Source of the DNA: Mucilaginibacter gossypiicola
GTDB taxonomy: Bacteria; Bacteroidota; Bacteroidia; Sphingobacteriales; Sphingobacteriaceae
Length of the DNA stretch: 64,000 bases
Assembly: GCF_900110105.1 (NCBI RefSeq)
Contig: NZ_FOCL01000001.1
Coordinates: 1,178,001-1,242,000, forward strand
Direction of reading: 5' to 3'
Shown here: positions 1 through 64,000 of the stretch, piece by piece
Layout: each line of letters opens with the position of its first letter
Position numbering within the stretch: the stretch's first letter is position 1
Position numbers and translations under genes: made by a program
Notes under the pieces: generated by a model
What the model saw: only the letters and a program-made list of their open reading frames with translations
Databases searched by the model: none
Told to the model about the DNA's origin: nothing

Positions 1-2469
1 TCGTTTTTTAAAAAGCAACTTTTTGAAACATCATGGGTTGGGCCCAAACGATGTTTTCATCACCAGTACAACCTGATCATCATTGTTAACCTGATCATCA
101 TCATTTGTATGCTGTTGGGTATCGATCAAAACTCGTTCATGAAATCCTTATACATAATCCTTTTTTCGATTGCTTTTATAGGCATTTTCCCTAATATTCT
201 GTTTGCTATTGATTACAAGAGAAATAAAAGTTACAATTTTCATTTTAAAATATATGCCATTTTATGGCTTTCGATATTTGTTTTACTAATAGATATTGCA
301 GCATTTGAAACCCTTTCAATTGGTAACTTAATTAAGCTGTATTTATATGAGTCGATATTAATTGTATTTGGCTTTATCGTTATTGCTGTAATATATATCC
401 GGCCCGTGAGCAATTGGATAGTGAATAAAATACAGCTGCATCAACCTAAACTGTTACTTAAAATTGAGAGATGTAAAAAGATCAAAACATCCTTCTGGAC
501 CTATACACATAGTTTCGCCTTTATGGCCACTACCCGTCTAATAATCACAAGTGGTATTCCGGTAGCTTTCTTTTTCATCTATTCGTCCAACTATGAACAG
601 AATTTAGAAACCCGTTATAAACATTTACATTTTGCTAAGGATTTAATTCAAAAAGTAACAAAAGACACGCTTAAAAACCCAAAATTTCCGCCAGGAGTAT
701 ACATCGACAGCTCGTTTATCCATTGTCATGACGTTATCTCTCGGAAAAAGAAACTTGATAGCATAAAGGCCGGGGGCAAATATGTTAAAGAAGATTTTTT
801 GACCGCACAGCTATTAAACGCCTTTAAATTACATACAAAAGATATCGAAATAAAAAGTAACAACATGATTTATGCATCAGTTGACTCTGATGCTTTTTTT
901 AATAAACTTACAAATACCAATGATACATCTACGCACACAATATACAAGCTTGATACAACAAGTTTTCTCGAGCTTAGCTCACTAAACTTAGGATACCATC
1001 CTTCTATTGGCGCCATATCCCATTTGAGCTATTTTTTGCCGGTACTTGTGTTGATACTACTGATTATTGGCTTTTTTTTCATGCTCCACAATGTTATCAG
1101 AAAATTATTTGCGCTTGGATTGCCACTTCAGGATGGGTGGAGAGAGATGGACGAGCAATTGTTACTTGATGACAAACTTAACTCGCTGCTGTTGATAGTA
1201 GGGCCGCCGGGTTCAGGTAAATTAAAGAATATAAAAAATAAAATAAAAAACAGATTATTCAAAGACAAATACGGAAAGCCATTATTGTACAGCGATGGTG
1301 TATTGCCAACTGATAATGTATTTATTGCTGATATGATCAGGATCCCAACTGATTCGGGAGATACCGATGAGGACTGGAAAAAGTGCAAAGCCGATGCGCT
1401 AAAAAAAAGCAACAAGCTTGTTATCATAAACCACTTTGAATATAATATCAAAGACTCGCAAACCAATAGTATAAAGCTTAATTTCCTGGAATCACTGATG
1501 CTGCAGGGAAAAAGCAAAATCATGATCATATCAACGGTTCACCCGCTTACTTTTCTTGATTCGTTTACCGAAGAACAACGAAAAAACAACGCAGATAAAC
1601 AGGGTAATACCGCCCCTGCCGGCGGCAATGCAACTGATTCAACAAAACATAGCGGCAATGTATCTGAAAGCGAGCTCGAAAGATGGCATGTACTTTTAGG
1701 GCATTTCCGAATAATCATCCAACCTTTATTTGGGATAGGCGGCCGAATGCGAAAGAAAAAGGAAAACCCTGTTATGCGGATACCTTGCAGGGCTACAGAA
1801 ACATTATGGCGGTTGCATTATGCGCGCCGTATAAGTTTAAGATCAATACGCCTTGAGCCAAACTTACCCCGCAATATCAACAACCTAAAGAATAGTATAA
1901 TAGAAGAAACACGTTATACCCATTACTTAAATGATATGAAGGAAAAAGCAATGAGCACTTTGCCATTGTTAAATGACGAAGGTATTGGTATAGCCAGTGA
2001 TACCTTGATTTTTAAAATGCAGATTAGCTCGCATTATTTTTATACTTACATATGGCAGTCGCTTACTAAAGAAGAGAAAGTGTTGCTTTATGATTTAGCA
2101 GAAGATGGATTGGTGAACCCCTATGACGATTATAACCTGAGCTTGTTGATATACAAGGGCCTCATCACCCGAGACCAGGGAACACTAAAATTATTTAATA
2201 AAGGTTTCCGCAATTACATACTTACGGCTATTGGCAACAGCGAAGTGGAACGCATTAAGGCCCAGGTAAAGGATACGGGTAACTGGAGCAGTTTAAAAGT
2301 CCCTTTAAGTCTGTCTATAGTAGGTATATTGATTTTCTTGATTGTATCGCAGCAGGAAGCGTATTCACAAATACTAACTTATATTACGGCACTTGGTGCA
2401 GGTATACCTGCAGTTTTAAAGATTATCTCATTACTTGGCAGTAGTGGTAATACCCAAAAAACTGCGTAA
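1..2469 (+). CDS. Membrane P-loop protein of unknown function, 5' end outside window
   Basis: I do not recognise this family. The first ATG in the window is at 109 (786 aa from there), but the same frame is open back to base 1 and encodes a hydrophobic stretch just before it, so the gene probably starts upstream. Counting from 109, hydrophobic segments lie near residues 12-33, 47-65, 78-98, 135-158 and 306-328, with a further pair near the C-terminus (about 733-775). A Walker A-like motif GPPGSGK starts at residue 365, and a hydrophobic strand VIINHFE about 80 residues later could stand in for Walker B, although it lacks the usual DE. The architecture suggests a membrane-anchored NTPase with a cytoplasmic P-loop domain between membrane regions. 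No operon partner is visible: the next gene is 430 bases away behind its own promoter and riboswitch. The reading frame is secure, the function unknown. Confidence 0.75.
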   Translation, partial: SFFKKQLFETSWVGPKRCFHHQYNLIIIVNLIIIICMLLGIDQNSFMKSLYIILFSIAFIGIFPNILFAIDYKRNKSYNFHFKIYAILWLSIFVLLIDIAAFETLSIGNLIKLYLYESILIVFGFIVIAVIYIRPVSNWIVNKIQLHQPKLLLKIERCKKIKTSFWTYTHSFAFMATTRLIITSGIPVAFFFIYSSNYEQNLETRYKHLHFAKDLIQKVTKDTLKNPKFPPGVYIDSSFIHCHDVISRKKKLDSIKAGGKYVKEDFLTAQLLNAFKLHTKDIEIKSNNMIYASVDSDAFFNKLTNTNDTSTHTIYKLDTTSFLELSSLNLGYHPSIGAISHLSYFLPVLVLILLIIGFFFMLHNVIRKLFALGLPLQDGWREMDEQLLLDDKLNSLLLIVGPPGSGKLKNIKNKIKNRLFKDKYGKPLLYSDGVLPTDNVFIADMIRIPTDSGDTDEDWKKCKADALKKSNKLVIINHFEYNIKDSQTNSIKLNFLESLMLQGKSKIMIISTVHPLTFLDSFTEEQRKNNADKQGNTAPAGGNATDSTKHSGNVSESELERWHVLLGHFRIIIQPLFGIGGRMRKKKENPVMRIPCRATETLWRLHYARRISLRSIRLEPNLPRNINNLKNSIIEETRYTHYLNDMKEKAMSTLPLLNDEGIGIASDTLIFKMQISSHYFYTYIWQSLTKEEKVLLYDLAEDGLVNPYDDYNLSLLIYKGLITRDQGTLKLFNKGFRNYILTAIGNSEVERIKAQVKDTGNWSSLKVPLSLSIVGILIFLIVSQQEAYSQILTYITALGAGIPAVLKIISLLGSSGNTQKTA

Positions 2470-2715
2470 GCGTCAATACTGAGGAATATAGACATATAAT
2501 CTTAGCCTGCCGGAATTGAAGATTTGAAACAGGATCTTTCAAAACATCAATTTAATTACCTGTAAGTATCCGCCGCAATAAAACGCCGTATATCTATCTG
2601 ATTACCAAAATATAACACCCTATAAAACATACTCCTTACTTAACAGGCATCTTTTTATGATTTGGCGTTTTATTGCTCGTCCCAGTCATTTATGTTAATA
2701 TGAGTTGATAAATGA

Positions 2716-2748
2716 TTTGCATCTTAATATTTAATTACTTTACCTTTA
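2716..2748 (+). promoter_or_regulatory. Probable Bacteroidota-type promoter of the thiamine operon
   Basis: TTTG at 2716-2719 is followed after 21 bases by TACCTTTA at 2741-2748. This matches the Bacteroidota housekeeping pattern TTTG-N19-21-TAnnTTTG at all but the last base. Transcription would start near 2755, close to the 5' edge of the TPP aptamer, which supports the call. The stretch before it (2470-2715) is AT-rich and non-coding; I see no gene there and no clear terminator for the upstream membrane protein. Confidence 0.55.
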
Positions 2749-2751
2749 TGG

Positions 2752-2829
2752 CAACTTTAGGGGTGTCCTGACGGACTGAGATAATACCCTTTGAACCTGA
2801 TCCGGGTAATGCTGGCGAAGGGAAAAGTG
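2752..2829 (+). promoter_or_regulatory. TPP (THI element) riboswitch
   Basis: The sequence carries the conserved aptamer blocks in order: the 5' GGGGTG segment, CTGACGGACTGAGATAAT (the CTGAGA core), ACCCTTTGAACCTGATC, and GGGTAATGCTGGCGAAGGGA. These are hallmarks of the thiamine pyrophosphate riboswitch. It lies about 75 bases upstream of thiS and heads an eight-gene thiamine operon, so thiamine pyrophosphate should repress the whole set. A hairpin with a T-run follows directly, which points to transcriptional control. Confidence 0.97.
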
Positions 2830-2832
2830 ACG

Positions 2833-2860
2833 ACAACGCTATTCGTGTTGTTTTTCTTTC
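2833..2860 (+). terminator. Terminator hairpin of the TPP riboswitch expression platform
   Basis: ACAACGC (2833-2839) pairs with GTGTTGT (2845-2851) around a 5-base loop, with one G-T pair, and is followed by TTTTCTTTCC. It sits immediately 3' of the aptamer and upstream of thiS. This is the expected form of a ligand-dependent intrinsic terminator. I did not identify an antiterminator pairing with the aptamer, so the switching mechanism is inferred. Confidence 0.65.
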
Positions 2861-2905
2861 CTTGTACGGGTACATTCCTATTGTTGAAATTTTTAATGCA
2901 ACGTA

Positions 2906-5008
<2,103 letters not shown>

Positions 5009-5009
<1 letters not shown>

Positions 5010-5617
5010 TGGAACTGATCGTGATATCGGCCCCTGATGTGGTGGCAAATGAGGCACCAATCATCAACCGCCTGTTTGGGGCCGGTTTACGACGCTTTCA
5101 TCTGCGCAAGCCGGGTTGGAATATCGGCCGGTGTATCGATCTGCTTGCACAAATTGATCGGTCGTATCATCATGCCATCGTTTGTCATCAGCATCATCGA
5201 CTGGTCAAAGTATTTGGAATGAACTATCTGCACTTCACTGAAAATGACCGCATCAAAACCGACCAATCTGAGTTGCTCGCTATGGTCAACGAAGGTTATC
5301 GGTTAAGTACTTCAATACATGATGTTAGCGCCATGCCCATGTTACAGCATTTTGATTATACATTTTTAAGCCCGGTATTTAGTAGCATATCCAAGCCCGG
5401 CTATCGAAGCATCTTGCCCGCAGATTTCTGTTTGGACAAAAGTATGCCCCTGCCAAAAGTGTTCGCCCTCGGCGGAATAGATGAGTCCAATCTCGAGCAG
5501 GTAAAAGAAATGAATTTCGACGGAGCCGCAGTATTGGGTTCTATCTGGCAAGATCCGGAACAAGCCGTTTCAAATTTTATCAACATTAAAAAAGTAACCG
5601 AACAATTAAATTCATGA
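5009..5617 (+). CDS. ThiE/TenI-family protein, possibly thiazole tautomerase
   Basis: This 202-aa TIM-barrel protein belongs to the thiamine phosphate synthase/TenI superfamily, but is clearly different from the true ThiE that follows. It has the phosphate-binding end of the barrel (FALGGID and AAVLGSIW) and FLSPVFSSISKPGY, a TenI-like feature. STSIHDV has a histidine where Bacillus TenI carries the residue needed for aromatising the thiazole tautomer. The N-terminal QLR-KD pyrophosphate-binding block of ThiE is replaced by HLRKPGW. I infer a TenI-like thiazole tautomerase or an auxiliary ThiE. It overlaps thiC by 1 base and thiE by 4 bases (ATGA). Confidence 0.75.
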
Positions 5618-6258
5618 TCGATAAATTACATTATATCTCTCAGCAGCCACAAAACGGCACACACCTTAGCGCTATCAAAGCGGCTTTGGATGCGGGTTGT
5701 AAATGGATACAGTTGAGGGTTAAAGATCAGCCCGAAGATGTCATTCTGCAATACGCTATCGAAGCGGTTAAGCTTTGCAATGAGTATGGCGCCAAATTAA
5801 TAGTAAACGACCACCCTGAAATTGCTTTAAAAGCTGGCGCGCACGGCCTGCACCTTGGTTTGCAGGATATGTCCATACCACAAGCTCGCCAGATTGTCGG
5901 TCCGGGTATGATTATCGGCGGCACAGCTAATACGTTTGCACATATACAACAGCGCGTAATCGAGGGGGCCGATTATATCGGCCTTGGCCCCTATCGTTTT
6001 ACAACTACCAAACAAAAGCTTAGCCCTATTTTGGGCTTGCGGGGTTATTGGGATATCGTTGCTCAGATGCGTCTTGCCAATATGGCTATCCCGGTAATTG
6101 CGATCGGTGGCATTGTGCCGGCCGATATACCGCTGATCATGTCAACCGGCGTACATGGTGTTGCGCTATCCGGCGCCATCACCCATGCTGCCGATGCCAG
6201 ACAAATAGTTTCGGAATTATACCATCATTTAAATCAACCTTCGCTAAACGAAGCTTAA
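5614..6258 (+). CDS. thiE: Thiamine phosphate synthase ThiE
   Basis: ThiE joins HMP pyrophosphate and thiazole phosphate carboxylate to give thiamine phosphate. At 214 aa the length is normal. Family motifs are present in order: IQLRVKDQ near residue 32, [10 protein letters not shown] in the middle, [27 protein letters not shown] and the C-terminal phosphate-binding VIAIGGI and GVALSGAI. It overlaps the preceding TenI-like gene by 4 bases, and thiG follows after 11 bases. Confidence 0.95.
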
Positions 6259-6269
6259 AAATAACGCCT

Positions 6270-7037
6270 ATGTTAACCATCGCCGATAAAACTTTTCAGT
6301 CGCGCTTATTTACGGGTACCGGCAAATTTAATTCGCCTGCCATGATGGAGGAGGCTTTACTGGCCTCGGGCTCCGAACTGGTAACCGTTGCCCTGAAGCG
6401 TGTTGATGTAAAGCACAACGACAACGACGATTTGCTGCTGCGCTTAAAATACCCGCACATCAATCTGCTGCCCAATACTTCAGGCGTACGTAATGCCAAA
6501 GAGGCTGTGTTTGCAGCCCAACTTGCCCGGGAAGCACTCGAAACCAACTGGATTAAACTGGAAATACATCCTGATCCCAAATACCTGATGCCCGACCCGA
6601 TAGAAACCCTGAAAGCTACCGAAGAACTGGCGAAACTTGGTTTTGTGGTTTTACCCTACATCCATGCCGACCCTGTCTTGTGTAAAAGGCTTGAGGATGC
6701 GGGTACCGCGGCTGTGATGCCTTTAGGTTCGCCCATTGGCAGTAATAAAGGACTTAAAACCATCGATTTTTTAGAGATCATCATCAGCCAAAGCAGTGTA
6801 CCCGTTATTGTTGATGCGGGCATAGGCGCTCCGTCGGATGCTGCCAAAGCGCTTGAGATAGGCGCCGACGCGGTACTGGTAAATACCGCGATAGCGGTAT
6901 CAGGTAATCCTGTGCAAATGGCCGAGGCGTTTAAACTGGCCGTTGAAGCCGGCCGCATGGCTTTTGAAGCAAAATTAGCGCAGCCGGTATCACATGCAAT
7001 GGCAAGTAGTCCACTAACTTCATTTTTAGATGAGTAG
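6270..7037 (+). CDS. thiG: Thiazole synthase ThiG
   Basis: ThiG condenses 1-deoxy-D-xylulose 5-phosphate, dehydroglycine and ThiS thiocarboxylate into the thiazole phosphate moiety. The 255-aa barrel has the Schiff-base lysine at K96 (NWIKLE), the same number as in Bacillus subtilis ThiG, and phosphate-binding motifs [15 protein letters not shown] and [12 protein letters not shown]. The open frame extends back to 6048 inside thiE, but only the ATG at 6270 gives the conserved N-terminus ([14 protein letters not shown]). The end overlaps thiH by 8 bases. Confidence 0.96.
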
Positions 7038-8142
7038 TTTTAACGACATTTTTGAAACCTATAACTGGGACGATACCAAGGCCAGCATCTATGCTAAAAC
7101 CAGTGCAGATGTGGAGCGCGCCCTTGCCGCCGATAAAAGAACATTGGAGGATTTTAAAGCCCTGGTATCACCTGCAGCAGCGCCCTACCTTGAGCAAATG
7201 GCGCAGATTAGTCAGCGTTTAACCTTAAAACGATTCGGCAAGGTGCTACAAATGTATGTACCTCTGTATCTATCTAACGAATGCAGCAACATTTGCACCT
7301 ATTGCGGTTTCAGCTATGATAACAAGGTGAAACGCAAAACGCTTTCGCCTATGGAAATTATGCAGGAGGTGGCTGTTATCAAGGAGATGGGCTACGAGCA
7401 TGTGTTATTGGTAACGGGCGAGGACAACGTTAACGTGCATGTTGACTATTTTAAAAAAGTGCTCGAATTGATAAGGCCGCATTTTGCACATATCTCTATG
7501 GAGGTACAACCAATGGACCTTGAAGATTACCAGCAGCTTACGCCTTACGGCCTTAATACTGTGCTGGTTTACCAGGAGACCTATCATAAAGAAGATTACA
7601 AAAAGCATCACCCCAAGGGCAAAAAATCAAATTTTAAATACCGGGTTGAAACACCCGACAGGTTGGGGCAGGCCGGAATTCATAAAATGGGACTGGGCGT
7701 GTTAATAGGTTTGGAAGACTGGCGTACCGATTGTTTTTTTACTGCGATGCACCTTAACTACCTCGAAAAAAAATACTGGCAAACCAAATACAGCCTTTCG
7801 TTCCCTCGGTTGAGGCCCTTTAGCGGCGGGCTTGAGCCAAAGGTTGAAATGAATGACCGCGAGTTGGTACAACTGATATGCGCCTACCGTTTGTTTAACG
7901 AAGAGGTTGAGCTCTCGATATCCACCCGCGAATCTGCCAACTTTCGCAATAATATCATTAAGCTGGGTATTACATCTATAAGCGCGGGGTCGAAAACCAA
8001 TCCGGGCGGGTATGCTGTAGAGCCTGAATCATTGGAGCAATTCGAAATCTCAGACGAACGCAGTCCCGCCGAAATTGCGAAGATAATTGCCCAACAGGGC
8101 TATGAAGCCGTTTGGAAGGATTGGGATAGCTGTTTAACCTAA
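7030..8142 (+). CDS. thiH: 2-iminoacetate synthase ThiH (radical SAM)
   Basis: ThiH cleaves tyrosine to dehydroglycine and p-cresol, supplying the glycine-derived unit for ThiG under anaerobic-type radical chemistry. The 370-aa protein has the radical-SAM CxxxCxxC at C85, C89 and C92 ([12 protein letters not shown]). The rest matches the family, including [11 protein letters not shown] and [10 protein letters not shown]. Use of ThiH rather than the oxygen-dependent ThiO is a visible pathway choice. It overlaps thiG by 8 bases and is followed 4 bases later by the ThiF-like gene. Confidence 0.96.
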
Positions 8143-8146
8143 GCAT

Positions 8147-9208
8147 ATGTTGGAGCGCGAAGAACTGAAACGGTATAACCGGCAAATGATCCTGCCCGAA
8201 CTGGGCAAGCCCGGGCAGGAAAAACTAAAAGCTGCCCGTGTGCTAATGGTAGGTGCCGGCGGTTTAGGCTGCCCGGTTTTGCAGTACCTGGTAGCAGCTG
8301 GTGTAGGCACTATTGGTATTGTGGATGATGATGTGGTTGATATCAGCAACCTGCACCGGCAAATATTATATTCTGCCGCCGATGTTGGCCAGCCGAAGGC
8401 TTTGATAGCTAAACAAAAACTAAATCAGCTTAACCCCTTTGTGGAGCTGATAACTTATACCCAAAGGATTGCCGTTGCCAATGCGCAGCAATTGATAAGC
8501 AATTTTGATGTGGTGATAGATGGTTCTGATAATTTCGCCACCCGCTACCTGGTAAATGATACCTGCGCAACCCTCGGCAAACCACTGATATTTGGCTCAA
8601 TATTAAAATTTGAGGGACAGGTATCTGTATTTAATCATCTGGGCGGCCCCAACTATCGTGACATATTTCCGGAAGCACCGCCCGAGAACGAAGTGCCCAA
8701 CTGCGCCGAAATTGGCGTTATTGGTGTGCTACCCGGCATAATAGGCACCTATATGGCCAACGAAGCTATTAAATTAATATGCGGCATAGGTGAGTTATTA
8801 TCGGGTAAACTGTTAACCTTAAATGCGCTTGATAACAGCATCAGTATTTTCAAAATATCTGCCGCAGCACCATCACTCCCGGTCAACGCATCTCAATCAA
8901 CTGAAAACAATAAAGTTATAAACGAGATCGATGCCAACACTGTTAAGCAATGGATGGAGGAAACACCCGACGAAATTTACCTGGTTGATGTGCGTGAAGA
9001 TTATGAATTTGACGATGAAAATATCGGCGGAATAAACATCCCGCTTTATGAGCTGGAAGAACACATTAATAGCTTTCCATCCGGTAAAAAGCTGGTATTT
9101 ATTTGCCAGACCGGGCAACGCAGTAAGATTGCTGCTCAGCAAACCCGGTCTTCTTCGGGCAGAGCGGCCTTCAGTTTAAAAGGGGGTATTAACGCTTTTA
9201 ATTTTTAA
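8147..9208 (+). CDS. ThiF/MoeB-type adenylyltransferase with C-terminal rhodanese domain
   Basis: This 353-aa E1-like enzyme should adenylate the ThiS C-terminus and, through its rhodanese domain, pass on sulfur. Residues 1-240 form the ThiF/MoeB domain: the ATP-binding GAGGLG starts at G36, followed by IVDDDVVDISNLHRQ and VIDGSDNFATRY. Residues about 260-353 are a rhodanese domain with the catalytic loop CQTGQRS, active cysteine C320. The two CxxC zinc pairs of E. coli-type MoeB/ThiF are missing: the first site reads NYRD and no CxxC occurs before the rhodanese domain. Its position inside the thiamine operon favours ThiF function; it may also serve MoaD. Confidence 0.88.
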   Translation: MLEREELKRYNRQMILPELGKPGQEKLKAARVLMVGAGGLGCPVLQYLVAAGVGTIGIVDDDVVDISNLHRQILYSAADVGQPKALIAKQKLNQLNPFVELITYTQRIAVANAQQLISNFDVVIDGSDNFATRYLVNDTCATLGKPLIFGSILKFEGQVSVFNHLGGPNYRDIFPEAPPENEVPNCAEIGVIGVLPGIIGTYMANEAIKLICGIGELLSGKLLTLNALDNSISIFKISAAAPSLPVNASQSTENNKVINEIDANTVKQWMEETPDEIYLVDVREDYEFDDENIGGINIPLYELEEHINSFPSGKKLVFICQTGQRSKIAAQQTRSSSGRAAFSLKGGINAFNF

Positions 9209-9217
9209 AACGCGATT

Positions 9218-10048
9218 ATGCAGTATTATCAATATTGTTCGGTATTAACCATTGCCGGCTCCGATAGCGGCGGCGGTGCGGGTATTCAGGCCGATCTGAA
9301 GACATTTGCTGCGCTGGGCTGCTATGGCACATCCGCTATTACTGCTATCACCGCACAAAATACTTTGGGGGTAACTGATATTCATGTTGTTCCACCGGCA
9401 ACGGTACAAAATCAGATCAGTGCAGTGATGGACGATATCCGGCCTTCGGCAGTCAAGATCGGTATGCTGCCCAATGCCGAAACTGTGCGGGTAGTAGCTG
9501 ATACTTTAAAAAGTTACGAACCGGTACCGATCATCCTCGACCCTGTTATAAGCTCAAGCAGCGGGAAACAACTGGCAAGTAATGAGGCATTGCTTGCAAT
9601 GAAGGAGCTACTTTTTCCAGTTGTTACTCTGCTTACGCCCAATCTAAATGAAACAACTCGACTAATTGGTATACAGATTGATAATATTACCTATATGATA
9701 GAGGCGGCAGAAACATTATTAAACTTAGGTTGCCAGGGCGTTCTTGTAAAAGGCGGGCACTTAGATGGTTCTGAACTCTATAACGTATATGCTGATCAGC
9801 AAGGTAAAAGAGAAACTTTTGCATACCCTTTTATCAAATCATTAAATACACATGGAACAGGTTGTACGCTGGCTTCGGCTATCGCAGCTTATATAGCCCG
9901 AGGGCATTCTATAACCGAAGCCATTGCTTCGGCCGGGGTATACGTTAATATAGCCATCAAAGAAGGTCAGAATGTAAAAACCGGCGAGGGGTATGGACCT
10001 CTGAATCATTTCTTTAAGCCTCGTAAGCTGGCGAAACTCGATTGCTGA
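9218..10048 (+). CDS. thiD: Hydroxymethylpyrimidine/phosphomethylpyrimidine kinase ThiD
   Basis: ThiD phosphorylates HMP and HMP phosphate to HMP pyrophosphate, the substrate of ThiE. The 276-aa ribokinase-fold protein shows the family signatures: the N-terminal LTIAGSDSGGGAGIQADLKT, the substrate-loop TAITAQNT, ILDPVISSSSGKQL, and the ATP/catalytic motif NTHGTGCTLASAIAAY near residue 210. It is the last gene of the operon, 9 bases after the ThiF-like gene. With it the pyrimidine and thiazole branches are both complete; thiL and salvage genes are not in the window. Confidence 0.95.
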   Translation: MQYYQYCSVLTIAGSDSGGGAGIQADLKTFAALGCYGTSAITAITAQNTLGVTDIHVVPPATVQNQISAVMDDIRPSAVKIGMLPNAETVRVVADTLKSYEPVPIILDPVISSSSGKQLASNEALLAMKELLFPVVTLLTPNLNETTRLIGIQIDNITYMIEAAETLLNLGCQGVLVKGGHLDGSELYNVYADQQGKRETFAYPFIKSLNTHGTGCTLASAIAAYIARGHSITEAIASAGVYVNIAIKEGQNVKTGEGYGPLNHFFKPRKLAKLDC

Positions 10049-10096
10049 AAGCCTATATAACTGCGGGGCAGGAAAGTATGCTTTTACACCATGGCC

Positions 10097-10137
10097 TAAA
10101 TTGTATAATTTATGTCCTTTCAGACAATTTACAATTT
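10097..10137. promoter_or_regulatory. Inverted repeat upstream of the GlxA-type regulator
   Basis: TAAATTGT (10097-10104) and ACAATTTA (10124-10131) form an 8-base inverted repeat with a 19-base spacer, and ACAATTT recurs directly at 10131-10137. It ends 14 bases before the chosen start of the regulator, a position fitting autoregulation. The repeat is AT-rich, so chance is possible. Confidence 0.3.
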
Positions 10138-10151
10138 CTCTAAATTTGGGT

Positions 10152-11189
10152 ATGGAAGAAGCCAATGGACATCCGGATAAAAAGTCAATCATCATTGTAG
10201 CCATGACGGCTAACATGCTGCTTAATTTTTCTGGCCCTGCTGACGTATTTATCAATGCCGACAGGTACCTCGAAAGTTGCGATATTTTAGATGGTTATGA
10301 CGTTAAAGTAGTAGCTCCTACTTCAGATAAAAAATTGGATACCGCTGCCAGAATGAGCATAAATTGCGAACTATGTGTAGCCGATATTCAAAACCCCATT
10401 GATACCCTGATCATAGCCGGTAATGATTCCAGGGAAGCCAGTCAGCCTGGTTTAACCGAATTTTATGTTTGGTTAGCTACACGAAACGAACATAACACAC
10501 GCCGTATAGCCTCAATTTGTGGCGGTGCGTTTGTTTTAGCAAAAGCCGGGATCTTAAACGGACGAAAAGCAACTACACATTGGCAATCGAGCGAGCGGCT
10601 AAGTAAAACCTACCCGAACATTGAAGTTAATGCCAATCCGTTTTTTACCAGAGATGGCCATGTTTACACTTCGGCCGGCGTCTCATCTGGCATTGACCTG
10701 GCACTGGCCCTGGTAGAACAGGATTACAACAAGGATATCGCTGTTAGTGTGGCTCGCAAACTGGTTTTCTATTTAAGCCGGCCGGGTTTTCAGTCGCAAT
10801 TTGGCAGTCTGTTACCTGTTTACGAACGAGAGCACATTGGCCAAAGAACCCAGAATTGGATCGCCGGGCATCTGAACGAAAAAATGGATGTTAACCAGAT
10901 TGCTGAGCAAATGAATATGAGCACCCGTAACTTTACCCGCGTGTTCCACCGCGAAACAGGGATGCCACCCGCTAAATTCGTTGAAAAATTGCGGGTTGAA
11001 GCTGCGCGGAAATGTTTAGAAGATTCTGATATGCCTCTTGAAAGAATTGCAGAGTCATGCGGTTTGGGTGGTTTGGTATCCATGCGCCGAATTTTTTTGA
11101 GGCATTTAAATACAACCCCATCTGATTATCGCCGGGCTTTCAGAACATCGCTACGTGATTTTGGCATTGAAAGCCTGATCGCACCATAA
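10152..11189 (+). CDS. GlxA-family AraC regulator with DJ-1/PfpI-type domain
   Basis: A 345-aa transcription factor. Residues about 10-190 form a class I glutamine amidotransferase-like (DJ-1/PfpI) domain with a nucleophile-elbow cysteine at C123 (SICGGAFVLA) and GRKATTHW after it. Residues about 235-335 form two AraC-type helix-turn-helix motifs (MDVNQIAEQMNMSTRNFTRV; MPLERIAESCGLGG). The family senses small metabolites through the first domain; the ligand cannot be read here. I chose the ATG at 10152; an in-frame ATG at 10101 would overlap the inverted repeat. A GAPDH gene follows after 120 bases on the same strand and is a candidate target. Confidence 0.88.
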   Translation: MEEANGHPDKKSIIIVAMTANMLLNFSGPADVFINADRYLESCDILDGYDVKVVAPTSDKKLDTAARMSINCELCVADIQNPIDTLIIAGNDSREASQPGLTEFYVWLATRNEHNTRRIASICGGAFVLAKAGILNGRKATTHWQSSERLSKTYPNIEVNANPFFTRDGHVYTSAGVSSGIDLALALVEQDYNKDIAVSVARKLVFYLSRPGFQSQFGSLLPVYEREHIGQRTQNWIAGHLNEKMDVNQIAEQMNMSTRNFTRVFHRETGMPPAKFVEKLRVEAARKCLEDSDMPLERIAESCGLGGLVSMRRIFLRHLNTTPSDYRRAFRTSLRDFGIESLIAP

Positions 11190-11309
11190 GCTACATTGGC
11201 CGGCATTATATAACTATTCAAAGCAACTTATTGAAAACGCAGTTCCCAGGAAATCAGCGTAACAGATAACTCATGCCTATACTTTTTTAACAACATAAAT
11301 TTTAATAAT

Positions 11310-12287
11310 ATGAAAATCGCCATTAATGGATTTGGCAGGATCGGTAGAATGACCCTGCGTGCTTTACAGGACAAAACAAATATAGAGGTAGTTGCCATCA
11401 ACGACCTCACAGATATTGGTACACTCGTACACTTATTAAAATATGACACTGCTCACAGCCGCTTTCCAGGCGAGGTAAGCGCGGATGGTGATTATATTAT
11501 TGTTGGTACAAAGCGCATTAAACTGTTGAGTGAAAAAGATCCGGAGAAACTACCCTGGAGTGAATTAGAGATAGATGCAGTCATCGAGTCAACCGGAAGA
11601 TTTACAGACAAAAAATCTGCCGAATCCCATCTTAAGGCCGGCGCTAAAAAGGTTTTGATTACTGCTCCAGCAACCGGTGGTGTTAAAACCATTGTGCATG
11701 GTGTAAATAACGATTTGATCGGGGGCGATCGGATTTACTCAACCGCCTCTTGTACAACCGGTAGCATTGCGCCTGTATTGCATATCCTGGACAAAGAGTA
11801 TGGCATCGAATCGGGCTACATGGTTACTGTACATGCTTTCACCGCCGATCAAAACCTACAGGATGCGCCTCATAGAGACCTGCGCCGTGCCCGTGCCGCA
11901 GCCTATAATATTATTCCAACAACCACTGGTGCAGCTAAAGCAATTGGGGATGTATTGCCGAACCTTAAAGGGAAACTGGATGGCTATTCATACAGGGTTC
12001 CGGTAATTGACGGTTCAATTGTTGATCTCTCTATCAACCTGCAAAAGGAGGTTACCGCCGCAGAGATCAATGCAGTATTAAAGCGCTATGCAGAAAGTTC
12101 GCTTAAAGGTATTATGCAATATACTGAAGAACCGTTTGTATCTTCTGATATATTAGGGAATCCGCACTCTTCTATTGTAGACGGCACAATGACCAAAGCC
12201 ATCGGAAAACTGATCAAGGTTGTTGCCTGGTATGACAACGAGGTTGGGATTTCTAACCGGATATCTGAACTAATTGCCGAATTGTAA
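11310..12287 (+). CDS. gap: Type I glyceraldehyde-3-phosphate dehydrogenase paralogue
   Basis: The enzyme oxidatively phosphorylates glyceraldehyde 3-phosphate with NAD+. At 325 aa it is slightly short for the family. It has the Rossmann start INGFGRIGR, an NAD-type aspartate in AINDLTD, and the catalytic cysteine C148. The active-site loop reads SCTTGSIAPV instead of the usual SCTTNCLAP, so the two residues after CTT are changed while the nucleophile is kept. The C-terminal WYDNEVGISNRI is intact. It probably represents a secondary gap gene and could have altered specificity. It ends in a strong terminator. Confidence 0.92.
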   Translation: MKIAINGFGRIGRMTLRALQDKTNIEVVAINDLTDIGTLVHLLKYDTAHSRFPGEVSADGDYIIVGTKRIKLLSEKDPEKLPWSELEIDAVIESTGRFTDKKSAESHLKAGAKKVLITAPATGGVKTIVHGVNNDLIGGDRIYSTASCTTGSIAPVLHILDKEYGIESGYMVTVHAFTADQNLQDAPHRDLRRARAAAYNIIPTTTGAAKAIGDVLPNLKGKLDGYSYRVPVIDGSIVDLSINLQKEVTAAEINAVLKRYAESSLKGIMQYTEEPFVSSDILGNPHSSIVDGTMTKAIGKLIKVVAWYDNEVGISNRISELIAEL

Positions 12288-12345
12288 CTTCTCGCTGGTT
12301 GATCAAACCATCTACCTATGCAAATCATTCTTAAATTGATAGAAA

Positions 12346-12388
12346 AGGCCGTCTCGAATGCAATATTTCGAGACAGCCTCTTTTATTA
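12346..12388. terminator. Bidirectional intrinsic terminator between convergent genes
   Basis: AGGC-C-GTCTCGAA (12346-12358) pairs with TTCGAGAC-A-GCCT (12367-12379) around an 8-base loop, with a single C-A mismatch, followed by CTTTTATT. On the minus strand the hairpin is followed by TTTTCT, so it can also stop transcripts of the convergent gene ending at 12386. Confidence 0.88.
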
Positions 12389-12853
12389 CCGGCTCAAATG
12401 GCCATTAAGCAATGTTTCCCAGTCTTTCGCCTGTTTTTCAAATTGTTTCAATTTCATTTCATTATCCTGAAATTGCTGATAAAATGGAAGAGTATCGAGC
12501 ACCCTGTTTTGTGCGTCGGCTATTTGTAAGGAAATTGAACGCACCGAAGTACCGTTCATGGTCTTCAATACATAAGTTCTCACTGCTTTTGTAAGGTTAT
12601 ATACCACTACTTCGGATTGAGCAAGATCGGCCAGCAATAATATCTTACTTGGGCTGGCCCAACCTATTATCTTATTGTGAACCGGTTCATACCTTGTAAG
12701 TTCAAGGCTAAGGTCGGCTGCTTTGTGCAATAACCTATCTTTTAACAACGCTTGTTGCGCTCGTTTTGAGCGTTTGGTAATAATATAAAATGGCACACTG
12801 AAAAGTGCGATCACTCCTCCTGCTATCAGGGAGTTTTCTAAAATATGAGTCAT
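12386..12853 (-). CDS. Membrane-anchored hypothetical protein
   Basis: I do not recognise this 155-aa protein. One hydrophobic segment at about residues 8-25 (LIAGGVIALFSVPFYII) is followed by a basic KRSKRAQQ, which suggests an N-terminal membrane anchor with a cytoplasmic remainder. The C-terminal part (about 110-155) is rich in charged residues and glutamine and could be a coiled coil. It is the last gene of the minus-strand cluster around the Na+/H+ antiporter, 71 bases after the preceding small gene, and ends at the shared terminator. Confidence 0.6.
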   Translation of the reverse strand: MTHILENSLIAGGVIALFSVPFYIITKRSKRAQQALLKDRLLHKAADLSLELTRYEPVHNKIIGWASPSKILLLADLAQSEVVVYNLTKAVRTYVLKTMNGTSVRSISLQIADAQNRVLDTLPFYQQFQDNEMKLKQFEKQAKDWETLLNGHLSR

Positions 12854-12924
12854 ACTAAAATTTTCTAAATAAGTTTAAAAGAAGCCGGATGCTTCGTTAA
12901 TTCAGGCAGAAAGCTTTAGTAACA

Positions 12925-13272
12925 TCACCAAAAAACATGGAAGGGAAACAGCATCAGTAAGATCCTGCGAGGTATTTGGCTATTGCGCAAGACTATATTA
13001 CTGGCACGCGCACCATCAGGAACACTAAACAGATTAGCAAGTTGGTCTGCAACGCAGGCCGGATGTGAAATAAAATGCGTTAGGGGCGCCTCGCTAACTA
13101 AACCAGAAGTCAAAGAGATTTCCTCTGCAAGACTTTCAATATGGAGGTAAAGGTGTTGTTTTACGATGTGCCTGGGTACTTGAGTTTTCTCCGCACGACC
13201 GCCAGCCTTCGCTGTAAAAGCGAAGAATAGCAAACCGGTTACCGTAAGCAATTTAAATAATCTGTAAAACAT
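12925..13272 (-). CDS. Small exported protein with C-terminal PFHVFW
   Basis: This 115-aa protein has a signal peptide (about residues 1-23, ending in FTAKA) and no family I can name. Its last residues are FPFHVFW. The exported protein encoded at 15490-15840, at the other end of the same cluster, ends in YPFHAFW and has a comparable basic/hydrophobic stretch before it (ILLML versus RFLL), although the middle parts do not align. It begins 8 bases after the antiporter stop, so it is almost certainly co-transcribed and may be a periplasmic or outer-membrane accessory. Confidence 0.6.
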   Translation of the reverse strand: MFYRLFKLLTVTGLLFFAFTAKAGGRAEKTQVPRHIVKQHLYLHIESLAEEISLTSGLVSEAPLTHFISHPACVADQLANLFSVPDGARASNIVLRNSQIPRRILLMLFPFHVFW

Positions 13273-13280
13273 CTGAAACC

Positions 13281-14867
13281 TTAATTTTTACGTGTCCTCG
13301 CCTCTTCAAGATCAAGTTCGCGCTCCCTTGCCCTGATCAAGTGATCGGCAAACTCCTTATTTCGGTGCATCTTTTTCAACTCGCCGCGCCTGATCTCAAT
13401 AATCTCTAACAACATTTGCCGGTAATCGCGAATAAAAGCCGGTGTTTGTTCATCACCGTTCAATTGCTTTTCGGCTATTTCGGCCATACGCTCGTATTTT
13501 TCTTTTACCCGCCGAAACAGTGGCTTAGCATCGATCTCCTGGCTGCAATTATCATCAAGATAAGCGATGACCGCCGTGGCTAAACGGTGCCTGATCTGTT
13601 GTTCCTGGCTGCTATCATTTTCTATAACTTCCAGTTTAAGCACCCGCAATAGTAACGGCAGGCTTAAACCCTGTAGTACAAGCGTAAATAATATAACCGC
13701 GAAAGTGATAAACAGGATCAGGTTACGATGCGGGAAAGCAGTTCCATCTGCAAGCGTCAGCGGAATGGCAAGCGCCGATGCGAGCGAAACTACTCCCCGC
13801 ATGCCGCTCCATCCAATTACAAACACAGGTTTCCAGCTAAGCGGCCCTTCCTTTTCTACAATCCGGCGGCTAAACAGTCGCGGCAAATAAGCTGAAGGAA
13901 AAACCCAGATCAGCCTGACAATTATCGACAGCACGCTGATCGCTACCGCGAAAACAATACAGTCGGACAAAGAGTAATGCTCAATTCCATGGATTATACC
14001 TGGTAATTGCAGACCAATCATGATGAATACCACACCATTCAATAAAAAGATAGCCGCATTCCATACCGTAAGCGTTTGCAGGCGGGAGTCGTAAGAAAAA
14101 ATATCAGATGAGCGGAAGGATAGAAAAAGCCCTCCGCTAACAACCGCCAGCACGCCCGAAAAATGAAAATGCTCTGCTAAAAGGTACATCAGGTAGGGAG
14201 CAATGAGCGTTAGCGCCGTATCAATACTTGGTGTAGTTGGCAAAAATCGGTGGATAGCATAAACCACATGCGCTATAGCCAGACCAATCAATACGCCCAT
14301 GATAACTACAGAAAAGAAACTGCCCGTTGCCTGCCAGAAAGTAAATTGCCCGGTAAAGATCGCTACCAGCGCAAAGCGAAAAACGATAAGACTTGATGCA
14401 TCATTAACCAGGCTCTCTCCTTCCAGTATGGCAACAATCCGGCCTGGCACCTTCAGATCCTTAAATACGGAAGCTGCCGCTACCGCATCTGGCGGTGAAA
14501 TTATCCCCCCCAGCAAAAAACCAAGCGCCAGAGAACAATCAGGAATAAGCCAATGTGCAAAAAAAGCAATAGCCGTAGCCGTAAAGATAACCAACCCGAA
14601 AGCCAGGAGACTTATCGGGCGGCGCAACCGCCAAAACTCGGCCCAGGAAGTGTTCCATGCGGCCGAATATAATAATGGTGGCAGGAATACCGCAAATATG
14701 ATATTGGGATCCATCTTTACAACGGGAACGCCGGGAATAAAGCTGATCACTAATCCCGCCAGAACCAACAGTATCGGGTACGACACCTTTAGTTTATTAC
14801 TAAGCAAGGCCAGCATGGATGTGGTGAACAGCAAAGCAAGCACAACAAGCAAATGATCTTGTATCAT
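13281..14867 (-). CDS. CPA1-family Na+/H+ antiporter
   Basis: A 528-aa inner-membrane cation/proton antiporter of the CPA1 (NhaP/NHE-like) family. Residues about 1-410 are polytopic; residues 420-528 form a charged cytoplasmic tail with coiled-coil character. Family motifs are present: FLPPLLYSAAWN near 61-72, GGIISPPDAVA at 120-130, and EGESLVNDASS at 149-159, where N155-D156 is the ion-binding pair. It exchanges Na+ (perhaps K+) for protons in pH or salt homeostasis. It lies 4 bases after the small gene 14872-15069 and 8 bases before the PFHVFW protein, the core of a six-gene cluster. Confidence 0.92.
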   Translation of the reverse strand: MIQDHLLVVLALLFTTSMLALLSNKLKVSYPILLVLAGLVISFIPGVPVVKMDPNIIFAVFLPPLLYSAAWNTSWAEFWRLRRPISLLAFGLVIFTATAIAFFAHWLIPDCSLALGFLLGGIISPPDAVAAASVFKDLKVPGRIVAILEGESLVNDASSLIVFRFALVAIFTGQFTFWQATGSFFSVVIMGVLIGLAIAHVVYAIHRFLPTTPSIDTALTLIAPYLMYLLAEHFHFSGVLAVVSGGLFLSFRSSDIFSYDSRLQTLTVWNAAIFLLNGVVFIMIGLQLPGIIHGIEHYSLSDCIVFAVAISVLSIIVRLIWVFPSAYLPRLFSRRIVEKEGPLSWKPVFVIGWSGMRGVVSLASALAIPLTLADGTAFPHRNLILFITFAVILFTLVLQGLSLPLLLRVLKLEVIENDSSQEQQIRHRLATAVIAYLDDNCSQEIDAKPLFRRVKEKYERMAEIAEKQLNGDEQTPAFIRDYRQMLLEIIEIRRGELKKMHRNKEFADHLIRARERELDLEEARTRKN

Positions 14868-14871
14868 TGTG

Positions 14872-15069
14872 TTAAATTATTGCGTGATCAATTTCAACAT
14901 CTGACAAAGACACAAAGCGGACTTCCTCTTTATAGTTAATCCAAATTCCGGTCCAACCGTTACTGTCATAGCCAAGAAATTCGGCCTGGGGCGATTGTGG
15001 ATCAAGTCCTTCAAATGGTTTTCCGACATAACGCAGCAGCGTTCCTGCCGTTAAATGTTGTTTATTCAT
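14872..15069 (-). CDS. Small hypothetical protein (65 aa)
   Basis: The start at 15069 (MNKQHLTAG) is chosen over an upstream in-frame ATG at 15141 because the latter would overlap the preceding gene. The protein has no signal peptide or membrane segment and looks like a small beta-rich domain (TLLRYVGKPFEG; TGIWINYKEEVRFVSLSDVEI). I do not know its family. It stops 4 bases before the antiporter start, so the two are probably coupled. Confidence 0.55.
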   Translation of the reverse strand: MNKQHLTAGTLLRYVGKPFEGLDPQSPQAEFLGYDSNGWTGIWINYKEEVRFVSLSDVEIDHAII

Positions 15070-15109
15070 CGATTTTCTTTTATGGTAAAAAAATAGGTTT
15101 TTAAGATCT

Positions 15110-15385
15110 TTAAGCCACGGGCTTCCAGATCTTGAAAACATTTTCGTAGCGGCTGCCGCTATCTCTGATCAGCAAAGCGATATCTTCCTGTCTTTCGGGA
15201 AAATATTTTTCTACCAGTCGCTGTATCCGCAGCAGGATCGCGCCCAGCCTGGACTCGATTGCCGCTAACGGCATCTTGACTTTAATGATCATATCCTGAA
15301 AATAAACTTCAGCTTCCTCCCGAAGTTCTCTTTCCAGCATGGCCGCTACTTGTGCATGAAATTTCCTTTTCAAATTTCTTTTCAT
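15110..15385 (-). CDS. Small basic helical hypothetical protein (91 aa)
   Basis: A 91-aa protein, basic at the N-terminus (MKRNLKRKFHAQ), then mostly amphipathic helix (VAAMLERELREEAEVYFQDM; ILLRIQRLVEKYFPERQEDI). There is no signal peptide or membrane segment. No family recognised. It lies 40 bases upstream of the 65-aa gene in the antiporter cluster and 104 bases after the exported protein that opens the cluster. A cytoplasmic role is likely. Confidence 0.5.
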   Translation of the reverse strand: MKRNLKRKFHAQVAAMLERELREEAEVYFQDMIIKVKMPLAAIESRLGAILLRIQRLVEKYFPERQEDIALLIRDSGSRYENVFKIWKPVA

Positions 15386-15489
15386 AACGCCGGCTTAATG
15401 CGATAATAAATTGGTCAATAAATTGAGGTTGAATGGCATTATAGTTTATCACAGAAGTATAAACGTTAATACACAGAACATATCAATGA

Positions 15490-15840
15490 CTACCAGAAGG
15501 CGTGAAAAGGATACAGGAGAAACCTGTGATATAGAATCTTATATATAGATGAAATTTGGGGCGCATTGGCAAATGCCGGGTATTGGAGATTATCCTGCTG
15601 TATTATCGCAGCTTCCGCATGTAAATCCTGCGAATAATTCAGTTGTTGCTGAAAATTAAACCCTGTATGTAATACCTCACCGCAAAGCTCTGCCGCTAAT
15701 TGCCTTGCATCCTTTAGAGCTGCGGTTTTCAGCGTAAATGAGTGAGTGGTTGAAGTTTGTGCGGCATACAACCTGCTTGTTAATCCTGAAAGGATAAACA
15801 CGGTTAATATTCCGATAAACAACTTCAAGCCCTTTGACAT
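15490..15840 (-). CDS. Small exported protein with C-terminal PFHAFW
   Basis: This 116-aa protein has a signal peptide (about residues 1-27, ending RLYAA) and ends in LLYPFHAFW, matching the ending of the exported protein at 12925-13272. The region between is not alignable by eye. It is the first gene of the minus-strand antiporter cluster and diverges from the flavin oxidoreductase at 15972; the 131-base gap must hold both promoters. Function unknown. An aromatic C-terminal residue is typical of outer-membrane barrels, but the protein is short for one. Confidence 0.55.
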   Translation of the reverse strand: MSKGLKLFIGILTVFILSGLTSRLYAAQTSTTHSFTLKTAALKDARQLAAELCGEVLHTGFNFQQQLNYSQDLHAEAAIIQQDNLQYPAFANAPQISSIYKILYHRFLLYPFHAFW

Positions 15841-15971
15841 GTATACAAATATAACAGAATATTTGAAAGTTTTACCACTTCAGGCACCAGCGAATTCCTT
15901 GCGACACTGATACAGGAGCATATTAAACCAGTCATGATGCTTACATTTGCATTGAAAAACTTGGACACCCT

Positions 15972-16994
15972 ATGAAGAAAATAGGATTTTTATCATTTGG
16001 CCATTGGTCTAATCATCCCTCTTATGAAACCCGTACAGCAGGCGACACCTTGCTGCAGTCGATTGACCTGGCTGTTGCTGCCGAAGAAATCGGAATTGAT
16101 GGTGCTTATTTCCGGGTACATCATTTTGCGCGCCAATTGGCCTCACCATTTCCTTTGCTTTCGGCTATCGGCGCCAAAACAAGCAAAATAGAGATCGGAA
16201 CGGGAGTTATCGACATGCGGTATGAAAACCCGCTATATATGGTGGAAGATGCAGGCGCCGCCGATCTGATCTCGGGAGGGCGGCTGCAATTGGGCATCAG
16301 CAGGGGTTCGCCGGAGCAGGTGATCGATGGTTGGCGTTATTTCGGTTATGAACCTGCTGAGGGAGAAACCGATGCCGATATGGGACGCAGAAAGGCTTTG
16401 GAGTTTTTGGATAAAATACAAGGAGTCGGATTTGCACAACCTAACCCATACCCTATGTTTCCGAATCCCCCTGGCTTATTGCGCCTCGAGCCTCATTCCC
16501 CCTCGCTGCGCGAGCGGATCTGGTGGGGAGCAGCCTCCAACGCAACTGCTATCTGGGCAGCGGAAAAAGGTATGCACCTGCAAAGCTCTACCCTGAAATA
16601 TGACGAAAGCGGTAAACCATTTCACATCCAGCAGGCCGAACAGATCAGGCTATATAAAGAGGCCTGGAAAAAAGCAGGACACAGCCACGAACCAAGAGTT
16701 TCGGTCAGCCGTTCCATTTTTGCACTGGTAACCGAACAGGACCGGTATTATTTTGGACAGCAAGCAAAAGCGACTGATAGTTTCGGCTATATAGAAGCTG
16801 ATAAAAGGGCGATCTTTGGAAAAAGTTATGCTGCTGAGCCAGATCAGCTTATCAAGGAACTGGCCCATGACGAGGCCATCCAGGAAGCCGATACATTGCT
16901 TTTAACCATACCTAACACACTTGGGGTGGATTATAACGTACATGTGCTGTCGGCTATTTTAGAGCATGTTGCACCTGCACTCGGCTGGCGATAA
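15972..16994 (+). CDS. LLM-class flavin-dependent oxidoreductase
   Basis: A 340-aa luciferase-like monooxygenase-family TIM barrel. It shows the typical pattern for the class: ETRTAGDTLLQSIDLAVAAEE, DGAYFRVHHF, IEIGTGVIDMRYENPLYM near residue 80, and GGRLQLGISRGSPEQV around 105-120. These proteins use FMN or F420; in a Bacteroidota genome FMN is likely. The substrate cannot be deduced. It stands alone, divergent from the antiporter cluster and convergent with PUL1, with a candidate terminator after it. Confidence 0.88.
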   Translation: MKKIGFLSFGHWSNHPSYETRTAGDTLLQSIDLAVAAEEIGIDGAYFRVHHFARQLASPFPLLSAIGAKTSKIEIGTGVIDMRYENPLYMVEDAGAADLISGGRLQLGISRGSPEQVIDGWRYFGYEPAEGETDADMGRRKALEFLDKIQGVGFAQPNPYPMFPNPPGLLRLEPHSPSLRERIWWGAASNATAIWAAEKGMHLQSSTLKYDESGKPFHIQQAEQIRLYKEAWKKAGHSHEPRVSVSRSIFALVTEQDRYYFGQQAKATDSFGYIEADKRAIFGKSYAAEPDQLIKELAHDEAIQEADTLLLTIPNTLGVDYNVHVLSAILEHVAPALGWR

Positions 16995-17020
16995 TAATCA
17001 ACCCAGCATTTTGTTTTCAT

Positions 17021-17048
17021 CAGCGCCAGCAAGTCTCTGCCGGCGCTG
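17021..17048 (+). terminator. Candidate terminator after the flavin oxidoreductase
   Basis: CAGCGCC (17021-17027) pairs with GGCGCTG (17042-17048), with an inner GCA/TGC pairing across one mismatch, giving a 10-pair stem between two convergent genes. The following bases (CTATATTGCCC) are a weak T-tract, so termination is plausible but not certain. Confidence 0.45.
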
Positions 17049-17138
17049 CTATATTGCCCTTCTTCATTTCCTGATCATATAAACACAAATGCTTCTGCCA
17101 TTTAGTTATTCATGCTTATTAAATTGTTAGCTTATGAC

Positions 17139-19448
17139 CTACATTTTTTTGTTCCGAATGATAGTATAGGTGCCTGCGCTAAGTTTAATTGCGCTATATC
17201 CCTCCCTTTGCCATTGCGGTTCTATAGCCAATTGTGCCGCTGTAGGAAGGTGATCATCAATTTTAACTTCGACAGAGGAAGATGCCGGTAATCGAACAAT
17301 TGCTGTTGTACCGTTTGGAACATTGATGTTCATTACAAAACCGTCAGTATTGTTTTTAAATGATGACTTAATCAATCCCCGGATGGTAGGTACCGATATC
17401 GACGCCGATTCGAATGATGCCGGAGATGGCTCTATCAAAAAGGTTTTAAAGCCTGCTTCCAATGGTGAAATACCACAAAGCTTCTGTGCAATCACAATCT
17501 GCGCTCCGCCGCTCCACGCGTGATTGGTCGTCCCTCCACCAAAACCTTCCTCTCCAATCCCCCAACCCTCAAACAGCGTTGAATAGTTTGGATTATTCAC
17601 CATAGATGCAAATCGCCTTTTTGTTCGTTCCAGTGCATATTCACCTTCACCCATCGTAAACAACGCTTCCATTACATATTTTTCCATGTAGGGACTGGCA
17701 TGAAACTGCGTTTTAAATAGCCTGGCTATCTTCTTGTATTTGGATGAGTCGGCAATTCCTGATATAACGGCCAGTGCCTGTACCCGATCATCTGTTTCCT
17801 CTTTATATAGCGGCGATCGGTAAGCGTCACCGTCCCAGCATTTATTGTAAGCTAACTTAAGTTTCGCCATAATGGTGCGATAAACATTGGCATCCTCGCG
17901 AAAACCGAGCAGATCGGCCATTTTCGCGGCACCGTCAAGGGCCATGTAATGCCATCCCGCCTGGATTAGCCGGATGTCCTTATTATCGCCCCAATCTCCC
18001 CAAAGCCAGCCGCCCTGGCGTGTCATAGTCAACCCTTCTGAGTCGGTTTTCCATAAAGCAAGATATTTCTTTACAGCGGGATACACATCTTCAATAGTTT
18101 TACGGTCCCCTGTATTCAGGTAATAATTCCAGAAACCATAGTCACCGATACTGGCCAGCATTTGGTCTGCTAATTCAGTATCATAGTTACCGGGTATTGG
18201 CGAAAACAGCACACTGTCTTGCCGTTCCCAGCCGGCTAATTGATGGATGGCCTTTGTCATTAAAGCATGTGTGGAAGTTGAGTACGTATAAAAACTCTCT
18301 CCCATTAACAACACCGCATCCCCCCACCACTGAGCACGTTCCCGGTCGGGACAATCAAAAAAATTATCGCGCATGTTAATGTAAAGCGTGCGTTGTGCTT
18401 TTTTCCAATAAAGGTTATAAAAACTGTCGCTGCACTCGAATTTTCCTTCCGGCGTTGCATTGTAGCCTGTTTCACGGTATTTGACAGATAAAACCTTGAC
18501 ACTATGCGGAACATTAACCATTATGGCTTCACCGTTCATCCATCCGAACGACTCGTATTCCTGAAGCCCTTTTTTGGTGATGTATTCTGCCCTTATATTA
18601 TCGGTGCCACCAGCCCCGGAATGATCGGTATTGATTGACAATAGTTTACCGCCTAACGCGTCGGCTATTTTAATAACAGGGGTCATCTGCATATTATACG
18701 GCAAACGTGCAACAATGGTGTCCATAGTTTTACCGTAACGCCGCTCAAACTTTGCCTCTTTGATGCCGAAGTCTTTCCACTGGGGTATCGGCCGCTCCAT
18801 CAGTTTATTCCATGGCGCATCTCCCCAAACGCCGATTTCAGCAGCAGGAATAAATCCGGGCATTGAATATAACGGGGCTACCTGCCAGCCGGTAAGATCT
18901 TTGCGGGCATCAAACCGTATGTTCGACTCGGAAAGCCGGAAATTTGGATCCGGTTTTGAGGCCGTACCATAGGCCGGATGGACGCAGCAGCGCCACGTAT
19001 GATCACTGAACAACTCATATTTCCCGGCGCTCATATAGAAAAGAAGCCCGGAACGCCCACTATCTTTATGAGAAAAGCCATCTTTACCGAAATGCCAAAG
19101 CAATAAGGCTATTTGGTTCTTCCCACGTTTAAGATAGGCGGCAATATCAACCTTATCATAATAAGAATCACGTGGGTTTGGCCCACGCTTCAACCCACCC
19201 TCAAATATGGCCAGCTTTCCATTTATCCATAACCAATACTTAGTATCGGCACTAATGATAACCGGAGCTTCTCGGGGTGCCTCCGTCAGCACAATATCTT
19301 TACGGAAAGCAATCCAGGTGTTGGGTTGATTTGCATTTTTATCCGCAGAGGATATCCAGTGCAATTCCGGGTATTTTTCCTGGGCATTCCCTGTGAGAAC
19401 TAAAACACCTAAAACAACAGTTATCAATAATCGCTTTATTGCATCCAT
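17139..19448 (-). CDS. Secreted alpha-L-rhamnosidase, GH78-like
   Basis: A 769-aa exported glycosidase; the signal peptide ends at about residue 22 (LTGNAQ). An N-terminal beta-sandwich region (FRKDIVL, YWLWINGKL) precedes an (alpha/alpha)6 barrel. The GH78 catalytic block is DCPDRERAQWWGD, giving D365, E370 and D377, the same spacing as D567, E572 and D579 of Bacillus RhaB. YSTLFEGWG likely holds the second catalytic glutamate. It removes terminal alpha-L-rhamnose from oligosaccharides in the periplasm. I chose the ATG at 19448 (MDAIKRLLI); the upstream in-frame start adds residues before a good signal peptide and lies in a hairpin region. It is the last gene of PUL1, behind susD. Confidence 0.88.
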   Translation of the reverse strand: MDAIKRLLITVVLGVLVLTGNAQEKYPELHWISSADKNANQPNTWIAFRKDIVLTEAPREAPVIISADTKYWLWINGKLAIFEGGLKRGPNPRDSYYDKVDIAAYLKRGKNQIALLLWHFGKDGFSHKDSGRSGLLFYMSAGKYELFSDHTWRCCVHPAYGTASKPDPNFRLSESNIRFDARKDLTGWQVAPLYSMPGFIPAAEIGVWGDAPWNKLMERPIPQWKDFGIKEAKFERRYGKTMDTIVARLPYNMQMTPVIKIADALGGKLLSINTDHSGAGGTDNIRAEYITKKGLQEYESFGWMNGEAIMVNVPHSVKVLSVKYRETGYNATPEGKFECSDSFYNLYWKKAQRTLYINMRDNFFDCPDRERAQWWGDAVLLMGESFYTYSTSTHALMTKAIHQLAGWERQDSVLFSPIPGNYDTELADQMLASIGDYGFWNYYLNTGDRKTIEDVYPAVKKYLALWKTDSEGLTMTRQGGWLWGDWGDNKDIRLIQAGWHYMALDGAAKMADLLGFREDANVYRTIMAKLKLAYNKCWDGDAYRSPLYKEETDDRVQALAVISGIADSSKYKKIARLFKTQFHASPYMEKYVMEALFTMGEGEYALERTKRRFASMVNNPNYSTLFEGWGIGEEGFGGGTTNHAWSGGAQIVIAQKLCGISPLEAGFKTFLIEPSPASFESASISVPTIRGLIKSSFKNNTDGFVMNINVPNGTTAIVRLPASSSVEVKIDDHLPTAAQLAIEPQWQREGYSAIKLSAGTYTIIRNKKM

Positions 19449-19488
19449 AAATATTAATCGGGCGGTATCTGATTGGTTTAGACAATAA

Positions 19489-19516
19489 CAAGCCCGGGCT
19501 TTCATACCCGGGCTTG
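19489..19516 (-). repeat. Perfect 10-bp hairpin between susD and the rhamnosidase gene
   Basis: CAAGCCCGGG (19489-19498) and CCCGGGCTTG (19507-19516) form a perfect GC-rich stem with an 8-base loop. It lies 26 bases after the susD stop and 41 bases before the rhamnosidase start. No long T-run follows on the minus strand (TTATTGTC), so it may partly terminate transcription or protect the susCD mRNA end. Confidence 0.75.
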
Positions 19517-19541
19517 CTCAAATTCAGGTTAAATATCAGTA

Positions 19542-21128
19542 TTAATAACCAGGATTTTGGGTAAGATTTGGATTAGTGTTAATTTCCGCTTGCGGAATAG
19601 GATATAGTTCGTATTTGGTATTATAAGTACCTTTTACGCCACTAAACACCTGGCTTGCCGACATGCCGGCGATCTCATTCTGCAAAGTTCCCCAGCGGCG
19701 GATATCGAATACCGTGGTATAATCGCCCATCAGTTCCAGCTTACGTTCCAGTCGCACCCTTGCTTCCATATTATCGGCATCGGTATACGGGGAGGCCCCT
19801 GCCCTGGCGCGAACACGGTTGATCAGCAGTAACGCATCAGAAAGGTTACCTGTTTCAATTTCGGCCTCGGCCAGGCAAAGGACAACGTCCGAAAAACGCA
19901 TCATGATCAGATCTGTCGAGTAACCCCAGGGCGGTGAACCCGCCGGACGCGCGGTACGATCGTATTTACCAAAGGCAATACCCGAATTGATGGCCTGGCT
20001 GGCAAAAATGGCGTGATTATTCGTATCGATATAGCGCAACCTGGTTGGGTTATAAATAATGCTGTCGCCCTCGTTGGCGTTATTACCTGTATGCACCGTT
20101 TTATAGCGGCTGATCATCGTTAAATCCCTTCTTTTGTCTTTGCCCTCATACAATTGATAAAACGCATAGGTTAAGCCAAAAAAGGTTTGCTCATCGCCGC
20201 TGGTGTAGCCATTAGGCAGGGAGAAAAACGGATTAAGGTTTGCGCTGGTATTGCTTGAGCTGTAAAAAAAGCTAAAAGCCAGTACCACCTCGGCGTTCTT
20301 TTTATTGGTGATGGAATAAACATCGGCAATGTTGTTTAGCAAACCGAAATTATATTTTGCTTCGCCGGCGCCGCCTACCACTTGCTTCAATACATCCACA
20401 GCTTTTTGATAGTATGCAGTTTGGCCAAGCGGCTTGCCTGCCATTGTTAAATATACTTTGCCCAACAACGCTTTGGCGGTTCCGGCGGTAACCCTACCAG
20501 CGTCGGTAGCGCTACGGGTATCAGGCAGTTCGCTTGCAGCATAAAGCAAATCGGCTACGATAAAATTGTAGGTATCCTGTACAGATGCCCTTTTGCCATA
20601 GATAAGATTGGTTTGCGACAACGAGGTTATTTGCTGATCGATAATTGGCACGCCACCAAACAATCTCACCAAATCGAAATAAGCAAACGCTCTTAAAAAC
20701 CGGGCCTCAGCGATATACTTATTGACAATGGAAGTGTCGCTCACAGCTTTGGTGGCATTTCCGATAACGGTATTTGCACGTGCAACGCCCGCGTAATCCT
20801 GTGCCCAGATCTGATCAGCCTCACCGGCCACCATTGACTGAGGCGTACCAACAAAGCCATTCTGATCTGTACAAAAGGCGTCGCCATAAAAAGCTGCCGT
20901 ACTATACTGATGCCCGCTCTCGTTCAAACAGAAACGGTACCAGGTGGTAAAATAAGCGTTTGTATAATTTTGATAGATGCCGAGAGTAGCTTCCTTAAGG
21001 CCTGTTTCGCTGTTGAATACTTCCGAGCTGGACAGCGAAGAATACGGTGTCTCCACCAGGTTCTTTTTACATGAGGAACTGCAAATGGCTAAGCCTGCAA
21101 TTACCACTATTATATATTTAAATTTCAT
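19542..21128 (-). CDS. SusD/RagB-family outer-membrane nutrient-binding lipoprotein
   Basis: A 528-aa SusD-like lipoprotein. The lipobox cysteine is C20 (AICSSSC), followed by the N-terminal motif TPYSSLSSSEVF. The TPR-like core shows ARFLRAFAYFDLVRLFGGVPI near residue 145, a SusD hallmark. The C-terminal half carries RARAGASPYTDADNMEARVRLER, and the end is IPQAEINTNPNLTQNPGY, the standard RagB/SusD terminus. It lids the partner SusC transporter and binds glycan on the cell surface. It lies 18 bases after the susC-like frame, which carries a premature stop, while susD itself is intact. Confidence 0.95.
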   Translation of the reverse strand: MKFKYIIVVIAGLAICSSSCKKNLVETPYSSLSSSEVFNSETGLKEATLGIYQNYTNAYFTTWYRFCLNESGHQYSTAAFYGDAFCTDQNGFVGTPQSMVAGEADQIWAQDYAGVARANTVIGNATKAVSDTSIVNKYIAEARFLRAFAYFDLVRLFGGVPIIDQQITSLSQTNLIYGKRASVQDTYNFIVADLLYAASELPDTRSATDAGRVTAGTAKALLGKVYLTMAGKPLGQTAYYQKAVDVLKQVVGGAGEAKYNFGLLNNIADVYSITNKKNAEVVLAFSFFYSSSNTSANLNPFFSLPNGYTSGDEQTFFGLTYAFYQLYEGKDKRRDLTMISRYKTVHTGNNANEGDSIIYNPTRLRYIDTNNHAIFASQAINSGIAFGKYDRTARPAGSPPWGYSTDLIMMRFSDVVLCLAEAEIETGNLSDALLLINRVRARAGASPYTDADNMEARVRLERKLELMGDYTTVFDIRRWGTLQNEIAGMSASQVFSGVKGTYNTKYELYPIPQAEINTNPNLTQNPGY

Positions 21129-21146
21129 ATCGATTGCTTTTTGGGG

Positions 21147-24100
21147 TTAGAAATTAGTAGAAAAACCTATGGTGTAGGTACGATAGCCTGCGTATGCTCC
21201 ATAGTCTATGCCCTGTTGTAACAGCGACTGTCCGTATGAACCAATTTCCGGATCGGCACCGGTATATTTGGTGATGGTGAAAAGGTTGGTACCGGTTACA
21301 AACAAGCGGGCGTTTTTCAGGATATTGTTTTTTGGCAGGTACCACGAAACAGTAGCCGATTTTAGCCTGAAATAACTGCCGTTCTCCAGGTAAGACGAGT
21401 TCAGATCGGCAATCGGTAAGCTTTTCTGGATGCCCGGGTAGCGAGGGTTGTTAGTTGGATTTGTCGGTGTCCAGCGATGGGCGTACCAGTCAGCAGTTTG
21501 ATTAAAGAAGATGCCCGAATAATCAGCCGTACCATCACTCAGGTAAAAACGGGTAAGGTTAACGATGGAGTTGCCCTGTGAGCCGGTGAAGAACAAATTC
21601 AGACTGAAGTTTTTGAAGCTGATATCGTTATTCCAGCCGTAAGTAAAATCGGGGTTCGATTTACCCAGCACCCGCATATCGTCGCTATTGATCTGACCGT
21701 CGCCATTCACGTCGGCAAATTTCCACTGACCGGCAATCTGACCACTTGCCGCACCTGGGTAAGGATATTTAGGCACGCCATTCACAATATCGCCGGTTTG
21801 AACCAGTCCGGCAACTGTATAGCCATAAAACAACCCGATTTCCTGCCCCGGCTTCAAGATACCAGACACACCGCCCTGCAGGTTACCGCCTAACGACACG
21901 TATTGCGGCGCTGTCAGATCGCCCAGATTAAGCAGCACGTTTTTATTATGCGAGATGGTTACTTTAGTGCTATAACGGAAAGCTCCACTTGAGACGATAT
22001 TTGCATTCACGGTTGCCTCTACACCGCGGTTACGCATTGAACCGTAATTATCCTCAACCGATCCGAAACCTGTTTGGTTAGGCAGTGATCTTGGTTGCAG
22101 AAGGCCGTCGGTTTCTTTGTTATAATAATCGAAGCTTACACTGAGTATACTTTTGATCAGACTGAAATCCAAACCGACATTGAGCTGCTTTGTACGCTCC
22201 CATGACAGGTTTGCGTTGCCCAACGTGGCCGGATAAAGCGCCGTATTAATAGTATTGGTAGTACCTGTTTGATAAAAGGCATTGCCGTATTGCGCCAGCG
22301 ACGAGTAAGGCTGAATAGCCTGGCTGCCTGTTTCGCCGTAAGAAGCCCTAAGCTTGGTGTTCGAGATCCAGTTAAACTTTTTCATAAAAGTCTCATTGCT
22401 CAGGTTCCAGGCTAAACCAATCGCCGGGAAAACACCGTATTTTTTATTTTCGGCAAAAGACGAAGCACCGTCATCTCGCACTGAAGCATTCAGCACATAG
22501 CGGTCTTTATAAGTATAATTGGCCCTTAAAAACGCCGATTGAATAACCTTTGCTTCTTTAAACGAGCCAGTGCTTTGAATTTGGGCACTGCCGATATTGT
22601 AAATACCAAAGGAAGGAATGTCGTAGCCCGAGGTTGATGTGTTCAGCATCTCCACAGTATTATGGTTATATTCAACACCACCAGTAATGTTTACGTTATG
22701 ACCGCCTTTGAATTCCCTGCGGTAATCCAGATAGGCATTGGCATTGTAGTTGTAGGTATTGGAAATGTTATTGATGCCGGACCCATTGGTGTTATAACCC
22801 GATGCAGTTGTTGCCGGAAAGAACACTTCCCTGTGCGACAGGTTTTGGTTGGTACCCAGGTTAACAATCAGCTTAAGGCCTTTCGCAATTTTGAAATCAT
22901 TCTCAATATTGGCAATCGTGAAGTCGCTATACAGGTTATCAGTCTTCTGCTGAAGTTCAGTAACCGGGTTTGAGAAAATATTGCCATCGGTAAAGCCAGG
23001 GATACCCTCGCCATTGAAGCCACTGTAATCAACCGCAACAATCGGCGAAGCCCTCAACGCGTCAAGGATAACACCATCGGAGCCTGGGAAACCATTTGAA
23101 AGCGTAATGGCCCTCGATGTTTTTTGGCGGGTGAGTGATAATTGTGCTTTAACGGTGTACCAGTTATTCACGTCGCTGCTTAGGTTAGCGCGTAACGAAG
23201 CACGGTTGTTTTGCGAAGCGAGAACGGTACCCTTATCAGTCAGATAATCGCCTGATAAATAGTAGGAGGTCTTTTCGTTGCCGCCGGAAATGTTCAGGGT
23301 ATTATCTTCCCTAAAGGCAGTACGGGTGATGGCTTTATACCAGTCGGTAGAAGAATTAAGCTGATCGATAGCTTCCTGGGTGAACGGCGCAGGGAGGCTT
23401 TGCAATTGGAAACCCTGGTTAACTACGTCGGCAAATTGCTTTTAGTTCATCATTGGATAAGGATTCTTTGCTACACCAAAAGTGGTTTTATTCACGTATT
23501 CGATCTTCTGATCCTTACCACTCCCCGATTTTGTTTTGATCAGGATAACACCATTAGCGCCCCTTGAACCGTAGATGGCAGTCGCAGCTGCATCTTTTAA
23601 GATGGTCATACTTTCAACATCGTTGGGGTTTAATCCGTACAGGCCACCGAGCTGCTGAGTGCCCATGCCTCCGGCTTCTGCGTAAGGTGGCATCGGGAAA
23701 CCATCAACCACGTACAAGGGCGTATTGTCGCCGCTTAATGAATTGTTACCGCGGATCCGCACAACGGCGTCGGTTCCAGGTTGCCCGGACAGCTCTGTTA
23801 CCTGCACACCGGTTGCTCGCCCCTGCAAAGCCTGGTTCACATCGGTGATCACCGCATCCTTGAAATCCTTTACGGAAACAGTAGAGGTAGACGACGCTAC
23901 GTTTGTTTTACTGGCCGACCCGTAACCCAATACAACAACTTCGCTCAACGAATTTGGATTATCCTGTAGGGCGACATTGATGATTGCCTGGTTGGCTGTC
24001 CTTTCAACAGGTGCATAACCTATAAAGCTAAAAACCAGCACCGCCCCCCTTTTAACTGTTATCGCGTATTTACCGTCGGTACCAGTTGAAATACCCTCTG

Positions 24101-24341
24101 TTGAGTTTTTCACACGCACAGAAACACCGGGAAGCGGTTTGCCGCTCACGCCATCAGCAACGGTACCCGATACTTTAATGGTTTGCTGTGCCGAAGCATG
24201 TGTTCCGCATATAATCAGCACCAACAGTGTGGCCATCCTACCCCACTTAAGCGGACTTTTAAAAAGGGCAAAGGGATGCGAAACCTGCGCTATCAGCGTG
24301 GATAACGGAAATCCCGGATTGAATTTGTAAAATTTTCTCAT
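21147..24341 (-). pseudogene. SusC-like TonB-dependent transporter interrupted by one in-frame TAA
   Basis: Two pieces of one SusC-type receptor lie in the same frame. Residues 1-299 (23442-24341) hold a signal peptide (ending ASAQQ), a carboxypeptidase-like regulatory domain (VSGTVADGVSGKPLPGVSV) and the plug with VVLGYGS and YVVDGFPMPP. Codon 300 is TAA (23442-23444). Translation in the same frame then continues without a shift through KQFADVVNQGF into the 752-residue barrel ending YRTYTIGFSTNF. The intact length would be 1064 codons, normal for SusC. A single base change restores a sense codon (for example TCA). There is no STN domain, which fits control by the nearby hybrid regulator rather than ECF/FecR. 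It is a recent nonsense mutation, a sequencing error, or rarely readthrough. Confidence 0.9.
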
Positions 24342-24654
24342 AAATTTTTCATGCCTGGGGCATATTAAAGGTTAATAATTGGGTTTGCAGATTAACTGCG
24401 TACCGCATGCGGCTAATCAGTAACGAACATATCACATAACGGCTGGTAATCCGTCCCACGCTATCCCATGTTTTACAAATTTCCATGCTGAATAAATCGG
24501 TGTTTAAACGCCAAAAACTAACATAAAAAGCCCATTTAATGAAAACAAATAATGATTTCGCGACTGATTACAGGATACCTGTTTCACACCGGCGGTGAAT
24601 AGAAAAGGAAAAGAAAAAATCCAAAAGCGATCTACCTGACTAACAAGCGATTGA
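24342..24654. other. Intergenic promoter region of the PUL1 susCD genes
   Basis: This 313-base gap separates the susC-like gene from the SGNH hydrolase gene; both are on the minus strand. I see no coding frame. A perfect 10-base palindrome CCGCATGCGG lies at 24403-24412, about 60 bases before the susC start, and is a possible binding site for the hybrid regulator. No promoter match could be fixed with confidence. Confidence 0.4.
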
Positions 24655-25815
24655 TTACTTAATCAGCAATCCGCAGATAAATTGGGCATACCACCTCACC
24701 AGATAGTCGTTAGGGTGATTGATATTGTTGCCGGTCATGTCCTGATAGCTTTTGTACCGCAATAAAGTGCTGTGCACACCGGTCATATCGGCTATTACAA
24801 TGCCATTTACAGCAAGTTTATCGAGCTCTGCTTTGTAGGACGATTGCAGCCCACTGAAAACCGAAAGCGGGTTCGCCAGTATCGGCGCAATTAAAATAAA
24901 CTCAGCACGAGGTTTTTTAACCCGGACGGCATCGATAATCCCTTTAATTTGGTTCCGGTAAACATCAGGCGATATTTTCGCAGTGCCATCGTTCATTCCA
25001 AAACCGATGATCACCAAATCGGGGTTTTCGGCAACTACCCTCGTCTGTACCGAATCCAAACCCCATTCAGCAAGCTTTCCCGGGACAGAGGTATTGGCGT
25101 AGCCGACATTATTGCCGTAATGACGGCGTAGGTTGTATATCACCTGATCCGGCCAGCTCGGCATATAAGGCGGAGCACCTTCGTAACCACTTGCATTGGA
25201 ACCGGTCTCAATACTATTACCGTAAAAAACGATCTTAATTTTTTTGCGGGCGTTTAACAGCATACCGGTATTGGGCAATTTACTGGCGGAGTATTGCGGC
25301 ACCGGCCCTTTCCATTTTTCACCTCTATCTTTAATGTAGGTAACAGATATTTGCTTTGAAGCGAAATAGGATCCCTCAGCAAATAAAATATAAGTGCCCT
25401 GCGCCTTCCCGCTAAACGAGTTGCCAGGTTTGGGTTTATTAAAAACCAAGCTATCCTTAGTAAAAAATGGAACAGTTGAATTTATGCCGAAGATCAGCCT
25501 GCCATTCTTATAATCCCAGTCTTTCCCTTGCTGAAACGTCTTACTATAATTTGTCGCCTTTACTGATAATATTTTTTTTGCCTTAAAAAGCAGCGGTGCA
25601 GAGGCAGTATCACCTTGCCTAATGACCTGTACGGTTTCATCAACAATGGTATCAGTTTTCCAAAATGGTTTGCTGTAGGTATTCAGATCGATATATTTTA
25701 CCCATGCTTCACTGGCTGTATTCTTATCGCCCGGCTTTTGCTGCGCCGAAACATTGTTAACATTTAACAACAACATTACGGTAAGCCATTTAATATCGAA
25801 AATACGGTTCTGCAT
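24655..25815 (-). CDS. Secreted SGNH/GDSL hydrolase, probable carbohydrate esterase
   Basis: A 386-aa exported esterase. A signal peptide (about residues 1-24, NNVSAQ) precedes an N-terminal beta-domain of about 150 residues, typical of acetylxylan esterase-like proteins. The C-terminal SGNH domain has the nucleophile S201 in FYGNSIETG (block I), a central glycine in NTSVPG (block II), GFGMND (block III) and the catalytic histidine in NNINHPND, where an asparagine takes the usual aspartate place. It probably removes acetyl groups from the PUL1 glycan, helping the rhamnosidase. It lies between the hybrid regulator and susC. Confidence 0.82.
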   Translation of the reverse strand: MQNRIFDIKWLTVMLLLNVNNVSAQQKPGDKNTASEAWVKYIDLNTYSKPFWKTDTIVDETVQVIRQGDTASAPLLFKAKKILSVKATNYSKTFQQGKDWDYKNGRLIFGINSTVPFFTKDSLVFNKPKPGNSFSGKAQGTYILFAEGSYFASKQISVTYIKDRGEKWKGPVPQYSASKLPNTGMLLNARKKIKIVFYGNSIETGSNASGYEGAPPYMPSWPDQVIYNLRRHYGNNVGYANTSVPGKLAEWGLDSVQTRVVAENPDLVIIGFGMNDGTAKISPDVYRNQIKGIIDAVRVKKPRAEFILIAPILANPLSVFSGLQSSYKAELDKLAVNGIVIADMTGVHSTLLRYKSYQDMTGNNINHPNDYLVRWYAQFICGLLIK

Positions 25816-25904
25816 AGGATTATTTGCGGATTAGTGCTGCAATGATAATTGGTGTAGACAAGGTCGGCAACCTTCGCCATCCCATACCATCTTCAAACCC
25901 CATC

Positions 25905-28900
25905 CTATTTACCGGTTAAAACCAACTGATTTTGTTCGCGGTATTCCTTTGGCGAACACATGTAAACCTTTTTAAACTCGCGGTAAAAATGGGACTGATT
26001 ATTAAAGCCGGTCTGGTAATAAACCTCTGATACCGTCAACGAAGTGGAGCGTAGCAGCAAGGCCGCATATTTCAACCTCAGGTGCTTGATCAGCTCAAAG
26101 GGCGTCATATTGGTAAAGGCTTTGATCTTGCGATAAAAGGTCATTTTGGTCATAGCCAGGGCTGTTTCGAGGTAACTTGCGTCGAAATCCGGATTGGAGA
26201 TATTTTCGTTGATCAGATCGACAACCCGGTTCAGGAAAGTTTTGTCATCGGCTTTGAGCACCGCATCATTTTCAAGCAAGCGCTGATCGTCTTTTTTAAA
26301 GAACATCTGAATGCGCTCGTGATATTCAATCAACTGTTTGATCTTGTTTAACAGTTCGGTTGCAGTAAAAGGCTTGGCGATGTAAGCGTCCGCCCCGGCT
26401 TCGTAGCCATCCACCCGCTGATCGGCCGATGACAAAGCCGACAGCAGCACAAACGGGATATGGCAGGTTTCCAATGTATTTTTGATGATCGAGCAAAGCT
26501 TCAGGCCGTCCATCTTATCCATCAAAACATCACTCAATATCAGGTTCGGGATGATCTTTTTTAGGATATCCAACGCCGCCTGGCCGTTTTCGGCTTCATA
26601 AACAATATAAGTTTCCTGCAAGATTTCGCGGAGCAGATGCCTGATGGAGGGCTCATCCTCGATAATAAGGACGGTCTTTTTCTCGCTATTGGACAGATCT
26701 TCAATCAAAGCCAGGTCGTTATTGATCGTTACACGATTTTCCATCACCTGCTGCGCCCCAATCGCAGCCTCAACCAGGGAAGATGGCTGCACAAGTGACT
26801 TAGGTTCGGTATAGGCGGTCGATGCACCTGCTTCCAGATTTAATGGAAGCACCGCTTCAAAATAGATCCACTGATTTTCGACTTTTACACTGATGCCGCC
26901 GCCGAGTAACTCCACCAGCTGCTTACAAAATGCCAACCCAATACCCGAGCTGATTTTAGTATCATCAGACTGGTTTAGCGTATAAAACTGTTCAAAAAGC
27001 AGGTGCAGCTGATCGGCCGGGCCATCATAATCAGAATTGGCCACCATTATCTTTAAGGTTTGGGTTGATGCATCCGCAGCAACACAGAATTCAATACTGC
27101 CATTTGGCCTGGTATATTTAAAAGCGTTCGAGAGCAAATTGAAAACGATCATTTCGATCTTATCCTTATCGCTATTGATCAGGATATCAGGAGTTATCGT
27201 TACGTCCAGGTGCAATGTTTTCTTCTCGCTGATGGGCTCAAACAGTTGCACGATCTTCTCCAATAATCCGGAGATATTGAAAGCAGATGAATGCACGGTC
27301 AAATGCCCCGACTCTGCTTTACGGAATTGCAACAGCTGATGAACACGATATTGCAAACGGAACGCCTCCTGGTTGGCGATCTGCAGGAAATTGCCGCCCT
27401 TATAGTTCGAAGTTTTGGCGTCATTTTTATAAAAGAAACGCTCTATCGATCCCAGGATCAGGGTGAGCGGGGTTTGCAGCTCATGGGTGATATTAGTGAA
27501 GAAATCCATCTTCTCCTGGTACAATTTCTTTTCCTTCACCCGGATCAGGTTCTCAACCATCAGCTTGTTTTTGATATCCTGACGCCCTTTTGTGATGCGG
27601 TAATAAATGTAGATGAGCCCAAGTACAATCAACCCATAAATGACCTTGGCAACAGTTGTAAGCCAAATATACTGACGGATCTCAACATGAAATACCTTCC
27701 GCGCATCTGACCATTCGCCCTGCCCGTTTGACCATTTGATATAAAAATTATAGTCGCCCGGCGGCAGATCATTGTAATTGACATCCGGGTTCGATCTCAA
27801 TTCGCGCCAATCGGTATCATACCCCTTCAGGAGGCAGCGGTATTGGAATTTGATATTGGTATATCCATCCGCCGGCTGCACCTTAAGGTTGAAATAATTC
27901 TCATTTCGCAGCAATTGAAAATCCTTTGACTGTTCATCGCCACGAGGTTTAATTACCATCAATTGTATCCCATCCGATGTTTTACCGGCGATATTCAGAT
28001 CGGTGACCAGCAGGTTCGACAGGTTTTTATCAATGGCAATTTCCGCAGGATTAAAATGGTTTAAACCGGCAATCCCACTAAAATATAACGCCCCCCGACT
28101 ATCTTTAAATGCCGAATTATCACTGAATTCGGCGTTCTGCAAACCATCTTCCACATTATATTGAATAACCTGCAAGTCGCTGCCATTGATCTTTGCCAAC
28201 CCGTGATTGGTGCTTACCCATATGTTGCCCGCATCATCTTCAAGGATAGCCTGCACATTATTGTTTGGCAAGCCGGTTTCGGTAGTGATCTGGTGAAAAT
28301 CAGGCTTAGATTTAACCAATCCGTCCTTATTGATCCAGTATAAACCGTTGCTCGTCCCAACCCAAACGCGGTGCCTGGTATCCCAAAACAAAGAGTGAAT
28401 ATTATTGAGATTGGCTTTATCTGATCGCGGCACCAGGTTAACAGTCTTCCCGCTCTGTTTATCGAGCAAACATAAGCCGGCAAACCGATAACCAATCAGG
28501 ATCTGATCGCCCACATCCAATAGCGCATTAATCAGGTTATTTCCCGACCTGAGAAAATGCCCACCGATATTAATATGCTGCAAATTGACCAGCTTAAATT
28601 TGCCACCGGCAAGTTTCTCTACCTTCAAACGTGCCAATCCGCCGTTATAGCCCACGTATATGGAGCTGTCTTTTTGCGGTAGTATGGCATGTGTCCTGAA
28701 AAAATCAGCATCCAGTTGAGTACCGGTTATTTGTAACCATTTAGTAAAGCTTTTTGAAACAGGGTCATAAATTGTAATCCCGTACGCATCCGAACCAATA
28801 TAGAAATTACCGTCAAAGCCCTTCTTGATGGTATAATAGGAATTATTGGTTTTGTCAAAGCTGGAATTGACCGGCTTAATCACTTCAAATCGACTCTGCG

Positions 28901-30014
28901 GCGTTGCCGGATCAATTTCTTTGATGATGCCATTATACTTAGTTCCCAGCCACAATTCGTTTTCAACCTGCTGGATGGCCTGCACATTACTTTCGGATAA
29001 AAGCGAACCCTGTTTAATCTCATCGAGGCCAAACGTATTGGGTTGGCGTTTGATCTTGAACACACCTTTATCATCGGTGCTTACCCAGAGCGTGTTGCCG
29101 GCAGTTTCCGTTAATGAATTAACCTTTACATTTTTTAAATCGGGGCAGGATCGCAGCAGATCATCAACCGGCTTAAAATTACCGTCGTACTCTTGTATAC
29201 CGTTGTATTGCCAGGTGATAAAATAGTGGCCCTGAAAATACTGCATCTCAGAAACGAAATGCTGTATTTTCTGCCGTTCCAAAACCTCAAAATCTTTGGT
29301 GATCTCAAATAGCTTGGTATCGGTCACTGCGAAAAATACACGGTGGTTAACGAGCTCAAAGATGTTAACGCTGTTATTAAAAATTCGTAACTGGTGATAT
29401 ATCTCACCTCTTTTTTCAAAAAGTCTTAAAATCCCGCCAAAACTCAAAGTCCACAGCCGGTCGTGGTCGTCCAGTTCAATCTTAGCGATCTTACCTACCG
29501 AAGCTTGGTCGAACTTAATCGGCACCATTGTGTCGTGCGCAAAATCATAATTGTACAATACTGTATCGAGCCTCAAACCGCAAATAATGGTTTTACCGCT
29601 GCCCACGGCGAGTATATAATCAGCGCTTTTCTTTTTGAGCTTGTCTTTATCCCCATTGTAAAAATAATGGGTCATAGATCCTTTCAGCTTGTCGTATTTC
29701 GTTATCCCTTCTTCGGTGCCTATCCATATGTGATGATAGGCATCCTCACGCACCCGGGTAACCACGCTGTTCACCAAACTGGATAACGATCGCGACTGAT
29801 TGCTATTGAAAGCATAAAAGGAGATACCGTTGTAAACGTCCAGACCGTCATAGGTGTTCAGCCAAAGCAGCTTATCAGAGTCTTCATATACACCGTTTAC
29901 GCTGTTATTGGCAAGCCCTGTTGTATTATCTAAATGCGTTATCACATAGTTGTGCTGCGCCCGTATCTGGTACGTACATGCTATCAGCAACAAAAAAATG
30001 ATCGCTCTTTTCAT
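25905..30014 (-). CDS. Hybrid two-component system regulator (HTCS) of PUL1
   Basis: A 1369-aa one-protein two-component system. After a signal sequence (about 1-20), two seven-bladed propellers of Reg_prop repeats (LLWLNTYDGLDVYNG, HIWIGTEEGITKYD and many more) form the periplasmic sensor, followed by a Y_Y_Y domain (about 700-780), a membrane helix near 790-810, a HisKA domain with phosphoacceptor H844 (NITHELQTPL), a HATPase (NLLSNAFKYT; GIGLAF), a receiver with phospho-acceptor D1162 (ILSDVLMD) and a C-terminal AraC-type DNA-binding domain. Such proteins bind a glycan breakdown product and activate the neighbouring PUL. All modules look intact, so it should control susC, susD, the rhamnosidase and the esterase downstream. 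Confidence 0.95.
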   Translation of the reverse strand: MKRAIIFLLLIACTYQIRAQHNYVITHLDNTTGLANNSVNGVYEDSDKLLWLNTYDGLDVYNGISFYAFNSNQSRSLSSLVNSVVTRVREDAYHHIWIGTEEGITKYDKLKGSMTHYFYNGDKDKLKKKSADYILAVGSGKTIICGLRLDTVLYNYDFAHDTMVPIKFDQASVGKIAKIELDDHDRLWTLSFGGILRLFEKRGEIYHQLRIFNNSVNIFELVNHRVFFAVTDTKLFEITKDFEVLERQKIQHFVSEMQYFQGHYFITWQYNGIQEYDGNFKPVDDLLRSCPDLKNVKVNSLTETAGNTLWVSTDDKGVFKIKRQPNTFGLDEIKQGSLLSESNVQAIQQVENELWLGTKYNGIIKEIDPATPQSRFEVIKPVNSSFDKTNNSYYTIKKGFDGNFYIGSDAYGITIYDPVSKSFTKWLQITGTQLDADFFRTHAILPQKDSSIYVGYNGGLARLKVEKLAGGKFKLVNLQHINIGGHFLRSGNNLINALLDVGDQILIGYRFAGLCLLDKQSGKTVNLVPRSDKANLNNIHSLFWDTRHRVWVGTSNGLYWINKDGLVKSKPDFHQITTETGLPNNNVQAILEDDAGNIWVSTNHGLAKINGSDLQVIQYNVEDGLQNAEFSDNSAFKDSRGALYFSGIAGLNHFNPAEIAIDKNLSNLLVTDLNIAGKTSDGIQLMVIKPRGDEQSKDFQLLRNENYFNLKVQPADGYTNIKFQYRCLLKGYDTDWRELRSNPDVNYNDLPPGDYNFYIKWSNGQGEWSDARKVFHVEIRQYIWLTTVAKVIYGLIVLGLIYIYYRITKGRQDIKNKLMVENLIRVKEKKLYQEKMDFFTNITHELQTPLTLILGSIERFFYKNDAKTSNYKGGNFLQIANQEAFRLQYRVHQLLQFRKAESGHLTVHSSAFNISGLLEKIVQLFEPISEKKTLHLDVTITPDILINSDKDKIEMIVFNLLSNAFKYTRPNGSIEFCVAADASTQTLKIMVANSDYDGPADQLHLLFEQFYTLNQSDDTKISSGIGLAFCKQLVELLGGGISVKVENQWIYFEAVLPLNLEAGASTAYTEPKSLVQPSSLVEAAIGAQQVMENRVTINNDLALIEDLSNSEKKTVLIIEDEPSIRHLLREILQETYIVYEAENGQAALDILKKIIPNLILSDVLMDKMDGLKLCSIIKNTLETCHIPFVLLSALSSADQRVDGYEAGADAYIAKPFTATELLNKIKQLIEYHERIQMFFKKDDQRLLENDAVLKADDKTFLNRVVDLINENISNPDFDASYLETALAMTKMTFYRKIKAFTNMTPFELIKHLRLKYAALLLRSTSLTVSEVYYQTGFNNQSHFYREFKKVYMCSPKEYREQNQLVLTGK

Positions 30015-30215
30015 AATTGATTGGCCTGGCTTAAAAATAGTGTTTTAGATGGAATAACGTGGTTTTTAACGAAAACAGCACATAAAATTTCCTTTCAGTT
30101 ACCCACAGGCATAACTCTGTTACTGGTGTACATAACCGTTTCGGGCCCCTTAACTAAAATTGTTCAACCAATTAATACGCGAAACCTGGCGTCGTCAAAC
30201 CCCAATTTTTGAACT

Positions 30216-31250
30216 ATGAATTATGTAAACAATCTATCCAGGCATATCTGCGTGGACGAGTTTTCGGCAGTGCCAAAATATCTGCAGATCTCTAAATCGA
30301 TCATCTCCGCGGTCGACACCGGCCGTATCAGCAAAGGCACCGTCATGCCTTCCATCAACGACCTCAGCGCCGAGCTTTGCGTTTCAAGGGGCACTATAGA
30401 GAAAGGCTACAAATATCTCAAAGCGATTAAAGCACTTAGCTCCTACCCGGGCAAGGGTTATTACATAGCCGATACCTGTTTCCGCAAGCAGAAAAAAGTA
30501 TGCCTGCTGTTCAATAAACTAAGTGCCCAGAAAAAGATCATCTACGACTCGTTTGTCAACGCCCTGGGCGACCGCGCATCCGTAACGCTCAATATCTACA
30601 ATAACGACTTTAAGCAGTTCGAAACACTCATCAACAACAATCTCGAAGAGTACAGTCACTTTGTGATCATCCCTCACTTTATTGAGCAGGAACAGGAAGC
30701 CTTTAAGATCATTAACTCCATCACCCGCAGCAAAGTGATCCTACTGGATAAAAAGCCGGCAGAAGTTTCCAAATACCAGGGTGCTGTATATGAAAACTTC
30801 GAGAAGGACATTTACCGCGTGCTCTGCAAGATGCGCGAGCAGGTGAGCAAATACAGTCAGCTTAACCTGCTCTTCCCCAGAGCGAGTTATTATCCGAAAG
30901 AGATAGTGAAGGGTTTTACGTTGTTTTGCCGGCAGTATGAACTCAGGTATTCGGTGATTGATAACATCGAAGCCAGCGGCCTCAATAAAGGCGAGGCATA
31001 CATTACCCTAAGTGAAGACGACCTGGTTTTGGCCCTGGAACTGCTGCAGGAAACTAATATGCAATTAGGCCGCGATATTGGAATAATCTCTTACAACGAA
31101 ACACCCATCAAAAAGTTCCTGCTGGACGGTATCACCACCATCTCCACCGACTTTAAACTACTGGGCAACTTTGCTGCCCAACTGGTGCTGGATAATACCG
31201 AGAAAGACATTGAAGTACCATTTAATGTAATCCTCAGAAACTCCTTATAA
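30216..31250 (+). CDS. GntR-type regulator with LacI-like sensor domain
   Basis: A 344-aa cytoplasmic regulator. Residues about 15-85 are a GntR winged helix (LQISKSIISAVDTGRISKGT; INDLSAELCVSRGTIEKGYK; GKGYYIADT). The remainder resembles a periplasmic-binding-protein-like sugar sensor (SHFVIIPHF, KVILLDKKP, IGIISYNETPIKKFLLDGIT). This domain pairing is common for sugar-catabolism regulators in Bacteroidota. It diverges from the hybrid regulator with a 200-base gap, and probably senses a monosaccharide released by PUL1, perhaps rhamnose. The effector is an inference from position only. Confidence 0.82.
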   Translation: MNYVNNLSRHICVDEFSAVPKYLQISKSIISAVDTGRISKGTVMPSINDLSAELCVSRGTIEKGYKYLKAIKALSSYPGKGYYIADTCFRKQKKVCLLFNKLSAQKKIIYDSFVNALGDRASVTLNIYNNDFKQFETLINNNLEEYSHFVIIPHFIEQEQEAFKIINSITRSKVILLDKKPAEVSKYQGAVYENFEKDIYRVLCKMREQVSKYSQLNLLFPRASYYPKEIVKGFTLFCRQYELRYSVIDNIEASGLNKGEAYITLSEDDLVLALELLQETNMQLGRDIGIISYNETPIKKFLLDGITTISTDFKLLGNFAAQLVLDNTEKDIEVPFNVILRNSL

Positions 31251-31275
31251 CCAGTTTACAATACTATACACAAAT

Positions 31276-31308
31276 AAAAAAGCCAACCTTTACCTGGTTG
31301 GCTTTTTT
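31276..31308. terminator. Bidirectional intrinsic terminator
   Basis: AAAAAAGCCAACC (31276-31288) pairs perfectly with GGTTGGCTTTTTT (31296-31308) around a 7-base loop. The T-run on one strand and the A-run on the other allow termination in both directions, between the GntR gene and the convergent beta-helix gene. Confidence 0.93.
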
Positions 31309-31331
31309 ATTTGTGGGCTATTTATCTGAAT

Positions 31332-33704
31332 CTAATTGCTCACTATCAGTTTTCGTGCATAAACACGATTACCCACGTAAAACCTGGCAATGTATAATTT
31401 GGCCGGACCATTACCGGGATGCAGGTCGACAGTTTGCCGCATGGCTCCAACAGCCTTGGCGCGGTAAACCTCTAAGCCCTGCGCATTATAAAATACGGCA
31501 GTGATGTTTTGTCCTGCGCTGCCTTTGATATCGACGTTAACCACACCATTTGACGGGTTGGGATAAAGATGAACCGGATCGGGCAAAACATCCTTCAACG
31601 CGGCTGGAATTAAGCTGGACGAACTGGGTCCTGACACCTTCACGAAGCCAACGCTATCTATGAAAGCCGTTTTATCACCATTATACGTCGATGTAAATTG
31701 CAGCACTTTCCAGCCAGATGTTACCGAAACCGTACTGGTTTGCGACGTGCCGAATGCCGTACCACTTACCGGATAGATGGTACTGCCGATCTGCGTACCG
31801 TTCAAGCTCACGTTGATCCCCTGCCCACTACCTGTGGCATTACGATAAGCCGATTTAAAGACGACCTTATAGATGCCGGGATTTAGATAAACATTCTGCG
31901 AAATATCGCTAATGCCTTGCAAAAAGGCTACCTGTGTGCCACTTGGCGCAGTCGGCGGCCCAAAGGTACTGCCATTAACGGCCACTCCGGCATTTTGCCG
32001 GATAGTCCAGCTGGCGCCGACGGCCCGGTATTGGTAATCGCCTACCGGCGGATTTTCGAAACCACGATTAGCAATCAGCGGAATGCTATCGGCCAGTACA
32101 GAAGTGCTTAAAAGATTGACATGAACCTGATCGATAAAGGCAGTTTTATCCGCAGTAACTGAACCGGTGAACCTGATAATATGCATCCCTGCCGGCAAAG
32201 GAATAGAATCCGTTTGCGATGTACCGAAAGCCGTTCCACTGGCCGGGTAAATAATGCTACCTACGGGGTTACCGTCCACGCTCACTACAATTCCCTGCCC
32301 GCTGCCCGAAGAGCTGCGATAAGCCGATTTGAAAGTTATCCGGTAAGTACCCTGCTTAAAATAAAGCGACTGTACTACCGCCGATGCGCCCTGCAAAAAG
32401 GCGGTTTGCGAACCTTCGGGAGCCGTAGGCGCGCCAAAGGCGCTACCATTGTGCTGGATGCCAGCCCCACCAAAGTAAACCCAGGGGGTACCCGTTGGCT
32501 GATATTGTAAGGTTGATACTACCGGAGCCTCAAAGCCTGAATCGGCCACTGCCGGTGCATTGGCAACCAGCGGTGGCAGGTTATTCGAAACCGTTACCGA
32601 CGAATCTACCGTAGTGATAAAATCAACCCCGGGCGGTAAGGTGTAGATGTTGTTGGTTATCGAGCCGCCATTGTTATTCCCTATTTTGGTAAAATTGATC
32701 TCAAACCCGCAAGGAATATTACAATTCTGGCTGTTATTGGTAAATGTACAGCTATCCACTTTGCACTGCGAATTAACGAGGTTGTTTTCGTTATCAAAGA
32801 ACATGATGCCACAGCCGTCGTTATTGTGAAAATTACATTTCACCAGTCGCACGTTGTAATTGCTCCGCTCAAAATCTACGGCTTCTCCATCCGGATTAGT
32901 ACCTTGGCGTTTTTGGTAGCCCACCTCGCAATTCCTCACTACAAAATTGCTGTCGATACCCAGGAAAATACCGCAGGCACCATTGGCATAGTTCCCCGTT
33001 CCGCAGTTTAAGGCCGAACAATTGTCCATCAGGCCACCATTGATGCCGATAATGGAATAGCCGCCGTAAATACAATTAGTTGCCGTGGAGTTTTTAATGG
33101 TTACGTTTTTCCCTCCCGAAAAAGCCAGCATCATCTCCGCGCTATCGCCACTACAAGAGTTAACAGTAACGTTTGAGTACGCTGTGGTATTAAAAAAGAT
33201 CCCGGCGTTAGGCATATTATGCACATTAACATTAGTCACCTGGATATTGCCGTGCACGTGACTATCATCAATGCTGAATACCAGCCCATACCCCACTCCC
33301 GAACCTATATCGAGATTGCTCACGTTCAGGTAATCGGCATTGGTAATTTGCAGGATAATGCCAGCCGTTGTGCTGGTAATTTTAGGGCGATTGCCGGTTC
33401 CATAAGATGAAAAAGTGATGGGGTTTGCGGCTGTCCCGGTGAATTTTGACGCAAACACCGCACTTTCCGACCAGGTGTCGCCACTTTTCAGGTAGATCTT
33501 ATCGCCCGCATGGTAAGTTACCGAGTTAAGCTTCGACAAAGTTTTCCAGGGCTTGGTTGTGGATGTGCCGCTATTGGAATCGCTGCCACCAGAACTGCTG
33601 ACATAGTAAGTCGCTGCAAAGCAATCCACACTGATGATTGCCAAAATGGCCGCCATCAAAAAGGATAGTAGCCGGAAGCTGATAGTTTTAGGTGTATTTT
33701 TCAT
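31332..33704 (-). CDS. Secreted right-handed beta-helix protein with type IX sorting tail
   Basis: A 790-aa exported protein. Signal peptide about 1-30 (VDCFAATYYVS). Residues about 32-385 form a right-handed parallel beta-helix (ATYYVSSSGGSDSNSGTS, then many VxNC/ITN rungs), the fold of pectinases and polysaccharide lyases. Two copies of a jelly-roll-like domain of about 145 residues follow, then a C-terminal type IX secretion tail (HLYPNPSNGVVNVDI ... RKLIVSN). It should be exported by the T9SS and anchored or released at the surface. No catalytic residues can be assigned, so glycan binding or lyase activity is a guess. It ends the minus-strand group that starts at 40914. Confidence 0.78.
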   Translation of the reverse strand: MKNTPKTISFRLLSFLMAAILAIISVDCFAATYYVSSSGGSDSNSGTSTTKPWKTLSKLNSVTYHAGDKIYLKSGDTWSESAVFASKFTGTAANPITFSSYGTGNRPKITSTTAGIILQITNADYLNVSNLDIGSGVGYGLVFSIDDSHVHGNIQVTNVNVHNMPNAGIFFNTTAYSNVTVNSCSGDSAEMMLAFSGGKNVTIKNSTATNCIYGGYSIIGINGGLMDNCSALNCGTGNYANGACGIFLGIDSNFVVRNCEVGYQKRQGTNPDGEAVDFERSNYNVRLVKCNFHNNDGCGIMFFDNENNLVNSQCKVDSCTFTNNSQNCNIPCGFEINFTKIGNNNGGSITNNIYTLPPGVDFITTVDSSVTVSNNLPPLVANAPAVADSGFEAPVVSTLQYQPTGTPWVYFGGAGIQHNGSAFGAPTAPEGSQTAFLQGASAVVQSLYFKQGTYRITFKSAYRSSSGSGQGIVVSVDGNPVGSIIYPASGTAFGTSQTDSIPLPAGMHIIRFTGSVTADKTAFIDQVHVNLLSTSVLADSIPLIANRGFENPPVGDYQYRAVGASWTIRQNAGVAVNGSTFGPPTAPSGTQVAFLQGISDISQNVYLNPGIYKVVFKSAYRNATGSGQGINVSLNGTQIGSTIYPVSGTAFGTSQTSTVSVTSGWKVLQFTSTYNGDKTAFIDSVGFVKVSGPSSSSLIPAALKDVLPDPVHLYPNPSNGVVNVDIKGSAGQNITAVFYNAQGLEVYRAKAVGAMRQTVDLHPGNGPAKLYIARFYVGNRVYARKLIVSN
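31640..32537 (-). repeat. Tandem duplicated domain inside the beta-helix protein
   Basis: Two in-frame copies with a 158-residue period: the GFE motif begins at 32537 in the first copy and 32063 in the second. Both share the blocks NGSxFGxPTAPxGxQ, AFLQG, FKSAYR, GSGQGI, SGTAFGTSQT and DKTAFID. The copies have diverged but align over their whole length, and each resembles a carbohydrate-binding jelly roll. Confidence 0.85.
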
Positions 33705-33768
33705 TGTTTAATTGGTTTTAAAGGAGGGTTTGGACGTTGCCGTCCGATAGAATTATTGGGCCACCATT

Positions 33769-36342
33769 CTACTGCTTCAAAGCATCACTAACATCCCGCT
33801 CAAGCTCGCGGGCAGTTTCCGCTTCTGAACCACCAGCGTTTGCGATATTGGTAAAATACAAAGCCACCACATGGTTTACCGGATCAACCCAAAAGTGGGT
33901 ACCAAATGCGCCGCTCCAGCCAAAGCTTTTTTTCGCTAAAGGCTGATTTGCGGACCGGTCGCCCGTAATGACACGCACACTCAAACCCCAGTTTGCCCCG
34001 GTCGGAAATCCGCCTAAATCGCCAGGTAACTGCGGGGACGTCATTTGATTGACGATGCGCGGGCTTAAGATTCGTCGCCCGTTGTAAACGCCGCCGTTCG
34101 CCAGCATCTGAGCAAAATGAAAGTAATCGCCTATCGTACCCACTACGCCAGCCGATCCGCATAGATAAGTTGTGCCAATTGCAAAAGGATATTGATCTTT
34201 TTCCTTCACCATTCCGCTGTCGGTAGTTTTGCAGAGGGTGACAATCTTCTTCAGACCATTCAGATTTTTAACGAACCCTGTGTTTTTCATACCAAGCGGC
34301 ATTAATATCCGCTCACGCATAAACCTATCCAAAGGGTGGCCCGACACGATTTCAATAATACGCCCGCAGATGTCGAACCCGGTTATCGCGCTGTATCCAG
34401 TGCGGGTACCGGGTTGGAAATCGAGCGGCAGACGGGACAATTTCGGAATGTATGAGACCAATGTTGAGCCGGGTTCAATTGGCAATTTATTGATCTCTGT
34501 ATACCCTATGACGCCCTCACCCATTCCTGAACTATGGGTTAACAAATCATGAATGGTAACAGGCCTGCTCGCCGGCACCAAGCGGTAGTTTGAACTTGCA
34601 GAAAGCACGCCAAAAGGAGCTGCCGGATCTGGCTGGTAATTTTTAACATCATGCTCATCAACCGGCACAGCCACCTTTAAATTTTTGAATTCAGGGATAT
34701 ACTTATAAACAGGATCATACAAGCTGATTTTCTTTTGATCAACCAGCAGCAGTATGGCTGCTGCAGTTAAGGGCTTTGACATTGATGCCAGTCTGAAAAC
34801 ATCGTTGTAATCAAGCGTACGTCTTTGTTCTATATCGGCGTACCCGATAATATCTTTTAAAACTATTTTCCCGTTCTGCGCTACCAGCACAGCCGCACCG
34901 GCAATCTTTTTGTCCTTAAAACGCTTTACCAGATGCGCATGCACTTGCTGCTTTAGTTTGGCAGTGTTTAAGGCCCCCGATACATTTTTATTCGTGGCTG
35001 CCCTTAACGCAATCGACCTTATATGCACCATGCCTCCACTCTTTGAATCTGCAGCAGTATTTAGCGCAATCTTTAACCCAGCCAGCGTTCCGCTGTAAAA
35101 TGCTGAGTTTCGTAACCGGATATGATAAGTATGATACCTGGCATCCGGAATTATTTTAAACGCAATGCTGCAACTATCATTAAATACTTTGTTATTCAGT
35201 TGCCGCCAGTAAACTCTCGCTGAGTCCGCGGGACTATTGCAGGCGGCCACGATGGTCAACTCATCAGCATCTTTAGCCTTCCAGTAAATATCCGGACTAA
35301 TAAGCGCAGCTTTCGGCTTGAGTTTTACGGCGAGTTCTGACTTGATGGGCCAGCCAGCGTCTGTAGTGTTTTCGTAAAACCAGTGCCGGCGAGTGTTTTT
35401 AAACACGAACGCCGGCTGTCCCGGCTTTTTTGCATGGTGGTACACGTAATCCCGGATATTGGACACTGTACCAAGGATCAGCGTGTAATCAAAATCGTAA
35501 ACCATGTTATGGTCTATTACTTCGGTTTGATTTGGGGCGATATAGCCTGTAGCGTCCGACTTACTATCTCCTTTGAAAGTGTCTCCAAAAAATCCACAGG
35601 CAAAACGCTGTGTCCCCGGGCTCCAGATACCGAGCCCATAGTTATTTTCATCCACGTTGGCCGCCCAATTTTCCGTGGCCTGAAACTGGATATCCGGGTC
35701 GCCGGAATGGTTGAGGTTTTTGACATTCGACAGCGTATCATTGGTAAAAGGCTTATCGCCCCGGTAAGTAATAAGCCTGTGATACGGCGCATTGGTATAA
35801 ACGGCGGGTAACTCCTGCTCCCTGGCAGGATACTGGGTTTTATCCGGCCGAGAATTAACAAGGCGCGCATGTACTTTAACCGCGTTGCCATCAAGTGTTA
35901 CCCACGACTCGAAATAACATTCGCCGGGCACATTATCGAGCGGCCAGTGCATGGGGATACATTTTACGTAGATAGTTTTGCCGTCGTTGTCATGAGCAAG
36001 GATCTTAGACCGGTTACCCGCCACGTCTCCCGACTGAATAGGATTCCAGCCGATATCAATCCAATGCGGATTAGCTTTTTTGCCATTCGGCTCAAAAGGA
36101 ACAGGCCCGCTATAAAACGATAGCTGCACCTGTCTGCCCCAGTCCTTATTGTTTACTACATTTTCCAGCTTGCGTGCGTCGGCCACATAAGTGATGGACC
36201 CGCCCAGGTTCAGGTCGACACCAACCCTGATCTTTTGGTTGCTCAGATAGCTCATGCCACCCAAACTATCTCTCGAAGGCGTCTGGGCAGCCATGGCCAA
36301 AGGTGTTAAGAAAAGGCATAGCAAATGCAGGTACTTCATCAT
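33769..36342 (-). CDS. Fusion of N-terminal beta-sandwich region to serine beta-lactamase-like hydrolase
   Basis: An 857-aa exported protein (signal peptide about 1-18). Residues about 25-320 resemble a galactose-mutarotase-like beta-sandwich (GGSITYVADARKLENVVNN; WHFYEN-type aromatic patches), and 330-455 a second beta domain (DIYWKAKDADELTIVAA). Residues about 465-857 are a class C beta-lactamase/esterase domain: SxxK motif SMSK with nucleophile S520, YSAITG as the tyrosine motif, HDLLTHSSGMGEGV, and GWSGAFGTHFWVD near the end. The fused hydrolase could be an esterase acting on the glycan that the N-terminal part binds. It sits between the acylase and the beta-helix gene in one probable operon. 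Confidence 0.75.
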   Translation of the reverse strand: MMKYLHLLCLFLTPLAMAAQTPSRDSLGGMSYLSNQKIRVGVDLNLGGSITYVADARKLENVVNNKDWGRQVQLSFYSGPVPFEPNGKKANPHWIDIGWNPIQSGDVAGNRSKILAHDNDGKTIYVKCIPMHWPLDNVPGECYFESWVTLDGNAVKVHARLVNSRPDKTQYPAREQELPAVYTNAPYHRLITYRGDKPFTNDTLSNVKNLNHSGDPDIQFQATENWAANVDENNYGLGIWSPGTQRFACGFFGDTFKGDSKSDATGYIAPNQTEVIDHNMVYDFDYTLILGTVSNIRDYVYHHAKKPGQPAFVFKNTRRHWFYENTTDAGWPIKSELAVKLKPKAALISPDIYWKAKDADELTIVAACNSPADSARVYWRQLNNKVFNDSCSIAFKIIPDARYHTYHIRLRNSAFYSGTLAGLKIALNTAADSKSGGMVHIRSIALRAATNKNVSGALNTAKLKQQVHAHLVKRFKDKKIAGAAVLVAQNGKIVLKDIIGYADIEQRRTLDYNDVFRLASMSKPLTAAAILLLVDQKKISLYDPVYKYIPEFKNLKVAVPVDEHDVKNYQPDPAAPFGVLSASSNYRLVPASRPVTIHDLLTHSSGMGEGVIGYTEINKLPIEPGSTLVSYIPKLSRLPLDFQPGTRTGYSAITGFDICGRIIEIVSGHPLDRFMRERILMPLGMKNTGFVKNLNGLKKIVTLCKTTDSGMVKEKDQYPFAIGTTYLCGSAGVVGTIGDYFHFAQMLANGGVYNGRRILSPRIVNQMTSPQLPGDLGGFPTGANWGLSVRVITGDRSANQPLAKKSFGWSGAFGTHFWVDPVNHVVALYFTNIANAGGSEAETARELERDVSDALKQ

Positions 36343-36391
36343 GATGAACTACTATTGGATTGTTTACAGATTAAATCAGCTTACTCTTTGC

Positions 36392-36407
36392 CGGGCTTTA
36401 AAGCCCG
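36392..36407. repeat. 16-bp perfect palindrome between acylase and serine hydrolase genes
   Basis: CGGGCTTTAAAGCCCG is a perfect palindrome in the 70-base gap, 6 bases from the acylase stop codon (36413). It has no T-run on the transcribed minus strand, so it is unlikely to be a full terminator there; on the plus strand TTTCTTTATT follows. A role in transcript processing is possible. Confidence 0.5.
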
Positions 36408-36412
36408 TTTCT

Positions 36413-38482
36413 TTATTCTTTGATAAATGTATCTCCCTTTTTAACCTCTGTATATTCAATATGTCCGGCCAGGTCTTGCGGATAAAACCAGGCGTCGCGC
36501 AGCTTCTTTTCTGAGAAGAACTTTAACTGATCGCCGTTATGAACCGATTGTTTCTGCGAGGAATTTCCATAGCTCATAAGCACTTTTGCACGCACAGTTT
36601 TGCCAAACTCTATCACCCCTACCCATGAATCGCCTGTGTTTACGGTTTCGGTTTTACTGCCGGGATTGCCGGATGCCACCCTGAATACCCCCAGCCATTC
36701 TCTCGCGCCATTCGCAGGCAGATCGACACCATTTGCCCTAACGCGCAGATAGTCCCCCCAGGGTACTGATAAACTTCCGAAGGCGGATTTTATTTGTGCT
36801 GATACGCGTTCCAGCGATTTTACCGATTCCTGGATATTATTCAATCCAGAGGGTGTAGTATTTGGGTTATTGCGATCCCAGGGTGTTGTATAATCAATGT
36901 TAGTTTGCATTGCCCAGGCATAGAACAGTGTCATGCCCCTGCTGTCGCCGTCGGATTTTCTATCCCACTTAGCCAACACCTGTTTGGCTTCCCACAATAT
37001 AGGCGACGATGTTGTATCGATGGCCGCAAGCAGGTCATCCAGCAACCGGTCGGCCAGCTCCACATGGGTCGACAGCTTATAATCTACCAAATGATCGAAA
37101 GTGATACTGCTATCGGCCATCAGCATATTCACAGCCCGCTGCGACCGTAAAGGCATCACATCTGGTGCAATATAGGCAGGGTATCGATTCTTATCCAGCT
37201 CACGCGGCAGGGTAACCGTCCATGGTGGGTCATTGCTGTTTTGTAGCCATCCCGAAGCAGGGTTTTTAAGCTTAGGCAGCTCATCGTAACTTAGATAGCT
37301 CTTCCAGATATATTTTGACGAGTCTCCCTTAACCATCAGTTGCCAGTCGCTAAAATTACCGAACGGCCGGCGGGGCACCTGACCGTTAAACAGGTAAAAG
37401 ATATTGCCCTTTTTATCGGCATAAAGCACATTCCAAAATGGGATTTGCAGTGTTTTCAAAGCAGCCTCAAAGTGGTTAAAATCATGACTGTTGGCCATTT
37501 TCCACCATTCCAGGATTGTATTAGGGCTGTCCATCCCGGCAGCTTTTAGAGCGATAGCTTTTTTGTCGCCCATTTTAAGTACCGGGCCTTGCACCGAACT
37601 GTAGCACTTTGAATATTGCGGACTAAGCTTGCCATCGGCCTGTTTTACCCAAATCGTATCCGGGCGTTCCTTAAACGGAACGTTTTTGCCATCGAGCAGG
37701 TAACCACCATCGGTAAGCGTAAGCACAAATGAGTCAGCATTATCGAGCGTATTGTTGGTATGCGTCCAACCGAGGTCTTCATTAAAACCAATGGAGATGC
37801 CAGGTATCCCCACCAACTCAGCACCGTATATTGGGGTGCCTTTCAGCGTGAGTTCGCTTTCAAAAAAAGTAAACTCATCGGCCCAGGGCAAATGCGGATT
37901 TTGCACGAGCATTGCATTGCCGGATGCAGATCGTTTGGGCGCTATAGCAATTGCGTTTGAGCCGGCCTCCTTCCAATTGGCCACTAATCCCAAATCCAGG
38001 CCGGCTGTAAAACGCGTAACAAATACATAAAGACCTTGCAGGTTAACATCGTCGGAGGTTACGGGCAAAACCGCTTTATTCTCGTCGGCAACCGCTTCGG
38101 GATGGGCTTTTACATAGGCATTCATTCCATCGGTAAATGAACGGATCATCAGCTTCAGTTCCGGATCCTGACTTTTGCTGAATTTCACAGCGATAGCCGG
38201 GAAATTAAACCGGTGCACAAGCTGATCCGACGGTACAAAAGCCGGCCCCCAGTAAGCCGCAGCTTTTCCCCGCGCCCTGCCATACATTTTTAATACCAGG
38301 TTAGCATGCGACTGCATTTCGGCCCAGCCCTGTGCAAAAAACAGGTCGCCCTCATTGTTTGCCGTAATGTGTGGCACTCCCCACACATCCCACGTGATCT
38401 TTGCCGACTGACTATAAGATATCCCCGGCAATAAAACCGCGACCAGCAGAAGGGTTAAAAGATATTTAGTTTTAAATCTCAT
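36413..38482 (-). CDS. Penicillin acylase-family amidase (Ntn hydrolase)
   Basis: A 689-aa exported Ntn hydrolase. Signal peptide about 1-23 (LLPGISYSQ). The small-subunit part has ITWDVWGVPHITANNEGDLF and FAQGWAEMQSHANLV. The autocatalytic cleavage point and nucleophile is S175 in EAGSNAIAIAPKRSASG, followed by AMLVQNPHLPW, the standard family layout. The reaction is hydrolysis of an N-acyl amide; members act on penicillins, acyl-homoserine lactones or other N-acyl compounds. Among glycosidases it might deacylate an N-acylated sugar or a peptide-linked substrate, but no specificity can be read. I chose the ATG at 38482; an in-frame ATG at 38518 would overlap the upstream gene. Confidence 0.85.
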   Translation of the reverse strand: MRFKTKYLLTLLLVAVLLPGISYSQSAKITWDVWGVPHITANNEGDLFFAQGWAEMQSHANLVLKMYGRARGKAAAYWGPAFVPSDQLVHRFNFPAIAVKFSKSQDPELKLMIRSFTDGMNAYVKAHPEAVADENKAVLPVTSDDVNLQGLYVFVTRFTAGLDLGLVANWKEAGSNAIAIAPKRSASGNAMLVQNPHLPWADEFTFFESELTLKGTPIYGAELVGIPGISIGFNEDLGWTHTNNTLDNADSFVLTLTDGGYLLDGKNVPFKERPDTIWVKQADGKLSPQYSKCYSSVQGPVLKMGDKKAIALKAAGMDSPNTILEWWKMANSHDFNHFEAALKTLQIPFWNVLYADKKGNIFYLFNGQVPRRPFGNFSDWQLMVKGDSSKYIWKSYLSYDELPKLKNPASGWLQNSNDPPWTVTLPRELDKNRYPAYIAPDVMPLRSQRAVNMLMADSSITFDHLVDYKLSTHVELADRLLDDLLAAIDTTSSPILWEAKQVLAKWDRKSDGDSRGMTLFYAWAMQTNIDYTTPWDRNNPNTTPSGLNNIQESVKSLERVSAQIKSAFGSLSVPWGDYLRVRANGVDLPANGAREWLGVFRVASGNPGSKTETVNTGDSWVGVIEFGKTVRAKVLMSYGNSSQKQSVHNGDQLKFFSEKKLRDAWFYPQDLAGHIEYTEVKKGDTFIKE

Positions 38483-38511
38483 TTTGTTTGAAGCTATTTT
38501 GCGATTCGAAC

Positions 38512-40914
38512 TTACCACGTTATTTTTATTTTGTATACAGGAATGGCTGTTAAACTTTTAAGTGACGGAGGATTTCCACCCAACTTGGTTTTTAGATCGA
38601 ACAGAATACCGTTTGATCCCTTTCCTTGCTCCACGCCCAGCAATTGCGGGCCGACCCTAAACAGCAATCCATCACCGGCAAGCATGGTTTTATATCGTTT
38701 TAGAGTGATATCCCAGGGATGGCCATTATAAAAATTATCGTCTTTGAGCATCCCCTGCCCTATATCAAATAGCCGGCATATATCGCCTAAATAATCTACC
38801 TTAAGTTCGATATTATCCAGGCCATCAAACTGATCCGGGGAGATCTTGACGGATGTTTTCTCGGTGTTAATCGAATCCACTTCCATGCGGATCTTCCTTT
38901 CAGGCACCTGGAAATTAAAGACCGAAAATATTCCATCCTTTTTCCCTGTAACCTGCTGGCTATTGATATTTAAGCTGTTGATGGCCGGCACCACTTTCAT
39001 CTGGAATCTATTCACGCCCGACGAGGTAAGCAACAGGGTATTCGATACGCTATCCTCAACCGCTGCACGATCACTTAACAACAATCTCTTTTGCCCGTTG
39101 ATCACAACCTCGCTGCTATGGCGCGCCTGTTCTTCAGTAAGCAGCACGAGGTGGATAACACGCCCATCTTTGGTTTGAATACGTAATTGGCCATCCCTGT
39201 CGCCTTTTAATACCCAAACGCCTTCTTTTACTTTCGAGCCATTGTTGCAGGAAACGGATTTGATATTTTTTCCAGCAAGCACAAACTCGCCGTCGGACGC
39301 AGACAGGCTGTGGCAAAAATACCAGTCCTCATTATTTTCGGTAAGATGGCTGAATGGCCATGCTGTTGCCGATACCAGCGCTACGTCCTGGTGCAGGGCA
39401 TAATTGAAAGGGATAATGGCAAAATCGCCTGAGTGGATATTCAGTTTGGCAACCTGCGGGATGCGGATAACACCGGCCGACGTATGCACCTGGAAATGAA
39501 TATCATCCCTATCCGAAAGTGCCTTAACGTTACCATAGTTAGCTGCAAAAATATATCCCTGGTCATGATCTGCCTTGGCTATAACACGCAGTGAATCTGA
39601 TTGTACATTTTTTACCCGTTGATCAAATTCAACCACTTGGGCCTTTGAAAGACTTTCTGAAAAATTATTCAAAAACTGATTGAATGGCCTTAACGTGAAA
39701 TAACTTTTCCGGAGCAGACCAAATTCGCTTACCGGCGCGTCAAAATCATATGACATGTAGGCCAGATCACGCCACTTGGGCAGGAAACCGTAAACCGGGT
39801 GCATAGGATTAATACCGCCATGAAACATATAGTAGCCCAAAAACATCGTTTCCTGCCCGCCAAACAACGTCATGGCCGTGCACAAACAAGATGCCGGCGG
39901 TACATCCGGACGGAATGAACCCCGCGCCGGGGAACCTGTGCCAACTTCACAGAAACCCACCGGCACCTTACCCGTAAAAGGCGATTTCTCCTGGTTAAAT
40001 ATCGTTAGCTCATTATTGGTGCTGTCCGGCGCGCCCAGGTACATATAGCCGCCGTAAGTGGGCACAAAATGGTCGCTTGGTATAGGCCCGGTATTGCCCC
40101 AGGCAGTCATGGTGAAGATGGGGCTGTTCATGCCGGCATCTTTGGCGATAGTATACAAATGCTCAAAGTGCTCGGTATAACCTGCCCCCTGCGGACCGGG
40201 ATAGCCACCATCTACACCCTCTTCAAATAAAGTATTCCAGTTAATTGGTGCGTGCGATAGTTCATTTTCGGTTTGAACTGCAAGGATATTGCCGCCGTCG
40301 TTCCAGAAATACCCTTTCAGGTTAGCCGCCAGCTGCTTGTAGTAGCGTTCTACATATTTCAGATAGCCCGGCTCGTTGCTGCGCTCGTTATGCACCATGC
40401 CGTAATGCCATGGCGGCAATCCCCCCAGCAAAATCTCCGAGTTATTAAATGGCCCTGGACGTAAAAAAAGATACATACCGTGCTTTTTACATAGCTCAGC
40501 AAACAGCTTAATATTGTTCCGGCCAGTGAAATCGAACTTGCCCGGCTCGGGTTCGATCAGTGTCCAGAATACGTATGATGAAACGGTATTGAGGCCACCT
40601 GCTTTCATTTTCACGATGGCATCTTCCCACTCCTCTACCGGGTAACGCTGCGGCTCCATCTCGCCTGCTACTATTGCAAGCGGTTTGCCATTAAGCTCGA
40701 AGTAATAGTTATTGGCGCTCACCACATCGCCATTTTTATTTTTACCGCCCCATGCAGGAAGCGCGTTTTCGTTGACTTGTAACCCTTTTTGGCTTACATT
40801 AACGGTAAATGACTCATTTGTTTTTTTGCCAACTGACTGCGCTTGCGTTATGCCCGGCAAGCACAATGCACACGGCGTTAGCCACAGGATATTAAATAGT
40901 AACCGTATTTTCAT
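38512..40914 (-). CDS. Divergent GH35-like beta-galactosidase
   Basis: An 800-aa exported protein (signal peptide about 1-25, ITQAQS). The N-terminal TIM barrel follows GH35: VAGEMEPQRYPVEEWEDAI, TVSSYVFWTLIEPEPGKFDF, LFLRPGPF. The acid/base glutamate is E218 (QTENELS) and the likely nucleophile E323 (VGFCEVGTG). The bases around the second glutamate differ from the ordinary GEYYPGWFDSWG of the other GH35 here, and HGGT is replaced by HGGINPM, so substrate specificity probably differs. Beta-sandwich domains follow to the C-terminus. It heads the operon with acylase, serine hydrolase and beta-helix protein. Confidence 0.82.
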   Translation of the reverse strand: MKIRLLFNILWLTPCALCLPGITQAQSVGKKTNESFTVNVSQKGLQVNENALPAWGGKNKNGDVVSANNYYFELNGKPLAIVAGEMEPQRYPVEEWEDAIVKMKAGGLNTVSSYVFWTLIEPEPGKFDFTGRNNIKLFAELCKKHGMYLFLRPGPFNNSEILLGGLPPWHYGMVHNERSNEPGYLKYVERYYKQLAANLKGYFWNDGGNILAVQTENELSHAPINWNTLFEEGVDGGYPGPQGAGYTEHFEHLYTIAKDAGMNSPIFTMTAWGNTGPIPSDHFVPTYGGYMYLGAPDSTNNELTIFNQEKSPFTGKVPVGFCEVGTGSPARGSFRPDVPPASCLCTAMTLFGGQETMFLGYYMFHGGINPMHPVYGFLPKWRDLAYMSYDFDAPVSEFGLLRKSYFTLRPFNQFLNNFSESLSKAQVVEFDQRVKNVQSDSLRVIAKADHDQGYIFAANYGNVKALSDRDDIHFQVHTSAGVIRIPQVAKLNIHSGDFAIIPFNYALHQDVALVSATAWPFSHLTENNEDWYFCHSLSASDGEFVLAGKNIKSVSCNNGSKVKEGVWVLKGDRDGQLRIQTKDGRVIHLVLLTEEQARHSSEVVINGQKRLLLSDRAAVEDSVSNTLLLTSSGVNRFQMKVVPAINSLNINSQQVTGKKDGIFSVFNFQVPERKIRMEVDSINTEKTSVKISPDQFDGLDNIELKVDYLGDICRLFDIGQGMLKDDNFYNGHPWDITLKRYKTMLAGDGLLFRVGPQLLGVEQGKGSNGILFDLKTKLGGNPPSLKSLTAIPVYKIKITW

Positions 40915-41227
40915 CTATATGCTTATTGTTATTTGGTTTATTGGCGCACTTAAAATGGGTTCATTAAGGACGTACAATGCTAAGCTTAGATGGGGCGGAC
41001 GGCAACCCACACAGTCTATTGGAGCCCGATTAAAAATGCAATTTTGGGATGGCTCCCAGAATTACTGAATAGCTCGTGTGTTACATAAACCTTTCTAATT
41101 CAAACCTGCAATATGTTAAACGGCTGTTTAGGTAGCTTTATAGTATTGGGCACAATCAGGCACCCGACTCCGGGAACGTTCCTTTTGCCGGAAATGTGTG
41201 ATACCTTGCAATGTAAAAATACAATAC
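40915..41227. other. Intergenic region upstream of the divergent GH35 gene
   Basis: This 313-base gap lies between two minus-strand GH35 genes and must carry the promoter of the downstream operon. I see no coding frame. An imperfect inverted repeat GGAGCC ... GGCTCC spans 41021-41056 with an inner AAAAT/ATTTT pairing, but no T-run follows it on the minus strand. No LacI-type motif was found here. Confidence 0.4.
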
Positions 41228-43570
41228 TTACAAACCCGTAAATAACTTATCTGCCAAGTAAACCCGAAATTCTTTGATTCGCCCGGTTTCCATATCTTGC
41301 CGGGGCAGCATTTTGATACCGCTGATAGTTGCTTTACCTCCCAGGTCAATAACTACCTGATGGGGATATTTAGGCGCAAGGTCCTTCCACTGGCTGTGCC
41401 AGATGCTGGTATACTGCAAATCGAACAGATTTTCGGATTTGCCATCGTTACCTTTTAGTTCTTCACTATCAGCGTAAACCACTTTCCAGGAGCTACGGGG
41501 TAATTGTTCGCCATGCTCATCCAGTAATTCAACCTCTGCTAATGCGGCAAATTGATCGCCTGTAAAATTGTTCAGCGCTTCCAGCGCAAGGTAGCGCCCG
41601 TTTTTTGGCGCGAATGTAAACGTTTGCCATTTACCGGTATTTTCCATTGCTCCTGCATATATCAGGCTGCTTTGGTTATTCATAAACTTTTGACCGGGTT
41701 TGCGATGATTGCTGCTAATGGTTTCGTTTGTTGTAAGGCTATCCAGAATAGGTTTACTGAGGCCTTGCAATCGTGCGGCTATGGGGCGGTGCAGATCCAA
41801 CACAACCACCTCATTTTTCCCTTTATTTAACCATACGCCAGGCACATACATAGTTTGGGTTGGCCCGATATTCCAGTAACGGCCAAGGCAATGCCCGTTT
41901 ATCCAGGCTACCCCTTTTTTAAACCAACGCATATCCAGATAAAAATCAGCCTTATTTTTGGCATTAAAGTACCCTTTATAAAATGCAGGCTCATTAAGTT
42001 TAGTAACCGTACTAATGGTCTTGTATTTAAACGCCGGATTACCCTCTCCCAACGGGATTGAATAATGTTTCCAGCCTTTTAACATAAACTTATTAGCGTT
42101 GGTTATGTCATAAACCTCTCCCTGTAAACCTTTCCTGTCGTGCAGATAATAGCCGTAGTTAACCCGCCCCATCGCCTCAACAAAAACCCTAAGTTTAGCT
42201 GGTTTATACAGTTTGGGAATTTCAAGAATATGATCATTCTTCATTCGGTTTAATATGCCAATAAGTTGATTATCTATGAATATTTCTGCATAATCATGCA
42301 CTTCAGTAAAATCCAGCTTTCTTTTTGCACCGGCAGGCAAATTTGTTTCATAAAGCATCATGCCGTAACCTTGGTTCAGATCTTCCATGTACAGCGTGGT
42401 ATCGTTATACACCGGTTTGTTTAATTGCGGCATTATAGGTGCAACTGCCTGAAGATTGAAAGGGGCAATTTTTTGTACAGGGATCGGCGCTGGTACGTCT
42501 GTTAATACCTCTCCCGGTTGGAGGTATTTTTTCAGCGTGTTACGCAGTTCATCGAATTTGGCTGTAGCAGTTCCGTTTTCACTTATTGGCGCATCGTAAT
42601 CATAACTTGACGTTTCGGGAGTGTAAGGCTGGCAATTGGCGCCTGCCCATAAACCGAAGGAGGTGCCGCCATGGATCATGTATATGCTGAAGGAGGCCTT
42701 ATGATCAAGCATCCAGCCCAATTCCCTGATAAGATGATCATTTGAACCGGTATGGTGGGGCGCACCCCAGCTATCAAACCAGCCGGGATAGTACTCGCCG
42801 CACATTAAAGGCCCGGTGGGCTGCACATCGCGTAAAGTTTTGAAAGCGGCTTCGGGGTTGTTACCAAAGTTAACTACGGCAAAAATATCCTGCTGTACAT
42901 CATTCTTCAATTGAACCGTGCCGTCGCAGCTAAACAGCGGTACAACAAAGCCCGCTTCTTTTAAATAATCGCGGATCTTTAACATGTATTCTTTGTCTGC
43001 TCCATAGCTGCCATATTCATTTTCAACCTGCGTCATGATAATGGGGCCACCATTCGTTATTTGCAGCGGAGCTAAAACACGGCCAACTTCCTTTAAATAT
43101 TGGCGGGAACGTTCCATATAATACAGATCCTGTGTTCGTAATTTAATATCCTTCTTTTTCAGTAACCACCAGGGCAAGCCGCCAAATTCCCATTCTGCAC
43201 ATGCATATGGCCCGGGGCGAAGCAACACATATAATCCTTCCTGCTGGGCTATTTTACAAAATTCAGCGGCATCGGCCTGCCCTTCCCAGGTAAATTTCCC
43301 AGGCAAGGTTTCGTGAAAATTCCAAAACAGGTAAGCACAAACGGTATTTAAACCCGCAGCCTTTGCCATTTTTAGACGGTGTCTCCAGTAAGCTCGCGGG
43401 ATGCGGGCAAAATGCATTTCGCCACAACGGATAACAAATGGCTTCCCGTTTAACATGAACGATTCTGTACCGATTTCAAAAGGTGCATTCTGTATCTGCT
43501 GCTGACCAAAAGCCAGGTTAGAGCTTAGTACGATTATGAAAAGAAACAGCCTGGTAATAGTGATTTTCAT
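41228..43570 (-). CDS. GH35 beta-galactosidase with C-terminal F5/8 type C domain
   Basis: A 780-aa exported exo-beta-galactosidase (signal peptide about 1-22, LAFGQQ). The barrel carries IRCGEMHFARIP, TVCAYLFWNFHE, LLRPGPYACAEWEFGGLPWWL, acid/base E185 in QVENEYGSYG and nucleophile E259 in MCGEYYPGWFDSWG, plus MIHGGTSFG. Beta-sandwich domains follow, and the last 150 residues form an F5/8 type C (CBM32-like) domain. It releases terminal beta-linked galactose. I chose the ATG at 43570; the upstream in-frame start at 43639 precedes the signal sequence without need. It diverges from GH89 across a LacI-type operator pair. Confidence 0.93.
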   Translation of the reverse strand: MKITITRLFLFIIVLSSNLAFGQQQIQNAPFEIGTESFMLNGKPFVIRCGEMHFARIPRAYWRHRLKMAKAAGLNTVCAYLFWNFHETLPGKFTWEGQADAAEFCKIAQQEGLYVLLRPGPYACAEWEFGGLPWWLLKKKDIKLRTQDLYYMERSRQYLKEVGRVLAPLQITNGGPIIMTQVENEYGSYGADKEYMLKIRDYLKEAGFVVPLFSCDGTVQLKNDVQQDIFAVVNFGNNPEAAFKTLRDVQPTGPLMCGEYYPGWFDSWGAPHHTGSNDHLIRELGWMLDHKASFSIYMIHGGTSFGLWAGANCQPYTPETSSYDYDAPISENGTATAKFDELRNTLKKYLQPGEVLTDVPAPIPVQKIAPFNLQAVAPIMPQLNKPVYNDTTLYMEDLNQGYGMMLYETNLPAGAKRKLDFTEVHDYAEIFIDNQLIGILNRMKNDHILEIPKLYKPAKLRVFVEAMGRVNYGYYLHDRKGLQGEVYDITNANKFMLKGWKHYSIPLGEGNPAFKYKTISTVTKLNEPAFYKGYFNAKNKADFYLDMRWFKKGVAWINGHCLGRYWNIGPTQTMYVPGVWLNKGKNEVVVLDLHRPIAARLQGLSKPILDSLTTNETISSNHRKPGQKFMNNQSSLIYAGAMENTGKWQTFTFAPKNGRYLALEALNNFTGDQFAALAEVELLDEHGEQLPRSSWKVVYADSEELKGNDGKSENLFDLQYTSIWHSQWKDLAPKYPHQVVIDLGGKATISGIKMLPRQDMETGRIKEFRVYLADKLFTGL

Positions 43571-43697
43571 TAATGTAAGTTTTAACTGTATTAACCGTTT
43601 TTTGGATGGTTTTAATGAGCGGGGAACCACTAAAAACATGGATTCCGCCTGCTTTGAGCTACAATTGTAAAGAAATAATGATCCCCAAAAAATAGCT

Positions 43698-43749
43698 AAA
43701 AATTACGCAAACGGTTGTTACGGGTAGCGCAACCGTTTGCGTAATTTTT
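43698..43749. promoter_or_regulatory. Perfect 20-bp inverted repeat with two LacI-type operators
   Basis: AAAAATTACGCAAACGGTTG (43698-43717) is repeated exactly in reverse complement at 43730-43749, separated by 12 bases. Each arm contains a GCAAACGGTTG core like operators of LacI-family repressors. It lies in the divergent promoter region between the GH35 (start 43570) and GH89 (start 43839) genes; each arm reads towards one gene at 121 and 159 bases from it. The LacI gene at 47539-48573 is the natural candidate regulator. Confidence 0.8.
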
Positions 43750-43838
43750 CAAGCATCAATGCAATGTGCGGTAAGCTATCTTTCCATCAATTTTTAATTA
43801 GCTTCGGAAATATTAAACAGAAAAATCAAGAAATTTTT

Positions 43839-45971
43839 ATGCGGAAATTAACTTACCTGCTTGTTTTATTACTCCCATTACAGCTTTTTGCCCAACAGTT
43901 TGATCCGGTGAAGGCATTGGTAAAAAGGCGTGCCCCCTGGTTGAGCGATCATATTACTTTCGCCCCCCTAAAAAGCACAGGGTCCGACGTATTTGAATTG
44001 CAAACCGTAAATAACAAGCTGGTTATCTCAGCTTCGGGCAGTAATGCCGCTGCAGTTGGTGTAAACTGGTATTTAAAATATTACTGCCACCGTTCCATGT
44101 CGCACATGGGCGATAATCTGGCACCAGTATCACCTATTCCGGTTGTTGACAAAAAAACAACCATAGAGGCCGCGGCTATATACCGCTACGCTTTAAATTA
44201 TTGTACTTACAATTACACCATGAGTTTTTATAGCTGGGCCGATTGGGAACGCGAGCTTGATTGGATGGCGCTGAATGGGGTTAATACCATGCTTACTGTT
44301 GAAGGTATGGAAACCGTATGGCAAAACACACTGAGAAAGATAGGTTACAGCGAAAAAGAAATTAATGATTTTATAGTTGGCCCGGCCTACACTGCCTGGT
44401 GGTTGATGGGCAATATTCAAGGTTGGGGTGGCCCTATGCCTCAAAGCCAAATCAACAACCGAAAGCTTATTCAGCAAAAAATGATGAAGCGGATGCGTGA
44501 GTTAGGTATAGAGCCGGTACTACAGGGATTTTATGGTATGGTTCCTAGTTCGCTGAAAAGTAAAAGCAAATCCCATATCATTGATCAGCTAACCTGGGGA
44601 GCCTTCAAAAGACCGGATATCCTTGACCCTACCGATCCGGAATTTAGCCGCATAGCAGGTATTTATTATAGCGAAATGCAGGCGCTATATGGTAAAAACA
44701 TCCGTTTTTTTGCAGGCGATCCCTTTCATGAAGGAGGTAAAACAGACGGCGTTGACCTGAAAAAAGCAGGAGCCTCCATACAGGCATCTATGCAAAAATA
44801 TTACCCGGGATCTACATGGGTACTGCAGGGCTGGCAGGATAACCCCAAACAGGCTATGCTTGAGGGCCTGGATAAATCAAAGATATTGGTACAGGAACTT
44901 TTTGGCGAGTTCACGAACAATTGGAAGAAACGTAAAGCTTATAATGGAAGTCCTTTTATATGGTGCAGCGTAAATAACTTTGGCGAGCGCCCCGGCCTTT
45001 ATGGAAAACTGCAACGTTTTGCCGACGAAATAGACAGCGCCCGCAACAGTGAGTATAGCGAATACCTTAAAGGAGTTGGTATCATGCCCGAAGGGATTAA
45101 CAATAACCCTCCCGATTATGATTTGATGCTTGAATTAGGCTGGCGTAAACAACATGTAGATGTCAGGAAATGGATCAACGATTACGCGGCTTACCGTTAT
45201 GGCAAGCCAAATGAATATACCAGCAATGCATGGCAAGGCTTTTTACAAACTGTTTATTTCAGTCGCCCGGGTTACCAGGAGGGTGCTGGTGAATCTATAT
45301 TCTGCGCACGGCCTGCACTGAAAGTTAAATCGATATCAAGCTGGGGCACGCTAACCCGCGACTATGATACTGTGCAATTTGAAAAAGCCGTAAAAGAGTT
45401 TGCCAAAGCTTCACCGGCGTTCGCTAAATCGGCTACTTACAGAATCGACCTGATCAATATGGTTAGGCAGGTACTGGCCAATAAAGGAACGCTTGTTTTT
45501 AATGACCTGGTAGCCGCTTATAACAATAAAGATTTGCAGGCTTTCAATGAAAAAAGCGCAAAGTTCCTGAACATGATCAGGTTAACAGATGAGCTATTGA
45601 ATACTGACAAGTACTTCAGGCTTAACACTTATATTAAACAAGCCGTAAACAACGGCAATACAGCCGAAGAAAAGACCAATAACCTAAAAAACCTTTTGAT
45701 GCAGTTAACTTATTGGGGCGAAAACAATCGTAACGAGGATAACCTGCATGAGTACGCCTATAAAGAATGGGCAGGCCTGATAGATAATTATTACCTGCCA
45801 CGGTGGGAAATTTACTTTAACTACCTAAGGGGAAATCTGCAAGGCCAAAATAATCCTGAACCCGATTTCTTTACCTGGGAGCATAAATGGGTTGATGAAA
45901 ACCAAAAGCTGATCACAGAAAAGCCCCAACGTGCTTTGCAGGAAGTGGTTAACGAAATTTTAGCCATGTAA
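43839..45971 (+). CDS. GH89 alpha-N-acetylglucosaminidase
   Basis: A 710-aa exported glycosidase, the bacterial relative of human NAGLU. Signal peptide about 1-19 (LPLQLFAQQ). Family motifs: YYCHRSMSHMGDNLAP, LDWMALNGVNTML, LMGNIQGWGGPMPQ, acid/base region FAGDPFHEGG with E298, LQGWQDNP, and the nucleophile region GVGIMPEGINNNP with E418, which match the positions of E316 and E446 in NAGLU. It cleaves terminal alpha-linked GlcNAc, as in capped mucin glycans or heparan-type chains. I chose the ATG at 43839, since an upstream frame starting at 43737 begins within the operator and lacks a signal peptide. Followed by the fucosidase gene after 144 bases. Confidence 0.93.
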   Translation: MRKLTYLLVLLLPLQLFAQQFDPVKALVKRRAPWLSDHITFAPLKSTGSDVFELQTVNNKLVISASGSNAAAVGVNWYLKYYCHRSMSHMGDNLAPVSPIPVVDKKTTIEAAAIYRYALNYCTYNYTMSFYSWADWERELDWMALNGVNTMLTVEGMETVWQNTLRKIGYSEKEINDFIVGPAYTAWWLMGNIQGWGGPMPQSQINNRKLIQQKMMKRMRELGIEPVLQGFYGMVPSSLKSKSKSHIIDQLTWGAFKRPDILDPTDPEFSRIAGIYYSEMQALYGKNIRFFAGDPFHEGGKTDGVDLKKAGASIQASMQKYYPGSTWVLQGWQDNPKQAMLEGLDKSKILVQELFGEFTNNWKKRKAYNGSPFIWCSVNNFGERPGLYGKLQRFADEIDSARNSEYSEYLKGVGIMPEGINNNPPDYDLMLELGWRKQHVDVRKWINDYAAYRYGKPNEYTSNAWQGFLQTVYFSRPGYQEGAGESIFCARPALKVKSISSWGTLTRDYDTVQFEKAVKEFAKASPAFAKSATYRIDLINMVRQVLANKGTLVFNDLVAAYNNKDLQAFNEKSAKFLNMIRLTDELLNTDKYFRLNTYIKQAVNNGNTAEEKTNNLKNLLMQLTYWGENNRNEDNLHEYAYKEWAGLIDNYYLPRWEIYFNYLRGNLQGQNNPEPDFFTWEHKWVDENQKLITEKPQRALQEVVNEILAM

Positions 45972-45992
45972 AATGATCTTACCAGCTTAACC

Positions 45993-46021
45993 AGAAATTA
46001 TTCAAACGGATAAAATATCCG
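45993..46021 (+). promoter_or_regulatory. Putative LacI-type operator upstream of the fucosidase
   Basis: AGAAATTATTCAAACGGA (45993-46010) matches the left arm of the operator pair at 43698 in the AAATTA and CAAACGG blocks. The site overlaps a small palindrome CGGATA-AAA-TATCCG (46007-46021). It lies about 107 bases before the GH29 start and reads towards that gene. Weaker than the 43698 and 63419 sites. Confidence 0.45.
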
Positions 46022-46115
46022 GGGATAACCTCATGCTAAATTTTGCTGGATACCCAACATCTGCAATCGATTTTTTTTTAACGAAGCCTATTCATCATCA
46101 ATAATTTACATTATC

Positions 46116-47528
46116 ATGTTACGAAAACTCCTGCCTGGTATTTGTCTCCTTTTATATAGCCAGGTTTTATTTGCGCAAAACGAGCACACTTACCGGGTAC
46201 CCAAAGATTCACTGGTGAGGCAAAAGCTTGCCCAATGGCAAGACCGAAAATTTGGTTTATTTATGCATTGGGGTACGTACAGCCAATGGGGAGTTGCTGA
46301 AAGCTGGACAATTTGTCCTGATGATGAGGTTAAACGAACCGGCCCATACAGTGATGATTATTTTACTTACAAAAAAGCCTACGAAAACCTGCAAACTACC
46401 TTTAACCCAATTAACTTCAACCCTGAAAAATGGGTGAGGGCAGCTAAAGCCGCCGGAATGAATTATGTAGTATTTACAACCAAGCATCATGATGGCTTTA
46501 GCATGTTTGATACCAAACAAACCGATTATAAAATTACAGATCCTAAAACTCCCTTTTCAAAAAATATACGAAGCAATGTAACTAAAGAAATATTCAATGC
46601 TTTTCGTAATGGAAATTTTATGGTTGGGGCATATTTTTCCAAACCCGATTGGCACAATCAAAACTATTGGTGGCCCTATTATCCGCCTAAAGATCACAAC
46701 GTTAATTACAGCCCGCAACGTTACCCCGAACGCTGGCAAAAATTTAAAGATTTTACCTATAACCAGATTGAAGAATTGATGACCGGGTATGGCAAGATTG
46801 ATATTTTATGGCTGGATGGGGGCTGGGTAAGGCCTTTAGATGAAAACGATAACGATCCACAACATTATAACCAGGACCTTGATATGGCTAAAATAGCAAA
46901 AATGAGCCGCGATCATCAGCCTGGCCTTATCATGGTTGATCGCACGGTTACCGGTGAGTTTGAAAACTATACCACCCCCGAACAAGAGGTACCCGATAAG
47001 CCACTGCCCTACCCCTGGGAAACCTGTATGACCATTGGTAAATATTGGAGCTATGTACCTAATGATGAATTTAAACCCAGCCTGCAATTAGTTCAAACCC
47101 TTATAAAAATAGTATCGCGGGGAGGCAATCTACTGCTCAATATTGCGCCGGGGCCTGATGGCGACTGGAACCCCGTTGCCTATCGGCGATTACAGGATAT
47201 TGCCGATTGGATAAAAATTAACGGAGAGGGCATTTATGGTTCAGAACCTGTAGCTCCTTACTCAGCAGGCAATATCTATTTTACTAAATCAAAAACTACA
47301 AAATCGTTATATGCATTCTGGTTATCTGAAAAAGAAACAGTAAACTTCCCTGCCAATATTACTTTCCCGGTAAACAACATCGAAACAATTAAAAAAGTTA
47401 GTTTGCTGGGCAGTGTTCAAAAACTAAAATGGAATTACAAAAACGGGCTATTAAGCATCCAAATACCCAAGGAGTTACAAAAGAGCACCACTTTAAAGTA
47501 TAGTAGTGCTTTTGTATTGAAATATTAA
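46116..47528 (+). CDS. GH29 alpha-L-fucosidase
   Basis: A 470-aa exported fucosidase (signal peptide about 1-20, VLFAQNE). GH29 motifs: FGLFMHWGTYSQWGVAESW near residue 45, YVVFTTKHHDGFSMFD, and the nucleophile D234 in KIDILWLDGGW. YVPNDEFKPS and GGNLLLNIAPGPDGDW complete the barrel. It removes alpha-linked L-fucose from glycan ends. Candidate acid/base glutamates are among the EFENYTTPEQE residues (about 285-295), but I cannot assign one. It is downstream of GH89 and convergent with the LacI gene, with only 10 bases between the stops. Confidence 0.94.
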   Translation: MLRKLLPGICLLLYSQVLFAQNEHTYRVPKDSLVRQKLAQWQDRKFGLFMHWGTYSQWGVAESWTICPDDEVKRTGPYSDDYFTYKKAYENLQTTFNPINFNPEKWVRAAKAAGMNYVVFTTKHHDGFSMFDTKQTDYKITDPKTPFSKNIRSNVTKEIFNAFRNGNFMVGAYFSKPDWHNQNYWWPYYPPKDHNVNYSPQRYPERWQKFKDFTYNQIEELMTGYGKIDILWLDGGWVRPLDENDNDPQHYNQDLDMAKIAKMSRDHQPGLIMVDRTVTGEFENYTTPEQEVPDKPLPYPWETCMTIGKYWSYVPNDEFKPSLQLVQTLIKIVSRGGNLLLNIAPGPDGDWNPVAYRRLQDIADWIKINGEGIYGSEPVAPYSAGNIYFTKSKTTKSLYAFWLSEKETVNFPANITFPVNNIETIKKVSLLGSVQKLKWNYKNGLLSIQIPKELQKSTTLKYSSAFVLKY

Positions 47529-47538
47529 GAAACTATCG

Positions 47539-48573
47539 TTAAGCCACAGAATTTACCCGGTAAGATACCATGCTGGCATCAAACAGCGCCCGGTGATAAA
47601 CGGGTGCTGATGTTGTTTCTTCAACCTGGCTGTCTATCAGTTCAAAAAGAATCTCGGCCGCTTTTATCCCCTGCTCTTTCGGGAATTGTTCGATAGAGGC
47701 CAGCGGTAAACTATCCATAAAGCTCCAGATTGGCAGGTTTGCGAAACTGATGAAGCTGATATCGTGATTAACAATCAGGTTGTTATTTTTAACTACAGCC
47801 ATCGCGTCGCGGGCTACGTAATCGTTAAAGGCAATAACAGCTGTTGGTTTTTGGGGTAGCGATAACAACCTTCTCATAGCGTATTGATTTTGTATTGATG
47901 ACAGATCTGACGAAACAATCAGGTCATCGTTTATCTTTATTCCATACTTATCAAGTGCTGTTTTATAGCTATCGAGGCGCTCTTTACTGGCTTCCAATTG
48001 AGTCGGCCCATTAATTAAGCCAATATTACGGTGCCCCTTCTCTATTAAATAATCAACAGCCTGCAGCATTCCCGGCTGGAGATTACAGGCAGAATAATGA
48101 ATATCCTCAATACCAGGAATCCGATCAAAAAATACAACGGGGATCTTATACTTTCTCAGTTGTTCAAATACCTCAAAGTTTTTGGTGTTTTTACTTAGAG
48201 AGATGATGATACCATCTAAACGATGATTTGTCATCGTTTCCAAGATACTGCTCTCCTTTTCGGGACTTTCTAACGATTGTCCCACAAAAACATTGTAGTT
48301 TTTTTTGCTGGCATAATCTTCAATTCCGCTTAAGGCTGAAGCAAAAAAAGCTTCAGAAAAATCGGGAAGGATGACACCAATAGTAAATGTTTTTCGCTGT
48401 TTAAAGGATACGGCAGCTTTATTAGGTAAATAATTTAATTCGCTTGCTACCTTGTTAACCCGCATGGTGGTCACCAGACCGATGCTCGGATGTCCATGCA
48501 ATGCCCGGGACACTGTTGATGCACTTATCTTCAAGCGTTTGGCTATGTCTTTGATCGTAGGAATCTTTTCCAT
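47539..48573 (-). CDS. LacI-family transcriptional regulator
   Basis: A 344-aa repressor or activator with an N-terminal LacI helix-turn-helix (residues about 5-55: TIKDIAKRLKISASTVSRALHGHPSIG, MRVNKVASELNYLPN) and a periplasmic-binding-like effector domain (TIGVILPDFSEAFFASALSGIE; VVFFDRIPGIEDI; NIGLINGPTQLEASKERLDSYK). It is the only LacI protein in the window and lies between the fucosidase and the beta-helix lipoprotein. LacI-type operators upstream of five PUL2 genes make it the likely local regulator. The effector is probably a PUL2 sugar such as galactose, fucose or GlcNAc; unknown. Confidence 0.92.
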   Translation of the reverse strand: MEKIPTIKDIAKRLKISASTVSRALHGHPSIGLVTTMRVNKVASELNYLPNKAAVSFKQRKTFTIGVILPDFSEAFFASALSGIEDYASKKNYNVFVGQSLESPEKESSILETMTNHRLDGIIISLSKNTKNFEVFEQLRKYKIPVVFFDRIPGIEDIHYSACNLQPGMLQAVDYLIEKGHRNIGLINGPTQLEASKERLDSYKTALDKYGIKINDDLIVSSDLSSIQNQYAMRRLLSLPQKPTAVIAFNDYVARDAMAVVKNNNLIVNHDISFISFANLPIWSFMDSLPLASIEQFPKEQGIKAAEILFELIDSQVEETTSAPVYHRALFDASMVSYRVNSVA

Positions 48574-48627
48574 TTTGCTTTGGGTTTAAAACAATGAATA
48601 TTATTTATTTTGATATTAATGAGTGTC

Positions 48628-50181
48628 TTATTGAAAGGCGCCTTTACTTATTTGATTATTAACAATACGCGCCTTTCCATCAATATCCGTTTTACCGTTT
48701 ATATCAGCCGAAATAACCACTCCCGAATTTTTTGCAGGCGAAGACGGTTGTATGCGTAAATCGGGATGTGCCGTGCTCAGCAAAAGAGGGTTGATACCGT
48801 TGGTTGAATTAGCGTCGTTATTGCTTGTTGTTTTCCAGGCATCGAAGAAGGTAAGCGGCGCACCGTTGGTGCTGTTCCAGATCCACTGCGGTGTGCCCGT
48901 GGTATAATATAAATTGTTGTCAATAATGTTGTTGCTGCCTGTTGTGGTATACTTATGAACAAATACATCAACCGGCCGGGCAAATACAATATTGTTTTTG
49001 ATCACGTTATTATCGCAATGTTCGGTAAGCCTTATCTCCCCTTCTATCTCGCCAAAGGCACCTACAACACGGTCGTTTTGATACAGGGTATTATTAACAA
49101 CATAACAATCTTTAGTACCACCGGTTGTATAGTTTAAATAATCGCCCATGTATATGCCCGTGCGATAACAGTTATATACAAAGTTGTTTCGTACAATGGT
49201 AGTTTTGGTGGCATATATGTTACTTTCACTTACCAGGCCTATTCCCCTATCGCTGTTATATACTATGTTTCTTTCGATGATAGTGTTGGCGCCACCACAT
49301 ACATAAATAGAAATGGCGCCATACCTGTCGGCCCCCCATGTTTCGGGAGTTTTGGTCATGGTGTTATCGTGAAATTCGTTATCGCTTATTACACCGTTAC
49401 GGGCATAGTTGGTGGCAACCGCTCCTTTAGGATTAAGATTATCGCCGCCGGCTACAATTACCCCGATGTTTTCCGTGTCGTAAACTTTATTATGGCTGAA
49501 GATGAAACCATCTACATTACCGGCCAACGTTACATTTTCACTTGTGCCTGTATGCGTGTCATGTACCAAGCAGCCGGTAATAACAAGATTGGTAATTGGC
49601 GTGGCCGCGTTTCCTATTACCAGGATGGCATGAGCGCTTCGCCAATCAGCCAGTGAAGCATTATTTTTTATGTTATGGATATCGCAATTTTTAATGGTGA
49701 TATCATGCGAGTTACTGTCGATAGCAATACCCTCCGGATCAACGCCATGTGCCGAACTGATCAAATTACAGATCTCAAAACCATCCAGTGTAATGTAAGC
49801 TACATTGCGTAACGTAACCAACGCTGTCCAGCCTGTAACTATTGTTTTGCTACCGTCAAGCACAGGTTTCTCTCCAGGATATGCTTTTAAAGTAATTGTT
49901 TTATTTTTTATTCCCGGTTTAGGGAATACTACCTTATCATAATACCTGCCTCCCCTAACCATTATGCTGTCGCCTGGTATGGCGTGGCTTAAAGCAGCAT
50001 TTATGGTTTGAAACGGTGCATTGATGGAGCCTTTATTATTGTCAGATCCGTCAACAGCCACATAGTAAGAATGGGGGCTAACCAATAATGGTTTATTATG
50101 CCCATCGGCATTCTTTTTACAAGAAGCCATCGTATTTATGGTCATGCAACATAAAAACCAAAGAGTGATATAAAATTTCAT
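48628..50181 (-). CDS. Right-handed beta-helix lipoprotein of PUL2
   Basis: A 517-aa lipoprotein. Signal peptide with lipobox cysteine C21 (TMASC). Residues about 38-60 (SYYVAVDGSDNNKGSINAPFQTI) are the usual start of DUF1565-like parallel beta-helix proteins; rungs with NVITG, ITIKNCDIHNI, VISDNEFHDN and IIERNIVYNSDRGIG follow. The C-terminus ends in SPAKNSGV, then DIDGKARIVNN, typical of these families. The fold is shared by lyases and glycosidases, and catalytic residues cannot be picked out. It could act on the PUL2 glycan at the cell surface. A stable hairpin lies 50 bases upstream. Confidence 0.8.
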   Translation of the reverse strand: MKFYITLWFLCCMTINTMASCKKNADGHNKPLLVSPHSYYVAVDGSDNNKGSINAPFQTINAALSHAIPGDSIMVRGGRYYDKVVFPKPGIKNKTITLKAYPGEKPVLDGSKTIVTGWTALVTLRNVAYITLDGFEICNLISSAHGVDPEGIAIDSNSHDITIKNCDIHNIKNNASLADWRSAHAILVIGNAATPITNLVITGCLVHDTHTGTSENVTLAGNVDGFIFSHNKVYDTENIGVIVAGGDNLNPKGAVATNYARNGVISDNEFHDNTMTKTPETWGADRYGAISIYVCGGANTIIERNIVYNSDRGIGLVSESNIYATKTTIVRNNFVYNCYRTGIYMGDYLNYTTGGTKDCYVVNNTLYQNDRVVGAFGEIEGEIRLTEHCDNNVIKNNIVFARPVDVFVHKYTTTGSNNIIDNNLYYTTGTPQWIWNSTNGAPLTFFDAWKTTSNNDANSTNGINPLLLSTAHPDLRIQPSSPAKNSGVVISADINGKTDIDGKARIVNNQISKGAFQ

Positions 50182-50230
50182 TACAATTAATTAAAAATTT
50201 GAAAGGAACATGTCAGCAGCCTGGTAATAG

Positions 50231-50261
50231 GCCCGTAGCAGAAACATATCTGCTACGAGGC
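50231..50261 (-). repeat. Stable hairpin upstream of the beta-helix lipoprotein
   Basis: CGTAGCAGA (50234-50242) and TCTGCTACG (50249-50257) form a perfect 9-bp stem with a 6-base loop, extended by GCC/GGC with a one-base bulge. It lies 131 bases after the stop of the IPT/TIG gene and 50 bases before the next start, on the same transcript. There is no T-run after it, so it may be a processing or stabilising element. Confidence 0.7.
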
Positions 50262-50391
50262 ACTATATAAACTAACCAAACAATAAACTATCATTCGCGT
50301 CGCTCGCGGTAAACTAAAACTGCTTTTAAGGATTAGCTGATAATTAATGTTGCTTAACGCAATTTGGCGACACTTCTTAAGAAGCTTCTCT

Positions 50392-51726
50392 TTACTCCGA
50401 AACTATCTTCCTTATCATGTTGTTATTTTTATCCAATACATACACCGTTCCGTTTTTATCAACGGCTACCCCAGTTGGCGCGCTAAATAACGCGGAGCCA
50501 CCTATCGCATCAGAATAACCGGCCGAGCCGCTTCCGGCAAAGGTACTTACATCAAAATTGCCGGCCTGGATGTAGCGGATACTTTGATCCGGGTTATCTG
50601 TATTGCCGGATACTGTACCATTACCTGCTACGTATATATTATCGTTATTATCAACCGCGAGCCCCCACGGATAAGCAAACCTTGCTACGGAACTTGTACC
50701 GTTAACATATCCTATGCTGCCTGTTTGCCCGGCAACAATGCTGCCCTGCCATGTGCCTGCTGTGAACTTTTTAACCACCTGGTCGCCATTAACGGATACA
50801 TATAAATTACCGTTTTTATCAAAAGCGATGCCTGCCGGATAATACAAGCCGCCTACAACCTGCGTTGCTGTAAACTGGGCCGATACCTGGTAAATGTTAC
50901 CGGGGTTGGAGCAGCTTCCGTAATAAACATATCCTGACTTTTTATCTACAGCTATACTCCAGGGTTCCTGGTTAGCCCAGGCCCATGTGGTGGCAGTACC
51001 ATCGGGTGTAATTTTCCGGATATCCCAGTTTATTGGATCTACAGAATAAACATTGCCCTGCGCATCTGTAGCTACCGAATAGGGTAAATTAAAGGTGGCG
51101 GCAGTACCTTTTCCGTCGCCATACCCTGCTGCATTGGGATTGCCGGCCAGGGTGGTCACATTTCCGGCGCTGTCAATTTTTCTGATACAATGGTTCCCGG
51201 GATCGGCAACGTATACGTTAAGGTTATCATCAACAGCAATACCCATACTCCTATACCAGCTTTGGCCGCTTAGGTTAAACATGGCATCGGTGCCCTTCCC
51301 GTTGGCGAAACCAGCTTTACCAGATCCAGCAAGTGTACTAACAGTCCTGGTATATTGGTAAGTAAAATTGCTTGTACTTGAGGCAGAACCTTTTCCTATG
51401 GTCACCATGATTGGCCCGGATCCGGCTTTTTTAGGTACTACTACTATCATTTGAGAGGTATTGGCACCAATAATTTTAAGTTTCAGCCCATTAAGCGTAA
51501 CAGAAATTTGTGAGGTGTCTGTCGAAAAATTTGTGCCGTTGATCAATACCTCGGTGCCACCTCCGCCCTGCGCCGGGATAAACGAACTGATACTGATGGG
51601 GGCATTAGCATCATGCGTTGGGACTTTATCTTTTTTACAACCTGCAATGGTTGTCATGATAAAAATTGCCCCGGTCAGGAAGTATATGCTCATACCTCCC
51701 GACATTATTTTTATGAATATTTTCAT
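50392..51726 (-). CDS. IPT/TIG and NHL-repeat surface lipoprotein
   Basis: A 444-aa lipoprotein with lipobox cysteine C30 (TTIAGC). Residues about 43-125 are an IPT/TIG domain (ISISSFIPAQGGGGTEVLINGTNF; SGPIMVTIGKGSASS). The rest is an NHL-repeat propeller (GIAVDDNLNVYVADPGNHCIRKI; SVATDAQGNVYSVDPINW; GIAFDKNGNLYVSVNGD; GVAVDKNGTVYVLDKNNNMIRKI). This architecture is a common surface glycan-binding protein next to SusCD. It lies 64 bases after susD (51791-53626) on the same strand, the third gene of the susC operon. Confidence 0.88.
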   Translation of the reverse strand: MKIFIKIMSGGMSIYFLTGAIFIMTTIAGCKKDKVPTHDANAPISISSFIPAQGGGGTEVLINGTNFSTDTSQISVTLNGLKLKIIGANTSQMIVVVPKKAGSGPIMVTIGKGSASSTSNFTYQYTRTVSTLAGSGKAGFANGKGTDAMFNLSGQSWYRSMGIAVDDNLNVYVADPGNHCIRKIDSAGNVTTLAGNPNAAGYGDGKGTAATFNLPYSVATDAQGNVYSVDPINWDIRKITPDGTATTWAWANQEPWSIAVDKKSGYVYYGSCSNPGNIYQVSAQFTATQVVGGLYYPAGIAFDKNGNLYVSVNGDQVVKKFTAGTWQGSIVAGQTGSIGYVNGTSSVARFAYPWGLAVDNNDNIYVAGNGTVSGNTDNPDQSIRYIQAGNFDVSTFAGSGSAGYSDAIGGSALFSAPTGVAVDKNGTVYVLDKNNNMIRKIVSE

Positions 51727-51790
51727 TGGAATAATTACTTGTTAATTATCTGCGTTTCCATAAATCTTTAATACTGTTTCAGCATGTGCA

Positions 51791-53626
51791 TTACCAACCC
51801 GGGTTTTGCACCAATGCCCTATCGCGGTCTAACTGATATTGCGAAATCGGGAATAGGTACATTTTGTTGTTCCATACCCTTTTCTGAAAAAGTGTTTTAT
51901 TATAAAAACCCGCGAATAAAAATCCCTGGCCCTGATCGTCAGTATTCACATTCAGGCCGTAAATAGTTTGGTTTTCGTCGGTACCTAATAATAACATTCT
52001 TACCAGGGTAAAGTATCTGTCGCTTTCAAAGCAGAGCTCCACCTGTCTTTCTCTCAAAATGTATTTCCGCATCAAGTCTTTGTTTCCAACGGCGGCAGGG
52101 TAAACAGATTGAATACCTGGTAAACCGGCCCTCGATCTAACCAAATTGAGATAAGTAACAATATTGGGGTTGCCCGGATCATATTCATTCAAGGCCTCCA
52201 CATAATCCAACAGTATTTCGGCATACCTGATGAGGATAAAAGGACGGTAAGTAGCCTGATCCTGCCTGATATTATCAGCAGGGCTCACATTTTTCAATAC
52301 ATTATATCCGGTGATATTGTTGCTTGCGCCGGTTGCCTTCGGTCCCGATTTGCCATTGTAATAAAACTCCACCCTTCCTGTGCCATCAATATTGGCGGCC
52401 GATGAATAATAATTTTTATCATCAATTGTAGGTGCCGGTAATACCGGGCGACCATTATACAGGATGTATGCATAGAAACGAGGCTCGCGATTGGCATACA
52501 TGTTCCATTGCCCTTTCTTATGCTCCCAATAGTTATTACCGTCGCTTTGCGCAAAATTACTTGCCACATAGCCCGATTGTGGGTCATCAATGGTGCGGCC
52601 ATTGTTCATAGCAAAAGCATCCACCACATTCTGAGTGGCATTGTAAATACTGTACCCGCCGGGGCCCGGCGATACGCATTTGGTATATCCCCAGTAACTC
52701 CATGAGTTTCTTGAAAATATGATCTCTGTATTCCAGTTGGTAAGGAAAAGGTCGCGTACAGATAGATAAGGGTCAAATTGGGTTCCGCCGTTGTCAAGAT
52801 TGGTAAACAGCTTGTAAGCGTTAAGGTCAATCACCGCTTTGGCCGCGTCGGCGGCTTCTTTCCATTTATTAGCATCGTAAGTTGCGGGGGCCAAAGCAGT
52901 ACCATCCTGATTTTTTAATGATGACAGTGCGGGATTGCCATTCCATAACGGGCTCGCAGCCAGTAACGCAAGCTGCGCTTTTACGGCCAAACAGGCGCCT
53001 TTTGTAGGACGGCCATAGTTACTTGATGACGCCCATTGATCGGGCAGGCCCGTAGCCGCCTGGTCCATCAACTGATTTATGTAGGCTTTGCAATCATCAA
53101 AAGACGCTCTTGGATATTTATTAAAGTCGTCATTTAAACTTAATGCCCCTGTAAGCTTTACAACCGGGCCATACTGCTTCATTAATTGCCAGTAAAACCA
53201 TCCGCGTAAAAAACGAACTTCGGATTTATATTGACTCTTCAACGTTGCACCTAACTGGCTGTCAGGAACTTTATCAATATTATCTTCAAAAATAAAAGAC
53301 GACCTGATGCCTGTATAATAGTTATCCCAGTAATCAAAATAAGCGTTTACCGAACTCCAGTTACCTGCAACCATTTGCCTTACATTGGTACCGGGGATAG
53401 ACACCGACGATTCGTCACTGGCCCCCATGGCACTATAATCGCCGCCATCCGTTTGTTTGATATAACCATATATATTATACAGGTACGCTTCGGCATTTGC
53501 CCTGGTACCCCAAATTAAATCGGACGTTAACAGGTTATCGGGCTTTTTATTGAGGTAATTACACGAAGATAAAACGGCACTCAGGCAGCATAACCCAATA
53601 GCCATAATTAGTATATTTTTTTTCAT
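51791..53626 (-). CDS. SusD/RagB-family outer-membrane nutrient-binding lipoprotein (PUL2)
   Basis: A 611-aa SusD-like lipoprotein; lipobox cysteine C22 (VLSSC) and N-terminal KKPDNLLTSDLIW. Core TPR motifs include EVRFLRGWFYWQLMKQYGPVV. The C-terminal half shows FILIRYAEILLDYVEALNEY and the terminus is DRALVQNPGW. The paired transporter is encoded 47 bases upstream (53674). I chose the ATG at 53626 (MKKNILIMA), where the signal peptide begins; the earlier in-frame start at 53674 would overlap the susC stop. Confidence 0.95.
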   Translation of the reverse strand: MKKNILIMAIGLCCLSAVLSSCNYLNKKPDNLLTSDLIWGTRANAEAYLYNIYGYIKQTDGGDYSAMGASDESSVSIPGTNVRQMVAGNWSSVNAYFDYWDNYYTGIRSSFIFEDNIDKVPDSQLGATLKSQYKSEVRFLRGWFYWQLMKQYGPVVKLTGALSLNDDFNKYPRASFDDCKAYINQLMDQAATGLPDQWASSSNYGRPTKGACLAVKAQLALLAASPLWNGNPALSSLKNQDGTALAPATYDANKWKEAADAAKAVIDLNAYKLFTNLDNGGTQFDPYLSVRDLFLTNWNTEIIFSRNSWSYWGYTKCVSPGPGGYSIYNATQNVVDAFAMNNGRTIDDPQSGYVASNFAQSDGNNYWEHKKGQWNMYANREPRFYAYILYNGRPVLPAPTIDDKNYYSSAANIDGTGRVEFYYNGKSGPKATGASNNITGYNVLKNVSPADNIRQDQATYRPFILIRYAEILLDYVEALNEYDPGNPNIVTYLNLVRSRAGLPGIQSVYPAAVGNKDLMRKYILRERQVELCFESDRYFTLVRMLLLGTDENQTIYGLNVNTDDQGQGFLFAGFYNKTLFQKRVWNNKMYLFPISQYQLDRDRALVQNPGW

Positions 53627-53673
53627 CGCAAAGGCTTTAAATACTTTTTGAAATCTTTTTAATTCCGTTATCA

Positions 53674-56600
53674 CTAAAACGAGGCCCTTAATCCCAAAGC
53701 AAATAACCTTACCGGCGGATAACCAGCCCCGTTTGAGCCAAGTTCAGGGTCCCAAAGTTTGAATTTGGAGAAGGTTAACAGGTTTTGCCCCGTTAAATAC
53801 AGGTAAACAGAATTGATCCCGGCTTTGGTAATAAACATTGGTTTAAGGGTATATCCCAGTGTGGCCTGCTTTAAGCGTACAAATGATGCGTCTTTACTCC
53901 ACCATGTGCTTGGCTGGTAGTTATTACTGTTTTGATTGGAAATACCCAAACGAGGATAATCTACGTTTTGGCTTGGATTTTCAACCGTCCACCTGTTTTC
54001 AAGATTGGCGAGCATGCCCGATGGATAAGTGCCCATACCGGTAAATGGCACAATACCCGCGCCGGTTGCACCCGACCCGATTATGGCCGACCCGTTAGCC
54101 ATGATCACCACGTTAGATACTCCCTGGAAGAAAAGTGAAAGATCAAAATTATGATAGCCAACTGTAAACCCGGCACCGTATAATATGGTTGGCACATCTG
54201 ATTTACCGGTATATACCCTGTCAAAACTGTTTATCACACCATCGCCGTTTACATCTTTGTACTTGATGTCGCCAGGCCTTAATACCGCGCCAAATTGTGA
54301 AGGGCTTTTATCAACATCTTCCTGCGATGTAAATAGGCCTTCGGCAATATACATCAGGTTGTCGCCATATTTGCGACCGGTAGATTGTTGATACGAGTAT
54401 AGTTGTTTAGGCTCGTCCTGCTGTATAATTTTATTATTATTATAAGTTAAGTTACCGTAAAGGCGAAGGGATACTTTGCCAAAATTATCGTTGTATTCAA
54501 CATTGCCTTCGATACCCCGGTTATTCATTTCGCCGAGATTGGCAAATACAGCGCCACTAACGCCCAAAATACCCGATAGCGAGCTACGCTTAACCAGGAT
54601 ATTAGTCCTGCGCTCCTTATAAGCGTCGATAGTGATGTTTAACTTATTAAACAAACCTATTTCTAAACCGATGTTGTCTTTGGTTGCTTTTTCCCAGGTA
54701 AGGTTCTCCACCCCTATTACGCTTTCGGTTATACCGTTGAATACAACTCCGTTAAGGCCTAAACCTACCGAACCACCTGCACCGTATTGACCGATATAGG
54801 GGAATCTTGTTATACCATAATTAGAACCGATCTGGTCATTACCTACAATACCATGCGATCCTCTTACTTTAAGCAGGTTAAATGTACTGGTAAGGTTTTT
54901 AAAAAAAGGCTCCCTTGAAATTACCCAGCCGCCCGAAACTGAAGGAAAAAAGCCAAACTTTTTGCCTGCTTCAAAGTTTTCCGAGCCTGTGTAGCCAGCG
55001 TTAACCTCAAATAAATACCTATCGGCATAGGCATAAGTAGCCCTTCCTGCGAAACCCTGGTTATTGTAGGGAATGGAGCTAACAACATCGCCAGCCGAGC
55101 TCTGTACCCTCGAGCGCATATTATACAAAAACAGGCCTCCAAAATGGTGCTTCCCGAATGATTGATCATAGTTGATATTTGTTTCGAGGTACATCGTTTT
55201 TTCGGCAGATGATGATTGCGAATAACCTAAAAACTGGTTCCCGTACCTTGATTGGCTCAGTACCAAATTGCCGTCGGCATCTCTTGAGGTAGCCAGGTAA
55301 AGGTCATTGACACCGGTCCTGCGGTTATCATTTTCACTGTACGAATCAAATGAAAACCTTGCCATAGCGCTTAATCCATTGGTGATGGCATCCAGTTTCT
55401 GGTTAATGGAAAACACCGACTGAACAGTAGGACGAAATTCATTGTGATAGCCAGAGTTTTGAATATCGTTTACCGGGTTGGAGCCGCCGTTATTAAACGG
55501 ACCAGCCCACTGGCCACCCGGGTATCGTATTGGAAAGGCATTAGGTGGTGTTAAATATGATTCGTACCAGATATTCCCGGCAGATAAACCCGGATAACGG
55601 CTGCTTACCAGCAAGGCATCCAGGTTCATTGTTAATAAAGTAGATTTGCTCAGATCGATATCAAGGTTCGATCTGAAATCATATCTTTTGAAATTAAGAT
55701 TGGGATTGTAGCCGTTCTGTTTGGTAACCTTATAACTCCCCTCCTGGTCATAAAAAGAAGCAGAAACATAGTACCGTACAGATGGTGCACCACCGCTTAC
55801 ATTAAGGTTAGTGTTATAGCCTGGTGCCCAATCTTTATAAACTGATTTTATCCAGTTTACGTTAGGATAAAGGTATGGATCTAAACCACTTGCTGTTTTT
55901 TGGATAGTTTCTTCAGAATAGGCGGCTGTGGTTCCGTCATTGCTTGTTGCCTCGTTATGTAGCCTCATCCAAGATACGGCATCGAGCATTTTAGGCGTTT
56001 TTGTTAGCCCCGACATGGTGGCTTCTGTTTTTAAGGAGATCTTGGGCTTTCCGGCCACGCCTCTTTTTGTGGTGATGATCAAAACACCGTTTGCACCCTT
56101 AGCGCCGTATACAGCCGTTGATGATGCATCTTTCAATAAAGATATACTTTGAATATCCTCCGGGTCGATGTTATTATAAGCTCCTCCATAGGTGCTATTC
56201 ACATCATCACGCTGTACGCCATCTATAATAATAAGCGGATTTGCATTACCTGTAAATGTACCGATGCCCCTGATCGTGAACGAGGCATTATCATAACCCG
56301 GCTCACCGCTTCGTTGCATGGATATAACCCCGGCAACCTTACCTGCCAGCGCATTGGATAAGGAGCGGTTTGGGGTTGTTATATCGGCCACGTTCACTGT
56401 GGTAACAGCACCGGTTATCGATACCTTTTTTTGCTTGCCATAACCTACAACCACTACTTCGTTTATGCCCTTGGTATCGTCAAGTAACTGAACAGTAAGG
56501 TATGATGTTGCCCCGGTAACTGTAACCTCTTTAGATACAAAACCGGCAAATGATATAACCAGAACACTTTTATCATTGGCTTCAATGGTAAACCGACCTT

Positions 56601-57087
56601 CACTATCGGTTATCACACCCTTATCCGAGCCTTTTATCCGTACACTGGCGCCGGGTAAGGTAACACCTTTTGAGTCGGTTACAACGCCTGATACTTTTAT
56701 AACAGGTATTGGTTGAGGCTCCGCATCAAAAGGCCTGGGTTTGATGATGATCGTTTTGTCGTCAATATTGTAAATAAACGGCTGCCCTTTAAACGTTAAT
56801 TTTAATACGTCTTCCAGTTCGGTATTCAGAACATTGATGCTTACCGGATTAGCATCTTTGATCACCTTTGAATTATAGAAGAAATCATATCCGCTTTGTT
56901 CGCCTATTTTTTTCAGGACTTTCTCTAACGGAGCATTTTTTTCTGATAACGTGATCTTTTGCGCGTAACCTGAAGCACTTGCCTGAAGTATGGTTGCCAC
57001 CAATAAAATGATGGATAGTTTCATAATCAACAAAGCTTTATTTTTTATACAGGGGACCCCATATAATGTTATTTCATAACATTTCAT
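53674..57087 (-). CDS. SusC-like TonB-dependent transporter with STN domain
   Basis: A 1137-aa outer-membrane receptor that imports oligosaccharides with its SusD lid. A signal peptide ending SGYAQ is followed by an STN domain (ITLSEKNAPLEKVLKKIGEQSGYDFFYN), a carboxypeptidase-like domain (VSGVVTDSKGVTLPGASVRIKG), the TonB-plug region (INEVVVVGYGKQKK; PLIIIDGVQRDD; ASSTAVYGAKGANGVLII) and a 22-stranded barrel to the C-terminus (VRLFALGLRASF). The STN domain signals to FecR and so to the ECF sigma factor upstream. The frame opens at a TTG at 57099; I chose the ATG at 57087, and 57024 is an alternative just before the signal peptide. Confidence 0.95.
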   Translation of the reverse strand: MKCYEITLYGVPCIKNKALLIMKLSIILLVATILQASASGYAQKITLSEKNAPLEKVLKKIGEQSGYDFFYNSKVIKDANPVSINVLNTELEDVLKLTFKGQPFIYNIDDKTIIIKPRPFDAEPQPIPVIKVSGVVTDSKGVTLPGASVRIKGSDKGVITDSEGRFTIEANDKSVLVISFAGFVSKEVTVTGATSYLTVQLLDDTKGINEVVVVGYGKQKKVSITGAVTTVNVADITTPNRSLSNALAGKVAGVISMQRSGEPGYDNASFTIRGIGTFTGNANPLIIIDGVQRDDVNSTYGGAYNNIDPEDIQSISLLKDASSTAVYGAKGANGVLIITTKRGVAGKPKISLKTEATMSGLTKTPKMLDAVSWMRLHNEATSNDGTTAAYSEETIQKTASGLDPYLYPNVNWIKSVYKDWAPGYNTNLNVSGGAPSVRYYVSASFYDQEGSYKVTKQNGYNPNLNFKRYDFRSNLDIDLSKSTLLTMNLDALLVSSRYPGLSAGNIWYESYLTPPNAFPIRYPGGQWAGPFNNGGSNPVNDIQNSGYHNEFRPTVQSVFSINQKLDAITNGLSAMARFSFDSYSENDNRRTGVNDLYLATSRDADGNLVLSQSRYGNQFLGYSQSSSAEKTMYLETNINYDQSFGKHHFGGLFLYNMRSRVQSSAGDVVSSIPYNNQGFAGRATYAYADRYLFEVNAGYTGSENFEAGKKFGFFPSVSGGWVISREPFFKNLTSTFNLLKVRGSHGIVGNDQIGSNYGITRFPYIGQYGAGGSVGLGLNGVVFNGITESVIGVENLTWEKATKDNIGLEIGLFNKLNITIDAYKERRTNILVKRSSLSGILGVSGAVFANLGEMNNRGIEGNVEYNDNFGKVSLRLYGNLTYNNNKIIQQDEPKQLYSYQQSTGRKYGDNLMYIAEGLFTSQEDVDKSPSQFGAVLRPGDIKYKDVNGDGVINSFDRVYTGKSDVPTILYGAGFTVGYHNFDLSLFFQGVSNVVIMANGSAIIGSGATGAGIVPFTGMGTYPSGMLANLENRWTVENPSQNVDYPRLGISNQNSNNYQPSTWWSKDASFVRLKQATLGYTLKPMFITKAGINSVYLYLTGQNLLTFSKFKLWDPELGSNGAGYPPVRLFALGLRASF

Positions 57088-57222
57088 ACATTTGAACAAG
57101 TTTGGGTTTAAGGTGTAAATTGGACTACGAATTTAGTTTCATGGTAAGCCCTAACTTTTTTAGTCGGGAGTGTTCCACCACTTCCGGCTTACTTTTAAGG
57201 TTACCATAATGCGGGTAAAATA

Positions 57223-58398
57223 TCACGGCATAATAATAACCCTCCTTCCCTCGATCTTAATTTTTACGCTACCTGTTTTCTCTATAATTTTGAGTGCCTG
57301 GGCCAGATCCTTTGAACGCGACACCATGCCTCCAAATTTCAAGTTATCTACATTGCCCGTGTATTCCACATCAATATTATACCAGCGGGCCAGTTTGCTC
57401 ATGATGCTTTTCAAATCCTCGTCAACAAACATGAAATAGCCGTTTTTCCAGGCCACTACATCGTCTGTATCCACTTCCTGAACATGGATCGAATTATCTG
57501 TGATATTAGATTGCTCGCCGGGCTTAAGCAGTTTTGATTGATTCAATTTGGTGGATAGTACCTTAACAGAACCTTCCAATAAAGTGGTTTTTACCGAGGC
57601 ATCGTCGGGATAGGAACTGATATTAAAATGCGTTCCTAAAACTTCAACCTCCTGCGAATTGCTCACAACTTTAAACGGTTTGGCCGGATTTTTCGCAACT
57701 TCAAAATAGGCCTCCCCGTTTAGTTCAACCCGGCGTACAGCACCGCTGAAATTGGTTGGATAACGAAGTGAAGATTCCGCGTTCAACCAAACTTTTGAAC
57801 CATCCGGTAAATTAACCTGGTATTGGCCGCCTTTGGGTGTTTCAATTGTATTATAGGCTTGTTCGTTACCTTTGGTTGCATTAGATGCGTCATTGGTAAT
57901 AGTATAAACTAATTTCCCATTCCCGGTTTTAGTAATGGTTACGCCTGATTGTTTTGCCAGCTGCCCTGTGCCAAGATCATCGAGTGTAATTTTTGATCCG
58001 TTAGATAAAGTTAAGATAGCCTTATTGCCGCCGGGGGCGATAAGGTGCTTAGCGGCTGCCTGCTGGTTACCAGTTGATAACGAGGCGATATTATGCTTTA
58101 AATATATAACCAGTAAAGTTGATAGTGTAAGGAATAGCGCAACGGAGGCGGCTATAAGCCAACGCCCACTCATAAACACAGGCCTTTTAACTTCGGATTC
58201 GCGCGTTTTTATTTCTTGTAATACTTTGCCATAAAGTTCTGCTTTAACGATACTTTCATCGCCCATTAAAGATTCGTCCCATTTCAGTTCGTTTTTCTGA
58301 AGGATATCGTAATAGTCCATCAAAAGCTTTTCTTCCCCGGCAGTGGCCTGGTTCGAGAGATATTTATTTATTAAACTGAGTAGTAATTCTTTGTCCAT
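57223..58398 (-). CDS. FecR-family anti-sigma factor
   Basis: A 391-aa inner-membrane regulator. The N-terminal cytoplasmic part (about 1-79: LLSLINKYLSNQATAGEEKLL) binds the ECF sigma factor; a single membrane helix lies at about residues 80-100. The periplasmic FecR domain (about 185-290: IETPKGGQYQVNLPDGSKVWLN; VELNGEAYFEVAKNPAKPF) is followed by a DUF4974-like C-terminus (LKSIMSKLARWYNIDVEYTG). It relays binding of the STN domain of the susC product. It lies between the sigma factor and susC, all on the minus strand. Confidence 0.95.
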   Translation of the reverse strand: MDKELLLSLINKYLSNQATAGEEKLLMDYYDILQKNELKWDESLMGDESIVKAELYGKVLQEIKTRESEVKRPVFMSGRWLIAASVALFLTLSTLLVIYLKHNIASLSTGNQQAAAKHLIAPGGNKAILTLSNGSKITLDDLGTGQLAKQSGVTITKTGNGKLVYTITNDASNATKGNEQAYNTIETPKGGQYQVNLPDGSKVWLNAESSLRYPTNFSGAVRRVELNGEAYFEVAKNPAKPFKVVSNSQEVEVLGTHFNISSYPDDASVKTTLLEGSVKVLSTKLNQSKLLKPGEQSNITDNSIHVQEVDTDDVVAWKNGYFMFVDEDLKSIMSKLARWYNIDVEYTGNVDNLKFGGMVSRSKDLAQALKIIEKTGSVKIKIEGRRVIIMP

Positions 58399-58515
58399 AG
58401 GTTTGTTGTTGTATGTATGTACCTTAATACATGCAGCACCCCCAAAGAAATTTTTAATATTTTTTTGAGGAGATGAACCAGGGAACGTAGGAATGAAAAA
58501 AACTGAAAAGAAAGA

Positions 58516-59103
58516 TCAAAACCATCGGCCGCAAAACATGATCAGCGCCATGCAAACAAAATCGCCTAATGTTTTACGCAGGCGGTTAAGAGCTATGGTT
58601 AATTGATTTTCGACAGTTTTGGGAGAGATGCCAAGGCGTTCGGCAATTTCTTTAGTGGATAAATGTTCTTTTCGGCTCATGATAAATATCTGCCTGCATT
58701 TATCAGGCAATTCGGCAATGCCTTGCTCCAGTAAGCGGTTAATTTCTTTTTCAGATAAAATCTCTTCACCGCCGTTATTGCTAAAGAGTTCTTCCAAATT
58801 ATTAAACAAACCAGCTTTTACTTTGCCCGAGCGTAGCACATTGAACACCTGATAACGAACGGCGGTATATAAATAAGCGTTTAGAGAGACTACCTGGAGC
58901 GTTGTTCTTTTTATCCAAAGGTTTACCAATACTTCCTGGGTTATGTCTTCGGATACCTGGCGATCACGGAGTATGTTGTATGCCGAAAGGTAAAGTTTTG
59001 ACCAATATTTATTATAGATGTGTTCGAACGCCGCGAGATCATTCTCCTGGATCAATCCAATAAGTCTGTCGTCAGAAAATAACTGAACTTCCGGGCTATT
59101 CAT
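58516..59103 (-). CDS. ECF sigma-70 family factor of PUL2
   Basis: A 195-aa ECF sigma factor. Region 2 is about residues 22-90 (AFEHIYNKYWSKLYLSAYNI; VSEDITQEVLVNLWIKR), and region 4 about 130-180 (GIAELPDKCRQIFIMSRKEH; STKEIAERLGISPKTVENQL). The last residues (CMALIMFCGRWF) are hydrophobic. With FecR and the STN-type SusC it makes a standard cell-surface signalling system for PUL induction. LacI-type operator motifs lie upstream, so it may be under double control. Confidence 0.95.
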   Translation of the reverse strand: MNSPEVQLFSDDRLIGLIQENDLAAFEHIYNKYWSKLYLSAYNILRDRQVSEDITQEVLVNLWIKRTTLQVVSLNAYLYTAVRYQVFNVLRSGKVKAGLFNNLEELFSNNGGEEILSEKEINRLLEQGIAELPDKCRQIFIMSRKEHLSTKEIAERLGISPKTVENQLTIALNRLRKTLGDFVCMALIMFCGRWF

Positions 59104-59225
59104 TCCGCATTATAACAATTTGCCAAATCAACGAGGGTGTTTTATCTCAAAATCTCTTATTCGTCATTATCCAAATGGCAGAACATTACCACATGGATAC
59201 TTAATTTTATTATAGCCCTCATGGA

Positions 59226-59264
59226 TGTCTGCAATCGATACCGTTTGTACTATTCAAACGATAT
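59226..59264. promoter_or_regulatory. Cluster of LacI-like motifs upstream of the ECF sigma gene
   Basis: Three related sequences overlap: TGCAATCGATACCG (59230-59243), TACAAACGGTATCG read on the minus strand (59249 to 59236), and TTCAAACGATATT (59253-59265). They share the CAAACGrT or TGCAATCG half-sites typical of LacI-family operators and of the sites at 43698 and 63420. The cluster is about 125 bases upstream of the sigma gene, in the 298-base gap that starts at 59104. The match is by eye; individual half-sites are short and could be chance. Confidence 0.45.
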
Positions 59265-59401
59265 TTTGGTTAAAGCCCCGAATATTGTAATTTCGAGTAA
59301 TTTACGATAGTAAATAAAGCTAAAAAAACTGTTAAATGAAAATGAACGCAAATAAAATTCGGTTAAGCCTTTAAATTCAATTACTCCGCCCCCATTTTGG
59401 T

Positions 59402-60052
59402 TTAATTTTCAAATATCATTTTTCCGAAAAATTCGGGTAAATGAAAATTAGCCTCGGCCGATTTAATATTGTTCCATACCAAAAAATGAGGATCGGGCAA
59501 ATCGTCACCACATTTGTAGAAATTAACCCGGCATTGTTTACCGTTTAAAGATGCAATAGAGTGGTTACAAAATGCCACCAGCGGGATCATCAGTGTAAGT
59601 TCCCAGCCTATACTACCTTGCCGGATATCATCAACCAGTTTGAAATTAGTTTGATGCCTTATTGTTCGAATAATAGCCTCCGGTAATAGTTTCCGGTTTG
59701 TTCTATCAGCGCCAAAACTTAGCATACAGGTTCCTGCACAGTTAAAATCGAAGCTGTAATAGCTTTTCTCATCTCCAAAAGATACAAAGAACTCTACACA
59801 GCTATCTTTATGCACCGGTTGGTTTGGCTTCGTATATGCCGCCCTTATGGAAGTTTCGCTTACATAATACTTTATAAAAAGTCCATCGTTACCGAAAGCT
59901 ATGGCAAAATGCACATCTGGTTTATAACCATTGCCCGGCCATGGCATTAAGCCAATATGGTTCTTCTCATAATTATCTAATAAAAACGAAACGTGCGCTA
60001 TTGGGCTTACGTGATTTACACTGTCTAAAAATGGTACCGTCAGTTCTTTCAT
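59402..60052 (-). CDS. CBM9-like sugar-binding protein without signal peptide
   Basis: A 216-aa protein of the carbohydrate-binding module 9-like beta-sandwich type (LFIKYYVSETSIRAAYTKPN; DSCVEFFVSFGDEKSYYSFDFNCAGTCMLSFG; VNFYKCGDDLPDPHFLVWN). I see no signal peptide or lipobox, so it should be cytoplasmic, unusual for a carbohydrate module. The start lies 1 base after the stop of the kinase gene 60054-61172, so the two proteins are translationally coupled. A role in binding or processing an imported sugar is an inference from this pairing. Confidence 0.8.
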   Translation of the reverse strand: MKELTVPFLDSVNHVSPIAHVSFLLDNYEKNHIGLMPWPGNGYKPDVHFAIAFGNDGLFIKYYVSETSIRAAYTKPNQPVHKDSCVEFFVSFGDEKSYYSFDFNCAGTCMLSFGADRTNRKLLPEAIIRTIRHQTNFKLVDDIRQGSIGWELTLMIPLVAFCNHSIASLNGKQCRVNFYKCGDDLPDPHFLVWNNIKSAEANFHLPEFFGKMIFEN

Positions 60053-60053
60053 T

Positions 60054-61172
60054 TTATTTGGATGATGCTTTGTATGTTACTGAAATTTCGCGAATTACCT
60101 GATCGAGAATCGCATACTGCTCCTCCAGCATTCTAAGTAATTGAAATTGTGCCCTGGTACGCTGCAAATTATGCCCGGCAAAGTGTGTTTTATAATATAC
60201 GTCGCCTTCTATATAATCTGTAAGGAAACGTACGCCCTGCATATATGGAATCAATAAAACGCCGATTAGCAGTGTTTCAACTTCAATATCAGTTAAAAAG
60301 GCATGTGCACTTTTAAAATAGCCTTCCGCATAGGCTTTAAACAACGGCATGTTTAGGTTAATTTTTGAAAGATCGGGCTCGTCTTCAGATGCTGTGTTTA
60401 TGATAGTTCGGATCGCGTCGCCAAAATCATAGGCCACATAGCCCGGCATAACGGTGTCAAGATCAATTACACATTGCGCATGGTCATGCTTATCAAGCAA
60501 AATGTTATTGAATTTGGTATCATTATGGATGATGCGCAAAGGCAACTTTCCTTCTTCGCCCAAGTTCAAAATGGAAGTCATCTTTTCAACTCTTTCGGTT
60601 ATGAACCTAAGCTCGGGCAAAACCTCTTTAACACGGTCTTTACTATCGGCCAGTACCGCCTTATTCAACTTTCCGAGCCGCATGGCAATATTATGAAAAC
60701 CGGGAATAGTTTCAGCAAGTAAAGTAGCATCCAGATCGGCTAGCAGTAATTGAAATTTGCCAAAAGCCTTGCCCCCTTCGCAGGCTTGCTTCTCCGTGAG
60801 CACATGGTCATAGCTTTTGGTATCTTTTAAAAACAGGAACATCCGCCAATAATTACTATCTGCATCACGAAAAAAGAGCTGGTTACCTTTTGTCTTTACT
60901 ATGGTAAGCACTTCATTTTCCGGATTGGAACCGGGAGTTTCATCCAGTTTCTTTTTAAGATGATCTGTTACTAACTGTACATTATTCATCAACGCAGGCA
61001 CGTTTTCAAACACATAATGATTAACGCGCTGAAGTAAATAACCCGGCAAATCCGGATCGGTTACCTTAATATGGAACGTATCATTGATATGGCCTGAACC
61101 GAATGGTACAATTGCTTCAATTTCTCCCCGAATAGAAAAATGGGTGGCTATTTCCGATATGCTATATGACAT
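60054..61172 (-). CDS. Phosphotransferase of the NahK/aminoglycoside kinase family
   Basis: A 372-aa cytoplasmic kinase of the APH-like fold. The nucleotide-binding loop is probably VPFGSGHINDTFHIK (residues about 23-37). The catalytic loop IIHNDTKFNNILLD and the metal-binding CVIDLDTVMPGYVAYDFGDAIRT match N-acetylhexosamine 1-kinase (NahK) and related Bacteroidota kinases. Such enzymes phosphorylate GlcNAc or GalNAc released from host-like glycans. This fits a PUL with a GH89 alpha-N-acetylglucosaminidase. It precedes the CBM9-like gene and follows the GH-D gene, separated from it by a hairpin. Confidence 0.82.
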   Translation of the reverse strand: MSYSISEIATHFSIRGEIEAIVPFGSGHINDTFHIKVTDPDLPGYLLQRVNHYVFENVPALMNNVQLVTDHLKKKLDETPGSNPENEVLTIVKTKGNQLFFRDADSNYWRMFLFLKDTKSYDHVLTEKQACEGGKAFGKFQLLLADLDATLLAETIPGFHNIAMRLGKLNKAVLADSKDRVKEVLPELRFITERVEKMTSILNLGEEGKLPLRIIHNDTKFNNILLDKHDHAQCVIDLDTVMPGYVAYDFGDAIRTIINTASEDEPDLSKINLNMPLFKAYAEGYFKSAHAFLTDIEVETLLIGVLLIPYMQGVRFLTDYIEGDVYYKTHFAGHNLQRTRAQFQLLRMLEEQYAILDQVIREISVTYKASSK

Positions 61173-61198
61173 ATATTGTTGTTAGATAAAAATATTTT

Positions 61199-61217
61199 CG
61201 TTGGACGTTATCCAACG
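61199..61217 (-). repeat. Hairpin between the GH-D gene and the kinase gene
   Basis: CGTTGGA (61199-61205) and TCCAACG (61211-61217) form a perfect 7-bp stem with a 5-base loop. Read on the minus strand it is followed by AAAATATTTTTATC, so a T-run begins about 6 bases after the stem. It may be a partial terminator or attenuator separating the GH-D and kinase-CBM9 genes. Confidence 0.55.
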
Positions 61218-61255
61218 GAGGATACTTATTGACGGGTACTCTATCCGGCGAAATG

Positions 61256-63271
61256 TTAAAGTGTAGGTTTGGCGTTAAACACCATCACTTCAAAAGGCTG
61301 CAACGTAACAGTATAAACATCGCCGGTAAATACGGGAGCAGTTGGTTGTTTACCCCCGGATTTTGCATCGTAAAACCGGTAACCTGCTTTGCTGTTTAAA
61401 GGCAATTCAAAAATATTACGTGTATCAACAACAAATTTCTTTGCTGTATTTGAAGGGTTTCTTAAAGTAAGAATAGCTTTTTTAGGCGACCATGAAGCGA
61501 AGCCATAAATATCCCCTTTTGATGGATCTCCCCCTACCCAATGCGTATCGGGCATAATATCAGCGTTTTCCCGTGCCCATTTTATGGCTGCAGCCAGGCA
61601 GTTCCAATTGGCAGTGTTTAATTTATGAGGATTAATGTAAAGCTCCTGCAAGCTTGTTCCGGATCCGAAAAACGACCAGATTTCGTCAGAAATGTCTTTA
61701 TCATTCATTTCAAATTTGGCAGGCGCGCCATTATCGGCAATACAAATGCCATGATACATTAATGAGCTTAAAGGATAGAGGGACGCACGCTGTACAATAT
61801 TATTATATACTTCGCCATCGCGGTAATTGAGCCATTGCTGCCGGTTGTCGCCCTGTCCGGCGGTGTTGGTATCCCAACCATTTCTCCACAAAGCATCACC
61901 ATATTTTAGCCAGAAAGGAGATGGCCAGGTACCCATGGTCAGGCTAAAATAAAGATCAGGTTTTACTCCGCGCAAGGTTGACACCAGTTTCAACAGCGAT
62001 TCCATATCCGTTTGATAACCAGCCCCTGCGCCGGTTAATTTATCCCCTGCACCTACGCCGTCAAACTTAAACATTGTTACACCGTACCGGCTAACAAAGT
62101 TGGCCGCAACATTTTTAAACCGATTTGAATAAATAGTACCGGATAGGGAAAAACCGTGCGAATTTGTTTCAAACGGAGGGTTTTGTTTCCGGCCATATTG
62201 AAGCCTTTGCTCTTTGGCCTGTTCATACCCACCCCATGGCGACATCCAAACGCCTAATGACGCGTTATATCTATTGGCCAGCCTCTTAATGTTATCGAAA
62301 CCCGATGGAAAATTGGCTTTGTTTATTTGCCATAAGGTTTGATTATCATCCCAGCCATCATCAAACAAAAAAGCATTTAAAGCAACGTGCCGCTTTATGG
62401 TCAGACTATCTGCAAAGGTTTGAATTCGGTCAAGGCAACTGGTATCATTGAGTTTTCTATCATTCCAGGATAAATCGTACCAGGAATTGTAATGCAGCAT
62501 TTGTCTGTATGGCACAGCCCTTTCACGTTCCAGGTAATAGAGAAATGCTCTGCGCAACTGATTTTCGGGAGCTCCCCCCCAAACAGAGGATACAGTCAGC
62601 TCAGGGGTTGGCTCCTGCCCTTCAATATAACTACTTACCCAACCATTTTTTGCCTCGTACTTACTGATAGGGCTCTCGACAGCAAAATAGAAGTTTTTTG
62701 ATACAATTGGCGATCCATCAACAATTCCCGAGGCTGCTACTCCGTTTTTTTCGGATAGCTTAATGAGTTGCAATTTCCGGATCCTTAAAGAATCTGTAAT
62801 ACTGTTAAACGTAAAAACCTGCCTGATGTAATTGGAGTTATCTTTTAAAATAGCAGCCCACTTCATGCTAATACCATATTTTGCATTCAGTAATTCGGCC
62901 GAAATTTCTTTTCCGTTTTCCCTTTCGGCAAGCTTAACACTCTTGTTATTGCCTTTTATATTAACAATTTTTAGAGGGCCTTTCAATTCAAAATCGGCAG
63001 AGTTAAGTATGATATCATCCTTTAACTCCAGTTCAAACATCGGTGTTCCTTTTAATTCGATCTGTTTATTACGAAAAGTAAATCTGCTTGCGGAAAGTCG
63101 TCTTTTTTCAGCTACGAATTTCACATGTAAACAATTGTTCTGTAAAACAAAAGTGTTGTTATCTGCAATAGCAAGTGCTTTGTTAGTTTCTATCCCCTTG
63201 AGGGAAACATTTTGAGCCCTTACAACACCAGCGAAAATGAGGCAAAATATGAACAATAGTTTTTTTAACAT
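61256..63271 (-). CDS. Alpha-galactosidase-like glycoside hydrolase of clan GH-D
   Basis: A 671-aa exported protein (signal peptide about 1-19, GVVRAQ). An N-terminal beta-sandwich of about 220 residues is followed by a barrel with YNSWYDLSWNDRK, LNAFLFDDGWDD, LGVWMSPWGGYEQ and the nucleophile motif MFKFDGVGAG with D404. The FKFD strand with its aspartate is the signature of clan GH-D (GH27, GH31-, GH36-like alpha-galactosidases and alpha-N-acetylgalactosaminidases). A GH36- or GH129-like specificity is possible; the exact family needs a profile search. It carries a LacI-type operator at 63419 upstream and is the last complete gene of PUL2. Confidence 0.75.
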   Translation of the reverse strand: MLKKLLFIFCLIFAGVVRAQNVSLKGIETNKALAIADNNTFVLQNNCLHVKFVAEKRRLSASRFTFRNKQIELKGTPMFELELKDDIILNSADFELKGPLKIVNIKGNNKSVKLAERENGKEISAELLNAKYGISMKWAAILKDNSNYIRQVFTFNSITDSLRIRKLQLIKLSEKNGVAASGIVDGSPIVSKNFYFAVESPISKYEAKNGWVSSYIEGQEPTPELTVSSVWGGAPENQLRRAFLYYLERERAVPYRQMLHYNSWYDLSWNDRKLNDTSCLDRIQTFADSLTIKRHVALNAFLFDDGWDDNQTLWQINKANFPSGFDNIKRLANRYNASLGVWMSPWGGYEQAKEQRLQYGRKQNPPFETNSHGFSLSGTIYSNRFKNVAANFVSRYGVTMFKFDGVGAGDKLTGAGAGYQTDMESLLKLVSTLRGVKPDLYFSLTMGTWPSPFWLKYGDALWRNGWDTNTAGQGDNRQQWLNYRDGEVYNNIVQRASLYPLSSLMYHGICIADNGAPAKFEMNDKDISDEIWSFFGSGTSLQELYINPHKLNTANWNCLAAAIKWARENADIMPDTHWVGGDPSKGDIYGFASWSPKKAILTLRNPSNTAKKFVVDTRNIFELPLNSKAGYRFYDAKSGGKQPTAPVFTGDVYTVTLQPFEVMVFNAKPTL

Positions 63272-63622
63272 AGAGGACAGATTAAAAGGAAAACGGCAAG
63301 CGATATTCGTGTGTGCCTAAACAAAAGTAAAAGGCAACCTGCATTTGAAAAAACGCCGGCATTACCCTGCCTTTTAAATACACCCTATTTATCAGTTTAA
63401 ATAATCATTCGGGCTGAAACAATCGTTTGCATAATTTTTCGGGTAGCCATCTGTCCTGAGGCCGCTTCAGATCGTTTCATCTCTCTTATATACAGTGTCT
63501 AAAGGAGAGATTGAGTTCCACACCAAGAGACTTTGGCAATAAACGATTGGCCATTAACCGCAGTATGGTCAGCAAATAAGCCTGAAACAAGAAAATTATA
63601 TAACGTTTTTTAATTTTAGGAT
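63272..63622. other. Non-coding region between the GH-D gene and the edge gene
   Basis: This 351-base gap separates two minus-strand genes and must carry the promoter of the GH-D gene. Apart from the LacI-type operator near 63419-63440, I see no coding frame and no clear terminator for the partial gene that ends at 63623. Confidence 0.5.
63419..63440 (-). promoter_or_regulatory. LacI-type operator upstream of the GH-D gene
   Basis: CAATCGTTTGCATAATTTTTC (positions 63420-63440, 21 bases of which 19 match) equals the right arm of the inverted repeat at 43730-43750 (CAACCGTTTGCGTAATTTTT). On the minus strand it reads AAAAATTATGCAAACGATTG. It lies 148 bases upstream of the GH-D start, in the same orientation and at a similar distance as the operator arms before GH35 and GH89. 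Confidence 0.75.
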
Positions 63623-64000
63623 TTAGTGCAAGGGAATTGTTTCAACGGGTACATCCCAATGAGCTATGATCAATTCAAACCTATGCTGTTCGGCTTTTGT
63701 ATAGCTATCCTGATCGGGAAAAAGCTGCTTTTTGTACGGATCAACAATGCTGTAATCCAGTGCAAGGTGCTCTGTCTTAAAAGTAATCGTTACCTTAAAA
63801 TCCCAGCGGGTATCTTCACCACTATGCAATATCGGTGCTTCTGCTTTAATGCTCAGCACGTCGCCTTTTTCCTGTAATTTTTTTAGCAGTGGGTAGTGAT
63901 TCTTTTGCCACAGTGCGATAAATTCTTCGGCATGCCCCCATTTAATCTTATAGTAGTTTTCTATGGTCAATGGCTTCTCTTGCCCCCATAAAACCGTACT
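63623..64000 (-). CDS. Unknown protein, 5' end outside window
   Basis: The frame is open to the right edge, so the start lies beyond base 64000; within the window it encodes 125 residues. The visible part begins WGQEKPLTIENYYKIKWGH and continues EEFIALWQKNHYPLLKK, with WDFKVTITFKTEHLALDYSI later. The YYKIKWGHAEEF pattern resembles the ABM/dimeric alpha-beta-barrel-like region of small Bacteroidota proteins, but I do not recognise a family. It shows no membrane segment in this part. The first in-frame start visible is a TTG at 63970, which I did not accept. Confidence 0.65.
   Translation of the reverse strand, partial: STVLWGQEKPLTIENYYKIKWGHAEEFIALWQKNHYPLLKKLQEKGDVLSIKAEAPILHSGEDTRWDFKVTITFKTEHLALDYSIVDPYKKQLFPDQDSYTKAEQHRFELIIAHWDVPVETIPLH

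Follow-up and report, generated by a model that had tools for sequence, protein, structure and literature searches.

Does a single in-frame stop codon in a SusC transporter gene mean that the cell has lost the transporter? The question is raised by a PUL in the window, which is the whole stretch of 64,000 nucleotides of Mucilaginibacter gossypiicola DNA that was analysed. Read directly, the letters tta at 23442-23444 of the forward strand are TAA on the reverse strand. Translation of the SusC frame on that strand (21147-24341, 1064 codons) gives this TAA, at codon 300, as the sole internal stop, and the residues around it (NPYPMMN-stop-KQFADVVNQGF) lie in a single frame throughout. The locus contains the following features.

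17139-19505, reverse strand: alpha-L-rhamnosidase (6-hairpin and C-terminal domain), intact, from domain matches
19542-21128, reverse strand: SusD partner (PF07980 and PF14322), intact, with a lipoprotein-type N-terminus (lipobox by eye)
21147-23441, reverse strand: SusC barrel piece after the stop; its natural end is also TAA
23442-23444, reverse strand: in-frame TAA, codon 300 of the SusC frame
23445-24341, reverse strand: SusC N-terminal piece of 299 codons, with a signal peptide region (by eye), a CarboxypepD_reg-like domain, the plug and the SusC signature
24655-25815, reverse strand: GDSL-type esterase/lipase, intact, from domain matches
25905-30014, reverse strand: hybrid two-component regulator (Reg_prop, Y_Y_Y, HisKA, HATPase, receiver, AraC-type HTH), intact
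30216-31250, forward strand: GntR-type regulator with a LacI-like sensor domain, from domain matches

With an X at the stop, the SusC frame matched TIGR04056 (SusC/RagA) with 816 bits, above the cut-off of 368; profile positions 1-981 were all covered. This full-length match above the cut-off and the adjacent susD, with PF07980 and PF14322, place the gene in SusC/RagA. Pfam identified CarbopepD_reg_2, Plug and TonB barrel domains in the frame, and the solved SusC homologue 8aa4 aligned with it over 43-1064 at 470 bits. The SusC signature (TIGR04057) was matched at residues 241-271, on the N-terminal side of the stop, and the barrel at residues 438-841, on the C-terminal side. Thus, the stop separates the plug from the barrel. 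All of these domains are common to the TonB-linked outer membrane transporters of TIGR04056, from which the window copy differs by its internal stop after the plug. The original prediction, that one in-frame TAA splits an otherwise intact SusC, is confirmed by the translation and the full-length profile match. Its description of SusD, the regulator, the esterase and the rhamnosidase as intact is also borne out, since these proteins and the GntR-type regulator all had their expected domains and uninterrupted frames with no internal stops.

The codon was compared in related SusC genes, a check that had been proposed with the prediction. A protein search, in which 7998 candidates were scored, listed 120 matches; the 752-aa barrel piece of the window gene itself was set aside, and the best of the 119 non-self matches listed was 68% identical over 96%. 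From these, 43 relatives were chosen for the SusC alignment. The stop column holds an amino acid in all 43, and the column itself is not invariant. In the genus, the nearest three relatives among the matches listed (G102, G147 and G081) were 64-68% identical and uninterrupted. The same stop was found in none of the 43 aligned relatives and in none of the 55 other SusC matches of the genome. An internal stop that is absent from all 43 relatives, the nearest three uninterrupted, is one of the marks expected of a nonsense pseudogene.

Several observations bear on whether the two pieces could be a real split transporter, each piece being its own protein. The break coincides with the border between plug and barrel. 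In addition, the longest open reading frame of the barrel piece starts with TTG at 23405 and encodes 752 aa, and a 752-aa barrel protein from this same contig is present in the protein database. Short plug-bearing SusC pieces also occur elsewhere, and the nearest of these, P0122 (64% identical, 276 aa, from a 5.9-kb contig), stops near the break as well; its final 8 residues fall outside the alignment. Against this, no recognisable signal peptide was seen when the N-terminus of the 752-aa piece was read by eye, a split at this site was found in none of the 43 full-length relatives, and several of the short matches carry the name "partial." The 120 short matches listed had projected ends scattered over 260-560 with no sharp peak, in a search that favours lengths close to that of the query. 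For example, the fullest 20-residue bin (280-299) held 19 ends, and the bins 300-319, 320-339 and 380-399 held 11, 13 and 14. A genuine split transporter is therefore extremely improbable.

The rarity of such stops was assessed in the genome, a draft assembly of 8.23 Mb in 28 contigs, and in the genus. An internal stop was present in one of the 56 TIGR04056 matches of the genome, namely the window SusC. One of the 92 SusD matches was flagged for an internal TGA, and this candidate for a second broken PUL gene was rejected because the match merely ran past the natural end of the gene. The genus scan covered 149 genomes, with five first-look candidates scored per genome, and gave at least 150 TIGR04056 matches. 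Two of the 150 listed were flagged, the window SusC and one in G119; the latter was rejected as a second broken case since its TAA lies upstream of the likely start. A collapsed paralogue that gave a mixed consensus was also rejected, because no other stretch of the genome is near-identical to the 501 bases that surround the stop: the other 21 genome matches cover only 47-120 of these bases at 70-83%.

These counts also bear on the possibility that the stop was introduced by faulty base-calling or assembly, the gene of the living strain being intact. A lone lesion without other decay is the pattern that an error would also give, and an assembly in 28 contigs is a draft. The observations are also compatible with a mutation gained in culture. 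However, base-call or assembly errors of this kind are rare in this assembly, as no internal stop was found in the matched stretches of the 55 other SusC matches or in those of the 91 barrel-domain, 12 PF17389 (11 above the cut-off) and 11 PF17132 matches of the genome, and the single SusD flag was a natural gene end and not an error. In addition, the frame is preserved, so a single indel error does not account for the stop. An error is a possible explanation but a less likely one than a real mutation.

A third alternative is that ribosomes pass the TAA, through leakiness or with a suppressor tRNA, and that full-length SusC is made. In its favour, the frame downstream of the TAA is intact and its constraint is unremarkable, and ARAGORN called one tRNA-Stop(TTA) in the genome and a second in G014 (L112), on a chimeric copy of the same type. 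However, TAA terminates 26 of the 36 open reading frames of the window, susC included (39 minus two that are antisense to longer frames, with the two susC pieces joined as one), and is internal in none of the 55 other SusC matches or the 43 relatives. The tRNA-Stop(TTA) call itself falls on a degenerate copy of tRNA-Val. The tRNA survey gave at least 57 Rfam matches, from the best 150 of 549 first-look candidates scored, and these stretches were run through ARAGORN; over the 57 matches, two stretches had no gene and one was the tRNA-Stop(TTA). This copy scored 38.8 bits in Rfam versus 71.8 and 69.8 for the two adjacent tRNA-Val. Two acceptor-stem positions are missing from it in the Rfam alignment, and its anticodon loop is enlarged, with the TTAC of tRNA-Val still inside. 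As the sole TTA call was this degenerate copy, no credible suppressor tRNA was seen among the stretches run through ARAGORN. Read-through is very unlikely.

The copy lies downstream of a small GIY-YIG gene. At L060:1501-2230 (G000 contig 5, about 111 kb), the order is two tRNA-Val genes flanking a partial copy, then a small GIY-YIG gene, then a chimeric tRNA-Val copy in which the anticodon arm has been replaced. Seven of the 149 genus genomes, the source genome included, carry the chimeric arm. On six chimeric loci, ARAGORN called Stop in two, tRNA-Ile in one (G108) and nothing in three (G007, G008 and G064). Some chimeric copies have no 5' half, and in G145 the arm occurs in tandem arrays with about 350 bases per unit. 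From this arrangement, the chimeric copy and the GIY-YIG gene together look like a mobile GIY-YIG/tRNA element. In our reading the chimeric copy is probably a remnant tRNA of this element rather than a suppressor. That the pair is instead a mobile ochre suppressor, giving low-level full-length SusC and a leaky, suppressor-dependent PUL, is scarcely credible. In the parts of the open-access literature available to us, nothing on a GIY-YIG/tRNA element was found beyond one paper on a phage homing endonuclease.

If the stop is real, decay that followed it might be visible in the rest of the gene. In relative-rate comparisons of the window with two relatives, with a third as outgroup, the counts were 110 versus 95 and 99 versus 86 for SusC (chi2 1.1 and 0.91). 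For SusD they were 53 versus 48 and 62 versus 49 (chi2 0.25 and 1.52), with residues after 457 omitted, where the frame of the outgroup L033 breaks. The window lineage was faster in all four comparisons and significantly so in none. The window SusC deviates at 4 of 184 columns that are otherwise invariant, and the nine comparators with no neighbour above 72% identity deviate at 0, 1, 3, 3, 3, 6, 7, 9 and 10 such columns. Ranked against all 43 comparators, the window SusC is fifth highest for lost invariant residues. Relaxed selection was therefore rejected, as the rates were non-significant and the number of lost conserved residues was mid-range among equally isolated comparators. The break in the outgroup lies at L033:12053-13641 (G081 MAG), where susD was matched in two pieces, 1-457 and 468-528, and straight translation breaks. 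Thus, the L033 susD carries a frameshift or an assembly error.

No second lesion was found in the window SusC frame. A stop is created by 377 of the 9567 possible single changes in this frame. Under a simple equal-rates model, a second stop would be expected (95%) once neutral drift after the first had exceeded about 0.024 changes per site. With assumed indel rates this bound drops to 0.007-0.011 changes per site. Since no second stop is present, the stop is either young or else not real.

Taken with these results, the best explanation is that the TAA at 23442-23444 is a recent nonsense mutation that would cost the cell this one transporter, to which we assign a probability of roughly 70%. The original prediction had offered recent transporter loss, a base-call error and read-through; the first is the best supported and the last is poorly supported. 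Under a recent nonsense mutation, the N-terminal piece would be exported and, with no barrel, would form no channel. If translation began at an internal start, the resulting barrel would remain in the cytoplasm, short of the outer membrane, because no signal peptide can be recognised on it. Sensing and the enzymes would persist after loss of the transporter, with the rest of the locus so far undecayed. The gaps between SusC and susD and between susD and the rhamnosidase are 18 and 36 bases, and given this close spacing the downstream susD and rhamnosidase transcripts may fall, if polarity acts in the operon. The mutation could have occurred in the wild or during culture prior to sequencing. 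Recent nonsense pseudogenes in bacterial accessory genes have one stop, an otherwise open frame and intact neighbours. The window SusC has the same one stop, open frame and intact neighbours, and is likely an ordinary kind of recent gene loss.

The locus was also compared with related loci. A homologue of the GntR-LacI regulator directly adjoins susC in two relatives (L031 and L032). These loci hold homologues of the GntR-LacI regulator, susC and susD, then a GH106 rhamnosidase, which follows a GH3 gene in L031 and follows directly in L032. Thus, the window shares the regulator, susC and susD with these rhamnose-linked PULs and differs in that its rhamnosidase is of another family and that a hybrid two-component regulator and a GDSL gene lie between its GntR regulator and susC. 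The gene content of L031 and L032 points to a rhamnose-containing glycan as the probable substrate of the locus, and the guess of such a glycan in the original prediction fits their GH106 rhamnosidases. In L033, no match to the GntR regulator was found, and susD is followed by an MGH1-like glycoside hydrolase, a polysaccharide deacetylase and a SASA esterase. In seven loci from four relatives, of which four loci span only some 6 kb, nothing matched the window hybrid regulator, GDSL esterase or rhamnosidase (E 1e-10). At 24655-30014, the GDSL esterase and the hybrid regulator separate two genes whose homologues adjoin in L031 and L032, and this arrangement suggests a possible change of regulator in this PUL. 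Elsewhere in the window, at 33769-43639, a beta-lactamase-fold protein, a penicillin-amidase-family protein and two GH35 beta-galactosidase-type enzymes are encoded consecutively.

A further step in the original prediction, that a silenced PUL would indicate niche change, was unsupported. No internal stop was found in 55 of the 56 SusC matches of the genome or in any of its other rhamnosidase matches. Loss of this SusC need not imply a change of niche, because the genome retains a further 11 PF17389 matches and several loci with GH106.

Natural nonsense mutations in a susC were not seen in the portions of the open-access literature that could be consulted. In Bacteroides fragilis within people, 16 genes are reported to evolve in parallel, and 6 of them belong to the SusC/D family (PMC9393564). 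Nonsense mutations have been reported in a PUL anti-sigma gene and not in susC (PMC11501099), and engineered stops have been made in Sus enzymes (PMC11633381). The parts of these three papers that were available contained nothing matching the window susC. The case is tidy yet of a common sort. It also carries a caution, as gene lists could record this PUL as whole or report its SusC as two separate genes. If the stop is real, the PUL would have been caught just as its loss begins: the transporter would be gone, the sensors and enzymes are intact, and the genome has 55 further SusC genes.
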